Source: Methylopila jiangsuensis
Lineage (GTDB): Bacteria; Pseudomonadota; Alphaproteobacteria; Rhizobiales; Methylopilaceae
NCBI RefSeq assembly: GCF_027922305.1
Contig: NZ_BSFK01000016.1
Coordinates: 802,565-866,564 of the forward strand
Direction of reading: 5' to 3'
DNA: 64,000 bases
In this document: piece by piece, positions 1-64,000 of the stretch
Layout of the letters: every line of letters begins with the position of its first letter
Numbering within the stretch: position 1 is the first letter of the stretch
The notes under the pieces: generated by a model
The model's input: the letters and a program-made list of their open reading frames with translations, nothing else
Told to the model about the DNA's origin: nothing
Database searches by the model: none
Translations under genes and position numbers: made by a program

Positions 1-219
1 TGGCCGGAAAACGGCGCCCGTCGGCGCAGGCGGCCCGGGCGCGACGCCACGGCGTCGGCGCGAATGAAGCCCATGCGGCGAGGTCCCGCCGCCGCACGCG
101 TTCAACGTTCAGGCCGCCGCCGCACGCGCCTTGCGCGCCTGTGGGAGAACCGCCTCCTGCACCTTGTGCGCCCTGTGGCTTTTGTGTATTGAGGCCGCCA
201 TCGACGGCTCGCGAAATGC
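1..219. other. Host DNA upstream of tRNA-Ser, no gene assigned
   Basis: This 219-base stretch holds no reading frame I can recognise as a protein family. A minus-strand frame ending near position 103 gives a short basic, alanine-rich tail, but nothing supports it as a gene. The promoter of the tRNA gene presumably lies in the last 60 bases. It is the host side of the island's left junction. Confidence 0.4.
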
Positions 220-690
<471 letters not shown>

Positions 691-2308
691 CGCCACGATA
701 TCCGGAGCGAGGAAGCTGATGCGGACCAGACGGGTCATGTAGGACGCGGTGAGGTTCTCCTCCCGTGCGACGTCGTCGATGCTCGCCCGGTCGTCGATCA
801 GGCGGCTCCGGACGATCTGGGCGCGCGCCACGAGGCGGATCAGGCTGGCGTCGGCGGGCGCCTCTTCGGCCAGGCCGTCGATCACGAAGCGAAGTTCGTT
901 CCCGCGCCGCTTCAATCGCGCCGGGACAGAGATGGTGGTCAAGTCTTCGTCCAGGCGATTCGGGATGGGGTGGGTGGCGGCCGAGCCTTCCGGGTCGGCC
1001 AGCCAAGCCTGCAGCCCGGTCAGCCCGATCGTCAGGTCGACCCTGTCCTGATGCACGTCGATGCGCGGAACGAAGGCCAGCAGCGCGGTGCGGACGTCGG
1101 GCGTTCCCAGCGCCGGCCAGCGCGCCGCGGCTTCTTGGCCAAGTTGGGTCAGCCGACGCTGGTCGCTGGCGCCGCGATCCGTTGACGAGCTCGCGTCCAT
1201 GGTCGAGGCTGGGTCGGCGAGCATCCGCCCTACGCGGTCCCGCACCAGTTGCTCCAACGCCGGCGCCGGGAGGCGCAGGCCTTGGGTGTCCGTCCTCTTC
1301 CCGCTGACGAGGTGATGGGACACGTAGTACCGATAGCGCATGCCCTTCTTGACCGCGTGGCTGGGCGTCAGCCGTTTGCCCGCGGCGTCATAGACGAGGC
1401 CAGCGAGCAGGCTCGGTTCGGCGGCCGCGGTTCCGGTCGTCCGCTCGACCCGATTGTCGGCGAGGACTTTCTGCGCCTCTGCGAACAGCACCTCGTCCAC
1501 GATCGCCGCGTGCTCGCCAGGATAGACCTCGGCCTTATGCACGATGTCGCCGCGGTAAATCCGGTTGGAGAGCATCAGATAGAGCGCGCCCCGTGAGAAC
1601 GCCTTGCCGCCATAAGGCGAACCGTCGGCCGCCGTCCTGCACTTGCTGATCACGCCGGAGGCGTCGAGCTCCGCCTTCAGCTCCCGAACCGACCCTAGCT
1701 CTACGTAGCGGCGGAAGATGTTTCGGACGGTCGCGGCTTCCGCCTCGTTGACCACGAGCTTGCGGTCGCGGACGTCGTAGCCGAGCGGCGGCTGGCCGCC
1801 CATCCACATACCTTTCTTCTTCGAGGCCGCGATCTTGTCGCGGATGCGCTCGCCCGTGACCTCGCGCTCGAACTGCGCGAAAGACAGCAGCACGTTCAAC
1901 GTCAACCGTCCCATGCTGGTCGTGGTGTTGAACGCCTGGGTCACCGAGACGAAAGAGACGCGATGCTTATCGAACAGCTCGACGATGCGTGCGAAGTCGC
2001 TGAGCGCGCGGGTCAGGCGATCGACCTTGTAGACCACCACCACATCGATCTCGCCCGCCGCAATGTCCGCGAGCAGGCGCTTGAGCGCCGGCCTCTCCAT
2101 CGAGCCGCCCGAGAAGCCGCCATCGTCATAGAATGCGGGTGACAACATCCAGCCTTCATGACGTTGCGAGGCGACGTACGCCTCGCAGGCCTCGCGCTGG
2201 GCGTCGAGCGAGTTGAACTCCTGTTCGAGCCCCTCCTCGCTGGATTTGCGCGTATAGACCGCGCAGCGCAGCTTCGCGTGCCCTACCACTCTCGCGGCAG
2301 GCTTGCGG

Positions 2309-2893
2309 CTAGCCATGCTGGAGCTCCTCACGCGAAGGAGCTGCGGTCGGCGGGACGCCGTCGGGCGGCACGGCTTGCGGCGTGCGCTGTCGCACGAGGC
2401 CGAAGAAGCGCGGGCCGGACCAGTGCGCGCCTGTGATCGTTTTGGCGATGGGCGTCAGGGAGGCGTAGGTCTTGCCGTCGTATTCAAAGCCCTCCTCGAT
2501 CACCGTCACGGTGTGCGTGCGGCCGCGCCATTCCCGAACGAGCCTCGCGCCGGGTCGAAAGCGTGCGCGAGGTTCAGGCCGGTCAGGATCCTCCTCCCGG
2601 AGCTCCTTCGTCTGGGCAGCGATCCGCCTGAGCGCCGCCTTGGACAACCCGCCATGCTCCCGCTCTTGCAGACGATACGCCAGCGCCCGAAGAACAAGGT
2701 CCCGGCTGAGCTGCGGAGGATCCGTGCGGAACAGGCGCCGCCATTCTTGACGGAGTCCGGAGGCGTCGAGATGCTCCAGCTCAACAAGACGCCGCTGGAG
2801 AGCGGATTGAGATCCGCCCTCAGGATGCTCACCGTCGCGACCACACGCCACGGCTCCTCCGGCTTTGATCGCGTAAGCGTCGCTCACCGTCAT
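2309..2893 (-). CDS. DUF2924 family protein
   Basis: The 194-residue protein has the hallmarks of DUF2924: LRQEWRRLFRTDPPQLSRDLVLRALAYRLQE in pieces near the centre, then RPGARLVREWRGRTHTVTV and GFEYDGKTYASLTPIAKTITGAHWSGPRFF. The function is unknown, but the family lies almost always directly upstream of serine recombinases in Alphaproteobacteria. An accessory or directionality role in recombination is a reasonable inference. The start overlaps the stop of the DUF3489 gene by 4 bases, and the end overlaps the recombinase start by 8 bases, so the three genes form one translationally coupled operon. Confidence 0.88.
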   Translation of the reverse strand: MTVSDAYAIKAGGAVACGRDGEHPEGGSQSALQRRLVELEHLDASGLRQEWRRLFRTDPPQLSRDLVLRALAYRLQEREHGGLSKAALRRIAAQTKELREEDPDRPEPRARFRPGARLVREWRGRTHTVTVIEEGFEYDGKTYASLTPIAKTITGAHWSGPRFFGLVRQRTPQAVPPDGVPPTAAPSREELQHG

Positions 2894-3429
2894 GCCGCCG
2901 GGGCTTGCGTCGACGTGGCGATGGAGTATCGCCGGTCGCCGCCGTCGAGCTTATTGGACGACACTTCAAAGCCCCTCTTGCGAAGACCGCTCAAGACCGC
3001 CCGGGTCGTATGCGGCAGCCAACCGGTGGCGTCGATCAAGTCGTTGAGGCTGGCGCCGCTCGGACGCGCCAGGAGATGGATCACGACCGCCTGCTTGGTT
3101 CCCGCCCTGACGGCGTCGATCTGCGGGGCGACATGCGCGGTTTCCTCTTCTTTCGCCTCCTCGCACTCGGCGCCGATCACTGCATAACCACCCTTGGTGA
3201 TCTTCAGCCCGACAGGTTTGCCGTTCTCATCCTGTCGCCAGTGCGGCTGACGGCGCTGAACGATCAGCTCTGTCAGCAGCTGCTTGCGCAGCAACGCCGC
3301 GATCGTCCGTGCGACCGACGGGTGGGCGTCGGTCAGCACGACGAGGCCGTCGTCGCGCTGCGAGGCGGCGGACAGCAGGACAAGCTGAGCGTCGGTGAGC
3401 TTGGACGTGGGTGACGTGACGTTCGACAT
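2890..3429 (-). CDS. DUF3489 family protein
   Basis: The 179-residue protein has two winged-helix-like parts: an N-terminal LTDAQLVLLSAASQRDDG segment with DAHPSVARTIAALLRKQLL, and a C-terminal LLARPSGASLNDLIDATGW followed by HTTRAVLSGLRKRGFEV, typical of DUF3489. It probably binds DNA and may regulate or assist the recombinase; that role is inferred. I chose ATG 3429 because AAGGAGA lies 8-10 bases upstream. A longer frame to 3513 has no such site. It is the first gene of the recombinase operon. Confidence 0.87.
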   Translation of the reverse strand: MSNVTSPTSKLTDAQLVLLSAASQRDDGLVVLTDAHPSVARTIAALLRKQLLTELIVQRRQPHWRQDENGKPVGLKITKGGYAVIGAECEEAKEEETAHVAPQIDAVRAGTKQAVVIHLLARPSGASLNDLIDATGWLPHTTRAVLSGLRKRGFEVSSNKLDGGDRRYSIATSTQAPAA

Positions 3430-3533
3430 GAAGTGTTCTCCTTCGCGATCCGGCGACGATTGCCGCCGCCACTGACGCGACCCCGCACGCGCGGGGCAGG
3501 AGAAGGACGCCAAGGAGCCCCGAGAGGCGTCGG

Positions 3534-3773
3534 CTAGGTCGACTTCGACTTGCCCTTCAAGAAATCCTCGCCGACGCGCCGCAGCAGGCTCGCGCTCTGC
3601 AGCAGGTGGTTCGCCTCATAAAGCAGCGGTTCGATCTCGTAGGCGATGTCCATCGCCTCGTCGAAGCGCCCCAGCTTCAACAACTCCTGCGCCCCTCGCG
3701 CCCGCTCGCCGCTCTCCACCACACGACGAACCATCGCGCTCAGGCAGGCCTTTCCAAGCTTCTTCGACGTCAC
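3534..3773 (-). CDS. Small hypothetical protein (79 aa)
   Basis: The family is not recognised. The frame is open up to 3944, but a GTG at 3773 with GGAGG 8 bases upstream is the best start. It gives a 79-residue, largely helical soluble protein with segments RVVESGERARGAQELLKLGRFDEAMDIAYEI in parts and a basic tail KGKSKST. There is no membrane segment or cysteine motif. It lies on the same strand between the recombinase operon and the YaaC-like gene. The tetratricopeptide-like feel of the middle part is an impression only. Confidence 0.55.
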   Translation of the reverse strand: MTSKKLGKACLSAMVRRVVESGERARGAQELLKLGRFDEAMDIAYEIEPLLYEANHLLQSASLLRRVGEDFLKGKSKST

Positions 3774-4051
3774 GCCCAAACCTCCGTCAGCGACTTCGGC
3801 ACTGACGCTCCGTTCGGCAGGGAAGTGAAGTCCTTTCTGGCGACGCGGGGGCAGGAGCATCGTTCGCCCCCGATCTGACGACGCGTTGGTTTCGCGGTAC
3901 CAGGAAGAGCTACAGCGGCTCAGACCCCTTACCGACGTTCGCAAGGTCTGCTTGCAAAGGCGTCAACTCACTCGGATCTCGTTGCCCGAGGCCCCTTCGA
4001 CACCAACTCGCAGAATAAGCTCCGGCGAGTAGCAACCCACGTTTTGAAGAT

Positions 4052-5095
4052 CTACGAGAACATGCCGTGACGAACGCCAGCGGGAGAAATTTCATAGCCT
4101 GTAATTTCAGCGGCGATCTCATCCAAAAATTGATTTCGTGCAACTTTCACGAACTCATAAATAATCCAGTTTCGATTTCCTCGAAGTAAGTGTATTAATT
4201 CCTTCGGTTTGTAGCGAGCAATCTCACTTAATCGGTGCATTGACAGGAACATCAAAGTGATATTGTATCGGCGAATCATGGCGTATGCTGCGAGATTTCT
4301 CTTAAGATACCAGAGTGGCTTGTCGGAAGTGATGTAATGGACGTCCAGTCGAATTGTGCGATGGAAATTCTTTAGCGCGTCGATGTCGGCGTTGGTGGGG
4401 CGTCGCGCGCCGGACCAAGCAAACTTGGCCACACTTTCCAGCCGGGTAGTGCCTTGGTACGCGCTTGTCTGAAACGTATTTGGAATTGTGCCGAGCGTTT
4501 GGCCATGCGTGTGTTCATCGGGCAGGTCCGCCCGAAACCAAGCTTGCCCATTCTGATGGACATACCTAGGGTTTCTAATGCTAAGAAATAGCTCTCCTCG
4601 AGAATAGCTAACGGCGACGGCACGATGTATGAATGGCAAATTACTTAAGATATCGCCCAAGGTGTACTGCTTTTGAGCCTCAATTTCGCCAAGATGCTGG
4701 ATCAATGCAGGAACGAATCCGCCATTCCTTATCTTGATACCCTCGTTATCGATTCGGATTCTTGGGCGCACTCCCGTCCTTAGGTCAAGACCGGTAACGC
4801 CATGATATTCTGTATACGGAACATTGTTTGATTGTAAAAGCGCTTTGGCTGCATTGAGGAACGCATAATAAAGAGGAAGAGGCGCAGAATGTACAGGAAG
4901 GTCGCGAGCGGAATCAAAAAACGCCTTAGCTTGCTCCCAATAGATGCAGGCATCTTCTTTTCCTTGTTGTCTCAACCATAGTGAAACGAATTCCCAAGGG
5001 CTAGATGCGATAATTCTTTTTTCGTCAAAGTCTGGTGAAATCGTTGCGCGCGGGAAGCGAACGACCTTGTCGGAAATCCTGATCCTTTCCGCCAT
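4052..5095 (-). CDS. YaaC-like protein
   Basis: The 347-residue protein resembles the YaaC family: SSPWEFVSLWLRQQ, then ACIYWEQAKAFFDSA, PLPLYYAFLNAAKALL and a YHGVTGLDLRT segment, matching the family's PW, QA, YYxxLNxAKA and HG signatures. The biochemical function is unknown. This gene is visibly more AT-rich than its flanks (for example TTGATTGTAAAAGCG and GAATTCCCAAGGG stretches), pointing to a separate origin within the island. It lies downstream of, and in the same direction as, the helicase-nuclease gene, 255 bases away. Its place beside Gabija-like genes suggests, but does not prove, a defence link. Confidence 0.75.
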   Translation of the reverse strand: MAERIRISDKVVRFPRATISPDFDEKRIIASSPWEFVSLWLRQQGKEDACIYWEQAKAFFDSARDLPVHSAPLPLYYAFLNAAKALLQSNNVPYTEYHGVTGLDLRTGVRPRIRIDNEGIKIRNGGFVPALIQHLGEIEAQKQYTLGDILSNLPFIHRAVAVSYSRGELFLSIRNPRYVHQNGQAWFRADLPDEHTHGQTLGTIPNTFQTSAYQGTTRLESVAKFAWSGARRPTNADIDALKNFHRTIRLDVHYITSDKPLWYLKRNLAAYAMIRRYNITLMFLSMHRLSEIARYKPKELIHLLRGNRNWIIYEFVKVARNQFLDEIAAEITGYEISPAGVRHGMFS

Positions 5096-5350
5096 GCGGA
5101 GCTCCTAATCCAAGGGCGGCTAGCCCAGTCTCGTTCGCTTATTCGGAGCCATCAGCCTATCGGCCTGCGCTATGATAATTACGAAGATTGAATCTCCGCT
5201 TTGCGAGAGCTGTGCAATGCCCGCACTTGGCGCCAAGCGGCTTCCGGCGACTGGCTGCGCCTGACCCATGTCGGCCTTTCGATAGTTATCCGGCGAGCGA
5301 CCGGGTGGGGCTCTTAGGCGAACTTGGGAATGTCAGGTTAGCGGCGCTAG
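5096..5350. other. Intergenic region between helicase and YaaC genes
   Basis: The 255 bases separate the stop of the helicase-nuclease gene from the start of the YaaC-like gene, both on the minus strand. I see no recognisable gene, strong hairpin or repeat. It should carry the YaaC gene's own promoter. Confidence 0.4.
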
Positions 5351-7879
5351 CTATGCGCCTTTGCCTGCCGCCTTTTCAAAAGTGACGAGGTAGGTGGTCT
5401 TGATCCCGTCCGGCGTCAGCTTCGCCTTCTGCAGCGCCGCTTCGCAACGCTCTCTGAGCGCGTCGGCCTTACCCGGACTCGCGACCAAGTCGCTTAGAAC
5501 ACCCCGCAAGGCGCCCACCAACTTCGTAATTTCACCCAGCCGCAGGGCGTAGCTCCCCGCCGTGCTCGCCTTCTTGTCCGCAACAGCCTCGGGCAAGGCC
5601 GAGACCCGTACCGCCTCTCGACCAGGGTAGACGCCCTTGAACCAATTTTCGGCTTCAAGCAGTTGAGCGTGATCGCTCTTATAGAGCGGATTGTCCTCTT
5701 TCTTGCTTTTCGCCTCGATCACGAAGTCGAATGAGGCACCCGTGCGCCAGAGCACATCCGGTCCCTTGTTGTACACCTTCTCAGGGCGCTCGGCCTCGAA
5801 ACCAAGGTATGAGCCCAGGTTAGCCAGCGCCTCTTCGTAACGCGCCGCCGACGCCTCCGGCACCAGCTCGGTCACCGCCTCGTCAAAGTCGGCAAGCAAA
5901 GCGCCGCGAAGGTCATACTCGAGCAGCCGGGCCACAATCGCCTTCGACTGCTTGCCGGGAATTGGCCGCGGCACGTAGGGCGGCCGAACCTTGGGTGGCG
6001 AATGGTTGTTGCTGATGGAGAAGGCGCTGGTTTGCAGCTTCTGACCGCGGTCCTCGTCATCCATCTGATAGGCGATGCGGGCGGCGGAGGCCGATAGCCA
6101 GGCACGGCGCTGGCCGTCCGACTTGAGTTCGTCGTCTCCGATTAGGTTCTCCAGTGTCTGAAGCGCCTTCTCATACTGACCGAGCCGCTGGAGCTTGAAC
6201 GCTTTGCGCTCGCCGCCGGCGACCCGAAGCGCCAGGGTGTTGACGGGGACGGCGTGCGCCGCTTCGGCCAATTCCGACGCGTGGTACGCTACCCAATCGA
6301 CGTCGCGGTTCAGGCACTTCATCACCGTCTCGTGGACCTCCTTCACCGTCGTGACTGTCCCGCTCATTTCTTGGCCCATGGTGAGTTGCACTCGCGTACT
6401 GGCGGTCAAAAAGGCGAGATTGCTCTTGCGGCCGATCCAGCCAACCAGGCGGCTCCCGATCAGCATCACCGCGCAATAATCCCCGCCGCCTCGCGTCCCG
6501 CGCCCAATGCCCTGCTCGATTCGCTGAGCCAGCAGCGAGCTGACGGCGGAGTCCGCGACGACATTCACGCGAAAGACGTCATAGTCCGAGGTGCCCTGGG
6601 GCAGGTTGTCCATGACTAGGAACCGGCAGGCGTTGCCGGCGAGATCGATCCCGTCATAACGGTTGGCTAGAACCACCGGGCCATAGCTCGCACCGGCCTG
6701 CATGGCCGCTATCTGCTCTCCCACGGCCTTGGCGTTGCTGGGATACTCTGCAACATCCTTCCACTGCTCGGCCGCCGGACCCGATGGGGTCAGGATCGCA
6801 GCGCCACGCTTATTCTCCGCCAGCTTTACTGCAATGTGCTTGACCATGGGGGTGATCGGAGTCCCCGCGAGCTTCATCAGCTCGGGTATGAGGATCATCC
6901 GCTCGCCGACGCCGGCCAGGGAAGCTGACGTGATGGGCTTACCGACCGCGTCCGCGGACGCACCGAAGGTTCGCACGATCTCGCTATCGTCAGCGATCGT
7001 CGCCGACATATAGATGCGGCGGGTGCAATCCTCGAAGGTCGGCAACAGATCCACCGGCGGGAAGATCGGCGTGATGGTCACCGACTTGCGGCTAAACAGG
7101 CAATGGGAGACCGCCAAGTTGTCCCGTAGGAACGGCCACACGAAAGGGTCGATCTTCTCGACAACCCCGGCGAGATATTGCTCAACCTCGGCAAGTTTGC
7201 GCTGCCAGGCCCAGCTTGGCACTTCCATCACGCCAAAGTCTCTGCCGCTCGTCACGTCGGCGAAGGAGCCGCTGCGTCCGACCTCTTTGAACGCGGTGCG
7301 GAAACGACCCGCGAGATCGGCGTAGACGTCCTCATGGTCCTTGGCTGAGATCGAGAGGCTGAAGGCTTCTCGCACCGAGGAAAGCGCGACATGCGCGTCG
7401 TCGAGAATAATGGTGCCGGCTTTGACGATGTCCTGGCCGGAGTTGCGAACACCGAATTTGCTACGGCCGTTGAACAAGGTCTCGTAAGACCCGACGAGGA
7501 CGCTTTTCCCATCGTAGAAGTCGCCTGGCAGCGGCTGCTTTTTGACGTAGGGAACGGCGGAGATACCGTACTCCTTGCTCTTCGCAATCACCTGTTCGAC
7601 GAGCTGATTAGTGGGCGCAAGGTAGATGACCGGCTCACCGAGCTCGTTCATCACTGACTGCGCCATCAAGAGCGCGACGAGGGTCTTGCCGCCTCCGGTA
7701 TGCAGTTTGACCACCACGTCGCGGTCTGTACGGCGGACGAACCACGCATCGAGTACTTCCGCCTGGCTGGCATAGAGGTCGTTGATGCCGGGCGGTTTTG
7801 GCAGCCCATTGAAGATTTCACGGGGATTGATGGGCTTCGGCTTAGCCTTGCTTTCCCGAAGTTTTTTGAAATCTACCAT
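5351..7879 (-). CDS. SF2 DEAD/DEAH helicase with probable C-terminal PD-(D/E)XK nuclease
   Basis: The 842-residue protein begins with a superfamily 2 helicase core: Walker A LHTGGGKT (about residues 59-66), LAPTNQLVEQV (motif Ia), DEAH-type box ILDDAHVALSS (about 160), YMSATIADD (motif III) and QGIGRGTRGGG (motif VI). It should be an ATP-driven nucleic-acid translocase. Near residues 700-735 the pattern GPDVLWR, then FDFVIEAKSKK, fits a PD-(D/E)XK nuclease core (D, then E-x-K). It is divergent from the Gabija-like pair across 146 bases. Helicase plus nuclease logic resembles Hachiman (HamA nuclease, HamB helicase) in one chain, but I cannot show homology. An anti-phage role is likely from context. 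Confidence 0.78.
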   Translation of the reverse strand: MVDFKKLRESKAKPKPINPREIFNGLPKPPGINDLYASQAEVLDAWFVRRTDRDVVVKLHTGGGKTLVALLMAQSVMNELGEPVIYLAPTNQLVEQVIAKSKEYGISAVPYVKKQPLPGDFYDGKSVLVGSYETLFNGRSKFGVRNSGQDIVKAGTIILDDAHVALSSVREAFSLSISAKDHEDVYADLAGRFRTAFKEVGRSGSFADVTSGRDFGVMEVPSWAWQRKLAEVEQYLAGVVEKIDPFVWPFLRDNLAVSHCLFSRKSVTITPIFPPVDLLPTFEDCTRRIYMSATIADDSEIVRTFGASADAVGKPITSASLAGVGERMILIPELMKLAGTPITPMVKHIAVKLAENKRGAAILTPSGPAAEQWKDVAEYPSNAKAVGEQIAAMQAGASYGPVVLANRYDGIDLAGNACRFLVMDNLPQGTSDYDVFRVNVVADSAVSSLLAQRIEQGIGRGTRGGGDYCAVMLIGSRLVGWIGRKSNLAFLTASTRVQLTMGQEMSGTVTTVKEVHETVMKCLNRDVDWVAYHASELAEAAHAVPVNTLALRVAGGERKAFKLQRLGQYEKALQTLENLIGDDELKSDGQRRAWLSASAARIAYQMDDEDRGQKLQTSAFSISNNHSPPKVRPPYVPRPIPGKQSKAIVARLLEYDLRGALLADFDEAVTELVPEASAARYEEALANLGSYLGFEAERPEKVYNKGPDVLWRTGASFDFVIEAKSKKEDNPLYKSDHAQLLEAENWFKGVYPGREAVRVSALPEAVADKKASTAGSYALRLGEITKLVGALRGVLSDLVASPGKADALRERCEAALQKAKLTPDGIKTTYLVTFEKAAGKGA

Positions 7880-8025
7880 TTACCCCCGCAGTGCGTCTGG
7901 TGACGGCAAGTCCCCGGTCAGATTATCCTAGCTGTCCGAGCTTGCCATGAGAGTCTGGACGGACGGCATGACGACGATCGGGCGCGACGAGACGATTAGA
8001 TAGGAAGTACGACCCCGGGGCGAAC
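7880..8025. promoter_or_regulatory. Divergent promoter region, helicase-nuclease / Gabija-like pair
   Basis: These 146 bases separate two divergently transcribed defence-type genes and must hold the promoters for both. I see no long palindrome that would identify an operator. The shared control region is the main sign that the two units may be co-regulated. Confidence 0.45.
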
Positions 8026-9783
8026 ATGGCGTCAGCGATAATCCGACACCTCGAAATTAGAGGCTTCCGGGGCGTGCGCGGTTTGAGCTGGTCTCCCCAT
8101 CCCGAACTGAACGTCATTGTAGGGGCGGCCGATGGCGGCAAGTCGACCCTTCTGGAAGCCATCGCCCTGCTGTTTTCGCCGGCCCCCAACTATGGGTTGT
8201 CTGAGTTCGACTACCATGGGCGCAACCTCGACGCCGGGTTCTCTATCCAAGCGGTCCTGTCCTTCAGCGATATCAGCATCATGCGCGACGAGGGCTTTCC
8301 GGCACCGCCGATGCAGGGCTGGCTCAATGGCAAGCTGATCGACTTGCCGGACGAGGCGGGCGCGGAAGCCGTGCTGGTCTGCCGTCTCACGGGCACGCCC
8401 GATCAGGAGCCGCACTACGACGTCGTCGGCGCCGGTGGGGAGATTCGCGCCCCGTTTAGCCGCGCCATGCGCCGTCGCATCGGGTTGGCCCGGCTTGGTG
8501 TCGCGGATCGCGGCGACCGGGACATCCGCCTCGTTCAAGGCGGCGCCCTGGATCGATACCTTCAGGGCCAAGAGGTCCGTCAGACCGTCCTTCAAGCGGT
8601 GATGAAAACACCGCTGCACGACCAGCTCGACGCCGGCCCGAAGGCGGCGCTGAAGGCGATCAGCGACGGCTTCGAGACCCGCAATCTTCCCCATCCGGTC
8701 AGACTCGGCCTGGTCGGAACGCCAGGCGTCTCTTTGGCCGCGAGCGTCGGCCTGACGGTCGGTGCGGATGATCCCACCTCGTTGCCGCTTTCAGCCTGGG
8801 GCACCGGCACGCGCAGGCTCGCGGCATTGGAGATTTCGACGCTCGGCGTCAGCGCCGAGGCAATTGCGGTCATTGACGAGCCGGAGACGGGGCTGGAGCC
8901 GTACCGCCAGCGGGTTTTTATTCGCGATCTCGCCGCCCATGGCCGACAAGCCTTCGTCACCACGCACGCCCCAGCCGTTCTCGCGCAGGCGGCCAAGGCG
9001 GCGTCACAGACTTGGCGGATCGGCGACGCGCCGCCTCCCACTCTGCCGTTCGAGGAAAGCACGGTCGAAGAGCCGGCATCCCACGCCCTGTTCGTTATGG
9101 CCGGCGCGGAGTTGACCTTGATCGCCGCGACCCAGGCTGAAGCGCTGTTCGCCAAGCTGCCGGTGGTTTGCGAAGGAGCGACCGAAGTGGGCTTCGCGAC
9201 TCGGATGCTGGAGCACCGCTTCGGCGAGGGCTTCTCATGCCGCGGAATCTACTGCCTCGACGCAGGCGGTCACTTCAAGGCGCTCCCCATCTGCAAGGCG
9301 TTACTCGCCGCGGGCTTTCCCTTGGCTGCGGTTGTCGATGACGAGGGCAAGAGGAGCGGGAGCTGGGCCACGATCTCCCAGGCGGCGAACCTGCTGCGGT
9401 GGGACAATGGGGCGTGTTTGGAGACGGCGGTTCTATCGGCGATGCCCGATGCCCAGCTTCAAGAAGTCCACCTTTGGGCTGAACAAGTCACCCACAGAAA
9501 CGCAGCCCACCAACTGGCGGAGATCCGCCGAGAGCTTGCTGCGGAGAAAGGCCTGTCGGCCGCCCAGATGTTCGCAGACGCAGGCCGAGATGCGTTTCTT
9601 GCGGCCGTACTCGCGAGCGCGTGCCCCAAGCCCGAGGCCAATAAGAAGCCGCGCGGGTGGTTCAAGAGCTTCGATGGGGGCTACCTCCTCGCGGATAAGC
9701 TCCTGGCGCTCAGCCCCGCGCCCGCCCTCATGGCGAAGGTGGAGGCCTTCCTTGCGGCCGTCGAGGCGGCCACAGCGCCGTGA
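8026..9783 (+). CDS. gajA: GajA-like OLD-family ATPase/TOPRIM nuclease
   Basis: The 585-residue protein has an N-terminal ABC-type ATPase with Walker A GAADGGKST (residues 33-41), Walker B AVIDEPETGLEP (D284, E285) and an H-loop FVTTHAP. A TOPRIM domain follows: VVCEGATEVGF with E383, then AVVDDEGKR near 437-440, and a later FKSFDGG lysine near 547. This is the layout of class 2 OLD nucleases. Length and spacing match GajA of the Gabija system (about 578 aa), a DNA endonuclease acting in phage defence. The next gene starts inside its stop codon (4-base overlap) and encodes the expected UvrD-like partner. The family call is solid; the Gabija name rests on the gene pair. Confidence 0.86.
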   Translation: MASAIIRHLEIRGFRGVRGLSWSPHPELNVIVGAADGGKSTLLEAIALLFSPAPNYGLSEFDYHGRNLDAGFSIQAVLSFSDISIMRDEGFPAPPMQGWLNGKLIDLPDEAGAEAVLVCRLTGTPDQEPHYDVVGAGGEIRAPFSRAMRRRIGLARLGVADRGDRDIRLVQGGALDRYLQGQEVRQTVLQAVMKTPLHDQLDAGPKAALKAISDGFETRNLPHPVRLGLVGTPGVSLAASVGLTVGADDPTSLPLSAWGTGTRRLAALEISTLGVSAEAIAVIDEPETGLEPYRQRVFIRDLAAHGRQAFVTTHAPAVLAQAAKAASQTWRIGDAPPPTLPFEESTVEEPASHALFVMAGAELTLIAATQAEALFAKLPVVCEGATEVGFATRMLEHRFGEGFSCRGIYCLDAGGHFKALPICKALLAAGFPLAAVVDDEGKRSGSWATISQAANLLRWDNGACLETAVLSAMPDAQLQEVHLWAEQVTHRNAAHQLAEIRRELAAEKGLSAAQMFADAGRDAFLAAVLASACPKPEANKKPRGWFKSFDGGYLLADKLLALSPAPALMAKVEAFLAAVEAATAP

Positions 9784-11258
9784 GCCGGTCGCTCGACGGA
9801 CTGCTCCATTCCGATGCGCCCTTGGTCGTGGTCGAGGCGGCGGCGGGTTGCGGCAAGACCTGGACAGCGGCGAAATTCGCCAAGGAGATGTCCGCGCGGC
9901 TCGACCATCAACGGGTGCTGTTGCTGTCCCACACCCACGGTGCCTGCGGTGAGTTCCACCGACGCTGCGTCGGTCCAGGCCTGCGTATCGACGTGGAGAC
10001 CTGTGACAGCTTCGCCCTGAAGGTCGTCGGACCTTACGCCGCCGCGCTAAGCCTGCCTTATCCCTTCGACCATCTGGTAGGTCGCTCCGAATTGCCATTC
10101 GAGACGATCCGCACGAAGGCGGCCGATTTAGTTCGGCGGTCGCCTACGGTCGCGCGCCTGATCAGCGCTCGGTATCCGGTGATCATTCTCGACGAACATC
10201 AGGACGCCAGCCTCACACAGCATGAGCTTGCGATGACTTTGATGGCGGTCGGCGGGTCGCGATTGCGGGTCTTTGGCGACCCCATGCAAGCGCTGCACAG
10301 CGGGATCGGAGTGCACTATGTCGACTGGGATGCGCTGTGGGCCAACTGTCGGGACCGGCGCGAACTCACAGAGCCGAAGCGATGGGACGAGGCTCCGGAA
10401 CTCGGCAAGTGGATCACCGCCGCCCGCACGGTCCTGAAAGCTGGCGGATCGGTTGGGCTGCACGACGCTCCCTCGGAAGTCCGGGTCCGCGCGGAGGCTG
10501 GTTTAGCAGGCCGCAAGAAGTTCAAGAACCCCCGACTGGCCGGAGAAATCCTGCACGCCTTCCTCGACGACGGACAGGGCCGGGCCGTCGTAATCGCTCA
10601 CCTGAGCGATATGGTGCGCGCCCTGGCTCAGGGTGCGAACTGGCGAGCCGGGGTGAATGAGGGGGCCGTGCTGGAATATCTCGACCGGCTTCTCGCGGAC
10701 GCAGAGGAAGAAGCGGCGACCGCCGCTAAGCTCGCGGCCGGATTTTTGACCTTCGCGACCGACATAGGGTCAGGCTTCCCGAAGGCATTGCGCGAGGCCA
10801 TCAGCAATCGGGCGGGCATCCAGCTCAATCGTAACCAGGCCGGGGCCAAGCAGTTGCCCTGGCTCCATGCGCTTGAGTTGATCTACGCCGACCCCAGCCA
10901 CCGCGGCCTCGCCGGGGCGATGGATCGGTTGGTCGCGAGTCCACCAGCCGGGTATCGCGTCCGCTTTGGCGATCACGCCGCAGCGCTTCGGGCGATTGGA
11001 CGGACCGACGATCCGCGCGGCCACCTTCATGCGCTGAGCCGGTTGCGCCGCCGTCGAAACTTGCCGCACCTGAGCACGAGCACAGTTCACAAAGCCAAAG
11101 GGCTTGAGTTTCGCCGCGTCCTGGTTTGTCCGGGCGACGCCCAGCAGTTTCCGGCGGGCGCGTATGGCGCGCGCCTGCTTTATGTCGCTATGAGCCGCGC
11201 CACCCATCAGTTGACCATTGTCACAGACTCTTCCTCGCCCATTGTCCATCTGGGTTAG
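9780..11258 (+). CDS. gajB: GajB-like UvrD-family helicase
   Basis: The 492-residue superfamily 1 helicase-type ATPase has Walker A EAAAGCGKT (about residues 19-27), Walker B VIILDEHQDAS, motif III VFGDPMQALHSG, motif V STVHKAKGLEF and motif VI LLYVAMSRATHQL. It starts at GTG 9780, overlapping the stop of the OLD nuclease gene by 4 bases, so the two are translationally coupled. GajB proteins are about 494 aa and have this motif set. In Gabija, GajB forms a complex with the GajA tetramer and responds to DNA ends or nucleotide depletion. The stop is TAG. Confidence 0.86.
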   Translation: MSRSLDGLLHSDAPLVVVEAAAGCGKTWTAAKFAKEMSARLDHQRVLLLSHTHGACGEFHRRCVGPGLRIDVETCDSFALKVVGPYAAALSLPYPFDHLVGRSELPFETIRTKAADLVRRSPTVARLISARYPVIILDEHQDASLTQHELAMTLMAVGGSRLRVFGDPMQALHSGIGVHYVDWDALWANCRDRRELTEPKRWDEAPELGKWITAARTVLKAGGSVGLHDAPSEVRVRAEAGLAGRKKFKNPRLAGEILHAFLDDGQGRAVVIAHLSDMVRALAQGANWRAGVNEGAVLEYLDRLLADAEEEAATAAKLAAGFLTFATDIGSGFPKALREAISNRAGIQLNRNQAGAKQLPWLHALELIYADPSHRGLAGAMDRLVASPPAGYRVRFGDHAAALRAIGRTDDPRGHLHALSRLRRRRNLPHLSTSTVHKAKGLEFRRVLVCPGDAQQFPAGAYGARLLYVAMSRATHQLTIVTDSSSPIVHLG

Positions 11259-11448
11259 CGTTTGAGGTGGTTTGGCAGCCGCCGAGACGAGGCCATGCGG
11301 CAACGGATGATGCCTTTAGCGCGTCAGGGCCAGCAATCAGCATAACCCAAAGCAGAATTGAGAAGATCCGCGTAGGGTCGGCTTCGGCCATTCAGAGAGC
11401 CTGCCGAACGGCCGCTAGTCGGCGTTGACCCAACTTCCGCTCATGACC

Positions 11449-12984
11449 GATTGCGTTGAAGAAGTCGGTTGTTCGACGACGCATGGGAGCAACTGGCCAG
11501 GCGGCGAGCGGCCTTTCGCCTTTTCAGGCCGGGATCGGGCTCGGCGCCGGGACCAACTTCGCCAGCTTCCTGAGGTTTTGGGCGGTGGCGGCGAGCAGGA
11601 ACTCGTCGCGGGCGCCGCATGGACCTCGAAGCCTTAGACGGTCGAGCCGCAGGATGCGCTTCAGGTGCGCGAACAGCATCTCGACCTTCTTCCGCTCGCG
11701 CCGGGAGGCGGCGTAGGCGTCGGTCTTCGCGATGTCCCTCGCCATGTCGCGAGCGCCCTCGTGGATCGAGCGAGGGATCTTCCGGGCCGGCGTGTTGGGG
11801 CAGCATTGCGGTTTAAGGGAGCAGGCGTCGCAGTCGAACTTGCTTGCGCGGTAGCGGATCATGCCGTCGTCGTCGACGAGCAGAGCTGAGCTTCGGTAGA
11901 CCCTCTGGCGGGGTCTCAGCTCCTTCCCGGCCGGGCAGGTGTAGAGGTCGCGGACGTGGTCATACGGGAAGTCCGAGCGGCTGAACGTGCCATCGGTCCG
12001 GGCGCTCTTGTCGAACACCGGGATGTGCGGCTCGATCCCGCGATCATGGACCAGCCAGGCGAGCATCTCGGCCGAGCCGTAGGCGCTGTCGGCGGCGAGC
12101 CGCTCGGGCCACAGCCCGAAGCGGTCCTGCGCTCGCTCAACCATCGTTTGCGCGGCGCCGACCTCGGCCTGCCGGATCGCGCGGCTGGGCTCGACGTCGA
12201 CGATCACCGCGTGGTCGAGGTCGATCAGGTAGTTGGTCGCGTAGGCGAAGAAGGCGTGGCCCTTGTGTGCGCCGGTCCACTGCGCGGCCGGATCCGACCG
12301 CGACACGAACTTCGGCCGGGTCTCGCTCGCCGCGCCCCAGGCCGCATCGTCAAGCGTGTCGAGGTACTCGCGGACTGAGCGCCGCGTCGCGGCCAACTCT
12401 TCCCAGTCGACCTCGTCCCTGCCGTCCGCCGAGCGCTGACGGTTGGCGTGGCCCGGATCAGGCTGGCGTCGACCGCGAAGCCGTCGCCGCCCACAAGCCC
12501 CTCAGCCATGCAGCGCCGGACGACCGTCTCGAACAGCTTGCGCAGCAGGTCGCTGTCGCGGAAGCGGCCATGGCGGTTCTTCGAGAAGGTCGAGTGGTCC
12601 GGCACATCGCCGTCGAGGCCGAGCCGGCAGAACCAGCGATAGGCGAGGTTCAGATGAACCTCCTCGCACAGTCGCCGCTCAGACCGGACGCCGAAGCAGT
12701 AACCGATCAGCAGCATCCGGATCAGCAACTCCGGGTCGATCGAAGGACGACCGGTCGAGCTGTAGAAGGGAGCCAGATCCCGCCGCACCTCAGACAGGTC
12801 GACGAAACGATCGATCGCCCTCAGCAGGTGGTCCTGCGGCACATGCCGCTCGAGAGAGAACTCATAGAACAGCGTCGCCTGGTCGACCTGCCGCTCGCCC
12901 ATCATCGCCGTCGCCCTCCGCCTGTAGGGCCTAGTGAATCAGCGGCGGCGTCACGCTTCAACGACGGAGTTTTTCAACGAAATC
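11449..12984 (-). mobile_element. IS1182-family insertion sequence
   Basis: The element is about 1.54 kb. The left end starts GATTGCGTTGAAGAAGTC, and the reverse complement of the right end reads GATTTCGTTGAAAAACTC, giving imperfect terminal inverted repeats. The tetranucleotide GACC flanks both ends (11,445-11,448 and 12,985-12,988), a likely 4-bp target duplication. It carries one transposase on the minus strand, broken by a frameshift. It separates the Gabija-like pair from the arsenic operon. The 190 bases before it (11,259-11,448) hold no gene. Confidence 0.85.
11524..12905 (-). pseudogene. IS1182-family transposase, frameshifted
   Basis: The N-terminal half (from ATG 12905) has the family's FSLERHVPQDHLLRAIDRF, GRPSIDPELLIRMLLIGY, EVHLNLAYRWFCRLGL and VPDHSTFSKNRHGRF. 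The C-terminal half continues in another frame with EYLDTLDDAAWGAA, then ADSAYGSAEMLAWL and the C-terminal RRERKKVEMLFAHLKRIL block (DDE-type transposase). The break lies near 12,445: after DASLIRA the frame runs off, whereas inserting one G would restore the expected ADANRQRS reading. This is a one-base deletion or a sequencing error, so the element is probably not autonomous. Confidence 0.88.
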
Positions 12985-13037
12985 GACCCTAAACCGACGT
13001 TGCTGGGGTCCGCAGATCGGCTGTGGGCGCGAACGAT

Positions 13038-14210
13038 CTAGCGCTTCTGAGCGAGTGCCGCTGCCACCAGCGCGTTCGCAGCAGCGACCACCGCAAGCAC
13101 CTTAAGCGTCATTCCTGGCCCAGCCTGAGCCATCACTAGCCCGGCGATGAACGGGGCGAGCGCCTGAACAACCAATTTGGGCGCGGCGAGCCGTCCCATC
13201 ACGACCGGGTAGCGGGCCGGACCGAACAGAGCGAGCGGGACCGTGCCGCGGGAGATCGACCATACGCCGTTCCCCGCGGCGTAAAGCACGACCGCGACGG
13301 CGGCGGGCCCGGCTCCGAGCGCGAGCAGGACCGTGCCGACCGAGACGAGCGCGCCCGCGCAGGCGAGCGTGGCGGTCGGATGCAGGCGGTCGCCGACCAG
13401 CATCTCGACGACGCGTGCGCCGACCTGCGATGGGCCGATCAGCGCCCCGACCGCGACGGCCGCCGCGAGCGCCATGCCCTGGTCCTGCAAGATCGTGAGC
13501 AGGTGAACCGAGACCGTCGTCTGGACCGCGCCGTTGGCCATCAAGATCGCCGCCAGCAGCAGGAACGTCCCTCGCTCACGCGACGACATCGTGCCGGCCC
13601 CGGCACTGTCGGTCGTAATCGGAGGCTTGGGGGCCTCCCGCGGCAGCAGCAGGAACAGCGCCGGGGCCATGACCAGCACCTGCGCGGCGGCGTAGGCGAA
13701 GCAGGCGCCGCGCCAGCCGACGTGCTCGACGGCGAGCGCCGAGAGCGGCCAGCAGACGGTACTGGCGAAGCCGCCGAACAGGGTGAGGTTGGTGATGGCG
13801 CGCCGGGCCGACGCCCCGAAGATCCGGCCGAGCGTCGAGAACGCCGCGTCGTAGAGCTCGGCGCCCATTCCGACGCCGAGCACGGCCCAGCCCAGCAGGT
13901 AACTCGCGAGGCCCGTTGATGAGCCGACCGCAGCGAGGCCCGCGCCCATCAGCAGCGAGCCCACGGCCATGGTCGGCCGCCCGCCGAAGCCGTCGATCAT
14001 ACGGCCGACGAACGGCGCGGCGATCCCGGAGCAGAGCAGCCCGATCGACCCACCGCCGACCACCCAGGCGAGCGGCCATCCGGTGTCGGCCGAGATCGGC
14101 GTCGCCAGCACCGCGAGCAGGTAGAAGCTCGAGCCCCACGAGACGATCTGCGCGATCCCGAGCAGCGGGACGGCGATCCTGCCGCCCGGCGGCGCCGAAG
14201 CCGTCTCCAC
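13038..14210 (-). CDS. MFS transporter of the ars operon (possibly ArsK-like)
   Basis: The 390-residue membrane protein has about 12 hydrophobic segments and major-facilitator features (VGRMIDGFGGRPTMAVG in loop 2-3). The GTG start follows the arsH stop by 3 bases, so it is the last gene of the arsR-acr3-arsC-arsH operon. Ars operons of Alphaproteobacteria can carry an MFS exporter such as ArsK (trivalent arsenicals, Sb) or, with a GAPDH partner, ArsJ. No GAPDH gene is present, so ArsJ is unlikely. The substrate is inferred only from context. Confidence 0.8.
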   Translation of the reverse strand: METASAPPGGRIAVPLLGIAQIVSWGSSFYLLAVLATPISADTGWPLAWVVGGGSIGLLCSGIAAPFVGRMIDGFGGRPTMAVGSLLMGAGLAAVGSSTGLASYLLGWAVLGVGMGAELYDAAFSTLGRIFGASARRAITNLTLFGGFASTVCWPLSALAVEHVGWRGACFAYAAAQVLVMAPALFLLLPREAPKPPITTDSAGAGTMSSRERGTFLLLAAILMANGAVQTTVSVHLLTILQDQGMALAAAVAVGALIGPSQVGARVVEMLVGDRLHPTATLACAGALVSVGTVLLALGAGPAAVAVVLYAAGNGVWSISRGTVPLALFGPARYPVVMGRLAAPKLVVQALAPFIAGLVMAQAGPGMTLKVLAVVAAANALVAAALAQKR

Positions 14211-14213
14211 GCC

Positions 14214-14924
14214 TCAGACGGCCTGCTTGAGGTTCACCCGCGCCTCGAGCGCCGCCGCGCTCTCCTTCCGCTCGCTGTAGCGGTCGGTGAGGTGGTCGGA
14301 AACGTCGCGCGTGAGGAGCGTGAACTTCACCAGCTCCTCCATCACGTCGACCACGCGCTCGTAATAGGGCGACGGCTTCATCCGGCCGTCCTCATCGAAC
14401 TCCTGGTAGGCCTTGGCGACGGATGACTGGTTGGGGATCGTCAGCATCCGCATCCAGCGGCCGAGCACCCGCATCTGGTTCACGGCGTTGAACGACTGCG
14501 AGCCGCCGGAGACCTGCATCACCGCGAGCGTGCGGCCCTGCGTGGGGCGGACGGAGCCGACCGAGAGCGGGATCCAGTCGATCAGCGACTTCATCACCCC
14601 GGTCATCGCGCCGTGCCGCTCGGGGCTCGTCCAGACCTGCGCCTCGGACCAGAGCGACAGCTCGCGCAGCTCCTGAACCTTGGGGTGATCCACGGGGCCG
14701 CCGTCCGGCAGCGGCAGGCCCGTTGGATCGAACACGCGCGTCTCGCAGCCGAGGCGTCTGAGCAGGCGCTCGGCCTCGAAGGTCAGCAGGCGGCTGTAGG
14801 AGACGGGCCGCAGCGAGCCGTAGAGCAGAAGGACCCGCGGCGGATGGGTCGAACGCGGACCGTGGAGCCGCGAAAGGTCGGTCGGGCGGAACGAGCTCTC
14901 GTCGAGGTTCGGCAGATCGCTCAC
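14214..14924 (-). CDS. arsH: ArsH, FMN-dependent organoarsenical oxidoreductase
   Basis: The 236-residue flavoprotein has the ArsH signature: [16 protein letters not shown] (phosphate loop for FMN), [40 protein letters not shown] in parts, and [20 protein letters not shown]. ArsH oxidises trivalent organoarsenicals and reduces flavin- or quinone-type substrates with NADPH. Length and motifs agree with full-length family members. It lies between arsC (23 bases upstream) and the MFS gene (3 bases downstream) on the minus strand. Confidence 0.95.
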
Positions 14925-14947
14925 GACTCCGCTCCCGCCTTCACGAC

Positions 14948-15340
14948 CTAGACGTCCTCCTTGGTGAAGTCGCCCGCGAGCGGCGCTGGCAGGATCTCCA
15001 GCACGACCTCCGACGGCCTGCAGAGCCGAACGCCGCGCGAGGTGAACACGAACGGGCGGTTGATCAGGATCGGGTGCTTGAGCATGGCGTCGAGGATCGC
15101 GTCGCCGGTGACCGACGGATCGCCGAGGCCGAGCTCCGCGAAGAGCGTTTCCTTCGCCCGGGCGGCCTCCCGCGGGGTCAGTTCGGCGGCGGCGAACGCC
15201 TTCGCCAACTCGTCGCGCGAAGGTGGCGCCTTAAGGTACTCGACGACGGTCGGCTCAACGCCCGCGGCCCGGATCATCGCTAGCGTGTTGCGGGACGTGC
15301 CGCAGGCGGGGTTGTGCCAGATGGTGACGGCCTCGGTCAT
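14948..15340 (-). CDS. arsC: Arsenate reductase ArsC (glutaredoxin-coupled type)
   Basis: The 130-residue protein has the ArsC thioredoxin-like fold signature [17 protein letters not shown] with catalytic Cys13, [11 protein letters not shown], and the C-terminal [23 protein letters not shown]. It reduces arsenate to arsenite with glutathione and glutaredoxin, supplying the substrate for the Acr3 pump encoded just upstream. The gap to the acr3 stop is 10 bases. The start is ATG 15340. Confidence 0.96.
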
Positions 15341-15350
15341 CGCGGCGTCC

Positions 15351-16406
15351 TCAGGAACGGGATTCGGGAGCGGCCGCGCGAACGCCGCGGGCCTCGTACC
15401 AGGGTTTTGAGCGGTTCACGATCCACACGACCGACAGCATGACGGGCACCTCGATCAGCACCCCCACGACGGTGGCGAGCGCGGCCCCGGACTTGAATCC
15501 GAACAGGCTGATGGCCGCGGCGACCGCGAGCTCGAAGAAGTTCGACGCCCCGATCAGCGCCGACGGGCCGGCAACGCAATGGGCCTCGCCCGAAGCCCTG
15601 TTCAGCAGGTAGGCGAGGCCGGAGTTGAAGTAGACCTGGATCAGGATCGGCACCGCCAGCAGGGCGATGACGAGCGGCTGGGCGACGATCTGCTCCCCCT
15701 GGAAGGCGAACAGCAGGACGAGCGTCGCGAGCAGGGCGACGAGCGAGAGCGGCTGGATCTTCGCCAGCAGGCGGTCGAGCGAGGCCTGTCCGCTAGATGC
15801 CAGAATCCGTCGGCGCAGCACCTGCGCCGCAATCACCGGCACGACGATGTAGAGGCCGACCGACAGGAGCAGCGTGTCCCAAGGCACGGAGATCGCCGAC
15901 AGGCCCAGCAGCAGGCCGACGAGCGGCGCGAAGGCGACGATCATGATCGCGTCGTTGACCGCCACCTGGCTCAGCGTGAACAGGGGGTCGCCCCTCGTCA
16001 GGTTCGACCACACGAACACCATCGCGGTGCAGGGGGCCGCGGCGAGCAGGATCAGCCCGGCGATGTAGCTGTCGATCTGGTCCGCGCGCAGCCAGGGCCG
16101 GAACAGCCAGCCGACGAACAGCCATCCGAGCAGCGCCATCGAGAACGGCTTGACCGCCCAGTTGACGAACAGCGTCACCGACACGCCCCGCCAGTGAGCC
16201 GCGACCTTACGCAGGGCGCCGAAGTCGACCTTCACGAGCATGGGGACGATCATCAGCCAGATGAGCGCCGCGACGGGCAGGTTCACGCTCGCGACCTCAA
16301 GCGAGCCGATCGCGTGGAAGATGCCCGGCGCGACGTAACCGAGCGCGACGCCGACCACGATGCAGAGAAAGACCCAGACGGTCAGGTAGCGCTCGAACAA
16401 CGACAC
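15351..16406 (-). CDS. acr3: Arsenite efflux permease Acr3
   Basis: The 351-residue, ten-segment membrane protein has Acr3 hallmarks: LPVAALIWLMIVPMLVKVDF, NWAVKPFSMALLGWLF, the AAPCTAMVFVWSNLTRGDP segment with the conserved transport cysteine, and QVAVNDAIM. It exports arsenite using the membrane potential. The frame is open far upstream, but the protein begins at GTG 16406, two bases after the arsR stop. The upstream part of the frame overlaps arsR in another frame and is spurious. It is coupled to arsR and followed by arsC. Confidence 0.95.
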   Translation of the reverse strand: MSLFERYLTVWVFLCIVVGVALGYVAPGIFHAIGSLEVASVNLPVAALIWLMIVPMLVKVDFGALRKVAAHWRGVSVTLFVNWAVKPFSMALLGWLFVGWLFRPWLRADQIDSYIAGLILLAAAPCTAMVFVWSNLTRGDPLFTLSQVAVNDAIMIVAFAPLVGLLLGLSAISVPWDTLLLSVGLYIVVPVIAAQVLRRRILASSGQASLDRLLAKIQPLSLVALLATLVLLFAFQGEQIVAQPLVIALLAVPILIQVYFNSGLAYLLNRASGEAHCVAGPSALIGASNFFELAVAAAISLFGFKSGAALATVVGVLIEVPVMLSVVWIVNRSKPWYEARGVRAAAPESRS

Positions 16407-16408
16407 GG

Positions 16409-16783
16409 TCAGGCCCTCGCGGCCGTATCGCAGCCGCAGCCCTTCTCGAGCTGCTCGAACACTGGCGCGCACACGTCGGGATGGCCCTTGCAGCAGTCCT
16501 CGAGCAGGTAGTTCACGAGGCCGCGCATGCCGTCGAAGTTGGCGGCGTAGAGGATCGAGCGCCCGTCGCGGACCCCGGTGATAAGCCCGGCGCGGGCGAG
16601 GATGGCGAGGTGGGTCGACAGCGTGTTCTGGAGGCAGCCGAGCGCCTCGGCGATCCCGCCCGCGGGCTGCGGCTCGGGGGCCGTCGTGACGAGGTGCTTG
16701 AAGATGCGGAGCCGCGTGGATTGGCCCAGCGCCGAGAGGGCGTCGAGGGCCGAGGCTTCGCGGTCGGTCGTGGAGTCGGGCAT
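16409..16783 (-). CDS. arsR: ArsR-family arsenic-responsive repressor
   Basis: The 124-residue winged-helix repressor contains ALSALGQSTRLRIFKHLV, then GGIAEALGCLQNTLSTHLAIL (recognition helix) and the wing GVRDGRSILYAANF. Cysteines in LEDCCKGHPDVCAP and the tail EKGCGCD are candidates for As(III) binding. ATG 16783 is chosen for its GGAGG at the right distance. It should repress its own operon and probably the divergent permease gene, releasing DNA on binding arsenite. A palindrome lies 35-54 bases upstream of the start. Confidence 0.94.
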   Translation of the reverse strand: MPDSTTDREASALDALSALGQSTRLRIFKHLVTTAPEPQPAGGIAEALGCLQNTLSTHLAILARAGLITGVRDGRSILYAANFDGMRGLVNYLLEDCCKGHPDVCAPVFEQLEKGCGCDTAARA

Positions 16784-16817
16784 GTCGCCTCCGTTGATGG
16801 GAGGCATTTGTATCGAA

Positions 16818-16837
16818 ATATCGATGAGTGTCGATAT
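16818..16837. promoter_or_regulatory. Probable ArsR operator
   Basis: A perfect inverted repeat, ATATCGA - 6 bases - TCGATAT, lies in the 204-base gap between arsR and the divergent permease gene. A nearby TATCGA half-site at 16,811 extends it. Position and symmetry fit an ArsR-family site overlapping the arsR promoter. No binding data. Confidence 0.65.
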
Positions 16838-16987
16838 CTTGGGACCCCAAACAGCCTCGACGAGGATCTTTCGAGGCCATGGCCATGCAAGCGAAAGCGC
16901 TAGCATAGGACCCGGGAACGATTGTGTGATTTGGACACCTCGCGCGATCGGACTGCGGCTGCGGCAACTGACATGGGAGGAGCTGGA

Positions 16988-17964
16988 GTGAACCGGGGGC
17001 GTGAGGTGCTGGAGGCGCGACAGGTCGCGATCTACTTCGCGGCGATCGTCCTGGGCGGACTTGCCGGAATGGCGCTCGGCGGCGCCGAGGCGCTCGAGGC
17101 CGCAATCAACCCGGCTCTCGCACTGATGCTGTTCGTCACCTTCCTCCAGGTCCCGCTGGTCGAGCTCGGCGCGGCGCTGAGGAACGGACGCTTCCTCGCC
17201 GCGCTCCTCAGCGTGAACTTCGTCGCCGTCCCGCTGCTCGCCTTCGGCCTCGTCCAGCTCCTGCCGGACGACCCGCTGCTTCGGCTCGGCGTCCTGTTCG
17301 TGCTGCTGACCCCGTGCATCGACTACGTGGTCACCTTCGCCCACCTCGGGGCCGGGGCGACGCCCGACTGCTGCTGGCCTCGACCCCGATCCTGCTGATC
17401 GCCCAGATGGCGCTCTTGCCCGTCCAGCTCGGAGCGATGCTCGGCGACGGCGCCTCGGCCCTCGTCCAGCCAGGACCGTTCGTCCATGCCTTCGTCTGGC
17501 TGATCGCTCTGCCCTTGCTGCTTGCCGCGGCGGTGCAGTTCTGGGCAAACCGATCCCGTGCTGGGGCCTGGGCGTCGGCGGCGCTCGGCCTGCTCCCGGC
17601 GCCCGCGACCGCGCTGGTGCTCGTTCTGGTGCTGGCGGCGGTCGCCCCGAGGATCGGCGAGGCGCTGCCGTCGGCGCTCGCCGCGGCCCCCGTCTATGTG
17701 GCGTTCGCCGTGCTGGCGCCGCTGCTGGGCCTTGCCGGGGCCCGCCTGTTCGGCCTCGACGCCCCGGCCGGGCGCGCGGTCGCCTTCAGCGCGGCGACGC
17801 GGAACTCGCTCGTCGTCCTGCCGCTCGCTTTCGCGGTGCCAGGCGGCGCACCAATCCTCCCTGCCGTCATCGTCACCCAGACGATCGTCGAGCTGCTGAG
17901 CGAGCTCGCTTACATCCGCCTCGTGCCGAGGCTGCATCCCGATCGCCGGGTCGCTGCTGCTTGA
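16988..17964 (+). pseudogene. Arsenic resistance permease (Acr3/BASS superfamily), frameshifted
   Basis: The first part (GTG 16988 preceded by GGGAGGAGC) gives a hydrophobic protein with INPALALMLFVTFLQVPLVEL and LLTPCIDYVVTFAHLGAG. The frame is lost near 17,362, where the expected continuation DARLLLASTPILLIAQ sits in the next frame and runs to 17,964 with AVAFSAATRNSLVVLPLAFA and TQTIVELLSELAYIRLVPR. One missing base restores a single protein of about 325 aa. The family is the arsenic-resistance branch of the bile-acid/Acr3 superfamily. It is divergent from arsR and probably shares its operator. It is either recently inactivated or carries a sequencing error in a run of G. Confidence 0.82.
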
Positions 17965-18127
17965 AGGGCGCAACGCCGGGTGGCCTGCGAGTGGGCGACG
18001 GCTCGCCGCACGCGCGGCGAAGGTCTCTCCACCAGAGCGGAGCGCTATATGCGGCAACCGTCCTTCGTGTCTCTAACTCCGGAGTTGGCCAGGGCGACCG
18101 ACAAGCCGAGGGGCGGGTCGGTCCCCG
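17965..18127. other. Convergent intergenic region
   Basis: These 163 bases lie between the plus-strand permease pseudogene and the minus-strand MFS gene. No gene or clear terminator hairpin is visible. Confidence 0.35.
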
Positions 18128-19291
18128 TCAATCGCTCGGCGGCGATGACCGCTGCTTTCCGTTCAGCCAGCCGATCGCGACTGCGGCGATAAGGAGCCAA
18201 GGCAGCAGCGCAAGGTTCAGCGCCTGCCACCCGAGCCAGTTCAGCAGGGCGCCGGCGCCAAGCGAGCAGGCGAGATCCGAGACGAAGATCGTCATGTCGT
18301 TGGTCGCCTGCGCCGGGCCGCGCTCCGCGGCCCGATAGGTCGAAGTCAGAAGCGTCGTGCCACCGACGTAAAGGAAGTTCCAGCCGATCCCGAGCAGGAC
18401 GAGCGCCGACGCGAACGACCCGAAACCGAGACCTGTCGCGGTCATCGCCACATGGCCCGCCAGCAGGCAGACCCCCGCCAGCATGATCCTCAGGACCCCG
18501 AAGCGCGCCATGAGCGATCCGGTGAAGAACGAGGGCAGAAACATGCCCAGCACGTGGAGCTGAATGACGGTCGACGCCGCAACGAGATCGTGGTGGTGGC
18601 CGACCATCGCGATCGGCGTGGCGGTCATGGCGAGGATCATGATCCCGTACCCGGTAGCCGCCCCGAACAGCGCAACGAGATAGGCGGGCTGGGAGACGAC
18701 CTCGCGCCACGGCCGAGCGGCGGCCTCGCCAACCGCGGCCGCGGTGGGCCGCGGCACGCGCAGCGCCAGAAGGACGATCGCCGCAGCGGCGTCCAGCGCA
18801 GCCAACATCGCGAACGAGCCCGCGTATGGAACGGCAAGCGCGTCGACGCCCCAGCGGCCGAGCAGCGGACCCGCGAGCGCGGCGACCACGCCGCCGGCAA
18901 GGACGAGCGAGATCGCCTTGGGCCGGAACGCGTCGTCCGAGACCTCGCCGGCGGCGAAGCGATAAAACTGCGCGAAGGCTTGGTAGACTCCGACCAGGAA
19001 GGCGCCGAGGCATAGAACCCACAGCGTTCCTGCCCAGAGCCCCAGCACGGCGACCACGCCTCCAAGGCTTCCGGCCGAGGCCCCGAGCACGAACCCGGGT
19101 CGACGGCCGACGCGCGCCATCCACATCGACGCCGGGAAGGTTGCGACGGCGGTGCCAAGGAACATCGACGCGACCGGGGCGGTGGCGATCGCGGGATCGG
19201 CGGCGAGGCTCGCGCCAGCGAGGCCGCCGACCGTCATCACCAGCACCGACGCGGTCTGGAACAGGCCTTGGCAGGCCGCGAGCAGCAGCAC
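18128..19291 (-). CDS. MFS transporter divergent from ArsR-rhodanese regulator
   Basis: The 387-residue protein has about 12 hydrophobic segments and MFS features (MARVGRRPGFVLGASAG in loop 2-3, NDMTIFVSDLACSLGAGALLNWLGW near the end). The probable start is GTG 19291, because no in-frame ATG with a ribosome site lies upstream. The substrate is unknown. It is divergent from an arsR-rhodanese gene with a strong palindrome between them, so it is probably the regulator's main target. Export of a metalloid or toxic thiol compound is an inference. Confidence 0.8.
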   Translation of the reverse strand: MLLLAACQGLFQTASVLVMTVGGLAGASLAADPAIATAPVASMFLGTAVATFPASMWMARVGRRPGFVLGASAGSLGGVVAVLGLWAGTLWVLCLGAFLVGVYQAFAQFYRFAAGEVSDDAFRPKAISLVLAGGVVAALAGPLLGRWGVDALAVPYAGSFAMLAALDAAAAIVLLALRVPRPTAAAVGEAAARPWREVVSQPAYLVALFGAATGYGIMILAMTATPIAMVGHHHDLVAASTVIQLHVLGMFLPSFFTGSLMARFGVLRIMLAGVCLLAGHVAMTATGLGFGSFASALVLLGIGWNFLYVGGTTLLTSTYRAAERGPAQATNDMTIFVSDLACSLGAGALLNWLGWQALNLALLPWLLIAAVAIGWLNGKQRSSPPSD

Positions 19292-19357
19292 CTGGCCATG
19301 GGAATGCGATCGAGCCAGGCGGCGCCTCTCGTTTGAGGCGCGACCTATGCCGCGACT

Positions 19358-19387
19358 GCTTCAATCATTCAAGCGATTGATTGAAGC
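19358..19387. promoter_or_regulatory. Palindromic operator for the ArsR-rhodanese regulator
   Basis: The perfect 10-base arms GCTTCAATCA and TGATTGAAGC are separated by 10 bases (arms 19,358-19,367 and 19,378-19,387). The site lies between the divergent MFS gene and the arsR-rhodanese gene, 25 bases before the latter's start. ArsR-family regulators with a TTGATTGAA-like core bind such repeats, so this is likely the autoregulatory site. Confidence 0.7.
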
Positions 19388-19412
19388 ATCGGTCTGACGT
19401 AGAAATCGGATC

Positions 19413-20072
19413 ATGAAGAAGATCGTTCTTGAACGCGTCGGCGACGTCGTGAGGGCGCTGGGCAGCGGCCCACGTCTCGAGCTGCTGGAGCATGTCTCGC
19501 AGGGCGAGCGCTCCGTGGAGAGGCTGGCGGACGCGGCGGGCCTTTCGGTCGCGAACGCCTCCCAGCATCTGCTCAAGCTGAGGGCGGCGGGGTTTGTCCG
19601 TTCGCGCCGGGACGGCAAGGCCGTCATGTACTCGCTCGCCGATCCTTCGGTGACCGAGCTTGTGGCCGGGCTGTTCCGCCATGCCGAGCGCACGCAGGCG
19701 GAGATCCGGGCGATCGTCGCTGACTCGTTCGGCCGCCTCGACAGGCTCGAGGCGGTGTCCAGGTCCGAACTCATCGGGCGTCTCGAGGAGGGAGCCGTCA
19801 CCCTTCTCGACGTCCGTCCCGAAGACGAGTTCGCGCTCGGCCATCTGCCCGGCGCGCTCAACGTGCGGCTCGACCAGCTCGAGGCGCGGCTCGCCGAGCT
19901 TCCCGCCGACCGCGAGATCGTCGCCTACTGCCGGGGCCCGTACTGCGTCCTCTCGTTCGAGGCCGTCGCCGTCCTGCGGAGCAAGGGCTTCACCGTTCGC
20001 CGGCTCGAGGACGGCTATCCCGAATGGCTGGCCGCGGGGCTTCCGACCGAGAGTGCGGAGCGCGCGCTGTGA
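19413..20072 (+). CDS. ArsR-type regulator fused to rhodanese domain
   Basis: The 219-residue two-domain protein has an N-terminal winged helix (about residues 5-95: ALGSGPRLELLEHV, LSVANASQHLLKLRAAG, RRDGKAVMYSLAD). The C-terminal rhodanese domain contains TLLDVRPEDEFALGHLPGA and active-site loop YCRGPYC (Cys near 171), then GFTVRRLEDGYPEW. It probably senses a sulfur species or metalloid through cysteine chemistry and represses the divergent MFS gene and its own operon. The methyltransferase gene starts within its stop codon. Confidence 0.92.
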   Translation: MKKIVLERVGDVVRALGSGPRLELLEHVSQGERSVERLADAAGLSVANASQHLLKLRAAGFVRSRRDGKAVMYSLADPSVTELVAGLFRHAERTQAEIRAIVADSFGRLDRLEAVSRSELIGRLEEGAVTLLDVRPEDEFALGHLPGALNVRLDQLEARLAELPADREIVAYCRGPYCVLSFEAVAVLRSKGFTVRRLEDGYPEWLAAGLPTESAERAL

Positions 20073-20674
20073 CGCTCGCGATCGAGGGCTTCTTCAAAGG
20101 CACCGGGATGCCGGACGCCGATTGGTGGGAAGCTCTCTGGCCCGACCCGGCCGCCGTGATCGAGGCCGTCGGCGTGAGGCCCGGCATGGCCGTCGTCGAC
20201 CTCTGCTGCGGCGACGGCTGGTTCACCCTGCCGATCGCAGCGTGCGCCCGGTACGTCACCGGGATCGACATCGATCCCGCCCTGCTCGACGTCGCGCGGG
20301 AACGGCTGGACGGAGCCGGCGCGGCCAACTGCACGCTTTTCGAGGCGGACGCTTACGATCTCCACCGCTGCGTCACCGACCCCGTCGACCACGTCCTTCT
20401 AGCGAACGCGTTCCACGGCGTTCCCGACCAGCCGCGCCTGCTCGCGGCGGTGCGGGAGTCGCTGGCCCCCGGCGGGCTCTTCGCCGTGGTGAACTGGCAT
20501 GAGCTCGACCGGGCCGAGACGGCGGTGCTCGGCCAGCCGCGGGGACCGGCGACCGAGATGCGGATGCCGTGCGGCGTGACGGTCGAGGTCGTCGAGGCCG
20601 CGGGCCTCCTCCACGAGGGAACGATCGAGGTCTCGCCTTTCCACTACGGCGCCTTGTTCAGGCGTGATCGATAG
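20069..20674 (+). CDS. Class I SAM-dependent methyltransferase
   Basis: The 201-residue protein has SAM-binding motif I VVDLCCGDGWFTLP, motif II GIDIDPALLDVARERL, FEADAYDL and the family's LLANAFHGVPDQPRLL and LAPGGLFAVVNWHE. It starts at GTG 20069, sharing GTGA with the preceding stop, so it is coupled to the ArsR-rhodanese gene. ArsM-type As(III) methyltransferases carry conserved cysteine pairs that I do not see here, so arsenite methylation is not supported. The substrate is unknown. Confidence 0.85.
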   Translation: MTLAIEGFFKGTGMPDADWWEALWPDPAAVIEAVGVRPGMAVVDLCCGDGWFTLPIAACARYVTGIDIDPALLDVARERLDGAGAANCTLFEADAYDLHRCVTDPVDHVLLANAFHGVPDQPRLLAAVRESLAPGGLFAVVNWHELDRAETAVLGQPRGPATEMRMPCGVTVEVVEAAGLLHEGTIEVSPFHYGALFRRDR

Positions 20675-20725
20675 GGAGCAGTCTGGCCCGGCGCCTCCCA
20701 CGAGCGCTGCAAGCGGAGCAACGCC

Positions 20726-21124
20726 ATGGAGCAGTATTCCCTCGTCGCGCTGGTGACCCTCGCCGCCGCGCTCATGGTCTTCGGCATGGCGCTGTTCGTG
20801 GCGCGGACACACGCCAGTACGGGGATCCTCGCGCCTACGATGACGGGCGACCCGGTGCTCGAGCGTGCGATCCGAGCCCACGCCAACACCGTCGAGTGGA
20901 CACCGATCTTCTTCCCCTCGCTCTGGGTCTTCGCCGTCTACTGCAGCACGGCGTGGGCGTCGGCCCTCGGGACGGTTTGGATCGCCGGGAGGATCGTCTA
21001 CTTCATGGGCTACGTGTCGGCGCCCGGGCGGCGGTTCCCGGGCTTCTTCGTCCAAAGCGCGGCGGTCTTCGCGATGCTGTTCGGAGCCGCAGGGAAGATT
21101 GTCTACGCGAGCCTAGCCGGGTGA
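20726..21124 (+). CDS. MAPEG family membrane protein
   Basis: The 132-residue protein has four hydrophobic segments and the MAPEG pattern: ARTHASTGILAP, then ERAIRAHANTVEWTPIFFPSLW (the N-x-E/HANxxE signature) and GRIVYFMGYVSAPGRRFPGF. Family members are glutathione-dependent membrane enzymes or relatives. It is 51 bases downstream of the methyltransferase gene on the same strand, so it probably belongs to the same operon. Confidence 0.9.
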   Translation: MEQYSLVALVTLAAALMVFGMALFVARTHASTGILAPTMTGDPVLERAIRAHANTVEWTPIFFPSLWVFAVYCSTAWASALGTVWIAGRIVYFMGYVSAPGRRFPGFFVQSAAVFAMLFGAAGKIVYASLAG

Positions 21125-21150
21125 GTCGATCGCGAGACGAGCCGCAGCAA

Positions 21151-22383
21151 TCAGGCGCCAAGAAGCGTCAGGGTGACTGTAGCGATGACGATCCCGGCGA
21201 CCGCCGTCCATGGCGGCGCTCGCCAAGCGACCAACGCGACGAACCCTGCGGCGACGACAAGGAAATCTCGCGGAGACAGCACCGCGCTCGTCCACACGGG
21301 ATCGTAAAGCGCAGAGGCGAGCACTCCAACGACTGCAGCATTGGCGCCTCTGAGCGCCGCACGCGCGTGCGGCCTCGTCCGGATCGCCCCCCAAAAGGGC
21401 AGCGCCGCTAGCAGCACCAGAACTCCCGGTATGAAGATGGCGATGAGCGCGATCGCAGCTCCAACGAGACCATTCGGTTCAGGTCCCATCGCGGCGCCCA
21501 GGTAAGCCGCGAAGGTGAACAGTGGGCCGGGCATAGCTTGCGCTGCGCCGTAGCCCGTCAGGAAGGCGTCGGCTCCCACCCAGCCGAGCGGGACAGTTTC
21601 AGCCTGCAAGAGCGGCAGCACCACATGTCCGCCCCCGAACACCAGGGCGCCGGAGCGGTAGAACGAGTCCGCCATCGCCACGAACTGCGCATCGGTGACG
21701 GCACGCAGAAGCGGCAGACCGAACAGGAGCACGAAGAACGAGGCCGCGCACATCACTCCGAAGCCTCGGCTGACGCCAAACGACGGTGACGGCGCAAGGG
21801 GGGCGCTCGTGGCCGAACGGCCTTGGAACAGCAGCCCTGCCACGGCTCCTAGCGCGATCGCGGCGATCTGGCCCCACTGGCCGCCGAAGACGACTGCCCC
21901 GACGGCGACCACCGCGACCGTCGCCGTCGCCCTGTCCGGAAGGAGCGAGCGAGCCATACCGAGAACCGCTTGGGCGACGATCGCGACCGCGACGAGCTTC
22001 AGGCCGTGGGCGACCGCGGATCCGAGAGGCCCGGAAAAAGCGTTGGCGCCATAGGCGATGGCGACCATGAGGACCGCGGAAGGCAGCGTAAATGCGGTCC
22101 AGGCCGCGATCGCGCCGAGCGGACCACCCCGCATTAGGCCAAGCGCGAAGCCGACCTTGCTCGAGGCGGGACCCGGCAGGAACTGGCAGAGAGCGACGAG
22201 GTCCGCATACCCCGCTTCGTCGAGCCACCTGCGCCTGACGACCAATTCGTCGCGGAAGTAGCCGAGATGGGCGATCGGGCCACCGAACGAGGTCAGTCCC
22301 AGCTTAAGGAAAGCTCCCGCGACTTCGGCGACGGAGCCGCGCTCTTCGCTTGTTCCGACGAGACCTTTGCGAGTTCCGTCCAT
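21151..22383 (-). CDS. chrA: Chromate transporter ChrA (two-domain)
   Basis: The 410-residue protein contains two homologous membrane halves, as in long-chain ChrA. The N-terminal half has KLGLTSFGGPIAHLGYF, LCQFLPGPASSKVGFALG and RGGPLGAIAAWTAFTLPSA. The C-terminal half has GALVFGGGHVVLPLLQ, FLTGYGAAQAMPGPLFTFAAYLGA in parts and IFIPGVLVL. It exports chromate. No chrB or chrF is next to it. It is convergent with the MAPEG gene and divergent from the dsbA-like gene. Confidence 0.95.
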   Translation of the reverse strand: MDGTRKGLVGTSEERGSVAEVAGAFLKLGLTSFGGPIAHLGYFRDELVVRRRWLDEAGYADLVALCQFLPGPASSKVGFALGLMRGGPLGAIAAWTAFTLPSAVLMVAIAYGANAFSGPLGSAVAHGLKLVAVAIVAQAVLGMARSLLPDRATATVAVVAVGAVVFGGQWGQIAAIALGAVAGLLFQGRSATSAPLAPSPSFGVSRGFGVMCAASFFVLLFGLPLLRAVTDAQFVAMADSFYRSGALVFGGGHVVLPLLQAETVPLGWVGADAFLTGYGAAQAMPGPLFTFAAYLGAAMGPEPNGLVGAAIALIAIFIPGVLVLLAALPFWGAIRTRPHARAALRGANAAVVGVLASALYDPVWTSAVLSPRDFLVVAAGFVALVAWRAPPWTAVAGIVIATVTLTLLGA

Positions 22384-22499
22384 GCCGTCTCCGACTACTG
22401 TCGCCCCTTTATGCGGCCATTAGCCGGGGTCCTCGGCTCGGCCAATGCGGTCTTCTCGCGCAGGCGCTCGCTCACCCTTTCGTGACAGAATTCGCACTT

Positions 22500-22522
22500 G
22501 AGCCTGAAGCGGCTACAGGGTG
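22500..22522 (+). promoter_or_regulatory. Second, imperfect MerR-type operator before dsbA-like gene
   Basis: Arms GAGCCTGAAG and CTACAGGGTG are separated by CGG (10-3-10 bases). They agree at 7 of 10 paired positions. The right arm matches the right arm of the perfect MerR operator at 25,986-26,008 in 9 of 10 bases. TTGAGC overlaps the left arm like a MerR-promoter -35 box; the -10 box is weak. The site is 30 bases before the start of the dsbA-like gene. Confidence 0.55.
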
Positions 22523-22552
22523 CAGCCTCCCGCAAGAGACTGGGAGATCCGC

Positions 22553-23188
22553 ATGCCCCACATCGACCGCCGGACGCTTGTGGCGGCACTCGCGACCACG
22601 CCTCTCGCCGCGGGCCTCGGAGGCCGCGCCAATGCGCAGGCAAGCGGCGAAGTCGCGCTCGCGAATCCCGGCCCGCTCCCGGAGAAAGGTTTCGGACCTG
22701 AGGACGCAAGGGTGAAGGTCATCGAGTACGCCTCGATCACCTGCCACCACTGCCAGAACTTCCACGCCAACACCTGGCCGCAGGTGAAGGCGAAATACGT
22801 CGACACGGGCAAGATCCGCTTCGTCATGCGGGAGTTCCCGCTGAACCCGCTCGCGGCCGGCGGCTTCATGCTCGCCCGCTGCGTGCCGGACGACCGCTGG
22901 TATCCGGCGATCGACGTCCTCTACCGCACCGCGGAGACGTGGAGCCACGCGCAGGATCCGGTTGCGGAACTCCAAAAGGTCATGCGGCAGCTCGGCATGG
23001 GCAAGGAGGCGTTCGAAGCCTGCCTGTCGAACCAGAAGCTCCTCGACGACATCAACGCCGTTGGCCGGAGCGGCTCGATGGCGGGCGTGACGGGCACGCC
23101 GACCTTCTTCTTCAACGGCGGCCAGAAGCGCCAGGGAGCGCTGACGCTCGCGGAGTTCAGCGCGATCGTCGACCCGATGCTCAGCTGA
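22553..23188 (+). CDS. DsbA/thioredoxin-like exported oxidoreductase
   Basis: The 211-residue protein begins with an export signal containing IDRRTLVAALATTPLAAGL and ANAQA, possibly a Tat signal from the RR pair. The DsbA_2/thioredoxin-4 fold follows: VIEYASITCHHCQNFHANTW with active-site CHHC, then VMREFPLNPLA and GVTGTPTFFFNGG (cis-proline loop). The start ATG 22553 is used because it begins the signal. The protein probably oxidises or relays thiols in the periplasm. It is convergent with sco and carries a MerR-like operator upstream, which ties it to the metal genes. Confidence 0.9.
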   Translation: MPHIDRRTLVAALATTPLAAGLGGRANAQASGEVALANPGPLPEKGFGPEDARVKVIEYASITCHHCQNFHANTWPQVKAKYVDTGKIRFVMREFPLNPLAAGGFMLARCVPDDRWYPAIDVLYRTAETWSHAQDPVAELQKVMRQLGMGKEAFEACLSNQKLLDDINAVGRSGSMAGVTGTPTFFFNGGQKRQGALTLAEFSAIVDPMLS

Positions 23189-23197
23189 CCGGACGGC

Positions 23198-23812
23198 TCA
23201 GTCCGCGATCAGCCGCCGGAGCTTCTGGAGCTGAATCTCCTCGGCCTCATGCGGGTCGAGCGAGCCCACGAAGGTGCCGTCGGCGTTCATCATGTAGACG
23301 ATGGCGTTGTGGTCCATCGTGTAGTCGCCGTCCTTGGTCGGCACCTTCCGCGCGGCGGCCTTGAACGACCGCACGACCTCGTCGGTCCGGGCCTGGTCGC
23401 CCCTCAGCGCGACGATCCGCGGATCGAAGCTCGTCATGTAGGCCGCGAGCGCTTCCTGGGTGTCGCGCTCGGGATCGACCGTCACGAACAGCGTCCGCAC
23501 CTTCCCGGCGTCGGGGCCGAGCTGCTCGAGCCTGCGCGACAGCTCCGCGAGCGTGGTGGGGCAGACGTCGGGACAATGCGTGAAGCCGAAGAACAACAGG
23601 TAGGGCTTGCCCCGCATGTCGGCCTCGGCGACGGCCTCGCCGCGGTGGCTGGTGAGCCGGAACGGACCGCCGATCTGGGAGGCGACGGAGACCGTCCGCG
23701 TCTTCTCCGGCGCCGGCAGCCGCCAGAGCCCGACGCCGAGCCCTCCCAGTCCGACGAGAGCCACGGCGACCAGCGCCCAGAGTGCGAGACGCACGGCGCG
23801 CAGGGCCGTCAT
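23198..23812 (-). CDS. SCO1/SenC family copper-binding protein
   Basis: The 204-residue protein has an N-terminal membrane anchor (LALWALVAVALVGLGGLGVG), then a thioredoxin fold with LLFFGFTHCPDVCPTTLAEL (CPDVC copper site) and the conserved histidine in YTMDHNAIVYMM. SCO proteins bind copper in the periplasm for cytochrome oxidase assembly or redox signalling. Its start overlaps the stop of the P-ATPase gene by 4 bases, so the two are co-translated. This placement favours a role in metal handling, not a housekeeping oxidase gene cluster. Confidence 0.93.
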   Translation of the reverse strand: MTALRAVRLALWALVAVALVGLGGLGVGLWRLPAPEKTRTVSVASQIGGPFRLTSHRGEAVAEADMRGKPYLLFFGFTHCPDVCPTTLAELSRRLEQLGPDAGKVRTLFVTVDPERDTQEALAAYMTSFDPRIVALRGDQARTDEVVRSFKAAARKVPTKDGDYTMDHNAIVYMMNADGTFVGSLDPHEAEEIQLQKLRRLIAD

Positions 23813-25947
23813 CGGGCCGGCCTCGCCGGGTCGAAGCGGAGCAGGCGGAGCGCGTTGGCGGTGACAAGGACCGTCGCTCCCGTGTCGGCGAGGATCGCCA
23901 TCCAGAGCGGGGTCGCTCCCACCAGCGTCGCCACTAGGAACGCGCCCTTCAGGCCGAGCGCGAGCGCGACGTTGGTCCAGATGTTGGACAGCGTCGCGCG
24001 GGACAGGACGACAAGCTCCGCCACGCCGCCGACACGGTCCTTCAGGAGCGCGGCGTCGGCGGTCTCGAGCGCGACGTCCGTCCCGCCGCCCATCGCGACC
24101 CCGACGGAGGCCGCCGCAAGCGCCGGGGCGTCGTTCACGCCGTCGCCGACCATCGCGATCGGCCCGGCGCCGCGAAGTTCGGCGATGGCCTCGAGCTTCG
24201 CCGCGGGCAGGAGCTCGGCTCTCTCCTCGACGCCGAGTTCTCCCGCGATCGCCGCGGCCGCCCGGGCGTTGTCGCCCGTCAGCATGATCGTGCGCAGTCC
24301 GAGCGAGCGAAGCCGCGCCAGTCCTGCGGCCGCGTCCTCACGCGGACGGTCCTTGAGCGCGACGAGGCCGAGAAGACGCTTGCCTTCGGAGACGACCACC
24401 ACGGTGTCGCCCCGGGCCTCCAGTTGCGCGACGCGCGCCGCGGCCTCGGGCGTGAGAAACCCTTCCTCCGAGGCATGGCGGGGTGAACCGACCGAGACGA
24501 AGCCGGAGGACAGGCGCGCCGTCATCGCCTTGCCGGGCGTCGCGATGCTCCCGCCGAACGTCCTGGGCAGGTCCAAAGCGCGTGCCTCGGCCTCCTCGAC
24601 GATTGCCGCCGCGAGCGGGTGACTGGAGCCGCGCTCGACCGCGGCCGCCTTCGCCAGAACCGTCTCGACGGAGGTCTCGACGCCCACGACCTCGACGACC
24701 TTCGGTCGTCCCACCGTCAGAGTTCCTGTCTTGTCGAACGCCACCGTCTTCACCCGGCCGAGCGTCTCGAGCGCGGCGCCGCCCTTGATCAGCAGGCCGC
24801 GGCGTGCGCCGGAGGCAAGACCGGACGCGACCGCCGCCGGGGTCGAGATCACCAGCGCGCATGGGCAAGCGATCAGCAGCACCGCGAGGCCGCGATAAAT
24901 CCACGTCTGCCAGTCGCCTCCCGCCAACAGGGGCGGACCAACCACGACGGCGAGCGCCAGCAGCATCGCGGCGGGCGTGTACAAGCGGCTGAAGCGCTCG
25001 ATGAAGCGCGCGGTCGGCGCCTTCGTCGCCTGCGCCTCCTCGACCATGTGCACGATGCGCGCGATGGTGTTGTCGGCTGCGGCCTTGGTGATCGAGACGC
25101 GCAGCTCGCCGTTCGCGTTGACGCTGCCCGCGTAGACGCTGGAGCCCGTTTCCTTGAGGACGGGTCGGGACTCGCCGGTGATCGGCGCCTCGTTCACCTC
25201 GGAGGCCCCATCGACCACGGAACCGTCGGATGGGATGCGGTCGCCGGGCCGGACGAGAACGAGGTCGCCAACCTCGAGGTCGGCCGCGGCGACCGTCTCG
25301 ACCGTCGCCCCGCGGATGCGTCGCGCCGTGCGCGGGATGAGGTCGACCAGGGTCTTCACGCCCGCCCTCGCGCGGCTCGCGGCGACGCCCTCGAGCAGCT
25401 CACCGACAGCGAACAGGAACACGACCACGGCGGCCTCGGGCGCCTCGCCGATCGCGATCGCGCCGACGGCCGCGACCGACATCAGCGTCTCGATGCTGAA
25501 GGGGGTGCCGTTCAGCGCGCCGGCGACGGCGCGTCGAAGGATGGGAACGAGGCCGAGCGCCGCGGCGGCGACGTAGGGCCACTCGGCCCAGCCGGGCTCG
25601 GCGAAGGACAGGCCCCACGCCGCAGCGAGCAGCGCGCCGGTGGCGAGCACAAGGCGGCCCTTGGTGGACGCGTGCCAGGCGCCGTCGTGCCCGCCGTGGT
25701 CGTGAGCAGAGACGGAACCGGGGGCAGCCGGATCGAGAGCCTTGAAGCCGAGGCTGTCGACCTTGGCCCGGATCGCCTCCCGGCTGGTGCGGTCCTCGTC
25801 GACCGTGATCGACATCGAGGCCGCGGCGACGCTCACCTCGACGTCGGCGACGCCCGGCAGGCGGCGCATCGCGGTCTCGATCTTCGCGGCGCAGGAGCCG
25901 CAGTCCATGCCCTCGATGCGGAGCTTCAGCGCGCTCGCGGCAGCCAT
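23809..25947 (-). CDS. Heavy-metal P-type ATPase (ZntA/CadA-like)
   Basis: The 712-residue P1B-ATPase has an N-terminal metal-binding domain (IEGMDCGSCAAKIE), a His-rich linker (SAHDHGGHDGAWH), the CPC transmembrane site (IACPCALVIST), the phosphorylation site VAFDKTGTLTVG, the SSHPLA motif and the hinge MVGDGVNDAPALAAA. CPC together with a ZntR/CadR-like MerR divergent neighbour points to Zn, Cd or Pb export. Copper cannot be excluded because of the SCO and DUF411 neighbours. ATG 25947 is chosen over upstream frames because GAGGTGA lies before it and the operator lies beyond. Confidence 0.93.
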   Translation of the reverse strand: MAAASALKLRIEGMDCGSCAAKIETAMRRLPGVADVEVSVAAASMSITVDEDRTSREAIRAKVDSLGFKALDPAAPGSVSAHDHGGHDGAWHASTKGRLVLATGALLAAAWGLSFAEPGWAEWPYVAAAALGLVPILRRAVAGALNGTPFSIETLMSVAAVGAIAIGEAPEAAVVVFLFAVGELLEGVAASRARAGVKTLVDLIPRTARRIRGATVETVAAADLEVGDLVLVRPGDRIPSDGSVVDGASEVNEAPITGESRPVLKETGSSVYAGSVNANGELRVSITKAAADNTIARIVHMVEEAQATKAPTARFIERFSRLYTPAAMLLALAVVVGPPLLAGGDWQTWIYRGLAVLLIACPCALVISTPAAVASGLASGARRGLLIKGGAALETLGRVKTVAFDKTGTLTVGRPKVVEVVGVETSVETVLAKAAAVERGSSHPLAAAIVEEAEARALDLPRTFGGSIATPGKAMTARLSSGFVSVGSPRHASEEGFLTPEAAARVAQLEARGDTVVVVSEGKRLLGLVALKDRPREDAAAGLARLRSLGLRTIMLTGDNARAAAAIAGELGVEERAELLPAAKLEAIAELRGAGPIAMVGDGVNDAPALAAASVGVAMGGGTDVALETADAALLKDRVGGVAELVVLSRATLSNIWTNVALALGLKGAFLVATLVGATPLWMAILADTGATVLVTANALRLLRFDPARPAR

Positions 25948-25985
25948 CTCGTCACCTCGACAATTCCGACGTGACGCACGATATG

Positions 25986-26008
25986 GACCCTGTAGCAACT
26001 ACAGGGTC
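25986..26008. promoter_or_regulatory. MerR-type operator/promoter of the P-ATPase gene
   Basis: The perfect arms GACCCTGTAG and CTACAGGGTC flank CAA. On the minus strand TTGACC forms the -35 box at one edge of the dyad and CATATC/TATCGT supplies the -10 on the other, with a spacer of about 19-21 bases. This is the long-spacer layout that MerR-family activators distort on metal binding. It controls the ATPase-sco operon and, divergently, merR. Confidence 0.85.
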
Positions 26009-26026
26009 AAGCGGGAGCCATCGCCC

Positions 26027-26467
26027 ATGCCGGACATCCTCGCGATCGGCGAGCTGGGACGCGCGACCGACACCAAGGTCGAGACCATCCGTTACTACGA
26101 GCGGATCGGCCTGCTCGCGGCGCCGAGACGCACGTCGGGCAACTACCGCGCCTATGACGGCTCCCACCTGAACCGCCTGAGCTTCATCCGCCGCTCGCGC
26201 GACCTCGGCTTCTCGCTCGACCAGGTCAGGGCGCTGCTCGGGCTCGCCGACCAGAAGGACCGCCCGTGCGAGGCGGTCGACGAGATCGCCAAGACCCACC
26301 TCGCCGAGGTCGAGCGAAAGATCGCCGACCTCACCGCGCTCAAGGGCGAGCTGGAGAACATGATCCACCAGTGCGGCTGCGGCACGGTGCGGGACTGTCG
26401 GATCATCGAGACGCTGTCGCCAGAGGCGGCTTCCGCAAAGGGAGGGAACGCCGATGCACGTCATTGA
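26027..26467 (+). CDS. MerR-family heavy-metal-responsive regulator
   Basis: The 146-residue activator has a helix-turn-helix IGELGRATDTKVETIRYYERIGLL, wing GNYRAYDGSHLNRLSFIRRSRDLGFSLDQVRALL in parts, a dimerisation helix and a metal-binding region: Cys in RPCEAVDEIA, then HQCGCGTVRDC. This pattern fits the ZntR/CadR/PbrR group better than CueR. ATG 26027 directly follows the divergent operator. The DUF411 gene begins inside its 3' end. Confidence 0.93.
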   Translation: MPDILAIGELGRATDTKVETIRYYERIGLLAAPRRTSGNYRAYDGSHLNRLSFIRRSRDLGFSLDQVRALLGLADQKDRPCEAVDEIAKTHLAEVERKIADLTALKGELENMIHQCGCGTVRDCRIIETLSPEAASAKGGNADARH

Positions 26468-26897
26468 CCGAAGGACGTTTGGCGCCCTGGCGCTCCGCGC
26501 GTCGTTGGTCGCCTGCGGGTCGGTACGGGCGGCGGGTCCGACGATGACGGTCCACAAGGATCCGAACTGCGGCTGCTGCGAAGCCTGGGTCGACCATGTC
26601 CGGGCGGCCGGCTATGAGGCGAAGGTGTTGGTCGTCCCCGCCATGAACGCGATCAAGGCGAAGCTCCGCGTGCCTGTCGGCATGAGGTCGTGCCACACCG
26701 CCGAGATCGACGGCTACGTCCTCGAGGGGCACGTCCCGGCCGCTGCCATCGCCCGCCTGCTGGCCGAGCGCCCGAAGGTCCGTGGCCTTGCGGTGCCCGG
26801 CATGCCGATCGGCTCGCCCGGGATGGAGGTCGAGGGCCGCGATCCCGAGACCTACGGCGTGATGGCGTTCGGCGAGGATGGCGTCCGGATTTCATGA
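26454..26897 (+). CDS. DUF411 exported metal-binding protein
   Basis: The 147-residue protein has an N-terminal signal with IDRRTFGALALRA, then the DUF411 core: VHKDPNCGCCEAWVDHVRAAGYE (CxCC motif), VGMRSCHTAEIDGYVLEGHVPA and GLAVPGMPIGSPGME. Members accompany copper and other metal-resistance genes and probably bind metal in the periplasm. It overlaps the merR gene by 14 bases. Its signal resembles that of the nearby DsbA-like protein (VIDRRT against HIDRRT), suggesting the same export route. Confidence 0.9.
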   Translation: MHVIDRRTFGALALRASLVACGSVRAAGPTMTVHKDPNCGCCEAWVDHVRAAGYEAKVLVVPAMNAIKAKLRVPVGMRSCHTAEIDGYVLEGHVPAAAIARLLAERPKVRGLAVPGMPIGSPGMEVEGRDPETYGVMAFGEDGVRIS

Positions 26898-27068
26898 CAT
26901 TCACAGGCGCGACTCCAGTCTAGCGACAGAACGAATGCGATAGCGGCACTTCCAGCGCCGCTCTCCGCGCGCGATCGAAAGACTGGTTTTGGCGCCGAGC
27001 GGTCGCAAGGCGCCGTTCCGCTCGAATGCGGATCGCGCGGTGTCGCTCGATAGTGGCCTTTCTGAACG
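26898..27068. other. Convergent intergenic region, metal block / Wadjet block
   Basis: These 171 bases lie between the end of the DUF411 gene and the end of jetD. They mark the border of the resistance block and the Wadjet operon. I see no gene or clear repeat. Confidence 0.4.
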
Positions 27069-28274
27069 TCAGCGATGGTCATCAGCGGCACCGCATTGGA
27101 TGTGGATCCACTCCTGATCAACAAAGCGACGAGTGTTCATAATTGCGGGAATAAGCACGCCATCAGCATAATCGCAGCCGGTTGCCGCTACGGGCCGCTG
27201 CCCACTCTTGCCGGCCTCCTCAGGTGAATGGCCACCTCCACTCAGCAACTGTGCCGCCATAGGAGCGTAGCCTGGCTCCCAAGCCCTGCAGGCGGGAAAA
27301 ATTTCCCGCAGCCCAGCGAGGATGGCCATCCCTGAATAGTCGAGGTCGCCCCAGAAAGCGGCTGGCGCGTCGGTCTGCCTATAGACGAACTCGTGGAACG
27401 CAGCGCAGTAAGAAAAATCCGACAACTCATCGAAGTTGAAAAAGAACCGAGCGCCGTCTGGCCGACGAGTACGGCGGGCGGCACCAAGGAAGCCGCTGCA
27501 GTAGATCAGAGCGGCTCCTTGATACAGGGATGACCGTCGGTCTCGGGCTGCAATTCGCGCTTCGTGGATCGCGCGCTCGAAAGAAGTCCTGTTTTCGATA
27601 AACAGTAGCCAAGAGCAGCCGCCGGCGAAATAGACGTCGAGGTGAACTGCCTGCTCGGGGTAGGGGCATTCATTTTCGCCGAGAAGGGCGGCGACAATGT
27701 CCGAACGGCCATCGAGAACCTTCGACAGTCCCCAGAACGCAGAACTGGAGACTTCGCGGAGCATGAGATTGAGCTCCGGGTGATGCGCGCGACGGATCGA
27801 CATGAGGGCCTCGAAGACCTCGGAGGCCCCGCGGTCGCGCACGACAATGGGCGTCGCTGCCAGCACGAGCTTGATGTCGTCGGGCAGATCGCTCGCCTCG
27901 ACGATGGCGCGCCACTCTGCATAGCGTCCCAGCCCAGGCCTGGGACGGCCATAGAAGGCCCTCAGGCGATCTTCTGCGCCGGGATCGGTCGAGACCACGA
28001 AGCCCGGCTCGCGCTCCTCACGCGTGCCGTAGCGGGCCGCCTTGCGGAGGTGGATCTCGCCGAAGCCGCTCGCCTGCAGCAGCTCGAGGACATGCCATGC
28101 GAGCTCCCGGTCGTCGTTGGAGCCTGCCGCGAAGATCTCCGGTGCCGTGCCGGCGTCGAGCGCGATGCGCAGCACACGGCTCCGGGCCTCAGCCCCGGCC
28201 TTGTCCAAACGGTCGAGAGCCTTCGCGAGGATGCGTTTCGCCAGAGGATCGGCGAGGGCGCTTTCGATGTTCAT
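27069..28274 (-). CDS. jetD: Wadjet subunit JetD (TOPRIM nuclease, DUF2220)
   Basis: The 401-residue protein ends the jetABCD operon and starts inside the jetC stop codon (4-base overlap). The TOPRIM-type motifs are LFIENRTSFE (catalytic Glu near residue 225) and FWGDLDYSGMAILAGL (D-x-D near 308-311), with GLREIFPACRAWEPGYAPM and a C-terminal RRFVDQEWI. JetD cleaves circular plasmid DNA after the SMC complex has extruded it. The N-terminal third (RILAKALDRLDKAG and on) is the helical arm region. All motifs look intact. Confidence 0.92.
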   Translation of the reverse strand: MNIESALADPLAKRILAKALDRLDKAGAEARSRVLRIALDAGTAPEIFAAGSNDDRELAWHVLELLQASGFGEIHLRKAARYGTREEREPGFVVSTDPGAEDRLRAFYGRPRPGLGRYAEWRAIVEASDLPDDIKLVLAATPIVVRDRGASEVFEALMSIRRAHHPELNLMLREVSSSAFWGLSKVLDGRSDIVAALLGENECPYPEQAVHLDVYFAGGCSWLLFIENRTSFERAIHEARIAARDRRSSLYQGAALIYCSGFLGAARRTRRPDGARFFFNFDELSDFSYCAAFHEFVYRQTDAPAAFWGDLDYSGMAILAGLREIFPACRAWEPGYAPMAAQLLSGGGHSPEEAGKSGQRPVAATGCDYADGVLIPAIMNTRRFVDQEWIHIQCGAADDHR

Positions 28275-31200
28275 TCGGCGGCAATCGCGCCGCCCGAGCG
28301 ATCGACCGGGTTCGCGCGATCGAAGGCCGCGACGGCCCGCTTTTCGGTCTCGCGGCGATGTCGGTCGTAAATCGCCTCGACCTTGGCGCGGTCGAGATCG
28401 GCCTCGCTGATCCAGCTCTGGGAGCCGGCTTCAGGCGACTTGGCGAACCCAATGCGCTTGTCGAAGATGTCGAGCACCGCCGCCGTCGACTTCGAAGGCG
28501 CCGAGATCACGAGCTGCAGGCCGATCGTCTCCGACAGGAAGTCGATGACGCGTCGGGTTCGGGTCTCGTCCATCTTCCCGAACACCTCGTCGAGGAACAT
28601 CGTACGGAAGTGGGCGCAGTTCTGCTTCGAGAACAGCTTGAAGCCCGCCGCGAAGACCGCAGCCCGGATGATGTAGAAGGCCGTCTCGGACTCACCGCCC
28701 GAGCCCGTGCCCCAGGTCGACATGTCGATCCATTCGCCTGACTTCGACCGCTTGGCGAAGTCGTACTTCTTGTAGTTCCGGTAGTCCGCGATCCGCTCGA
28801 GTTCGGCGATCGAACGCTCGACGTCGTTCGACAAAAGCAGCGCCTTGAGCTTCTCAAGCGTCTCAAGGTCCGTGGGGTCGAACTCGACGTCGTTGAAGAG
28901 GTCGAGCCTGCCGGCGTCGTCGGAGCGCTCCTGCGCGGTGTTGGCCTCCGCCTTGGCCTGGACTGCGCGGAACAACGAGATGTACTCCTCGAACTCGGGC
29001 GAGGGCGACGCCGTGACCCGCATCTGGTCGCCGGAGAAGCTGATGTGCTCGAGGTTCTTGTTGACCACCTCGATGGTCGGCATGGGTCCGGTGACTTTGC
29101 CGAGGATCCGCTGGCAGAAGTTAGTCGTGAAAGCCGAGGTGAAGTTGATCTCCGCCATCTTGAGCTCGGCGCGGAGCTCGACCAGGCCGGTGTTCCGCTG
29201 GCGACGCAACTGATCGTAGACCTGCTGCTCGATGGCCTCGATCCACTGCGCCATGGGCGCGGGATGCGGCGTCGGGTACTCGCACTTGTGCTGGAGCACC
29301 TTCTGGTGGTCGAGCGCCTCGGCGTTGTAGACGCGCAGCGTCTCCTGCACGAGCTGGTACTTGCGAACGACCTCGAGGCGGCGCTCTGCGCGACGATCCT
29401 CGAAGGACTTCACCTCGCGGCCGCTCTCCATCTCCTCCCGGAACATCCGATCGTAATGCGGCCGCTTCAGGCTGCCGGCCAGGACCAGCGCGGCGTCCAT
29501 GTCCTCGAGAGCCTTCGCGACGCCCGGCGCGAGCTTGGCGATTTCGGCTTCCTGCTCGCCGATGATGGCGGTCTGAGCGTAAAAGACCTGCTCGTGGTTG
29601 GCGATCTGCTTGGCGATCGCGATGCGCAACTTCTCGATCTCGTCGGCCCGCTCGTTCTCCTCCGCGAGCTGGTCCTCCAGCCCCTGAATGCTCGAAAGGT
29701 CGAGCTCGTCGAGCTGGATGCGGGCGCGCCGGATGACGGCAGACGCCTCTGACAGCGCTGAAGAATCGAGGCCGGCGAGGTCCGCCGGCCGGGCGCGGGC
29801 GAGGCCGGTCTCGGCGTCCTTCACCGCCTTCTCGACCAGACGGTCTCGTCCGATCTCGCCTTGCAACTCCTCAATCCTGGCCGCGATGCTGGCCGCGTGC
29901 CGTCGCCGGACCTCGACGCCGAACACCAGGTCCTCGTCACCGACGGCGCGATTGCGATACTGGAAGGCGTGGACCGAGGTCCCATCGACAAGCAGCGCGC
30001 TTCGCTGGGTGCGCAGGTCTCCTTCGGTGGCGACGCACATCGAGCGGCCGTAGCGCGCCTTAAGATAGCCGATCGCGACGGGATCGGAGGTCTTGATCTT
30101 GTCGACCAGCGAGCCGGAACGCGCGTTGGCGGCCTCCTTCAACGCCTCACCGATCTGGACGACGCTCGGACGCTTGCGGACCGGGGACTGATAGCGCCGC
30201 AGCAGCGCGATGACTCGCGTCTCGTAGTCCTTGTCGTAGAGGATGGCGTAGCGATCGGCGCCGATGAAGCCTTCGATCGACCGAGCCCATGCCAGGTCGG
30301 CTATCTCCACGACGTCGCACAGGATGCGGGGGCGGGACTCGGGCAGGACCTCCTGGAGGTAGTCTCTGAAGGCCGAGACCTCGGGCGGATAGTGCGCGCG
30401 TCCGGCTGCGAAGCTCTGGCGACGGCGCTCGAGGTCATCGCGCTGCTCGGTCTTGACCCTCAGCTCGGCGCGCAGCCGGTCGGCCGCCATTCCAATGTCG
30501 TTCAGGACGGACTGGTCGCCTTCGATCGCCGAGCTCCAGCCGGCGCCGACGGCGGCGTTCACACGCCAGACGCCCTCGGCGAGCTCCTCGACGGCGGTGG
30601 CTCCGAGGCCGTCCTTGACCGCCATGAAGTGCGCCTGGAGAGCGGGGAGGTCGACCGCCTCGATGCGGGCCCGGATCGCGTCGAGACGGGCGCTGACCGC
30701 ATCCATGCCGTTGATCGAGCGCAGGGCGTTCACCGAGGACGTCACGAGCGCGCGCAGGGCGCCCATGGTGAGGCCGGCGTTGGACAGCTTACGGCTGAAG
30801 CCGTCGACGACGTCTCCGCCCTTCTCGATCTCCCGCTCAAGATCGCGACGGATGCGATCGACGTCGCTCGCTGCGATCTGGGCGCCGAGCGTCCGGATGA
30901 GCTCACGCGTCTCCTTGAGGCGCGTCTCCTCACGCTCGTCGCGGGTCGTGGCCTCATCGAGCTTGGTTGATGCCTCGTCTCGCATCGATACGGCGGCATC
31001 GCGCTTGGCGGTAGCGTCGCCCAGCCGGCGGGACGCGGCGAGCGCGACGAAGGTCCACTCCTCCATGAAGGACGGCCCCGCTTCCTCGAGCAGATAGCGC
31101 TGCGCCTCTTCGAGGAGGGAGACGTTGTTCTGCAGCCGGTCGGCCTGGATGCGCAGGTTGGAGACGTCGCGGATGGTCCCGGTCAGCTCCGTGATCATGC

Positions 31201-31936
31201 GCTTGTTGTCCTCGGCCTCGAGGATCTCGTCGCGGATCAGGCCATGCAGGTCGTCGGGCTGGCGATAGGCCACCGAGTTGACGAAGGCGCGCATGCAGCC
31301 GACCGCTTCGTCATTGGTGACGGCCTTGTCCGAGCCCCTCAGCCGCGCATAGAGCATGCTCGTAAAGGCCGACTTGGTGCCGAAGTCGAGCACGGCGTCG
31401 CGGCCGAACCGCTTGCGGAGCGCCAATGCCAGATCCCGAACGCGGATCACCTCCTCCTCGCCGTCGACGATCTCGATCAGGTCGGCGCTGCCGATCCTGT
31501 GACCGATGACGATGATGCGCTGCTCGTCGACCATCTTGAGGTGGACGTGCTCGCCGAGCTTGTCGGAGCGTGCCTCGCCGCCGACGATCGCCGTAAAGGG
31601 CGCGCCATAGTCGCCGTCTGAGGCGTCCGGCTCCCACGCGATCGCCGCGTAGCCGTGGGCGCCCTCGGCCCGGTGCGCAGGTCCGCTGTCGTCGGCGCCA
31701 AGCACATAGGAAGCGAAGGTGCGCTTGGACTTCTTCGCGGACTTTGCGCCTTCGGTCTGGGCCGCGTTGTAGCGCGCGTATCGCGGATCGTTGCCGGTCG
31801 CGACCGCGATGATGGCGTCGATGAAGGAGGTCTTGCCGGCACCCGACTCGCCGGCGAGCAGAGTGAGCCCGCCGAAGTTGACGTCCTGATGGGGGAGATG
31901 GCCCCAATTGACCACCGAAGCCTGGATCATCTTCAT
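28271..31936 (-). CDS. jetC: Wadjet subunit JetC (SMC-like ATPase)
   Basis: The 1,221-residue MukB-like SMC protein has Walker A LLAGESGAGKTS (residues 27-37). Long charged coiled coils flank a hinge region near residues 500-680 (RPRILCDVVEIADLAWA, IGADRYAILYDKDYE). The C-terminal ATPase half has signature loop STWGTGSGGES and Walker B RTMFLDEVFGKMD, followed by ETIGLQLVISAPSK. It is the loop-extruding motor of the anti-plasmid Wadjet complex. It overlaps both neighbours by 4 bases. Confidence 0.95.
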   Translation of the reverse strand: MKMIQASVVNWGHLPHQDVNFGGLTLLAGESGAGKTSFIDAIIAVATGNDPRYARYNAAQTEGAKSAKKSKRTFASYVLGADDSGPAHRAEGAHGYAAIAWEPDASDGDYGAPFTAIVGGEARSDKLGEHVHLKMVDEQRIIVIGHRIGSADLIEIVDGEEEVIRVRDLALALRKRFGRDAVLDFGTKSAFTSMLYARLRGSDKAVTNDEAVGCMRAFVNSVAYRQPDDLHGLIRDEILEAEDNKRMITELTGTIRDVSNLRIQADRLQNNVSLLEEAQRYLLEEAGPSFMEEWTFVALAASRRLGDATAKRDAAVSMRDEASTKLDEATTRDEREETRLKETRELIRTLGAQIAASDVDRIRRDLEREIEKGGDVVDGFSRKLSNAGLTMGALRALVTSSVNALRSINGMDAVSARLDAIRARIEAVDLPALQAHFMAVKDGLGATAVEELAEGVWRVNAAVGAGWSSAIEGDQSVLNDIGMAADRLRAELRVKTEQRDDLERRRQSFAAGRAHYPPEVSAFRDYLQEVLPESRPRILCDVVEIADLAWARSIEGFIGADRYAILYDKDYETRVIALLRRYQSPVRKRPSVVQIGEALKEAANARSGSLVDKIKTSDPVAIGYLKARYGRSMCVATEGDLRTQRSALLVDGTSVHAFQYRNRAVGDEDLVFGVEVRRRHAASIAARIEELQGEIGRDRLVEKAVKDAETGLARARPADLAGLDSSALSEASAVIRRARIQLDELDLSSIQGLEDQLAEENERADEIEKLRIAIAKQIANHEQVFYAQTAIIGEQEAEIAKLAPGVAKALEDMDAALVLAGSLKRPHYDRMFREEMESGREVKSFEDRRAERRLEVVRKYQLVQETLRVYNAEALDHQKVLQHKCEYPTPHPAPMAQWIEAIEQQVYDQLRRQRNTGLVELRAELKMAEINFTSAFTTNFCQRILGKVTGPMPTIEVVNKNLEHISFSGDQMRVTASPSPEFEEYISLFRAVQAKAEANTAQERSDDAGRLDLFNDVEFDPTDLETLEKLKALLLSNDVERSIAELERIADYRNYKKYDFAKRSKSGEWIDMSTWGTGSGGESETAFYIIRAAVFAAGFKLFSKQNCAHFRTMFLDEVFGKMDETRTRRVIDFLSETIGLQLVISAPSKSTAAVLDIFDKRIGFAKSPEAGSQSWISEADLDRAKVEAIYDRHRRETEKRAVAAFDRANPVDRSGGAIAAE

Positions 31937-32682
31937 TGCGCGGTGTCCCCCACCTCGTCATCGCCGTCGACGTCGGCCTCTTCGGCGCCGTCCATCCCGT
32001 CCGCGTCGTCAGGCACAGGACCTGCGTCGGCTTCCGCAGCCGCTTCCTCGATCGCGCGGAGCGCGCGGGCGAGCACGCTGTCGTAGACTAGCGTCTCGAT
32101 CTCGGGGCGGATGCTGATCACGACCTCATCGTTCCTGAGGTCGCGTACGCTCTCGATGTCGAGGTCGGCGACCCCAAGCTTCCTGAGCTTGGCGAAGATC
32201 GCCTTGCGATGGAAATCGGCGGCCGGGAGCTCGCTCTTGAAGTTGACCTTCATGGTGGTCACGAATTCGGTGACGCGCACCGACACCCGGCCGTCCGCCT
32301 CGATCTGCCGCTGGCCGATCTGCTCGTTGTAAAGGATGCGTAGCGTCAGCAGGGCGACGACGAAGTCCTTGACCACCGAGCCCTTCAGCTCGCGGCGGAT
32401 CTCCATATCCTCGCCGGGGTCCGGCAGGCCGTCGCCGCGCTCTCCGAATGGAAGCAGCCGGTAATGCTTCGTCCGGCTGTCGTGAAGGAGTTCGGCCCCG
32501 TAGACGACGCCGAGCGTCTCCCGGATCTCGTCTTCGGCGCGATGGGCGACATCGTAGAGCTTGGTGTGCCGGCCGCCGTCGCGGCGTGACAGGAACCCCT
32601 TGCTGATCAGCAGGGCGTTGATCGCCTGGAAGTCAGCCAGCGGGACGTTCTTGGCGGCGAGCTTTTCGCGAATGTCCAGCAT
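31933..32682 (-). CDS. jetB: Wadjet subunit JetB (DUF4194, MukE-like)
   Basis: The 249-residue protein has the JetB pattern: LISKGFLSRRDGGRHTKLYD, YRLLPFGERGDGL, VALLTLRILYNEQ and a second winged-helix region FHRKAIFAKLRKLGVADL. A long acidic tail (ADAGPVPDDADGMDGAEEAD and on) closes the protein. It is the kite-type subunit that binds the JetA kleisin. Its ATG shares one base with the jetA stop (TGATG), and its end overlaps jetC by 4 bases. Confidence 0.92.
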   Translation of the reverse strand: MLDIREKLAAKNVPLADFQAINALLISKGFLSRRDGGRHTKLYDVAHRAEDEIRETLGVVYGAELLHDSRTKHYRLLPFGERGDGLPDPGEDMEIRRELKGSVVKDFVVALLTLRILYNEQIGQRQIEADGRVSVRVTEFVTTMKVNFKSELPAADFHRKAIFAKLRKLGVADLDIESVRDLRNDEVVISIRPEIETLVYDSVLARALRAIEEAAAEADAGPVPDDADGMDGAEEADVDGDDEVGDTAQ

Positions 32683-34112
32683 CAGGCTCTCTCGACGATC
32701 TTGTGGTCGGGGGCTTCGAACACGCCGTTCGACCGCCGCGCGCGACTTTCCTTGATGATCAGTCCGCTGGTCGGGCCGACGCTGCGGACGATTTCGGGGG
32801 CCGAGAGCGCGGACAGCACGTCATGCGCGGTCACGACAGGAAGCGAGATCAGCGACGTCTCGCCGGTCGCGGCTGCGGCGACCTTCACGCGGCGGATAAC
32901 CTCCGCGGTCGGGACCGCGAAGGCTTCGGTCAGCGCGTCGCGGACGGCCACCGCAAGCCGCTCCTCGCGTGTCACCTTGCGCCGCTTGATCTTCGTAGGC
33001 ACGACGCTGCGCTCGGCTCGCTCAGCGATGCGGATCTGGTCGGGATCGACGAGGTCGGCGCGGAGCGGGATTAGCGCCCGGAGCATCTCGCGCGCCAGAA
33101 ACTCGCGCGTCTCCTCATCGGAATCGCCATAGACGACGGCGAAGCGGATAAGTGGGTCGTCACCGTCGTTGTCGCTCATCTTCATTAGGCTGTTGATGAG
33201 GATCGCGTATTTGGTGTTGAACTCGCCGACCTGCCGGTGGAGCTCGCTGTGCTTGATGTCGCGCGTCGCGAGCACGACGCGACGGATACGGTCGAGCATC
33301 CAAGCGTGGATCGGCTCGCCATCCGCCGACTCCTCAAGAGCGGGATGGTCCTCGGCGATCCGCTTGTCGAGCTTGCCCAGCAGCTGCGGCGCCATCGCCT
33401 CGACCTGCTCGACGAGATCAATCAGGTCGCTGGCGTGGTTGAAGATGTTGTCGCCGTTGAAGTAGCGCTTGGCGCGACGGTCGAAGTCGCGCACGCCCTC
33501 CATGTAGCCTTCGAGGGCCGCGCGGGAATCGGGGAAGTCGTTTGCCATGATCCGCCGCTGATGCTCGGCGAACAGGTCAGAGACCTGGCAGACGTCATCG
33601 AAGATGGTCGAGGCATATTCATAGGCGTCGACTAGGAATTCGTGATTACCCTCCTCTACGAACGCCCGTAGCGCCGCCTTGCAGGCGCGGACGCTACGTT
33701 GGCGCGCCGCGGCGGTCTTGCGACGGGTGTCGGAGAACATCTTGGCGATGCGCTTGCCTTCTGGGGTGAAGCGCCACAGCACCTTGAGCTGCCCGGAATC
33801 GGTGAAGTCCTCGATCATGCCGAAGTCCTTGAGGCGCTTGCGCACCTTGTCGGCGTAGTCCTTGTCGTCCCACGGGCTGTCGAGGTCCGGATCGTCGTCC
33901 TCGTGGACGAAGACCAGGTCGCGATTGCGGACCAGCTCCCCGACGATGATGTCGGTCAGCGCGGCCTTGTCGAGCACCAGATCGTAGTCGGCGGCGACGC
34001 CGAGCGTACGTTCGTAAAGCTCGACGACGATTTCGAAGAAGATTGCTCTATGCCGCCCAGTAAATGGGCGGAATATGTCGACCTTCGCACGGGCCAGAAA
34101 GTGTTCGGACAT
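32682..34112 (-). CDS. jetA: Wadjet subunit JetA (MukF-like kleisin)
   Basis: The 476-residue protein starts the Wadjet operon. It has an N-terminal winged-helix region (FRPFTGRHRAIFFEIVVELYERTLG), LRRNRD-like helices, TPEGKRIAKMF, a long central helical segment (DVCQVSDLFAEHQRRIMANDF) and a C-terminal kleisin winged helix (VVTAHDVLSALSAPEIV). The sequence resembles the JetA family (PF18982-type, formerly DUF5716) more than the DUF3375 type, so I suggest a type II-like Wadjet. The type is uncertain without a profile search. Confidence 0.88.
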   Translation of the reverse strand: MSEHFLARAKVDIFRPFTGRHRAIFFEIVVELYERTLGVAADYDLVLDKAALTDIIVGELVRNRDLVFVHEDDDPDLDSPWDDKDYADKVRKRLKDFGMIEDFTDSGQLKVLWRFTPEGKRIAKMFSDTRRKTAAARQRSVRACKAALRAFVEEGNHEFLVDAYEYASTIFDDVCQVSDLFAEHQRRIMANDFPDSRAALEGYMEGVRDFDRRAKRYFNGDNIFNHASDLIDLVEQVEAMAPQLLGKLDKRIAEDHPALEESADGEPIHAWMLDRIRRVVLATRDIKHSELHRQVGEFNTKYAILINSLMKMSDNDGDDPLIRFAVVYGDSDEETREFLAREMLRALIPLRADLVDPDQIRIAERAERSVVPTKIKRRKVTREERLAVAVRDALTEAFAVPTAEVIRRVKVAAAATGETSLISLPVVTAHDVLSALSAPEIVRSVGPTSGLIIKESRARRSNGVFEAPDHKIVERA

Positions 34113-34534
34113 TAAATACCTATTTACCGCAAGGAGCTAACCGACTGCAGATCACATCGCGCACTCGCGCTGAAAAACGGTCGATCGCTGGTGGATTAGG
34201 AATAGTTGCGGACGAGATAGAGGAGCCTTGAGTCTATAGACAGCGCGATTTTCCAGCCTGATTCATATGCATGCTTCATTGTGCTCGGTGATTAAGGTAT
34301 CCCAGCTCCATCCTGCAATCATCGGCCGTTTTATGTATATTACACAACCAGTTTTTAGGTTATCCGCTGTCGAATAGGAGTGCATACGCCACTGCAGCCG
34401 TTGGGTGGGCGATATCACGAAGGCGACCGACGGTCCGATCATTGGCAGCCACGAGTCCCCTGTCCTTCAGCGGCTTAGCCGCGCGCGTCGCGTCTTCGGC
34501 TCGACGTCGGCAATGACGAGGTTCTGGTTCTGCG
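34113..34534. other. AT-richer gene-free region upstream of jetA
   Basis: These 422 bases between jetA and a truncated IS transposase contain no recognisable gene. The part near 34,190-34,380 is AT-richer than its surroundings (TTATGTATATTACACAACC) and should hold the jetA promoter on the minus strand. Nearer the IS, a short minus-strand frame (NQNLVIADVEPKTRRARLSR) looks like the broken end of something and is not assigned. Confidence 0.5.
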
Positions 34535-35305
34535 TTATCCGAAAGGAACCCCGTGGTTCTGCGCGATGCCGCGAAGGTCGTTCATCAGGGGGCGCTCGGG
34601 CCAACGCTTCGTGTGGAGAGCGCTTCCGTCGACGGGCGACTGGCGCATCAGCCCGTCGAGCGCCGCCAGCCTGCTCATCTCCTGCCGAAGCCGGGCGATC
34701 TTGTCGCGCAGGCGGCCCGTCTTCGTCGCGATCGCCTCGCTCGGCTCGCGCCGGTCGGCGCTGTCGAGCTGCGCGAGGTAGCGCGCGATGCTCTCGTCGA
34801 TCTGGGCGAGGCGGCGTGCCATCTTGGCGTGGGTGAAGTTGCGGTCGCGGTTGTTGACCGCCTTGAACTTGCTGCCGTCGACCACGACCGCGCCGCCGGC
34901 GAGCAACCCCATCTCGCGGCAGAGCGCCACGAACCGAACGCAGACCTCGCGCAGGGTGCGGCCGTTGTCCTTGCGGAAGTCGGCGATCGTCTTGTGGTCG
35001 GGGACCAGCCGCCCGAGCAGCCGCATGAGTTCGACGTTCCGCCCGGCCTCCCGCTCGAGACGGCGGCTCGACTGCGCGCGGTTCAGGTAGCCGTAGATGT
35101 AGAGCTTGAGCAGGACGGCAGGGTGATAGGCCGGGCGCCCGGGCGCGGCCGGCGTCACGCCGGCGAAGTCGATCGCTCCAAGGTCCAGAGCTTCGACAAA
35201 GGCGTCGACGACATGGACCGGGTTGTCCTCTTGGACCCAGTCATCGAGGCATTCGGGCAGGAGACAGAGCTGCGAGCCGCCGGCGCCTTCGACGAAACGA
35301 CCCAT
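34535..35305 (-). pseudogene. Truncated IS1182-family transposase
   Basis: The first 220 or so residues match a second IS1182 subtype: CLLPECLDDWVQEDNPVHVVDAFV, GRPAYHPAVLLKLYIYGYLN, SSRRLEREAGRNVELMRLLGRL and PDHKTIADFRKDNG. After LAALDGLMRQSP the expected DPDARSM and catalytic C-terminal half are absent, replaced by an unrelated 30-residue tail to the stop. A terminal-repeat-like GTTTTCACACAGCC lies upstream of the start at about 35,350. It is a dead remnant, so the region was rearranged at its left end (about 34,620). Confidence 0.85.
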
Positions 35306-35381
35306 CCAGTTCTCCCGCTTCGCAGCGAGATGATCCTGTCCGACTCGTCCGTTTTCACACAGCCAGGGTCAAGTGCAGCTC

Positions 35382-37604
35382 TCATGCCGCGGCCCAAACC
35401 TGATTGAGGATCTTGGCGGCGATCGCCGCCTTGTCCTGAGGCAGAAAGCGACCGTAGTGCTTGGCGATCATCTCGGGCGTGTCCTGGATCGCGTAGCTCG
35501 CCTGCTCGTAAGAGCCTGTCTGTTTCAGGATGTGCGTCGCAAGCACGTCTTGAACGTTGTGCGGGCCATGCGGGAGCAAGCCTTCGATCGCTCCACGACC
35601 GGTGTAGGGATTGTAGATTCCGTAACGCTGGATCGTGAGGCGCCAGGCTTCGTAGAATGTCGTCTGATTGTAGGCGGCTTGCGCGCTCGTCCGCTTCACG
35701 GTCTTCACAAAGAACGTGCCAGGATCGGACGCGGGACCCAGGAGACGTCGGCGATGGCGCGTGATCCAGGCCTCGATCATTCCATAGAGACCGCCGAGGT
35801 CGGGCAGGACGAGCCGGAAGGGCTTCGATCCGAAAAACGACGAATGCGCGTTCTTGAACGCGATCGACGGGATCAGCACCTCCCATCCTGATTCCCGCGC
35901 GTTCCATCGCAGTTCGCCGCGCCGTAACTCTTCAAGGCGTCGTTCGGTGGTCGGAATACGGTCGCGCGGACAGACAAGAAGCTCCCGGAGATTGCGTTGG
36001 CGCAGGCCGAGGTGCAGACCGAGCCGGAGCATTAGGAACGACCGCACGGCTTCGGCCGCCGCCTTCGGATGCGTCTTTTCGTTCGGCATCAGCCTCACGA
36101 TCTCGTCCGTGATCTTGCGGTATTCCGCCAACGGCTTGGCGGCTTCGAGGATCGGCATGATGGGCTCGAAGGGATCTCGATGCACGCGGGCGACGCGGCT
36201 GATCTCCTTGATCCGACTGCGACCGTGCCGATGCATGGCGTCGCATGCAGCGTCCCAATCGTCCTTCGCAGACGCGATGTCGTCCGAGGACACCAGACCG
36301 GAAATAGGCGCGAGATGGTTCGCAAGGCTCGGCGTCTGTCGCAGCCAACCGGTCTCAGCCCTGACGAGCGACAGCGCGATGGAGAGCATGTCCGCCTCCC
36401 ACGACGTGTAGAAGCCGCGCCGCTTCTCGCGCCACGAGAGGTACCAGTCCCAGACCGCCGGAAAGACGAGCAGGGCAAGGGTGAGCTTATCCAGATCGAC
36501 GCCACAGCCTACGATCTCGCCATCCGGATCGGCGGCGAGAGCGCCGAACATCAACGCGAAGTGCTCGACCTTCTGCGCCGCCGTCTCGGCGTTCCACACC
36601 CCCGTCCGGCGTAAGCCTCGAGCCGTCAGGGTCGCGGTCTTGAACCGAAGAAGATCGGCCATTTCCGATCGGAGACGTTCCGGCGCGACCGTCAGGGCGC
36701 TGCTGCGCGCGGAGGGAAGCGTCACGCCGGCACCGACAAGCTTGGCGTTCAACCCGACGAAGCGAAGAGCGTATCGTGTCTTGCTGGCCCCCGCCTGGAA
36801 TCGGCGGTAATCGGTGGACCCGCTGATGACCACCTCTCGGACCCAGGTCAAGATCTCCTCCTGTTCCGCAGCGGAGCGGCGTGGGAAATCGTCGGGGAGA
36901 TGCCATGCCAGCCGTCGGCGCTCGGACGGCGCGATCGGGGCTACGCCCTTCGCCGTTCTCGTGCGTCCGCGACGCTCGACCTTCGCTTCGAAATATCCGG
37001 CAGGCAGCCGATAGCGGCGCTCGATCGCTTGCAGGGCGGTGAAGCTGACGGCGTTAGAGGGCATGGAGGACCCCCTGCGCCAAGTCGCCAAGGCGTTCAG
37101 CGATGGAGTGGGACCAGCGGCGAGGAGGAAGGCATGAAGCGACCGCAGACTGTCGCCATGCCGCGCCATGTGCAGCCGTAGGGCTTCGCCCAAGCTCTGA
37201 GGATCGCTCCAGGTGCTCCACAGGGGGCTCGGCTGGCCTTTGTTTTTCGGCGCGCGCTTCGCCTTCGCGGCTGCGGAAGGTCGGCGTGTTTTCGTGACGA
37301 GCGCGCCAGCCGCCGCATCGGCACGCTGAGTTCGCATCGGCGGGTCGCCGGCCGCTCGGCAGATGGCGTCGCATAGCGGTTGGAAGTCAGGACGGAGTTC
37401 GGAAAGGCGCGCTGACGCAATCCCGGTGTTCTCCGCCAGCGCCACGACGTCGATCCAACGTCCCCTGTACGCGGGAAACGTCCGGACTTCGAGGTGAAGC
37501 AGGAGATAGTCGTACAGCGCTCGCCGGTCGTCGGGATACAGCTTCTGATCAAGGCGGCGCCGGAAATAGGCTTCGAGCATGCGGGGAGTGAGGGTTCTGG
37601 GCAC
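35382..37604 (-). CDS. Divergent tyrosine-recombinase-like protein (740 aa)
   Basis: The 740-residue protein has a long N-terminal part with a PxxLxxYFRRRLDQ-type start and a basic linker (TKTRRPSAAAKAKRAPKNKG). Near the C-terminus the layout is that of a tyrosine recombinase: LRLGLHLGLRQRNLRELLV (first Arg), a long insert, PHNVQDVLATHILKQTGSYEQ, and DTPEMIAKHYGRFLP with the candidate nucleophile Tyr. The usual HxxR is HNVQ here, so the second catalytic Arg is Gln. It may be a specialised or inactive recombinase. It sits 76 bases from the dead IS and 222 bases from an XRE gene. The function is uncertain. Confidence 0.7.
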   Translation of the reverse strand: MPRTLTPRMLEAYFRRRLDQKLYPDDRRALYDYLLLHLEVRTFPAYRGRWIDVVALAENTGIASARLSELRPDFQPLCDAICRAAGDPPMRTQRADAAAGALVTKTRRPSAAAKAKRAPKNKGQPSPLWSTWSDPQSLGEALRLHMARHGDSLRSLHAFLLAAGPTPSLNALATWRRGSSMPSNAVSFTALQAIERRYRLPAGYFEAKVERRGRTRTAKGVAPIAPSERRRLAWHLPDDFPRRSAAEQEEILTWVREVVISGSTDYRRFQAGASKTRYALRFVGLNAKLVGAGVTLPSARSSALTVAPERLRSEMADLLRFKTATLTARGLRRTGVWNAETAAQKVEHFALMFGALAADPDGEIVGCGVDLDKLTLALLVFPAVWDWYLSWREKRRGFYTSWEADMLSIALSLVRAETGWLRQTPSLANHLAPISGLVSSDDIASAKDDWDAACDAMHRHGRSRIKEISRVARVHRDPFEPIMPILEAAKPLAEYRKITDEIVRLMPNEKTHPKAAAEAVRSFLMLRLGLHLGLRQRNLRELLVCPRDRIPTTERRLEELRRGELRWNARESGWEVLIPSIAFKNAHSSFFGSKPFRLVLPDLGGLYGMIEAWITRHRRRLLGPASDPGTFFVKTVKRTSAQAAYNQTTFYEAWRLTIQRYGIYNPYTGRGAIEGLLPHGPHNVQDVLATHILKQTGSYEQASYAIQDTPEMIAKHYGRFLPQDKAAIAAKILNQVWAAA

Positions 37605-37826
37605 GGAAGGCGCACGCTCACACTGACGTTTTCACGGGGAGCGGGGTTTGCTCGGGCGCGCGAAAATCGTCAACGCCGCCAGACCGTTGAACACAGGTTT
37701 TCGCCGCGCCAACCGGGGTCCTGTCCGCCTTGCGGTACGACTGGTGCGTCGGCGACCAGCGTGGCGGAGACACATGGAAGTAACGGAGCCCAATATGGAC
37801 GGCCGACCAGCGACACGGCCGCAGCC

Positions 37827-38057
37827 TTACGCGCTCGTTCGTGGCTCCTCGAGCTCATCAAGCAACCTTGAGCTCGGCACGCCCAGCGCGACCGCGATTC
37901 CTTCGAGCACCGTTACAGTCGGATTGCGAACGCCTCGCTCGACGCCGCTGACATAGGTCCGGTGAAGCTTCGCCTCGAAGGCAAGCTGCTCCTGCGACAG
38001 GCCTTTTTCCTGTCGGAAGCGCTTCAAGTTGAGGCCGACCCGGCGACGCACGTCCAT
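37827..38057 (-). CDS. Small XRE-family DNA-binding protein
   Basis: The 76-residue Cro/C1-type helix-turn-helix protein contains VGLNLKRFRQEKGLSQEQLA, then LHRTYVSGVERGVRNPTVTVL and LGVPSSRLLDE. It lacks a dimerisation extension. It is divergent from the PD-(D/E)XK-like gene 67 bases away, which it could repress. Similar small XRE proteins act as controllers of restriction or toxin genes; this is inference from position. Confidence 0.9.
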   Translation of the reverse strand: MDVRRRVGLNLKRFRQEKGLSQEQLAFEAKLHRTYVSGVERGVRNPTVTVLEGIAVALGVPSSRLLDELEEPRTSA

Positions 38058-38124
38058 GAGCTGACGGTCGCGGTCGCGTCGCCTATCGATCTACAGACGA
38101 TGAGTCTCATTTCGCTGGACTGCC

Positions 38125-39315
38125 GTGCGGAACGGAGCGATGTCGGAGGTGCGCCAAGGTGCGGCGTGGACGGAGATCATCGTGACCGCTGGAGTATTCG
38201 TGCTGACAGACGCCGCCACACTGATCCCGATGAAGCAGGCGAGCTTTGTCACGGAGGACGAGTTCCAGAACCTGCTCGCGAGCTTTCCCGAGCTTCTGGT
38301 CGGCGATCAGATCAACAGCCAATCCCCCCGCCGCTTCATCCTCGTCTCGCGCGAGCAATCGATCGCCGATCACGAGGGCGGCGGCGGACGCTGGTCGGTG
38401 GACCATCTGTTCATCGATCAGGACGGCATCCCGACCCTGGTGGAGGTCAAGCGATCGAGCGACACGCGCATCCGTCGCGAGGTCATCGGTCAGATGCTCG
38501 ACTACGCGGCAAACGCCGTTGTGCATTGGCCGGTGCAGAACCTCCGCGATCGCTACGAAGCGCGCTGCCAGCGCGACGGCATTGAGCCAGCTCAGACGCT
38601 CCACGACACCCTTGGATGGGTCGGTGACGCCGACTTGTTTTGGAGCCGCGTCGACACAAACCTTCAAGCCGGCAAGGTGCGGCTGTTGTTTGTTGCGGAC
38701 ATCATCCCGCGCGAGCTCCGACGGGTGGTTGAGTTTCTCAACGTTCAGATGAGCCCCGCCGAGGTGCTAGCGATCGAGCTCCGGCAATATCAGGGGGAAG
38801 GCCTCCGGACATTGGTTCCCATGGTCATCGGTCAGACCCAGGCAGCAATCCGAACCAAGAGCTCGACCGCAAGTGCGCCCGAACGCGAATGGGACGAACA
38901 GTCGTTCCTCGACGCTCTCGCGATGACTACAGACGAGCAGGGCATCGCTAATGCGAGAAGCATGATCGACTGGATGAAAGCGAATGGCGAGCGCCTCGCA
39001 TTTAACACCAACTCGAGCTGGCGATCGGTCTCGCCTTTATTCGTTCGGCCGGACGGTGAGGTCCGCCCCTTCGCGATCTGGACGGACGGCGCCTTTGGGG
39101 TTCAGTTCGAGTACATGAAGAACCGGCCCGTGTTCGGAGAGCTGCACGAGCGCGAAGAGTTGCTCCGAAGGATCAACGAGACGCCGGGAATATCGCTCCC
39201 TATGGCGGCGGCGTCCGGACGAAAAACGACCCGACTTACTGCCCTCACACCCGACGCCGTCTCTGTTTTCCTACGCGCGATGGACTGGTTCGCCGAGCGG
39301 TGGCGGACAGGATGA
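38125..39315 (+). CDS. Hypothetical protein with PD-(D/E)XK nuclease-like core
   Basis: In this 396-residue protein, residues 75-130 carry GRWSVDHLFIDQDGIPTLVEVKRSSDTRIRREVIGQMLDYA in parts. That matches the D (in VDHLF), E-x-K (in VEVKR) and following Q/Y helix of a restriction-endonuclease-like fold. C-terminal parts (RPFAIWTDGAFGVQFEYMKNRPVF) are not recognised. The start may be ATG 38140 (MSEVRQ) rather than 38125. It is divergent from the XRE gene and overlaps the next small gene by 16 bases. A defence or DNA-repair role is possible but unproven. Confidence 0.65.
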   Translation: MRNGAMSEVRQGAAWTEIIVTAGVFVLTDAATLIPMKQASFVTEDEFQNLLASFPELLVGDQINSQSPRRFILVSREQSIADHEGGGGRWSVDHLFIDQDGIPTLVEVKRSSDTRIRREVIGQMLDYAANAVVHWPVQNLRDRYEARCQRDGIEPAQTLHDTLGWVGDADLFWSRVDTNLQAGKVRLLFVADIIPRELRRVVEFLNVQMSPAEVLAIELRQYQGEGLRTLVPMVIGQTQAAIRTKSSTASAPEREWDEQSFLDALAMTTDEQGIANARSMIDWMKANGERLAFNTNSSWRSVSPLFVRPDGEVRPFAIWTDGAFGVQFEYMKNRPVFGELHEREELLRRINETPGISLPMAAASGRKTTRLTALTPDAVSVFLRAMDWFAERWRTG

Positions 39316-39539
39316 ACGGCTCGCGGCTTGATCCTCCGACCCGCTCGTGCGTCGACCGCGAGCCCAGCGATGTGTGCGAGCGCTGCGGACAGGTCTTAGG
39401 CCCCGCAGACGGTTATCTCCCGTCGAACTGCATCGACCTCGAAGCGCGCGAGGATCGCGCGCGGGAGATATATCAGAAGGCGGCGATGGAGCAGGCGGGC
39501 GGATCCGTAGCTCAGAGCATTCGCCGGCGACGACAATAG
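39300..39539 (+). CDS. Small hypothetical protein with Cys pair (79 aa)
   Basis: The family is not recognised. A single CERCGQVLGP motif resembles half a zinc knuckle, followed by a charged helix EAREDRAREIYQKAA. The frame starts at GTG 39300, overlapping the nuclease-like gene by 16 bases, or at ATG 39312. The overlap suggests co-expression with the upstream gene. Confidence 0.5.
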   Translation: MADRMNGSRLDPPTRSCVDREPSDVCERCGQVLGPADGYLPSNCIDLEAREDRAREIYQKAAMEQAGGSVAQSIRRRRQ

Positions 39540-39582
39540 GCGGCGGCAGGCCGGGACCTCCTCGACATGGCTGGTAGCAACG

Positions 39583-41091
39583 TCAACTCTGGGGCCTTAT
39601 CTTCAGCCGGGCGAGACGTGCAGCGCGTTCAAGGTAGGCGACGAGCTGGGTCATGGAGTCGACCTGATCATCGTCCGCGATATTCGGGAACGCCGCGACC
39701 TCATACAAGAACGCGTCCAGCCACGGCGCATTCGTTGGTATCCTGACTTGACCATCGGCGATTGCGAGGGCCGCCCGGCCGAAACGATCGATCTTGCTCT
39801 CGCTCGGTTTCGGTTCAGGAACGCCCTCCCGTGACAGCGTGTCCCTTGTCTTGTTCGACCCGTAGACATGGACATAGCCATCGCGGTGAAGGCGCTGAAA
39901 GGCTCCAAGGCCTACGCCGCGCTCATCGACAAGTATGAGGTCGGGACGGTCCTGTAGGTCTCGCGTCTTTATGGCCTGGAGCACCTCAGGAAGTTCGAGC
40001 TGTAGACGAGCGACGTCCAGTAGATACACGACGTTCAACGCTCCTTCGGTGCGAAGACCCCAGGACGTCAGAACGCTCTTGTTGCCGCTGGTGGTGGCGC
40101 CAAGATCCCAAGAATGAATCACGCATTCGAATTTCGGGGGGCGGGCCCGATCGTAGCGGCCGAAGCGCTCGATCGACAGCATTCCAGAACCGCCCGGGAC
40201 CGGCCGCTGTTGATATTGCGAGGCGAACACGTGGGGCGGCAGGCTGTTTTTCAGTCGCTGCACGACCTCCGCTGAGAAGCGGCCAGGATTCAGAATGTCA
40301 CCTTTACGCTGGCGATAGATCGGCTGTTCCTAAAGATCGTCGTAGATGTATTCAAGGTCCTCTTCCGCCACCAATGGCAGCTTGACGACCGTAAAATCCC
40401 CAGTGGCCTCGTAGGTGCTACAAATGTCGTCCGGCGCAAGGCGATGCATCACGAGCAGCAGTCTTCCAGTCCGCTGATCGTCAAAACGCGTCAAGACTGA
40501 ATTGCTGATCCATTTCCGGACTGTCTCTTTGGCGGCCTCAGAGCCGGCGTCGTTCGGCTCCATCGGATCGTCGACGATAATCGTGCCCGCTCCAAACCCG
40601 GTGATGTCGCTACCTACGGCCGTGGCGTAGCGCTGACCGCCTTTGGTGGTGCGGATATGATCTTGCGCTTTCTTATCCAGCAGCGTTCTGGGGAAAATCT
40701 GCTGGTACAGCCGCGACGTCATGACCTTGCGGGTCAGCACCGAATGCTCGTGAGCGAGGTCGTCTCCGTACGAGATGCAGATGAATTTTTCGGTCGGGTC
40801 GCAGCCGAGACGCCATGCGGGGTAGAGGATGGACACCAGCAGCGACTTCATGTGCCGTGGCGGCAGGTTGAAGATCACGCGATCTTCATCCCCGCAGGCG
40901 ACCTTCATCAGCACCGTGGCGATCAATCCGAGATACGGCGCATAATCGAGCCGTTTGCCCGGATGTAACACCGAAAATACAAGTTCGACGAAGCACCAAA
41001 AGTCTGTCCGAGCGAGGGCAAACAGCTCCCTCCCGGTGGGTCGAAGAACGCGCTTAAGCGTGCCGGCCCCCAAGTCCCCGATGGCGTTCAT
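39583..41091 (-). pseudogene. terL: Phage-type terminase large subunit with in-frame amber codon
   Basis: The first part (ATG 41091 to TAG 40332-40330) carries the ATPase: FNLPPRHMKSLLVS (Walker A-like) and GAGTIIVDDPMEPND (Walker B region). After the TAG the same frame stays open and reads EQPIYRQRKGDILNP, then SQYQQRPVPGGSGM and the RNase H-like nuclease with HSWDLGATTSGNKS, LILVDERGVG and DDQVDSMTQ. The two halves thus make one 502-codon terminase split only by the amber codon. It is the last gene of an operon with DUF5681 and a DNA methyltransferase. No portal, capsid or tail genes follow. Confidence 0.88.
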
Positions 41092-41489
41092 TTCGAAGGC
41101 TCGAATCGAAAGCGCGCCAACATGCGCTTGACCACATCCTCGTCCAGCCCGAGCTCGAGCTCGAGCTCCGTGTCGGGTGCGTCAGCCGAGGCCGCCTGCC
41201 CTCGCATCTGAAACACCAGTTTGGCGGCCGTCATGTCGCCTTCGATCGCCTTGTGGAGCACCTTCCGGACGAGCGCTTCGATCTTGCTGATGTGGACGAC
41301 CTCGTCGCCCTGCTTGAGCTTGATCAGCCGACCCGCCTCCCGAGCAAAAATCTCATCGAGGGATGGAGCCCCCTTGGGACGGCCGTTGGGGTTGCCGCTC
41401 GTGCCCGGCTTAAACTGATGCTCCTTTGGAGGTTTTCCGAACCCAACCTTGTAGGTGCCCCCTTTTAATTTGTTGGTTGCCTTGGTCAT
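41088..41489 (-). CDS. DUF5681 protein
   Basis: The 133-residue protein has the DUF5681 signature YKVGFGKPPKEHQFKPGTSGNPNGRPKGA near the start in pieces, followed by helices (ARFRFEPSK end). The family lies next to terminase large subunits and may act as a small-terminase or adaptor protein; that role is inferred. It overlaps the methyltransferase stop and the terminase start by 4 bases each, forming a tightly coupled three-gene operon. Confidence 0.87.
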   Translation of the reverse strand: MTKATNKLKGGTYKVGFGKPPKEHQFKPGTSGNPNGRPKGAPSLDEIFAREAGRLIKLKQGDEVVHISKIEALVRKVLHKAIEGDMTAAKLVFQMRGQAASADAPDTELELELGLDEDVVKRMLARFRFEPSK

Positions 41490-42976
41490 GCCTCCGCTCC
41501 CGGGCCCGAGTTAATCTCTGTCGCGGCCGAAGACCCAGCCTCCGCTGAGCGTCGCAATCCAACCTCTTCGAACGTCTCTCCCGTCTCTTCGAGGACGGCG
41601 TTTTCTCCAGTCAGCGCCTGCCACCGCCTTATCGCGACATCGCAGTAGAGGCCGTCGATCTCGATGGCCCGACAGACGCGGTGGGTGGCTTCGGCCGCGA
41701 GAAGGGTTGAGCCGGATCCCGCAAAACAGTCGAGCACGACGTCCTGCGGATTGCTGATGTCCAGAAGAGCGTCCGCAAGAAGCGCACGTGGCTTGACGGT
41801 CGGATGGTGCGCGAGCCCTTCTCTAGCATCGGAATTGAGGCTCGATCCGCCGGGATAGGTCCACACGTTTGAGCGCCATCGACCCCAACGGCCGAGCTCC
41901 ACATTGTTGACGTGCGCAGCGGCGCCCTTCTTGAAGACCGCGATCATCTCATGTTGCGAACGCCACAAGCTGCCCTGTCCCGCGTTGGTTTTCGCCCAAA
42001 CCACCACGTTCAAAAGCGTAAGCCCGAGCTCCCGCCCTACGGTCAGGAGGAGCTCGATTGAGCGCCAGTCCATAAAGATCAGCACCAGCCCGCCGTCGAC
42101 GACCCACGCAGAGGCGTGCTGAAGCCAGTCGCGAAGGAAAGCATGAAACTCTGCGCGGCTCATTTCGCCGGCCGCCATCGCGAACTCACGGTGGTGACGC
42201 GAAGAGGTGACGTGGCCGCGGTTCGGCACGTTGTATGGCGGGTCGGTGATCACGACCCGGACCTCCTCCCCCTCTCCGACCACGCGCCGATAGCTTTCGG
42301 CAGCCAGCGCGTCGTCCTGCAGAAGGCGGTTCGCTCCGAGCAGCCACAGATCGCCCGGTCGCGAGGTCGGAATTTCCGACCCTGGAAGCAGTTCACTGTC
42401 CTCTTCGTCGCCTGTCGGCTCTTCGGCTTCGAGCAAAAGGGCGTCAATCTCAGCAACGTCGAAGCCTGTGAGAACGACGTCCTCGCCCAGGTCCATCAAC
42501 TCGGAAAACTCGAGCGCAAGCGCGTCTTCGTCCCACCCTCCGGTCTCACCCAACCGGTTGAGGGCGATCGCGAGCGAGCGTAGCTCGACGTCCGAGAGAT
42601 GAGAGACGCAAATGACGGAAATGTCCGAGGATCCAGCGCGACGCAAAGCCTCCCAGACACCATGGCCGTGCACGATCCGCTGGTTGCAGTCGACAAGCAC
42701 GGGTACCGACTGTCCGTACTTTCCGACGCTCGCATCGATCTTCGCTGCTTGAACCTTGCCGCTGCGCCGCACGCGCCGAGGAGCTGGCTTCAGGCTGTCG
42801 ATTGGCACCCGTTGGACGGTGAGGTCCGGAGTTAGATCGTTGCGGCGTGAAATTGCGTGTCTGGACGTTTCCGTAAGCGCGGTCTCTGCCTCACGACGTT
42901 CGCGAGTTTTGCGCTTGAGCGACGGCGTCAGCCCTACCGCCCTCGCGACACGATCCTTGGATTTTGACTTTGCCAT
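41486..42976 (-). CDS. ParB-like domain fused to N6-adenine/N4-cytosine DNA methyltransferase
   Basis: In this 496-residue protein, residues 55-140 resemble a ParB/sulfiredoxin domain (VQRVPIDSLKPAPRRVRRS, VPVLVDCNQRIVHGHGVWEALRRAG). A methyltransferase domain follows with VVITDPPYN (motif IV, near 243), HHPTVKPRAL and VLDCFAGSGSTLLA (motif I, near 417). The order DPPY before FxGxG is the beta class. The start ATG 42976 has AGG 6-8 bases upstream. No restriction nuclease partner is adjacent. Such proteins accompany DUF5681 and terminases in alphaproteobacterial islands and may protect or mark the element's DNA. Confidence 0.9.
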   Translation of the reverse strand: MAKSKSKDRVARAVGLTPSLKRKTRERREAETALTETSRHAISRRNDLTPDLTVQRVPIDSLKPAPRRVRRSGKVQAAKIDASVGKYGQSVPVLVDCNQRIVHGHGVWEALRRAGSSDISVICVSHLSDVELRSLAIALNRLGETGGWDEDALALEFSELMDLGEDVVLTGFDVAEIDALLLEAEEPTGDEEDSELLPGSEIPTSRPGDLWLLGANRLLQDDALAAESYRRVVGEGEEVRVVITDPPYNVPNRGHVTSSRHHREFAMAAGEMSRAEFHAFLRDWLQHASAWVVDGGLVLIFMDWRSIELLLTVGRELGLTLLNVVVWAKTNAGQGSLWRSQHEMIAVFKKGAAAHVNNVELGRWGRWRSNVWTYPGGSSLNSDAREGLAHHPTVKPRALLADALLDISNPQDVVLDCFAGSGSTLLAAEATHRVCRAIEIDGLYCDVAIRRWQALTGENAVLEETGETFEEVGLRRSAEAGSSAATEINSGPGAEA

Positions 42977-43690
42977 TTTTTGCCTCATCAACCGGTGGAC
43001 GATCCGTCCGTCCCGGAGTGAGGCGATCCAAACGAGGGCTGTGGCGGATTATCCGACTTCGTCGCGCTCTATCCGAGCGGCGACAACCTTATCGAATAAC
43101 CCTGCCGACCCTCCTTGGTGCTGCAGTGTCGTTTGGTGCGACTCACGCCGAAGCGTCAGCGACCGAGGGCGATTTTCGGAGCCTCAGAACCTGAAGGCAA
43201 CCGGGAAAAATCCGCCTGGCTCATTCTGCGGACCATGCTGCCTTTTCCATTCTAAAGGTATGATCGCGCCTGAACCACGGGGGCTTGACAAGCCGTTCAA
43301 TCCCCTCCGTCAAGCCAATCGAATCAGGCTTGGCGCCTAGCTTATCGCTCGGGTTCAGGATGACAAACCTCGCGAAGGCCGGCCGCTCGTGCTGAGAGCT
43401 ACGAGTGCGGGCTTGCGCCACTCTGCATGTCCGATCCCTCTGGTCGGCGACTTTGATAAGCCGTCGTCGGCGAGCGGCTGGACGACCTGCTCGACGTACA
43501 ACCTGCTCCCTGTTTTTGCCTGTTAGGACGCTTAGGGAATTGGGCTGGAGGAACCGCGGCAAGCCCTGTGTTTCCAACGGTCGCTGTGCACGGTTGCGGC
43601 AGCGGAGACGCACGAAACTGGGTGGTTCGCTGTTTCAGTCGCTGTTTGCAGGGAGGTTCGGCTTGGAGACGCGTTCGCAGGTGACTGCGT
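42977..43690. other. Gene-free right end of the island
   Basis: Between the methyltransferase start and the right boundary block, about 710 bases contain only short, compositionally unconvincing frames. The methyltransferase operon promoter should lie at 42,980-43,100. I see no repeat or RNA gene that I can name. Confidence 0.45.
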
Positions 43691-44060
43691 CCACCGCCAA
43701 GACCTAAATTATTGCGATAGCTGCGTTTTTTTGCCTTCAGGGGCGCAAGCTCCCTCGATTGTCCCGACTTTCGCGGTCGTCTCCGCTGAGCCTCGCTCAC
43801 CAGAGACGGATCCACGGAGATTTGGGCGAGTTCCGTCGCCGAAGTCTCGCGCGGGCCTTTTGGTGGCGCGGCGGTCTCCCGGATATCTCGCTCGGGCGCA
43901 CAGTCACCGAACCCGGACGCGGAAGGAATAAAGCTGTCCGCGGGCGGCTTCGTCGAGAAGAGTGTCGCCTGATCAGACTGCGCGCAACGTCTCGCGTCGC
44001 CTCCGCCGATCGAGCGGAAATGGCGTGTCGGCCATCAGCCTGCTTGCAGTCAGATCGGGA
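43691..44060. repeat. Right boundary block: diverged copy of the island's left edge
   Basis: The block starts CCACCGCCA, matching the tRNA 3' end TCTCCGCCA at 301-309, and runs parallel to 301-690 through GACCTAAATTATTGCGATAG and the conserved TCTCCCGGATATCTCGCTCG to a recombinase tail. The homology stops at CAGATCGGG (44,059). It carries more than an att core, so it looks like the left edge of a second, related element left behind in tandem. Confidence 0.8.
43973..44059 (-). pseudogene. Remnant: last 28 codons of a second serine recombinase
   Basis: The minus strand reads PDLTASRLMADTPFPLD, then RRRRRETLRAV and stop. The intact recombinase at 583-2316 ends PDLTASKLMADTRFPLD, WRSQREAFRLA and stop: 19 of 28 positions are identical. 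The homology ends abruptly at 44,059, so the rest of the gene was deleted. The gene direction and its distance from the CCGCCA are the same as at the left end. Confidence 0.85.
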
Positions 44061-44433
44061 CGACATCCGCCGGCCACCCAACCTTCGCGTCAGCGGCGCT
44101 CATGAACGAACATTGCAACCGCATCACTCGATCGGGGGCGGCCACCCTGCGCGCAACCCTGAGAGCGATCCAGTGAAGCGTCTCGGCTTCGAGACGACCG
44201 GCGGCTTGTCGAGCTTCATCCGGAGCCGGCGGCTGTTCCGCCCGCAGATGATGGAGATTTCCGTTCGGTCTTCCGTAATAGCGAAAAGGTTCCACGAAGT
44301 GTCGCAAATATCATCCTGTCGTGAACTGATCCAAACGGCGTTTTCCCTCGTTTATCTAAGATAGTACGGCGTCGTTTCGCCGTCGCCGGCGACAAGATCA
44401 TAAGCGTCGGCCAAAACGTCAGGGAGAAAACGG
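44061..44433. other. Junction region between relic element and host genes
   Basis: These 373 bases carry an unassigned minus-strand frame (about 85 codons, ending near 44,050) without recognisable motifs. They may be leftover element DNA. The promoter of the following secreted-protein gene, with GGGAGA before its ATG, lies at the right end. Confidence 0.4.
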
Positions 44434-44760
44434 ATGCTCAAGGACAGGATGAAGGCGCCGCTGTTCGCCGCCGCGCTGGCGATCGGCGCGGCCGGGGTCG
44501 TTGCGGGCCCTGCGATGGCGCAGACCAGCGACAAGGCGACCTCCACCGGCGATCGCGAGCACGGCAAGGATCGGGAGCAGATGGACAAAGCCCGTCAGGA
44601 CGCGCCGGCCGCCGCCGGATCGTCCATGGGGGGCGAAGCGGCGGACAAGTCCGGCGCCCGGTCCCGCAACGGCGACGCGGCGACCGACAGCGGCCCGAAA
44701 AAGCAGGGCGCGCCCATGACGCCCGCGCCCAAGACGCCGGCGCCGACCCAGAACCAGTAA
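44434..44760 (+). CDS. Small exported hydrophilic protein
   Basis: The 108-residue protein has a clear signal peptide (APLFAAALAIGAAGVVAGP, cleavage after AMA). The mature part is charged, low-complexity and disordered-looking (GDREHGKDREQMDKARQD) and ends in a proline-rich PAPKTPAPTQNQ. The family is unknown. GGGAGA precedes the ATG, and a strong terminator follows the stop. Confidence 0.8.
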   Translation: MLKDRMKAPLFAAALAIGAAGVVAGPAMAQTSDKATSTGDREHGKDREQMDKARQDAPAAAGSSMGGEAADKSGARSRNGDAATDSGPKKQGAPMTPAPKTPAPTQNQ

Positions 44761-44771
44761 ACCGCACATAA

Positions 44772-44807
44772 AAAACCCCCGCCGGATGGCCATCCGGCGG
44801 GGGTTTT
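44772..44807. terminator. Bidirectional Rho-independent terminator
   Basis: An uninterrupted 18-base perfect inverted repeat, AAAACCCCCGCCGGATGG and its complement, ends in TTTT on both strands. It lies between the convergent secreted-protein and holin-like genes and serves both. Confidence 0.93.
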
Positions 44808-44828
44808 CCGTTCGGAGCAGGCGGCTTT

Positions 44829-45278
44829 TCAGAGCCTGCGGCCCAGCACCACGCCGGCCAGGGCGGCCAGCAGCACCACGTTGAGGCTGCGCGCGCGGGA
44901 CGGCGGACCGGCGGGCAGGCCGCGAGACGGCGCCGCCGACGACAGCGTGTCCGAGACCGTGTCGCGCGCGGCGCGCAGGCCGGAGCTCACCTGCGCCATC
45001 ACCGGAGGCGGGGAGGCGCGTCGCGGCTTGGAGCCGGCGACCAGCGCGAACACGCCCGCCAGCGCCAGCAGCGTTCCGCCGATCGCGCCCGCCGCGCCCG
45101 CCGCGCCGAGATGCGGCGCCAGCACGAAGCCGAGCGCCACCAGCAGGGCGGCGACGGCGAAGAAGGCGAGCACGCCCGCGACCGCGTAGAAGGCGATCGA
45201 CCGCTTGAGCCGCTGGATGCGCAGCCCGACGTCAAGCGTCGCGAAGCCGACGCCGGCCTTGACCAGCGTGCGCCACAT
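44829..45278 (-). CDS. Holin-like / YqjE-type membrane protein
   Basis: The 149-residue protein has two strong transmembrane segments (IAFYAVAGVLAFFAVAALLVALGFVLA in parts; GAAGAIGGTLLALAGVFALVAG) and a hydrophobic C-terminus (NVVLLAALAGVVLGRRL). It resembles the putative holin-superfamily / YqjE proteins that follow YqjD-type genes. ATG 45278 overlaps the preceding stop (ATGA), so the frame's upstream extension is spurious. It is probably a cell-envelope stress protein, not a phage holin. Confidence 0.8.
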   Translation of the reverse strand: MWRTLVKAGVGFATLDVGLRIQRLKRSIAFYAVAGVLAFFAVAALLVALGFVLAPHLGAAGAAGAIGGTLLALAGVFALVAGSKPRRASPPPVMAQVSSGLRAARDTVSDTLSSAAPSRGLPAGPPSRARSLNVVLLAALAGVVLGRRL

Positions 45279-45553
45279 CAGCGGCGTCCGAAGGTGCCCA
45301 CCACATACCCGACGCCGAGCGCGATCAGGACGGCGGTGAAGGGGTTCTGCTCGATGGAGGCGCTGACCTCGTCGGCGGCGTTCACCGCCTTGTCGCGGGC
45401 GACGTTGGCGGCGGTCTCGGCGGCGTTGCGCGCGGTGGCGGCGCCGTCGGCCACCAGCGTGGACAGGGTTTCGGTCAGGCGCGCCACGTCCTCGCGCAGC
45501 GCCGCGATGTCGTTCTCGAGCTGGGCGGCGTTGGAGCCGTTGGTCTCGGCCAT
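45278..45553 (-). CDS. YqjD/ElaB-like DUF883 protein
   Basis: The 91-residue protein has a coiled-coil N-terminal half (LENDIAALREDVARLTETLSTLV, then NAAETAANVARDKAVNAADEV) and a C-terminal membrane anchor FTAVLIALGVGYVVGTFGRR. This is the DUF883 layout; E. coli YqjD and ElaB are membrane-anchored ribosome-associated proteins of stationary phase. It is coupled to the downstream YqjE-like gene. Confidence 0.9.
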   Translation of the reverse strand: MAETNGSNAAQLENDIAALREDVARLTETLSTLVADGAATARNAAETAANVARDKAVNAADEVSASIEQNPFTAVLIALGVGYVVGTFGRR

Positions 45554-45824
45554 GATGACTTCTCCTGAAACTGTGCGGCGGTCGTCCGCGCCGCATCGAC
45601 GGCGCGCCGGATGGAAAGATGGGGCGCGCCGTCCGTTCGTCGAGCGGCGGCGCGCTGTCGCGGGGATGCTTCGGCGCGGCGACGATGAGGTTCATCGCGC
45701 GGCCAACGTGGAGGACGGCCGCATGGGGCGGGAGCCGTGAGCGGGGACGCCGCGCGAGCTGACGAAGGCAGCCTCCCGAACCGTTCGGTCGCGCAGGAGG
45801 CGCGGCTTGTTGCGCCCGTCATCT

Positions 45825-46223
45825 TCATCGCATTCTGTAAGTGTCTGATACGCCACCGAGCGATCCAACCGAAACTGAAACTCTTTCGGTTCCGGTGGAA
45901 AAAGAAACATTGTAATGATATATCCCAAAGATAATGGATAAATCAATTACTGGAACTATAGAGCAGCAATCCGAGGCCGAATTATCGTTTTCGTCTTTCT
46001 GGCTTGAGTATGAATTTTTTGTATAATTCTTGTAGTAGTTCTTAATGGCGATGCTCTCGGCGGCCTTGCTGTCGATTGCGTTGTACAGGTTGACGCTGAT
46101 GACGGTCGCCCATGTAGCGAACACGGCGAGCAGGGCAGCCTTCGCCGGGCGCCTCATCGAAGTCGTCCCGTCCGCCCGTATCGTGAGGGTGTCTGGTTCA
46201 TGGCAGGCTTTCGTGGTCGTCAT
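45825..46223 (-). CDS. Possible small membrane protein of unusual composition
   Basis: The 132-codon frame from ATG 46223 is not recognised. It has one hydrophobic segment (AKAALLAVFATWATVISVNLYNAI) followed by a Ser/Asn/Tyr-rich region (KNYYKNYTKNSYSSQKDEND). Its 3' two-thirds are clearly AT-richer than the host genes around it. It could be a recently acquired gene or a chance frame. No partner genes suggest a role. Confidence 0.35.
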   Translation of the reverse strand: MTTTKACHEPDTLTIRADGTTSMRRPAKAALLAVFATWATVISVNLYNAIDSKAAESIAIKNYYKNYTKNSYSSQKDENDNSASDCCSIVPVIDLSIIFGIYHYNVSFSTGTERVSVSVGSLGGVSDTYRMR

Positions 46224-46322
46224 GACGCTGAGTTCGGATCGCGACAGGCAGTGATCCACCAGCCCCGGCGGGACGGGTGGATCATGCGGGTCAGTTTTTT
46301 CCGGACATGACCGGCGGGCGCC

Positions 46323-47036
46323 TCAGGAGGCGCGGGCGCGCTGGCCGAACAGCACCTTCTGGGCCTCCTTGTCCGCCGACAGATCGAGCGGCTTCTCGCC
46401 GTCCACCTTCACGTCGAGGCCGCGGCGCACGGCGGGGCGGGCGAGCAGCGTGTCGAGCCAGCGCTTCACATGGGGGAATTCGGCGATGTCCTGGCCCTGC
46501 CGCTCCCACAGGGTCGCCCAGCCCACCGTCGCGATGTCGGCGATGGAATAGTCGCCGGCCAGGAACTCCCGGTCCTTGAGCCGTTCGTTCAGCACGCCGT
46601 AGAGCCGGTGGGTCTCGTTGGTGTAGCGGTCGATGGCGTAAGGCAGTTTCTCGGGCGCGTATTGCCGGAAATGATGCGTCTGCCCGAGCATGGGGCCGAA
46701 GCCGCCCATCTGCCAGAACAGCCACTCGTCCGTCTCGACCCGGGCGCGCTCGTCGGTCGGGTAGAGCTTGCCCGTCTTGCGGCCGAGATACTGCAGGATC
46801 GCGCCGGACTCGAACACGGAGATCGGCGCGCCGCCGGGACCGTCGGGATCGATGATGGCGGGCATCTTGTTGTTGGGCGAGATCGCGAGGAACTCCGGCT
46901 TGAACTGGTCGCCTCGGCCGATGTTCACCACCCTGAGCGCATAGGGCAGGCCGAGCTCCTCCAGCGCGATGGTGATTTTCCAGCCGTTCGGGGTCGGCCA
47001 GTAGAACAGTTCGATCGGGGTTGCGGCGTCGGTCAT
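46323..47036 (-). CDS. Glutathione S-transferase (Nu-class/YfcG-like)
   Basis: The 237-residue protein has an N-terminal thioredoxin-like domain with FYWPTPNGWKITIALEELGL (the TPNGxK signature of the YfcG/YghU group), NNKMPAIIDPDG and VFESGAILQYLGRKTG. The C-terminal helical domain carries ERLKDREFLAGDYSIADIAT. It uses glutathione or glutathione disulfide for disulfide-bond reduction or peroxide removal. It is a single gene with its own promoter region. Confidence 0.93.
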   Translation of the reverse strand: MTDAATPIELFYWPTPNGWKITIALEELGLPYALRVVNIGRGDQFKPEFLAISPNNKMPAIIDPDGPGGAPISVFESGAILQYLGRKTGKLYPTDERARVETDEWLFWQMGGFGPMLGQTHHFRQYAPEKLPYAIDRYTNETHRLYGVLNERLKDREFLAGDYSIADIATVGWATLWERQGQDIAEFPHVKRWLDTLLARPAVRRGLDVKVDGEKPLDLSADKEAQKVLFGQRARAS

Positions 47037-47465
47037 CTCGACCTCCTGAAGGCTGGAAGCGTCCCGCGCTCAAGCTAAGCCCGCGTGGACAGGGAACAAG
47101 GGAACGAGGCCTCGATCTATAAAAATATAAAAAACATGGATTGAGTAGATTTATGTTGACGCCGCCCCTTCGCCGGCGCCACAGTGAGCCCATGCCGGGT
47201 TCATGGCGAAACCGGCCGCGGCTTTTGACGGAGCAGCTTGCGCCGCGTCACCAATCGCTAAAGCGCCACGACGCGTGCCGAGCGCTTCGTGGTCTCCACG
47301 AAGGATCGTCATGTCTGTCATCTCGACTCCCCTGTCCCGACTTCACGCCCGGCTCCGGCCGGCGACGGGCCGATGTAGCGGCCGCGCCTGACGCGGTTAT
47401 CGGTCCGCTGTCGGCCTGGGCCGGGCGGTTTTTCAGATGTGGACGATGGGTTGGAGGCCGGGCCG
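47037..47465. other. Intergenic region, no confident gene
   Basis: These 429 bases separate the GST gene from a small plus-strand gene. A short frame from ATG 47311 (26 codons) is too weak to call. The AT-rich stretch near 47,115-47,155 (TATAAAAATATAAAAAAC) is a likely GST promoter region. Confidence 0.4.
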
Positions 47466-47663
47466 ATGAGCTCTGCGTTCGTGATCGAGGTGCGCGGCCG
47501 TCAGGCCGGGGTCGTGGTCCGTGAGGACCGTGGCGGTTTCCGTTTCTTCGCGGCGATCCGGGAGGCCTTCCCGCTGGAGGGCCAGTCCTTCGCCAGCGCC
47601 GCGCAGGCCAACCGGGCGGTCCGCGACCGCCTGAGCCGCGCCGGCCGGCGCGAACCGATCTGA
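47466..47663 (+). CDS. Small hypothetical protein (65 aa)
   Basis: The protein starts at ATG 47466, which has GGAGG about 8 bases upstream. It reads SSAFVIEVRGRQAGVVVRED, then FRFFAAIREAFPLEGQSFAS and an RAVRDRLSRAG end: a compact alpha-beta pattern with no cysteine or membrane segment. The family is unknown. A terminator follows at 47,718. Confidence 0.7.
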   Translation: MSSAFVIEVRGRQAGVVVREDRGGFRFFAAIREAFPLEGQSFASAAQANRAVRDRLSRAGRREPI

Positions 47664-47717
47664 GGAGGTTGGACGAACTCTCTGCTTTTCTCTCTCTCGT
47701 GTGCGCTTCCAGACTTC

Positions 47718-47744
47718 AGGCCGTCCTCCGGGACGGCCTTTTTT
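47718..47744 (+). terminator. Rho-independent terminator
   Basis: Stem AGGCCGTCC / GGACGGCCT with a 4-base loop, followed by TTTTTT. It lies 54 bases after the stop of the 65-aa gene. Confidence 0.9.
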
Positions 47745-47907
47745 CGTCCGCTCAGAAAAGCTGAACGCCGCGTTCAGGCGGCCATGCGCGGGAGCAAGGC
47801 GGGTATGCGACTTAAGGCGTAGTCTGTTGGCATTTGGCATGCCAGATTCCGGCTCATGAAACGCGCGCCCATGGAGAGCGCGCCCCCGGACCCGAAGGAC
47901 CGCCGTC

Positions 47908-48054
47908 ATGACCGCTCTTGCGCACACCGTTTCCGTCGTCGCCAACGCCCCCGCCACCCTGCTGGCGCGCGTCTGGGCCGAGATCCAAGCCTTCTTCGAG
48001 GAGGCTCACGCCGCCAACGTCCGCACCGGCCGCGAGGAGCCGTTCGGCCTCTGA
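47908..48054 (+). CDS. Very small protein (48 aa)
   Basis: ATG 47908 to TGA 48054 encodes TALAHTVSVVANAPATLLARV followed by WAEIQAFFEEAHAANVRTGR and EEPFGL: an amphipathic helix-like peptide with a charged tail. A clear terminator hairpin follows 33 bases later, as expected for a real transcript. The family is unknown, and the frame is below usual length cut-offs. Confidence 0.5.
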   Translation: MTALAHTVSVVANAPATLLARVWAEIQAFFEEAHAANVRTGREEPFGL

Positions 48055-48087
48055 CGCCTCCGGCGTCGTTGTCCGGCGACGCGACGG

Positions 48088-48123
48088 AAAAGGCCCGCTC
48101 CCGACGCCGGGGGCGGGCCTTTT
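48088..48123 (+). terminator. Rho-independent terminator
   Basis: Stem AAAAGGCCCGCTCCC pairs with GGGGGCGGGCCTTTT (one G-T pair) around a short loop, then T-rich sequence. It lies between the 48-aa gene and the convergent EthD gene and may work for both. Confidence 0.85.
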
Positions 48124-48140
48124 CGTTGGGCGGACGGGCG

Positions 48141-48449
48141 TCAGCCCTCGGTCGAATCGAGGTGCAGGATCGTGGCGTCGCCGCCGGTGTTGTAGTTCGG
48201 GATGTCGGCCACCGCCGCCTGGCCCTCGGGCGAACCGAGCGCGGCGTTGATGGCGTCCAGGCTGTCGAAGGTCCCGACGAACACCCAGAAGAAGGCGCCC
48301 TCCGAGCCGTCGAGGCTGGTGGCGGGGCCGAAGCTGCAGCCGCGCAGGCCGGGCATCTTCTCGACCAGCGGCATGTGGACCTCGCGGAAATGCCGGTCGA
48401 AATGCGCCGGGTCGGCGGGCGTCTTGTACATGACGATGAGCTTGCTCAC
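48141..48449 (-). CDS. EthD family protein
   Basis: The 102-residue protein has the ferredoxin-like EthD/ABM fold pattern: KLIVMYKTPADPAHFDRHFREVHMPLVEKMPGL in parts, then FFWVFVGTFDSLDAINAALGSPEGQAA and a conserved end. The start is GTG 48449 (SKLIVMY). Members are small cofactor-free proteins linked to oxidation pathways; the reaction is unknown here. Confidence 0.88.
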   Translation of the reverse strand: MSKLIVMYKTPADPAHFDRHFREVHMPLVEKMPGLRGCSFGPATSLDGSEGAFFWVFVGTFDSLDAINAALGSPEGQAAVADIPNYNTGGDATILHLDSTEG

Positions 48450-48600
48450 AGGCGTTTCCTCTCGGTTCGTGGCCGCACGGGCGGCGAGGCAGACATAGTG
48501 CCCGCGGGCGTCGCGGTCACGACGGCGGCCCCGCACGGTTTACAGGGCGCCCCTGCGCCGCTAACAGTCGCGGCCCAATCCACCGGGAGCACGAACGGCC

Positions 48601-49732
48601 ATGCGCGCCGAGATCGAGACCCTCGTTCAGGACATCGAGCAGTCAGTCGGGCTGCTGAGGAGGCATCTTTGACTGGGATGCTTCACGGGCCAAACTGGAC
48701 GAGCTGAACCACATCGCTGAAGACCCGACCCTCTGGGACGACCCGGAGCGGGCGCAGAAGGTCATGCGCGAGCGCACCTCGCTCGAGGACGCCATGTCCG
48801 GCGTCGTGCGCATCGAAGCCGACCTCAAGGACAATCTGGAGCTGATCGAGCTCGGCGAGATGGAGGACGACCAGGGCGTCGTCGCCGACGCCGAGGCGGC
48901 CTTACGCGCGCTCAAGGACGAGGCGGCGCGGCGCCAGCTCGAATCGCTGATCTCGGGCGAGGCCGACGGCTTCGACACCTTCCTGGAGGTGCATCCGGGC
49001 GCCGGCGGCACCGAGAGCCAGGACTGGGCCGAAATGCTGCTGCGCATGTACACCCGCTGGGCGGAGCGGCGCGGCTTCAAGATCGACGTCATCGACCATC
49101 AGAACGGCGAGCAGGCGGGCATCAAGTCCGCCACGCTGCAGATCAAGGGCCACAACGCCTACGGCTGGCTGAAGACCGAGGCGGGCGTCCACCGGCTGGT
49201 GCGCATCTCGCCGTTCGATTCGAACGCGCGGCGCCAGACCAGCTTCGCCTCCATCGACGTCTACCCGGTCATCGACGACTCGATCAAAATCGACATCAAC
49301 GAGGCCGACGTGCGCGTGGACACCATGCGCTCCGGCGGCGCTGGCGGCCAGCACGTCAACAAGACGGAGTCGGCGGTGCGCCTCGTGCACAACCCGACCG
49401 GCATCATGGTGGTGAGCCAGGGCGACCGCTCCCAGCACAAGAACCGCGCCACGGCGTGGGACATGCTGCGGGCCAAGCTCTACGAGGCGGAGCTGAAGCG
49501 CCGGGAGGCGGAGGCGGCGGCGGACCAGGCGGCCAAGACCGACATCGGCTGGGGCCACCAGATCCGCTCCTATGTGCTGCAGCCTTACCAGCTCGTGAAG
49601 GACCTGCGCACCGGCCACACCTCCACCTCGCCTCAGGACGTGCTGGACGGCGATCTGGACGGCTTCATGGAGGCGACGCTCGCCCAGCGCGCCTATGGCG
49701 GCGCGCCCGAGGGCGTCGAGGACGTGGACTGA
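48601..49732 (+). CDS. prfB: Peptide chain release factor 2, programmed +1 frameshift
   Basis: Translation starts at ATG 48601 and runs 23 codons to CTT 48667-48669, where an in-frame TGA (48670-48672) lies after AGGAGGCATCTTTGAC. This is the classic RF2 autoregulatory site with an internal Shine-Dalgarno sequence and CTT-TGA-C. Skipping T48670 continues as DWDASRAKLDELNHI to 49,732, giving about 376 aa. Later come the stop-recognition motif ISPFDSN and the catalytic SGGAGGQHVNKTESA (GGQ). RF2 ends translation at TGA and TAA. Low RF2 raises frameshifting and restores its level. Confidence 0.96.
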
Positions 49733-49759
49733 CGACCTTTTCCGGAAAGTGACGCTGGC

Positions 49760-49838
49760 GCCGTCATGCCCGCGCGAAGACGCGGGCATGACGGCGGTTC
49801 GAGACGCGAATTTCCGCAATCTCAAACGGGCTTGCAGC
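49760..49838. repeat. Dispersed palindromic repeat, copy 1
   Basis: The perfect inverted repeat GCCGTCATGCCCGCG / CGCGGGCATGACGGC (49,760-49,795) is followed by GGTTCGAGACGCGAATTTCC and CAAACGGG. The same composite (GCGGGCATGACGG, then a GTT-G-CGCG stretch, then AAACGGG) recurs near 54,505 and 62,515. The palindrome may also terminate prfB. Confidence 0.75.
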
Positions 49839-49870
49839 GCCGTGTCCGCAGGAAAGATAGGCGGTTGACA

Positions 49871-49912
49871 GCGATCGTTTCGTAAGTGAGTGTTTACTCA
49901 CGAAACGATCGC
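49871..49912. promoter_or_regulatory. Nested palindromic operator before the acyltransferase-fusion gene
   Basis: The outer perfect 13-base arms GCGATCGTTTCGT / ACGAAACGATCGC enclose an inner GTGAGTgtttACTCAC. The two dyads are offset by 2 bases. The inner one resembles TetR-family sites. It lies 15 bases before ATG 49928 and the operon contains its own TetR gene, so autoregulation is likely. Confidence 0.75.
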
Positions 49913-49927
49913 TCAAGGCGCGCCCCC

Positions 49928-52900
49928 ATGCTGCTCGACCTGCTCCGCTCCCGCCGCTTCGCGCCGCTGTTCTGGTGCCAGCTGTTCGCGGCGTTCAACG
50001 ACAACTTCGTCAAGAACGCGCTCGCCATCCTGGTGCTGTTCCACATCGGCGGCGAGCACGGCCCGGCGCTGGTGACGCTCGCCGGCGCGCTGTTCATCCT
50101 GCCGTTCTTCCTGGTGTCGGCGCTCGGCGGCGAACTGGCCGACCGCTACGACAAGGCGCTGGTCGCCCGGCGCACCAAGCTCGCGGAGATCGCGGTCGCG
50201 GCGCTGGCCGGCCTCGGCTTCATCCTCGGCTCCACAACGCTGCTGTTCGTGGCGCTGACGCTGACCGGCGTGGTGTCGGCCCTGTTCGGCCCGGTCAAAT
50301 ACGGCATCCTGCCCGACCATCTGAAGCGGGAGGAACTGGTCGGCGGCAACGCCCTGATCGAGACCGCCACCTTCATGGCGATCCTCGCCGGCACGGTGGG
50401 CGGCGGGCTGATGGTGGCCCATGCGAGCCCCTGGGCCATCGCCGCGCTGACGCTCGTCATCTCGGTCGCGGCCTACGCCTGCGCAAGGCTCATCCCGCCC
50501 ACGGGCGAGCGGGCGCCGGACCTCGTGATCGAGCGCAACGTGCTGAAGAGCGCCTTCGCGCTTCTGAAAGACCTGAAGGCCCAGCCCCGCGCCTGGATCG
50601 CCTCGGTGGCGGTGAGCTGGTTCTGGCTGGTGGGCGCGGTGACGCTGTCGCTGATGCCGCCGCTGGTGAAGGACCAGATCGGCGGCGCCGAGAGCGTGGT
50701 CAGCCTGTTTCTGGTGGTGTTCACGGTCGGGGTCGCGCTTGGCTCCATGGCGGCGGCGAAGCTGTCGCACGGCCGCATCCTGCTGGCGCTGACGCCGGTC
50801 GCGGGCGTCGTCATCGGGCTTGCGGCGCTCGATCTCGGGCTGGCGGCCTGGGGCCGCGTTCCGGGGCCGAACCCGCTCGGCTGGCTGGACGTGGCGTCAT
50901 CGCCCGGGCGCTGGCGCATTCTCGGCGACCTGCTGCTGCTGGCGGCCGCCGGCGGCCTGTTCGTGGTGCCGGCCTTCGCCTTCCTGCAGGCGGAGGCGGG
51001 CGAGGCCCGGCGCGCCCGGGTGGTGGCGGCCAACAACGTGCTGAACTCCGCCTTCATGGTGGCGGGCTCGCTGGTGGTGGTCGGCCTGCAGGCCGCGGGC
51101 GTGGGCACGCCGGCGCTGTTCGTGCTGGTCGGCCTCGCCACCCTCGTCGCGGCCTGGCTGCTCGGCCGCACGCTGCCGGGCTCGCTGCTGCGCGACGCCG
51201 TGCATCTCCTGTTCCAGATCCTGTTCCGGGTGGAGGTGAAGGGCATGGAGAACCTCGCCAACGCCGGGCCGAAGGCGGTGATCGCGGTCAACCACACCAG
51301 TCTGCTGGACGCGCCGCTGGTGATGTCGCTGCTCGCCGACGATCCGGTGTTCGCGGTGGACAGCGGCATCGCCACCCGCTGGTGGGTGCGGCCGTTCCTC
51401 AAGATGGTGCGGGCCTACCCCATGGACCCGACCCGGCCGCTCGCCACCCGCGCGCTCATCAATCTGGTGAAGGAGGGCAACCGCCTCGTCATCTTCCCGG
51501 AGGGCCGCATCACGGTCACCGGCTCGATGATGAAGGTCTACGACGGCTCGGCGCTGATCGCCGACAAGGCCGACGCCCCCGTGATCCCGGTGCGGATCGA
51601 GGGGCTGGACCGCTCGCCCGCCTCCTATCTCTCGCGCCGGCAGATCGCCAAGCGGCTGTTCCCCAAGGTGCGCGTCACCATCCTGCCGCCCGAGAAGCTG
51701 CAGGTGGACCAGACGCTGGTGGGGCGCAGGCGGCGCCGGGCCGCGGGCGCGGCGCTCACCGACCTGATGGCGAAGATGACGTTCGACACCACGCCCATCG
51801 ACCGCACGCTGGACGAGGCCGTGGTGGCCGCCGCCCGCGCGGAAGGCTTCGGCCGGATCGCGGTGGAGGACGCGCTCGGGACCAGGCTCAGCTACCGCAT
51901 GCTGCTGGCCGGCGCCTCGGCGCTGGGCTCGAAGATCGAGCGCTTCACCGCCGAGGGCGAGACGGTGGGCGTGCTGCTGCCCAACGCCGCCGGCGTCGCG
52001 GTCACGCTGCTGGCGCTCCACCGCACGGGCCGGGTCCCGGCGATGCTGAACTACACCGCCGGCCCCGCGAACCTCGTGTCCGCCTGCGTGGCGGCGGAGG
52101 TGAAGACCGTGCTCACCTCCCGCGCCTTCATCGACAAGGCGCGCCTGACCCGCGAGGAGCAGGCGCTGAAGGAGACCACGCGGCTGGTCTATCTGGAGGA
52201 CGTGCGGGCGGAGATCGGCCTCGCCGACCGGCTGCGCGGGCTGTGGCGCGCGGCGCAGGCGCGCGCCGGCGATCCGGACGCGCCCGCGGCGGTGCTGTTC
52301 ACCTCGGGCTCGGAGGGCGCGCCCAAGGGCGTGGTTCTCACCCACCGCAACCTGCTCGCCAATGTGGCGCAGGTGGCGGCGCGGATCGACTTCGGCCCGG
52401 CGGACATCGTGTTCAATGTGCTGCCGGTGTTCCACGCCTTCGGGCTGACGGGCGGCCTGCTGCTGCCGCTGGTCTCGGGGGTGAAGACCTTCCTCTATCC
52501 GTCGCCGCTGCACTACCGGATCGTGCCGGAAATGGTCTACGCCGCCAACGCCACGGTTCTGTTCGGCACGGACACCTTCCTCGCCGGCTACGCCCGCGCG
52601 GCGCATCCTTATGACTTCCGTTCGCTGCGCTTCGTGGTGGCGGGGGCCGAGGCGGTGAAGCCCGAGACCCGCAAGGTCTGGGCGGAGAAGTTCGGCCTGC
52701 GCATCTTCGAGGGCTACGGCATCACCGAGGCGTCGCCGGTCGCGGCGGTCAACACGCCCATGTTCAACCGCCCCGGCACGGTCGGCCGGCTGCTGCCGGG
52801 CGTGGAGCACCGGCTGGAGCCGGTGGAGGGCGTCGAGGACGGCGGCCGTCTCCACATCCGCGGCCCGAACGTCATGGCCGGCTACCTCAAGGTGGAGAAG

Positions 52901-53323
52901 CCCGGCGTGCTGGAGCGGCCGGAAGGCGGCTGGCACGACACCGGCGACATCGTGGCGATCGACGACGAGGGCTACGTGGCCATCAAGGGCCGGGCCAAGC
53001 GCTTCGCCAAGATCGCGGGCGAGATGGTGTCGCTCGCCGCGGTGGAGGGGGTCGCGGCCGGGCTCTGGCCGGACGCGGCGCATGCCGCCGCCACCGCCCC
53101 GGACCCGCGCAAGGGCGAGCGGGTGGTGCTGGTGACGACGCAGCCGGGCGCCGACCGCCGCGCGCTGCAGGAGGCGGTGAAGCGCGCCGGCCTGCCCGAC
53201 CTCGCGGCGCCGGCGGAGATCAAGGTGGTGGACAGGCTGCCGCTGCTCGGCACGGGCAAGACCGACTATGTGGCCGTGAAGCGGCTGGCGGCGGAGCCTG
53301 CGGCGGGGGAGGGCGCGTCGTGA
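49928..53323 (+). CDS. aas: LplT-PlsC-Aas fusion: lysophospholipid transporter / acyltransferase / acyl-ACP synthetase
   Basis: The 1,131-residue three-part protein comprises: residues 1-420, an MFS-type lysophospholipid flippase ([34 protein letters not shown]); about 430-610, a PlsC-type acyltransferase ([12 protein letters not shown] with HxxxxD, then [16 protein letters not shown]); and the remainder, an AMP-forming ligase ([57 protein letters not shown]). It re-imports and re-acylates lysophospholipids at the inner membrane. ATG 49928 begins the transporter; the 14 codons before it overlap the operator. The TetR gene overlaps its end by 4 bases. Confidence 0.93.
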
Positions 53324-53895
53324 GCGCGCCCAGAGCCGCCGACACCCGCGGCCGCATCGAGGCGGCGGCGCTGAAGCTGTTCGCGGAGAAGGGGGTGGAG
53401 GGGACCTCCACCCGCGAGATCGCGAAGGCGGTCGGCGTCACCGAAGGCGCGCTCTACCGCCATTTCGCCTCCAAGGACGAGCTGGCGCGGGCGCTGTTCC
53501 AGAACCGTTACGCCCGCTTCGCCCGGGAGGTCGCGGCGATCGACGCCCGCGAGGCGCCCTTCGCGGACAAGGCGCGGCGGCTGGTGGCCATGTTCTACGC
53601 CGCCTTCGATCAGGACCCGGACGGCTTCGTCTATGTGCTGATCGGCCAGCACGACCACCTGCGCGATGTGCCGCCCGATCCGGCGGAGAACGCGGTGGCG
53701 GCGCTCGCCGCGCTGTTCGCCGGCGCCATGGCGCGGGGCGACCTGCCCGAGGGCGATCCGGAGCTCGCGACCGCGCTCGCGCTCGGGCTGGTGCTGCAGC
53801 CGGCGGTGTTCCGCATCTATGGCCGCCTGCGGGCGCCGCTGTCGGCCCACGTCGAGACGGTGTCCGATGCGGTGCTGCGGGCGATCGGCGGATAG
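53320..53895 (+). CDS. TetR-family regulator
   Basis: In this 191-residue protein, the N-terminal TetR helix-turn-helix reads [46 protein letters not shown] in parts. The C-terminal ligand domain is helical. The start GTG 53320 overlaps the fusion gene's stop (GTGA). It probably represses this operon through the nested palindrome at 49,871 in response to an acyl-chain or lysolipid signal; the ligand is a guess. Confidence 0.93.
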
Positions 53896-53975
53896 GCCCG
53901 GCGCCTGTCCCGCGCTATAACCCCGGCCCCAAGGCGCGCCGGGAACGGCCGGCGCGTTCCCGGAGGACACGACCC

Positions 53976-54398
53976 ATGATCCGCACTTTGAGCGCACTCA
54001 CCGGAGCCCTGACCCTCGCCATGACCCTGTCCGCAGCCGCCGCCGAGACCAAGACCCTGCCTTCGGGCCTCAAGTATCAGGAGGAGACGGTCGGAACCGG
54101 GGCCGAAGCCGCGCCGGGCAAGACCGTGCAGGTGCACTACACCGGCTGGCTCGACAAGGGCGGCGAGAAGGGCGCCAAGTTCGACTCCTCGCGCGACCGC
54201 GGCGATCCGTTCGACTTCCGCCTCGGCGCCGGCCAGGTCATCCAGGGCTGGGACGAGGGCGTCGCCGGCATGAAGGTGGGCGGCAAGCGCACGCTGATCA
54301 TTCCGGCCGAACTCGGCTACGGCGCCCGGGGCGCCGGCGGCGTCATCCCGCCGAACGCCACGCTGATCTTCGACGTGGAGCTGCTCGGCGTCCGCTGA
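53976..54398 (+). CDS. FKBP-type peptidyl-prolyl isomerase, exported
   Basis: The 140-residue protein has signal peptide [21 protein letters not shown], then a single FKBP domain: [40 protein letters not shown] in parts, [18 protein letters not shown] and [13 protein letters not shown]. It catalyses proline cis-trans isomerisation during periplasmic folding. The catalytic-site aromatic and Asp positions look intact. Confidence 0.95.
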
Positions 54399-54424
54399 CA
54401 GACGATCGGAGCGCTTCCCCCACA

Positions 54425-54560
54425 TCGTCATGCCCGAGCTTGTCTCGGGCATCCACGACTTGAATGCGCAAGCTTTCGACCGAGGGAAAGTCGCGGATAC
54501 CCGCCTGCGGCGGGCATGACGGAAGCTTGGATTGCGCGCGTAGGCGACGTTCAAACGGGT
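54425..54560. repeat. Dispersed palindromic repeat, copy 2
   Basis: CGTCATGCCCGAGCTTGTCT, then CGGGCATCCACGACTTG at the left, and a right half CCCGCCTGCGGCGGGCATGACGG followed in pieces by AGCTTGGATTGCGCGCG and CAAACGGG. The right half matches copies at 49,780 and 62,512. It lies in the gap after the FKBP gene. Confidence 0.75.
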
Positions 54561-54591
54561 TCTGACGCCCTAACTCCAGCCGCAGACGCGA

Positions 54592-54626
54592 AAAACCCGG
54601 CGCTCCGCCCCCGGACGCCGGGTTTT
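54592..54626. terminator. Rho-independent terminator
   Basis: AAAACCCGGCG and CGCCGGGTTTT form an 11-bp stem around 13 bases. T and A runs lie at the two ends, so it can serve the FKBP gene and the convergent GNAT gene. Confidence 0.88.
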
Positions 54627-54642
54627 CATGCGGCCCGCCGTT

Positions 54643-55140
54643 TCAGGCGATGGAGGGGCGCAGCCGGGCCATGCAGTGGGCGTCCACGTAACGGCCGTCC
54701 CGGAAGGACGCGGCCTTGTGCGTGCCCTCCACCTCGAAGCCGAACTTGCGGTAGAGCGCGATGGCGCTCTCGTTGTCGACGAACACGGTCATCTCGACCC
54801 GCAGGATGTTCAGCCAGTTGTCGGCGGTGTCGAGCATGGCCGCCATCAGCTTGGAGCCGACGCCCTTGCCCATGGCGTCGTCGCGCACGCCGATCCAGAA
54901 CTCCGCCGCATGGGCGCGCCGCCCGTAGAAGGGCTTCAGCGCCGAGGCGCCGACGACGCGGCCGTCGCATTCCGCTGAAAACTGCAGGTCGCGGGGCGAC
55001 TTGGGCTCGAGCCACGCCCGCACCGCCTCGAAGGATTCGTAAGGCAGCGCCAGCGTGCCCTCGCGGAACGACCTCTGGCGGTAAATCTCGAAAACATCGG
55101 CGGCGTCTTCGCCGCGCATGGCCCGGACCGTCACATCCAT
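54643..55140 (-). CDS. GNAT family N-acetyltransferase
   Basis: The 165-residue protein has a GNAT fold: ECDGRVVGASALKPF (beta 2-3), EFWIGVRDDAMGKGVGSKLMAAML (acetyl-CoA loop, motif A) and NESAIALYRKFGFEVEGTHK (motif B, RimJ/RimL/YhhY-like). ATG 55140 is chosen because DVTVRAMRGEDAADVFEIY is the usual N-terminus. The substrate is unknown. Confidence 0.9.
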   Translation of the reverse strand: MDVTVRAMRGEDAADVFEIYRQRSFREGTLALPYESFEAVRAWLEPKSPRDLQFSAECDGRVVGASALKPFYGRRAHAAEFWIGVRDDAMGKGVGSKLMAAMLDTADNWLNILRVEMTVFVDNESAIALYRKFGFEVEGTHKAASFRDGRYVDAHCMARLRPSIA

Positions 55141-55233
55141 TTCGATCTCCGTGAGTGGATTGTGAAATCCCCCTCTGATCGAAACGGCCGGCCGCGCCGC
55201 GTCCCTCATCCGGGCGCGGCGCGAAAGCTACCG

Positions 55234-57948
<2,715 letters not shown>

Positions 57949-58176
57949 GGGCGAACCTTTCTTCTGGCGCTTTGGCGCGCGTCTTGTGGCCGCCCGGCCT
58001 CGAACCTCCCCGGTCGACCGGCCCGAAGACCCGAAACTCCCTCGATTTCGAGACGCTTCGCGTGTCTTCAGCGGCAGCGGTCGAGATAAGAGGGACCCCG
58101 AGGGTTGTCAATGTGAGCCCTTTCGGACACTCTCCCGCGCCTCGGGGCGGAACGACGCTCAAATCGGAAGGTTCTC

Positions 58177-59130
58177 ATGGCTTTTTGCATTTCGTCGGGC
58201 CGCCGGACGGCCGCGCTCGGCGCCTCCCTTGCGCTGGCTCTGCTCGCCACGTCGGCCCTCGCGCAGCCCGCTCCGGCGACCGCCGCCGCGCCGGCCGCGG
58301 TCGATCCCAAGACGGTGCTCGCGACGGTGGACGGCGAGGAGGTGACGGCCGGGGAGGTGGAGATCGCGCAGGAGGACCTGCAGCAGTCCACCGCCTCCAT
58401 GACCGACGTCCAGCGCCGCGACTACGCGCTCAACTACCTGATCGACCTCAAGATCGCGGCCAACGCCGCCGAGAAGGAGAAGGTCGGCGACAGCGACGAC
58501 TTCAAGCGCCGCATGGCCTATCTGCACGACCGCGCGCTGATGGAGGAGCTGCTTCAGCGCACCGCCAAGGCCGCCGTCACCGACGAGGCCATGCGCAAGC
58601 TCTATGACGACACCGTCAAGAACCTGAAGCCCGAGCCCGAGGTGCGCGCCAGCCACATCCTGGTGAAGACCGAGGACGAGGCCAAGTCGGTCAAGGAGCG
58701 GCTCGCCAAGGGCGAGGACTTCGCCAAGATCGCGACCGAGGTCTCCACCGATCCCGGCTCCGCCAAGCAGGGCGGCGACCTCGGCTTCTTCGGCAAGGGC
58801 CAGATGGTGCCGGCCTTCGACGAGGCCGCCTTCAAGCTGGAGCCGAACGTCGTCTCCGAGCCGGTGAAGACCCAGTTCGGCTTCCACGTCATCAAGGTGA
58901 CGGAGAAGCGCGAGCGGCCGGTCCCGACCTTCGAGCAGGTCAAGCCGCAGATCGAGCAGTACGTCGTGCGCACCGCCCAGCAGGATCTGGTGCTGAAGCT
59001 GCGCGGCCAGTCCAAGGTGGAGCGCACCGAGGCCGGCAAGCCGGCGGAGGCGCCCGCCGCCCCCGCCGTCGTTCCCGCGCCCGCGGCTCCAGCCGCTCCC
59101 GACGCGCCCAAGCCCGACGCGCCGAAGTAA
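58177..59130 (+). CDS. Parvulin-type peptidyl-prolyl isomerase (PpiC/SurA family)
   Basis: The 317-residue exported protein has signal peptide ALGASLALALLATSALA, a helical SurA-N-like region, then a rotamase domain: VRASHILVKTEDEAKSVKERL, FAKIATEVSTDPGSAKQGGDLGFFGKGQMVPAFDEAAF in parts and VKTQFGFHVIKVTE. The C-terminal tail is Ala/Pro-rich. It assists outer-membrane and periplasmic protein folding. The order divergent secA, this gene, argJ, mutT is conserved in Hyphomicrobiales. Confidence 0.94.
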   Translation: MAFCISSGRRTAALGASLALALLATSALAQPAPATAAAPAAVDPKTVLATVDGEEVTAGEVEIAQEDLQQSTASMTDVQRRDYALNYLIDLKIAANAAEKEKVGDSDDFKRRMAYLHDRALMEELLQRTAKAAVTDEAMRKLYDDTVKNLKPEPEVRASHILVKTEDEAKSVKERLAKGEDFAKIATEVSTDPGSAKQGGDLGFFGKGQMVPAFDEAAFKLEPNVVSEPVKTQFGFHVIKVTEKRERPVPTFEQVKPQIEQYVVRTAQQDLVLKLRGQSKVERTEAGKPAEAPAAPAVVPAPAAPAAPDAPKPDAPK

Positions 59131-59293
59131 GGCTCGTCACGTCGCGCCGGTCCGCGCCGCTCTGAACGCTTGCGGCGCGGACCGGGCCGGCCTGTCGCAC
59201 GGCTGTCGTGACGCTGGCGGATAGGACGCCGGCGCGGGCGGCCCGTTGGCGGCCCGGCGCGCGTTCCGCATCCTCCGCCGTCCGAGACGCCCT

Positions 59294-60526
59294 ATGTCCT
59301 CCGTCATCTCCCCGCTCGCGCCCACGTCTTACCCCGTCCTGCCGCCCATCGCCGGCGTGCGCCTCGCCACCGCCGCCGCCGGCATCCGCTACAAGGGCCG
59401 GACCGACGTGCTGCTCATGGCCTTCGACGAGGGAACCTCGGTCGCCGGCGTGTTCACGCGCTCGCTCTGCCCCTCCGCGCCGGTGGAGTGGTGCCGCGAC
59501 CGGCTGGCGGGCGGGCGCATCCGCGCGCTGGTGGTGAACTCCGGCAACGCCAACGCCTTCACCGGAAAGAAGGGCCGCGCCGCGACCAAGCTCACCGCCG
59601 AAATCGCGGCGCCGGCGCTGAACTGCTCCGAGGACGAGATTTTTCTCGCCTCCACCGGCGTGATCGGCGAGCCGCTGCCGGCCGAGAGGTTCGGCGACGT
59701 GATGGCGGGCCTGGTCGCCGAGGCCGGGCCGGACGGCTGGGAGGCCGCCGCCCGCGCCATCATGACCACCGACACTTTCCCCAAGCTCGCCACCCGGACC
59801 GCCGAGATCGGCGGCGTCACGGTGACGATCAACGGGATCGCCAAGGGCGCCGGCATGATCGCGCCGGACATGGCGACCATGCTGTCCTTCGTCGCGACCG
59901 ACGCCGCCCTCGCGCCCGCCGCCCTGCAGGGGCTGCTGGCCGCGGCGGTGGACCGCACCTTCAACTGCGTCACCATCGACGGCGACACCTCCACCTCCGA
60001 CACGCTGCTCGCCTTCGCCACGGCCAAGGCCGGCAACGCGCCCGCGACCGACGCCGCCGACCCGGCGCTCAAGGGCTTCGCCGCGGCGCTCGAAGACCTG
60101 CTGGCGGAGCTGGCGCAGCTCGTGGCCCGCGACGGCGAGGGCGCGCGCAAGTTCGTCACCGTGGAGGTCGAGGGCGCCGCCAGCGACGCCTCGGCGCGGA
60201 AGATCGCGCTGTCGATCGCCAACTCGCCGCTGGTGAAGACCGCGGTCGCGGGCGAGGACGCCAACTGGGGCCGGGTGGTGATGGCGGTGGGCAAGGCCGG
60301 CGAGCCCGCCGACCGCGACCGTCTGTCGATCCGCTTCGGCGACATCCGCGTCGCCCATGAGGGCGAGCGCGATCCCGCCTATGACGAGGCCGTGACCTCC
60401 GCCTACATGAAGCGGGAGGAGATCACGATCGGCGTCGAACTCGGGCTCGGCCAGGGCCGGGCGCGGGTGTGGACCTGCGACCTGACCGAAGTCTACATCT
60501 CGATCAACGCCGATTACCGTTCCTGA
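59294..60526 (+). CDS. argJ: Bifunctional ornithine acetyltransferase / N-acetylglutamate synthase
   Basis: The 410-residue protein contains [32 protein letters not shown], the self-cleavage site [15 protein letters not shown] (nucleophile Thr of MAT-ML), [15 protein letters not shown], the [19 protein letters not shown] block and C-terminal SINADYRS. It transfers acetyl from N-acetylornithine to glutamate in arginine synthesis, and many members also use acetyl-CoA. ATG 59294 begins the usual N-terminus (SSVISPLAP); the upstream frame is spurious. Confidence 0.97.
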
Positions 60527-60571
60527 TTTCGGCGATCGGCTCAACCCGCTCTTAAGATGTGACGTGCTGGG

Positions 60572-60988
60572 ATGTCGGCGGACGCTCAACTGAAACTCGT
60601 TCTTGTCGTCGCCTGCGCGCTCATCGACGCCGACGGCCGCGTGCTCCTCGCGCAGCGGCCGGAAGGCAAGTCTCTGGCGGGCCTGTGGGAGTTTCCCGGC
60701 GGCAAGGTCGAGCCCGGCGAGCGGCCGGAACAGACCTTGATCCGCGAACTGGCTGAAGAGCTCGGCGTCGTGGTCGAGGAGCCGTGTCTTGCGCCGCTCA
60801 CCTTCGCGAGCCACCGCTACGAGACCTTCCATCTGCTGATGCCGCTGTACGTGTGCCGGCGCTGGACGGGGATCGTGACGGGCCGGGAAGGGCAGGCGAC
60901 GCGCTGGGTCCGTCCCAACGCGCTCCGCGACCACCCGATGCCGCCCGCCGACGAACCGCTCATCGCGCACCTCGTCGCCCTGCTCTGA
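60572..60988 (+). CDS. mutT: MutT-type (deoxy)nucleoside triphosphate pyrophosphohydrolase
   Basis: The 138-residue Nudix protein has LVVACALIDADGRVLLAQRPEGK, the Nudix box GKVEPGERPEQTLIRELAEELGV in parts, and TFASHRYETFHLLMPLYVCRRW. It removes 8-oxo-dGTP from the nucleotide pool, preventing A-to-C errors. It lies 45 bases after argJ on the same strand. Confidence 0.95.
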   Translation: MSADAQLKLVLVVACALIDADGRVLLAQRPEGKSLAGLWEFPGGKVEPGERPEQTLIRELAEELGVVVEEPCLAPLTFASHRYETFHLLMPLYVCRRWTGIVTGREGQATRWVRPNALRDHPMPPADEPLIAHLVALL

Positions 60989-61030
60989 TCCGTCCCCGGC
61001 GCGAGGCGGCGTCGGAGAAGGGGGGCGGGA

Positions 61031-61222
61031 ATGGGCATGACGTGGGAGACGGCGCTGCGGCGGCTGGCGCGGTTCGCGCGGGACGACAGCGGGGCGACAG
61101 CGATCGAATACGCCATGATCGCGGTGGGGATCGCGGTCGCGATCGCGGTCACGGTCTACCAGCTCGGCGACGTGGTGCTCTCGAAATATTACGGGCGCAT
61201 CGCCACCGAGCTGCCCAAGTAG
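61031..61222 (+). CDS. Flp family type IVb pilin
   Basis: The 63-residue prepilin has a basic leader ([12 protein letters not shown]), the processing motif [13 protein letters not shown] and one hydrophobic helix ([17 protein letters not shown]). Prepilin peptidase should cut after the Gly, giving a pilin with the usual E near +5. No tad/cpa assembly genes are in this window, so it is a solitary flp gene. GGGGGGCGGGA precedes the ATG. The stop is TAG. Confidence 0.93.
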
Positions 61223-61271
61223 CCGCGCGCCGGCGGTTGCGCCGGACATGGCCGCCATGGACAATGGCGCC

Positions 61272-62318
61272 ATGTCAGACACGCCCATTCGCCTCACTGC
61301 GATGGCCCATGGCGGCGGCTGCGGCTGCAAGCTCGCCCCGGCCGTCCTGCAGGACATCCTGAAGAAGATGCCGGTTCCGTTCCCGGCGCCCGATCTGCTG
61401 GTCGGGGCCGAGACCTCGGACGACGCCGCCGTCTACCGGCTGAACGACGATCAGGCGATCGTCGCCACCACCGATTTCTTCACGCCCGTGGTGGACGACC
61501 CCTACGACTTCGGCCGCATCGCCGCCGCGAACGCGCTCTCCGACGTCTACGCCATGGGCGGCCGGCCGCTGTTCGCGCTGGCGCTGGTGGGCATGCCGGT
61601 CGGAGCCCTGCCGGTGGAGGCGATCCAGGACATCCTGGCCGGCGGGGCCTCCATCTGCGCGGAGGCGGGGATACCCGTGGCGGGCGGGCATTCCATCGAC
61701 ACGCCCGAGCCGATCTACGGGCTCGTCGCCATCGGTCTCGTCCATCCCGGCCGGGCGCTCAGGAACGCCACCGCGCGGCCCGGCGACCGGCTGATCCTGA
61801 CCAAGGGCCTCGGCGTCGGCGTGTTCTCCGCCGCGCTGAAGAAGGGCGAACTCAGCGCGGACGCTTACGCCGCGATGATCGCCTCCACCACCTGGCTGAA
61901 CGCCGTCGGCCCGGAGCTCGCCGGGCTCGACGGCGTGCGCGCCATGACCGACGTCACCGGCTTCGGCCTGCTCGGGCATCTTCTGGAGATGTGCCGCGGC
62001 GCGGGCCTCGCCGCGGAGATCGCCTTCGATCGCGCGCCGATTCTCCCCCATGCGGCGGAGCTGGCGCAGGCGGGGTTCTCCACCGGCGCCGCGACCCGCA
62101 ACTGGGCGAGCTACGGCGCGGCGGTGAGCCTGCCGGACGCGTTCGACCCCTGGCGCCAGGCGCTGCTGTGCGATCCCCAGACCAGCGGCGGCCTGCTGAT
62201 CGCCGTCGATCCGGGCGCGGAGGCCGACGTGCTGGCGCGCTGCCGCGCCGCAGGCTTCGCGCAGGTCGCCGTCGTCGGCGAACTGCGCGAGGGCGCGCCG
62301 GGCGTGCGGGTGGTCTGA
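61272..62318 (+). CDS. selD: Selenide, water dikinase (selenophosphate synthase)
   Basis: The 348-residue protein has the N-terminal active-site loop [11 protein letters not shown] (Cys and Lys, not selenocysteine), [51 protein letters not shown] in parts, [26 protein letters not shown] and [13 protein letters not shown]. It makes selenophosphate from selenide and ATP for selenoproteins or 2-selenouridine. ATG 61272 begins the conserved part. selA, selB and mnmH are not in this window. Confidence 0.97.
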
Positions 62319-62479
62319 CGGGGCGGCGCCGACGTTGAAGCCCAAGCGGCTCGGCGGCGTCGCCGCGTCCGGGCCGTTGCGGCGCCGGACGCCTTGTCCA
62401 TGCGACCGGGCCGTCGCTGGCGCTCGACGACGCGTCAGGAGATCCGCGACGCGTCTATTTCGAGAACGTTTCGCGAGGC

Positions 62480-62571
62480 GAAGGCTTCAGCGTTCAGGTG
62501 GTGGTTTCCCGCCATGCGGCGGGCATGACGGGAGTTTCGATCGCGCGCTGCGGCCATTCCCAAACGGGCGC
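62480..62571. repeat. Dispersed palindromic repeat, copy 3
   Basis: TTTCCCGCCATGCGGCGGGC, then ATGACGGGAGTTTCGATCG, a CGCG stretch and CCCAAACGGG. It matches the right halves of the copies at 49,780 and 54,505 in order and spacing. It lies between the convergent selD and HNH genes. Confidence 0.75.
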
Positions 62572-63129
62572 TTACGGCTCCAGCTCGGTGTCCCAGTAGA
62601 GATAGTCGAGCCAGCTGTCGTGCAGGTAGTTCGGCGGGAACGCGCGGCCGTTGCGGTGCAGGTCCTGGATCGACGGCTGGAACGGCGGCTGCGCCGGCCA
62701 CATGCCGCAATCCACGGGCATCTGTCCGCCCTTCTTCAGGTTGCAGGGCGAGCAGGCGGCCACGATGTTGTCCCAGGTGGTCTGGCCGCCCCGGGAGCGC
62801 GGAACCACGTGGTCGAAGGTCAGCTCCTCCCGCGCGCCGCAGTACTGGCACGAGAACCGGTCGCGCAGGAACACGTTGAAGCGGGTGAAGGCGGGGTTGC
62901 GGGCCGGCTTGACGTAGGTCTTGAGGCAGACGACCGACGGCAGCGTCATCTCGAAGCTGGGGCTCTTCACCCGGCGGTCGTAATGGGAGAGCACGTTCAC
63001 CCGGTCGAGGAAGATCGCCTTGATGGCGTCCTGCCAGGACCACAACGACAACGGGTAATAGCTCAGCGGACGGTAATCCGCATTCAACACCAAGGCCGGA
63101 CACGCATCTGGTGAGACGGCAAGCGTCAC
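62572..63129 (-). CDS. HNH endonuclease family protein
   Basis: The 185-residue protein reads ALVLNADYRPLSYYPLSLWSWQDAI, then FNVFLRDRFSCQYCGAREELTFDHVVPRSRGGQTTWDNIVAACSPCNLKKGG in parts. This is an HNH/McrA-type fold with two CxxC zinc pairs and the DHVVPRSRGG metal site. It is a widely conserved chromosomal HNH protein in Alphaproteobacteria, not phage-specific. The substrate is unknown. Confidence 0.92.
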   Translation of the reverse strand: MTLAVSPDACPALVLNADYRPLSYYPLSLWSWQDAIKAIFLDRVNVLSHYDRRVKSPSFEMTLPSVVCLKTYVKPARNPAFTRFNVFLRDRFSCQYCGAREELTFDHVVPRSRGGQTTWDNIVAACSPCNLKKGGQMPVDCGMWPAQPPFQPSIQDLHRNGRAFPPNYLHDSWLDYLYWDTELEP

Positions 63130-63216
63130 CGAGCACTCCCTGCATCAGCGTCGGCCATCAGCCGACGCCGGGGGATACTCTACATAGCTTGTGTCAGCCT
63201 TGTGAAGACTGCCCCG

Positions 63217-63876
63217 TTAAGTTTTCTTAACCCGCAGCGCCGAGGTCAGGAACGCCGCTCCCTGGCGCAGGCCCTCGCCGTCGATGCCGTGGCCGAGCCC
63301 CGGCGACAGGTGCCATTGCACCGGAATCTCCGCCGCTCCGAGGCCGTCGATGGCCGCGAACAGCTCGTCCACGGGCAGGATCTCGTCCCGGTCGCCGTGG
63401 ATCAGCAGAATCGGCGGCTTGCCCGTGGCCTCGGCCTTCAGCGCCTCCGGCGACACCAGCATGCCCGAATAGCCGAGGATCGCGGCCGGCGGTATCGCGC
63501 GGCGCAGCCCCACGTGCAGCGCCATCATGGTGCCCTGGCTGAAGCCCACCAGCGCCAGCCGGTCCGGTCCCAGCCCGTGGCTGGCGAGTTCGGCGTCCAG
63601 AAAGGCGTCGAGGCCCGGACGGGCGGCGACCACGCCCCGGCGGCGCTCGTCCGGATCGCGGAAGGTGAGCGGGAACCACTGCCGGCCCATGGGCGCGCCG
63701 GGCAGCCGCTCCGGCGCGTTCGGCGCCACGAAGGCCGCGTCGGGCAGGGCGTTCCGCCATTCGCGGCCGATGGCGATCAGGTCGTTCCCGTCCGCGCCGT
63801 AGCCGTGCAGGAACACGACGAGCGATCGGGCGACGCCCGAAGCGGGCGCGAGGCGGGGGCCGTCTATGGCGGTCAT
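63217..63876 (-). CDS. Alpha/beta hydrolase, carboxylesterase/phospholipase type
   Basis: The 219-residue protein has SLVVFLHGYGADGNDLIAIG (oxyanion region), the nucleophile elbow LALVGFSQGTMMALH (Ser), PILLIHGDRDEILPVDEL (Asp) and SPGLGHGIDGEGL (His): a complete catalytic triad of the YpfH/lysophospholipase family. The ATG shares ATGA with the stop of the upstream alkA-like gene, so the two are translationally coupled. Confidence 0.93.
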   Translation of the reverse strand: MTAIDGPRLAPASGVARSLVVFLHGYGADGNDLIAIGREWRNALPDAAFVAPNAPERLPGAPMGRQWFPLTFRDPDERRRGVVAARPGLDAFLDAELASHGLGPDRLALVGFSQGTMMALHVGLRRAIPPAAILGYSGMLVSPEALKAEATGKPPILLIHGDRDEILPVDELFAAIDGLGAAEIPVQWHLSPGLGHGIDGEGLRQGAAFLTSALRVKKT

Positions 63877-64000
63877 GCGGTCTCCTGCGGGCTGGCGGGA
63901 CGGTTGGGGGCGGGAGCCGCGTCGCGGCCGCCCCGCTTCGTGAGGTAATAGGCCCAGAGCAGCTGCGCCGCCACTCCGCGCAACGGCCGCCAGCCGTCCG
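63873..64000 (-). CDS. DNA-3-methyladenine glycosylase (AlkA-like), 3' end only
   Basis: The gene enters from beyond the window. The visible C-terminus reads DGWRPLRGVAAQLLWAYYLT, then KRGGRDAAPAPNRPASPQETA and stop. The RPLRGVAAQLLWAYY segment is the typical end of the HhH-GPD glycosylase AlkA group. It removes alkylated bases in repair. Only about 42 codons are seen, so the assignment rests on that one motif. Confidence 0.65.
   Translation of the reverse strand, partial: DGWRPLRGVAAQLLWAYYLTKRGGRDAAPAPNRPASPQETA

Follow-up and report, generated by a model that had tools for sequence, protein, structure and literature searches.

The region between positions 3534 and 11258 of the window, i.e., the 64,000-nucleotide stretch of Methylopila jiangsuensis DNA analyzed here, carries an overlapping gajA-gajB pair on the forward strand and, on the reverse strand, genes for an 842-aa helicase-nuclease, a 347-aa YaaC-like protein, and a 79-aa protein (Table 1). 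An ORF check of the window confirmed the four larger ORFs, lying between 4052 and 11258, at the coordinates proposed for them from the sequence alone. The genes for GajA (585 aa) and GajB (492 aa) overlap by 4 bases, and hna is separated from the divergent gajA by an intergenic gap of 146 bases and from yaaC, its tandem neighbor on the same strand, by 255 bases. A 136-aa ORF with a TTG start (3534-3944) contains the 79-aa gene as its terminal part, which starts at a GTG. Chance ORFs were excluded by matches to the PADLOC models GajA (6.8e-69), GajB (6.6e-49), and PDC-S28 (1.3e-264, on the 842-aa protein), and to the YaaC family profile (1.5e-40).

Table 1 Features of the locus and of the surrounding island, in window coordinates
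Feature	Coordinates	Strand	Basis
tRNA-Ser(cga), left edge of the island	220..309	+	tRNA annotation
Left member of a long direct-repeat pair (76% identity to the copy at 43694-44060), extending over the 3' ends of the tRNA and the recombinase and over the spacer	304..670		repeat comparison
Large serine recombinase, island mobility gene	583..2331	-	Resolvase 3.2e-38, Recombinase 7.2e-12
DUF2924 gene, recombinase unit	2309..2893	-	2.4e-48
DUF3489 gene, recombinase unit	2890..3513	-	9.6e-22
79-aa gene, associated with the recombinase unit rather than the defense genes	3534..3773	-	genome distribution, nucleotide similarity
YaaC-like gene, orphan, low GC (47.7%; GC3 48.6%)	4052..5095	-	profile, composition, structure model
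hna (PADLOC PDC-S28), SF2/DinG-like helicase with C-terminal PD-(D/E)XK nuclease	5351..7879	-	PADLOC, phmmer, structure model, alignments
Hna nuclease core, about residues 678-780 (E682, D708, E722, K724, Q739)	5540..5848	-	alignments, model, phmmer
gajA, OLD-type ATPase + TOPRIM (Walker A at residue 33, EGATE at 383, DDEG at 438)	8026..9783	+	profiles, PADLOC, motifs
gajB, UvrD-like SF1 helicase (GCGKT at residue 23, LDEHQ at 137)	9780..11258	+	profiles, PADLOC, phmmer, motifs
Probable insertion sequence, with a copy of 94.7% identity in sister genome G390	11448..12985	-	nucleotide comparison
Wadjet jetA-jetB-jetC-jetD	27069..34112	-	defense scan of the same stretch
Right direct-repeat copy with recombinase 3'-end remnant, probable right island end	43694..44060		repeat comparison

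The sequence-only reading had described the 842-aa protein as an SF2 helicase directly divergent from the Gabija pair and had suspected a PD-(D/E)XK nuclease in its C-terminus, in a layout that it did not recognize. Orientation and motifs were as described (GPDVLW at residues 706-711, IEAKSK at 721-726), and a nuclease fold was found; the layout is that of a published one-gene defense protein. We identified the protein as Hna (helicase-nuclease abortive infection) on the following evidence. PDC-S28 matches residues 1-836 of 842, and with Sinorhizobium meliloti Hna (SMa2245) as the query the same two PADLOC models come first, almost end to end. A phmmer comparison with the Hna structure 10UJ gave 6.4e-103 over residues 1-763 and aligned K724 of the window protein with K729 of S. 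meliloti Hna. In the 763 residues that tblastn matched, identity to the latter is 31%; over the alignment it is 29.3%. Finally, the C-terminal model (pLDDT 95) has the Hna monomer 9yhn as its best Foldseek match (1.3e-15). In PADLOC, PDC-S28 is only a name, that of a phage defense candidate in the 2023 release. We conclude that it probably denotes the Hna family, since it covers both proteins nearly whole; this equation was reached here from the PADLOC matches and phmmer, not from a paper.

The two proteins are alike in length (842 aa in the window, 845 aa in S. meliloti), in their SF2 motifs, in the catalytic E and K of the C-terminal nuclease, and in that neither gene has a recurring partner; they differ in that window Hna is only 29% identical and belongs to a sister clade. 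The helicase motifs are almost invariant among 86 sequences including that of the window (GKT in 84, both Asp of DDxH in 85, GR of motif VI in all 86), as are the nuclease residues across 88 aligned sequences (D in 88, E in 86, K in 87). The original Hna paper is reportedly that of Sather et al. (Cell Host Microbe, 2023), known to us through papers that cite it. S. meliloti Hna is described as an ATP-inhibited 3'-5' ssDNA exonuclease that mediates abortive infection and is triggered by phage SSB; it is said to lack an iron-sulfur cluster and to have a reduced Arch domain, and the K729-to-Ala substitution kills its nuclease. According to the introduction of PMC12445080, it suffices alone, without a partner. 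A resemblance to Hachiman, also raised from the sequence, held insofar as a helicase and a nuclease act together in both. However, the HamA nuclease and HamB helicase are two proteins (PMC12278908), whereas window Hna is a single chain, and the HamB model scored 1.4e-5 against 1.3e-264 for PDC-S28. Architecture and score thus ruled out a Hachiman-like system.

Window Hna falls in a sister clade of S. meliloti Hna that comprises 31 of the 88 aligned sequences and is also represented on a Ti plasmid. This clade has a conserved loop of the K-P-x-G-I-N-D-L-Y type at the dimer interface mapped in S. meliloti Hna, and this motif of its own is mildly new. The dimer-loop residues mutated in S. meliloti Hna, T30, D31, and P34 (Hooper et al. 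2026, PMC13381803), correspond to P30, G31, and D34 in window Hna. As all three differ, the published autoinhibition may not transfer to the window protein. The three positions are variable within the S. meliloti clade too, and we did not take them as a defining feature of Hna.

The Gabija-type pair of an OLD nuclease and a UvrD-like helicase, proposed from motifs, lengths, and gene overlap, was corroborated by PADLOC matches of almost whole length, to residues 5-562 of 585 for GajA and 16-485 of 492 for GajB, and by the domain profiles of GajA (PF13175, 8.6e-14; PF20469, 1.1e-5). In phmmer searches, the solved GajB was matched at 3.6e-8 over residues 96-192, and no solved GajA was found at E ≤ 0.01; because of the latter, we place the pair on a divergent branch of Gabija. 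In this system, the GajA nuclease works with the GajB helicase. The defense context ascribed to the locus is genuine, two known anti-phage systems being present.

The 79-aa gene exists, on the strand assigned to it, yet its proposed membership in a defense module did not hold. It was found in 7 of 61 genomes counting its own, all of the same genus, with 56-80% identity in the six other genomes, two of these matches being partial. No curated family matched the 136-aa ORF, the best candidate, DUF5588, falling short of its cut-off with E 0.045. Nucleotide similarity to four sister loci spans the 79-aa gene and ends at about 3839, and all four loci, which were those fetched from the six other genomes, carry the recombinase unit next to a tRNA. 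This genus distribution, with similarity running through the recombinase unit, ruled out a defense part and argues that the gene belongs with that unit. The recombinase/DUF2924/DUF3489 units of sister species are likewise tRNA adjacent but differ in cargo, which consists of a short Argonaute and another Gabija in one (G387) and of IetA and an LmuA-like gene in another (G385); the one ORF scanned for defense genes in a third (G392) gave no match.

The recombinase-bearing, tRNA-adjacent stretch is probably a mobile island that ends at the right repeat copy. A core gene on its right flank (44832-45695) is present in 13 of 13 genomes of the genus. No empty site emerged when this flank was compared in five sister regions; four of them have a tRNA-Ser(gct) close to the core gene, and the only tRNA of the fifth is a tRNA-Thr.

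The sequence-only reading had considered that Hna, the YaaC-like protein, and GajAB might form a composite module or an extended Gabija, and had asked whether they co-occur in other genomes. Single-sequence phmmer detected relatives of the window YaaC, 136-aa ORF, GajA, or GajB in none of 85 other Hna loci (with 5 kb or more on both flanks in 53 of them and 2 kb or more in 67), and neither Hna nor GajAB lay near other YaaC genes (0 of 22 loci). No relative of YaaC, GajA, or GajB was present in a 30-kb stretch containing S. meliloti hna, of which only 2.3 kb lies on one side of the gene. This lack of recurring co-localization, from the Hna side and from the YaaC side, led us to reject a composite module as far as gene neighborhoods can tell. 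Hna neighbors vary over the 86 loci, and three of five close relatives have others still by PADLOC (Hma, SIR2-APAZ, LmuA/LmuB); for the closest relative found (90% identical), the two neighbors scanned gave no PADLOC match. Clustering of the neighbors yielded clusters resembling type I R-M, which were named by eye and recurred most often (8 and 7 loci), mobile genes, generic families, and a neighbor set common to six Legionella loci, so that a protein partner was rejected. Judged by its neighborhood, Hna would be a single-effector gene without an obligate partner. Given the 255- and 146-base gaps, the tandem hna/yaaC and divergent hna/gajA genes may share control.

We infer a separate acquisition of the YaaC-like gene, whose product would be a subunit of neither Hna nor Gabija; the GC3 of the gene is 48.6% versus 75-78% in hna and gajAB. 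That it represents an independent, undescribed defense or anti-defense gene, as a third cargo item of the island, is a tentative proposal compatible with our preferred reading. Its relatives are rare and patchy among genomes, and some occur on plasmids and viral contigs. In a P1-like phage-plasmid, a relative with a nucleoside-deoxyribosyltransferase (NDT)-like partner replaces res-mod between mat and lxc; this occupation of the type III restriction-modification slot is mildly new. Against the proposal, PADLOC returned no match for the gene, and the predicted fold, although confidently modeled (pLDDT 88.4), matched nothing in PDB or BFVD at E ≤ 0.001. In addition, no NDT-like partner was seen beside the window copy, the stretch after yaaC lacking significant similarity to it. 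The window gene may represent a branch that stands alone and arrived next to Hna and Gabija. An HEPN RNase was rejected, as none of four R-x4-6-H strings has both residues invariant in the alignment and the fold is without a match at that threshold. A single-sequence search of the viral_contigs collection detected no YaaC relatives, and the P1-like YaaC had no match in the 'phages' collection. Among the literature matches listed, none concerned YaaC in phage defense by title, and none YaaC with nucleoside 2-deoxyribosyltransferase.

A new two-gene system, with YaaC serving Hna as a regulator, sensor, or additional effector, is suggested by the tandem arrangement across 255 bases on one strand but is highly improbable. 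The two families did not meet at any of the 85 other Hna or 22 other YaaC loci, among the latter an 84%-identical YaaC on the Methylobacterium plasmid pMaqPC3 has no Hna within 10 kb on each side, GC3 is 76.9% in hna against 48.6% in yaaC, and the introduction of PMC12445080 has S. meliloti Hna working alone. An extended Gabija in which the helicase-nuclease is a further subunit would account for the divergent neighbors 146 bases apart and can be dismissed almost entirely, as at the cut-offs used Hna occurs in 6 and the window GajA type in 5 of 385 class genomes with only the window's own in common, window GajA/GajB relatives are absent from the 85 other Hna loci, and sister-species GajA/GajB gave only three weak phmmer matches there (E 4e-5 to 2e-4).

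Our preferred reading, held with high confidence, is that the locus belongs to a recombinase-bearing island beside a tRNA; two known anti-phage systems, each independent of the other, and one orphan gene are among its cargo. The cargo would comprise Hna, functioning by homology to S. meliloti Hna; the divergent Gabija, acting by analogy with the known GajA nuclease and GajB helicase; and the YaaC-like gene, as a separate acquisition, with the 79-aa gene as a companion of the recombinase unit. Hna, Gabija, and YaaC would adjoin through the tendency of the island to gather defense genes and not as parts of a single machine. As Hna is known, Gabija independent, and YaaC a stray, this is an ordinary defense island rather than a new combined system. 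A false lead is thereby removed, the striking helicase-nuclease being an already published system. Two further readings, taken jointly, are speculative and rather doubtful: YaaC-family genes could be undescribed phage-defense or counter-defense cargo, and the restraint and trigger of second-clade Hna might differ from those of S. meliloti Hna. Small openings are offered by the YaaC(-NDT) cassette at the P1 restriction slot and by the second Hna clade, whose own conserved dimer-loop motif allows direct comparison with the mechanism published for S. meliloti. The locus illustrates how such arrangements arise, in a recombinase-bearing island whose defense cargo differs between sister species.

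An earlier reading from sequence alone had taken 3534-11258 for a candidate composite defence module. All of the ORFs reported there are present at those coordinates, and Pfam and PADLOC jointly back each of them except the small one, a 79-aa gene (3534-3773) that is the GTG-started portion of a 136-aa TTG ORF. The GC/GC3 contents of yaaC (47.7/48.6%) contrast with those of hna (61.4/76.9%), gajA (66.0/78.2%), gajB (64.8/74.8%) and the nearby recombinase gene (66.7/85.1%), a contrast that points to separate histories.

Coordinates of the defence-related features
Feature	Position	Strand	Remark
yaaC-like gene	4052-5095	-	
helicase gene (hna)	5351-7879	-	842 aa
gajA-like gene	8026-9783	+	585 aa
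gajB-like gene	9780-11258	+	492 aa
Wadjet jetABCD, complete-looking	27069-34112	-	between the direct repeats

The helicase is covered almost end to end by the PADLOC models for the phage defence candidate PDC-S28 (1.3e-264 and 3.3e-158), and a sequence search of PDB revealed a single strong relative, 10UJ/9YHN/9YKJ (6.4e-103, residues 1-763). The depositing study (PMC13381803) assigns 10UJ to the monomer and 9YKJ to the dimer of Hna (helicase-nuclease abortive infection), a protein of Sinorhizobium meliloti; 9YHN is labelled Hna Monomer in the fold library. We located S. meliloti hna on pSymA (L160:2345-4882, 845 aa), and the top two PADLOC models for its product are the same PDC-S28 models. 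The shared models and the match to 10UJ thus equate PDC-S28 with the Hna family and make the window protein a member, with 31% identity to S. meliloti Hna across 763 tblastn-matched residues (29.3% across a multiple alignment). The layout, previously thought unrecognised and possibly undescribed, is therefore that of a published single-gene system.

A structure model of residues 540-842, built from 63 sequences, had a mean pLDDT of 95.0. Only two solved structures matched it at E<=0.001, Hna as monomer (1.3e-15) and as dimer (1.2e-8). The next matches, with E above 0.004, were O-GlcNAc transferases, which we suppose arise through helical repeats, followed by Nt.BspD6I (rank 8) and FokI (rank 29), both PD-(D/E)XK enzymes. 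TM-scores were modest (best match, 0.58 to the query) and rmsd values large, indicating that domain placement differs or is flexible. Across 86 sequences including that of the window, E682 (84), D708 (86), E722 (84), K724 (85) and Q739 (85) are conserved, and K724 aligns with K729 of S. meliloti Hna, whose replacement by Ala abolishes exonuclease activity (PMC13381803). The fold matches, the conserved residues and the equivalence of K724 and K729 therefore bear out the earlier prediction of a C-terminal PD-(D/E)XK nuclease.

S. meliloti Hna is a 3'-5' ssDNA exonuclease whose auto-inhibited homodimer is favoured by ATP binding and destabilised by phage SSB, which activates the nuclease (PMC13381803), and hna alone restores resistance in S. 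meliloti (PMC12445080). By analogy, the window Hna would have the same core activity. The dimer-contact residues T30, D31 and P34 of S. meliloti Hna align with P30, G31 and D34 of the window protein, to which the same contact cannot safely be extrapolated. A FastTree tree of 88 Hna sequences with a midpoint root separated a clade of 31, containing the window protein, Ti plasmid pTiC58 and others, from a clade of 54 with S. meliloti Hna, leaving three outside. T30 is conserved in neither clade. Position 34 is P in 29 and Y in 17 of the 54 S. meliloti-clade sequences, whereas the counts in the window clade (n=31) are K28 28, P29 21, G31 24, I32 23, N33 23, D34 28, L35 29 and Y36 25; alignment of this short loop is uncertain, and the set includes near duplicates. 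At the mapped contact (residues 28-36; 7772-7798, minus strand), the window clade keeps a different loop, of the K-P-x-G-I-N-D-L-Y type. The pTiC58 relative (L103:8001-10511) shares 68% identity with the window protein and is encoded close to repABC on the Ti plasmid. In total, 238 plasmid records matched the window Hna.

The Gabija-type pair proposed earlier was likewise upheld: in Pfam and PADLOC, GajA is matched by ATPase and TOPRIM models and GajB by UvrD models, the motifs are in place, and the genes overlap by 4 bases. Using phmmer, a solved GajB was matched at 3.6e-8; for GajA, no solved structure reached E<=0.01. The pair is thus a divergent Gabija, with a function predicted from its family.

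The proposed composite module did not survive comparison with other loci. Scanning genome contigs with an Hna alignment (A1) reported at least 351 relatives, of which 80, bacterial and archaeal, were kept; five from sampled class genomes brought the loci other than the window's to 85. None of these contained relatives of the window YaaC, 136-aa ORF, GajA or GajB (phmmer, ORFs >=60 aa, E<=1e-3), with both flanks at least 5 kb in 53/85 and at least 2 kb in 67/85, near-duplicate loci included. When GajA and GajB of a sister species served as phmmer queries, three weak matches (E 4e-5 to 2e-4) turned up at Hna loci other than the window's. Reciprocally, Hna, GajA and GajB were absent from 22 other YaaC loci (seven plasmid records, 14 viral contigs and one genome; tblastn, E<=1e-3). 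Among 385 class genomes, Hna occurred in six (E<=1e-60) and window-type GajA in five (E<=1e-20), both together in the window's genome only.

Hna neighbours vary. The commonest clusters, named from sequence by eye, resemble type I R-M (8 and 7 loci), and one recurrent neighbourhood is common to six Legionella loci. A scan of ten neighbours of five close relatives (E<=1e-10) identified HmaC and a PDC-M28C-like gene at L008, SIR2-APAZ at L020, and LmuA with LmuB at L088; one L009 neighbour matched a TnsB transposition model only, and two neighbours at L007 (the closest relative, 90%), one at L008 and one at L009 had no match.

YaaC is rare, being found in 1/385 class genomes (the window's own), 2/61 relatives including it, and 4/398 genomes of the phylum with the Pfam model. 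The window YaaC model (pLDDT 88.4, pTM 0.89) had no fold match at E<=0.001 in PDB or BFVD. An 84%-identical relative lies on a Methylobacterium plasmid amid recombinase and transposition genes, with no Hna or Gabija relatives in the surrounding 21 kb. YaaC was found in 87 plasmid records, 71 of them from E. coli. In one of these, the P1-like IncY plasmid NZ_CP031232 (L098:5893-7590), YaaC and a nucleoside deoxyribosyltransferase (NDT)-like gene (PF05014 at 1.8e-4, below cut-off) fill the mat-lxc interval, which in P1 itself is occupied by res, mod and IS5; in this single record compared, the match with P1 breaks off where mat ends and picks up again where lxc starts. An NDT-like gene follows YaaC in 6/14 viral loci, including two near-duplicate pairs, and in 3/7 plasmid records inspected; the NDT protein as query hit 86 plasmid records, 80 of them with at least 80% of its length. 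The pair resembles a cargo cassette of the defence type, apparently an undescribed one. No NDT-like partner lies beside the window YaaC. For YaaC, a defence role is a guess from position.

The locus adjoins a recombinase unit (583-3773; large serine recombinase, DUF2924, DUF3489 and the 79-aa gene) next to tRNA-Ser(cga). The 79-aa protein occurs in 7/61 relatives including the window's genome, all of the same genus. At the four loci fetched from the six other genomes, the unit shows nucleotide similarity, each time with tRNA-Ser or tRNA-Ala nearby, and similarity to all four ends at ~3839, an insertion-sequence copy in sister genome G390 excepted. Past the unit, the cargo of G387 comprises a short Argonaute with TIR-APAZ, a cytosine methylase and a Gabija other than the window's (L114:10013-18350), and G385 has IetA-like and LmuA-like genes (L113:12210-19393). 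PADLOC matched 7/10 sister ORFs scanned, all except two of G385 and the sole G392 ORF, with G390 outside the scan.

A 367-base direct repeat (76% identity) links 304-670, which takes in the 3' side of tRNA-Ser and the 3' end of the recombinase gene, to 43694-44060, which holds a remnant of a recombinase 3' end. The repeats are probably the boundaries of a single 43-kb island, or else of two elements in tandem; no empty site was detected, and the gene at 44832-45695 is present in 13/13 genus genomes. A DNA methylase, like Wadjet, lies between the repeats. Between the defence blocks, 13038-26000 encodes an MFS transporter, an ArsH-like FMN reductase, ArsC, an ArsR-type regulator domain, a chromate transporter and a heavy-metal P-type ATPase. 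The stretch at 3534-11258 belongs to an ordinary defence island in which the published single-gene Hna stands beside Gabija, and it offers two modest leads.
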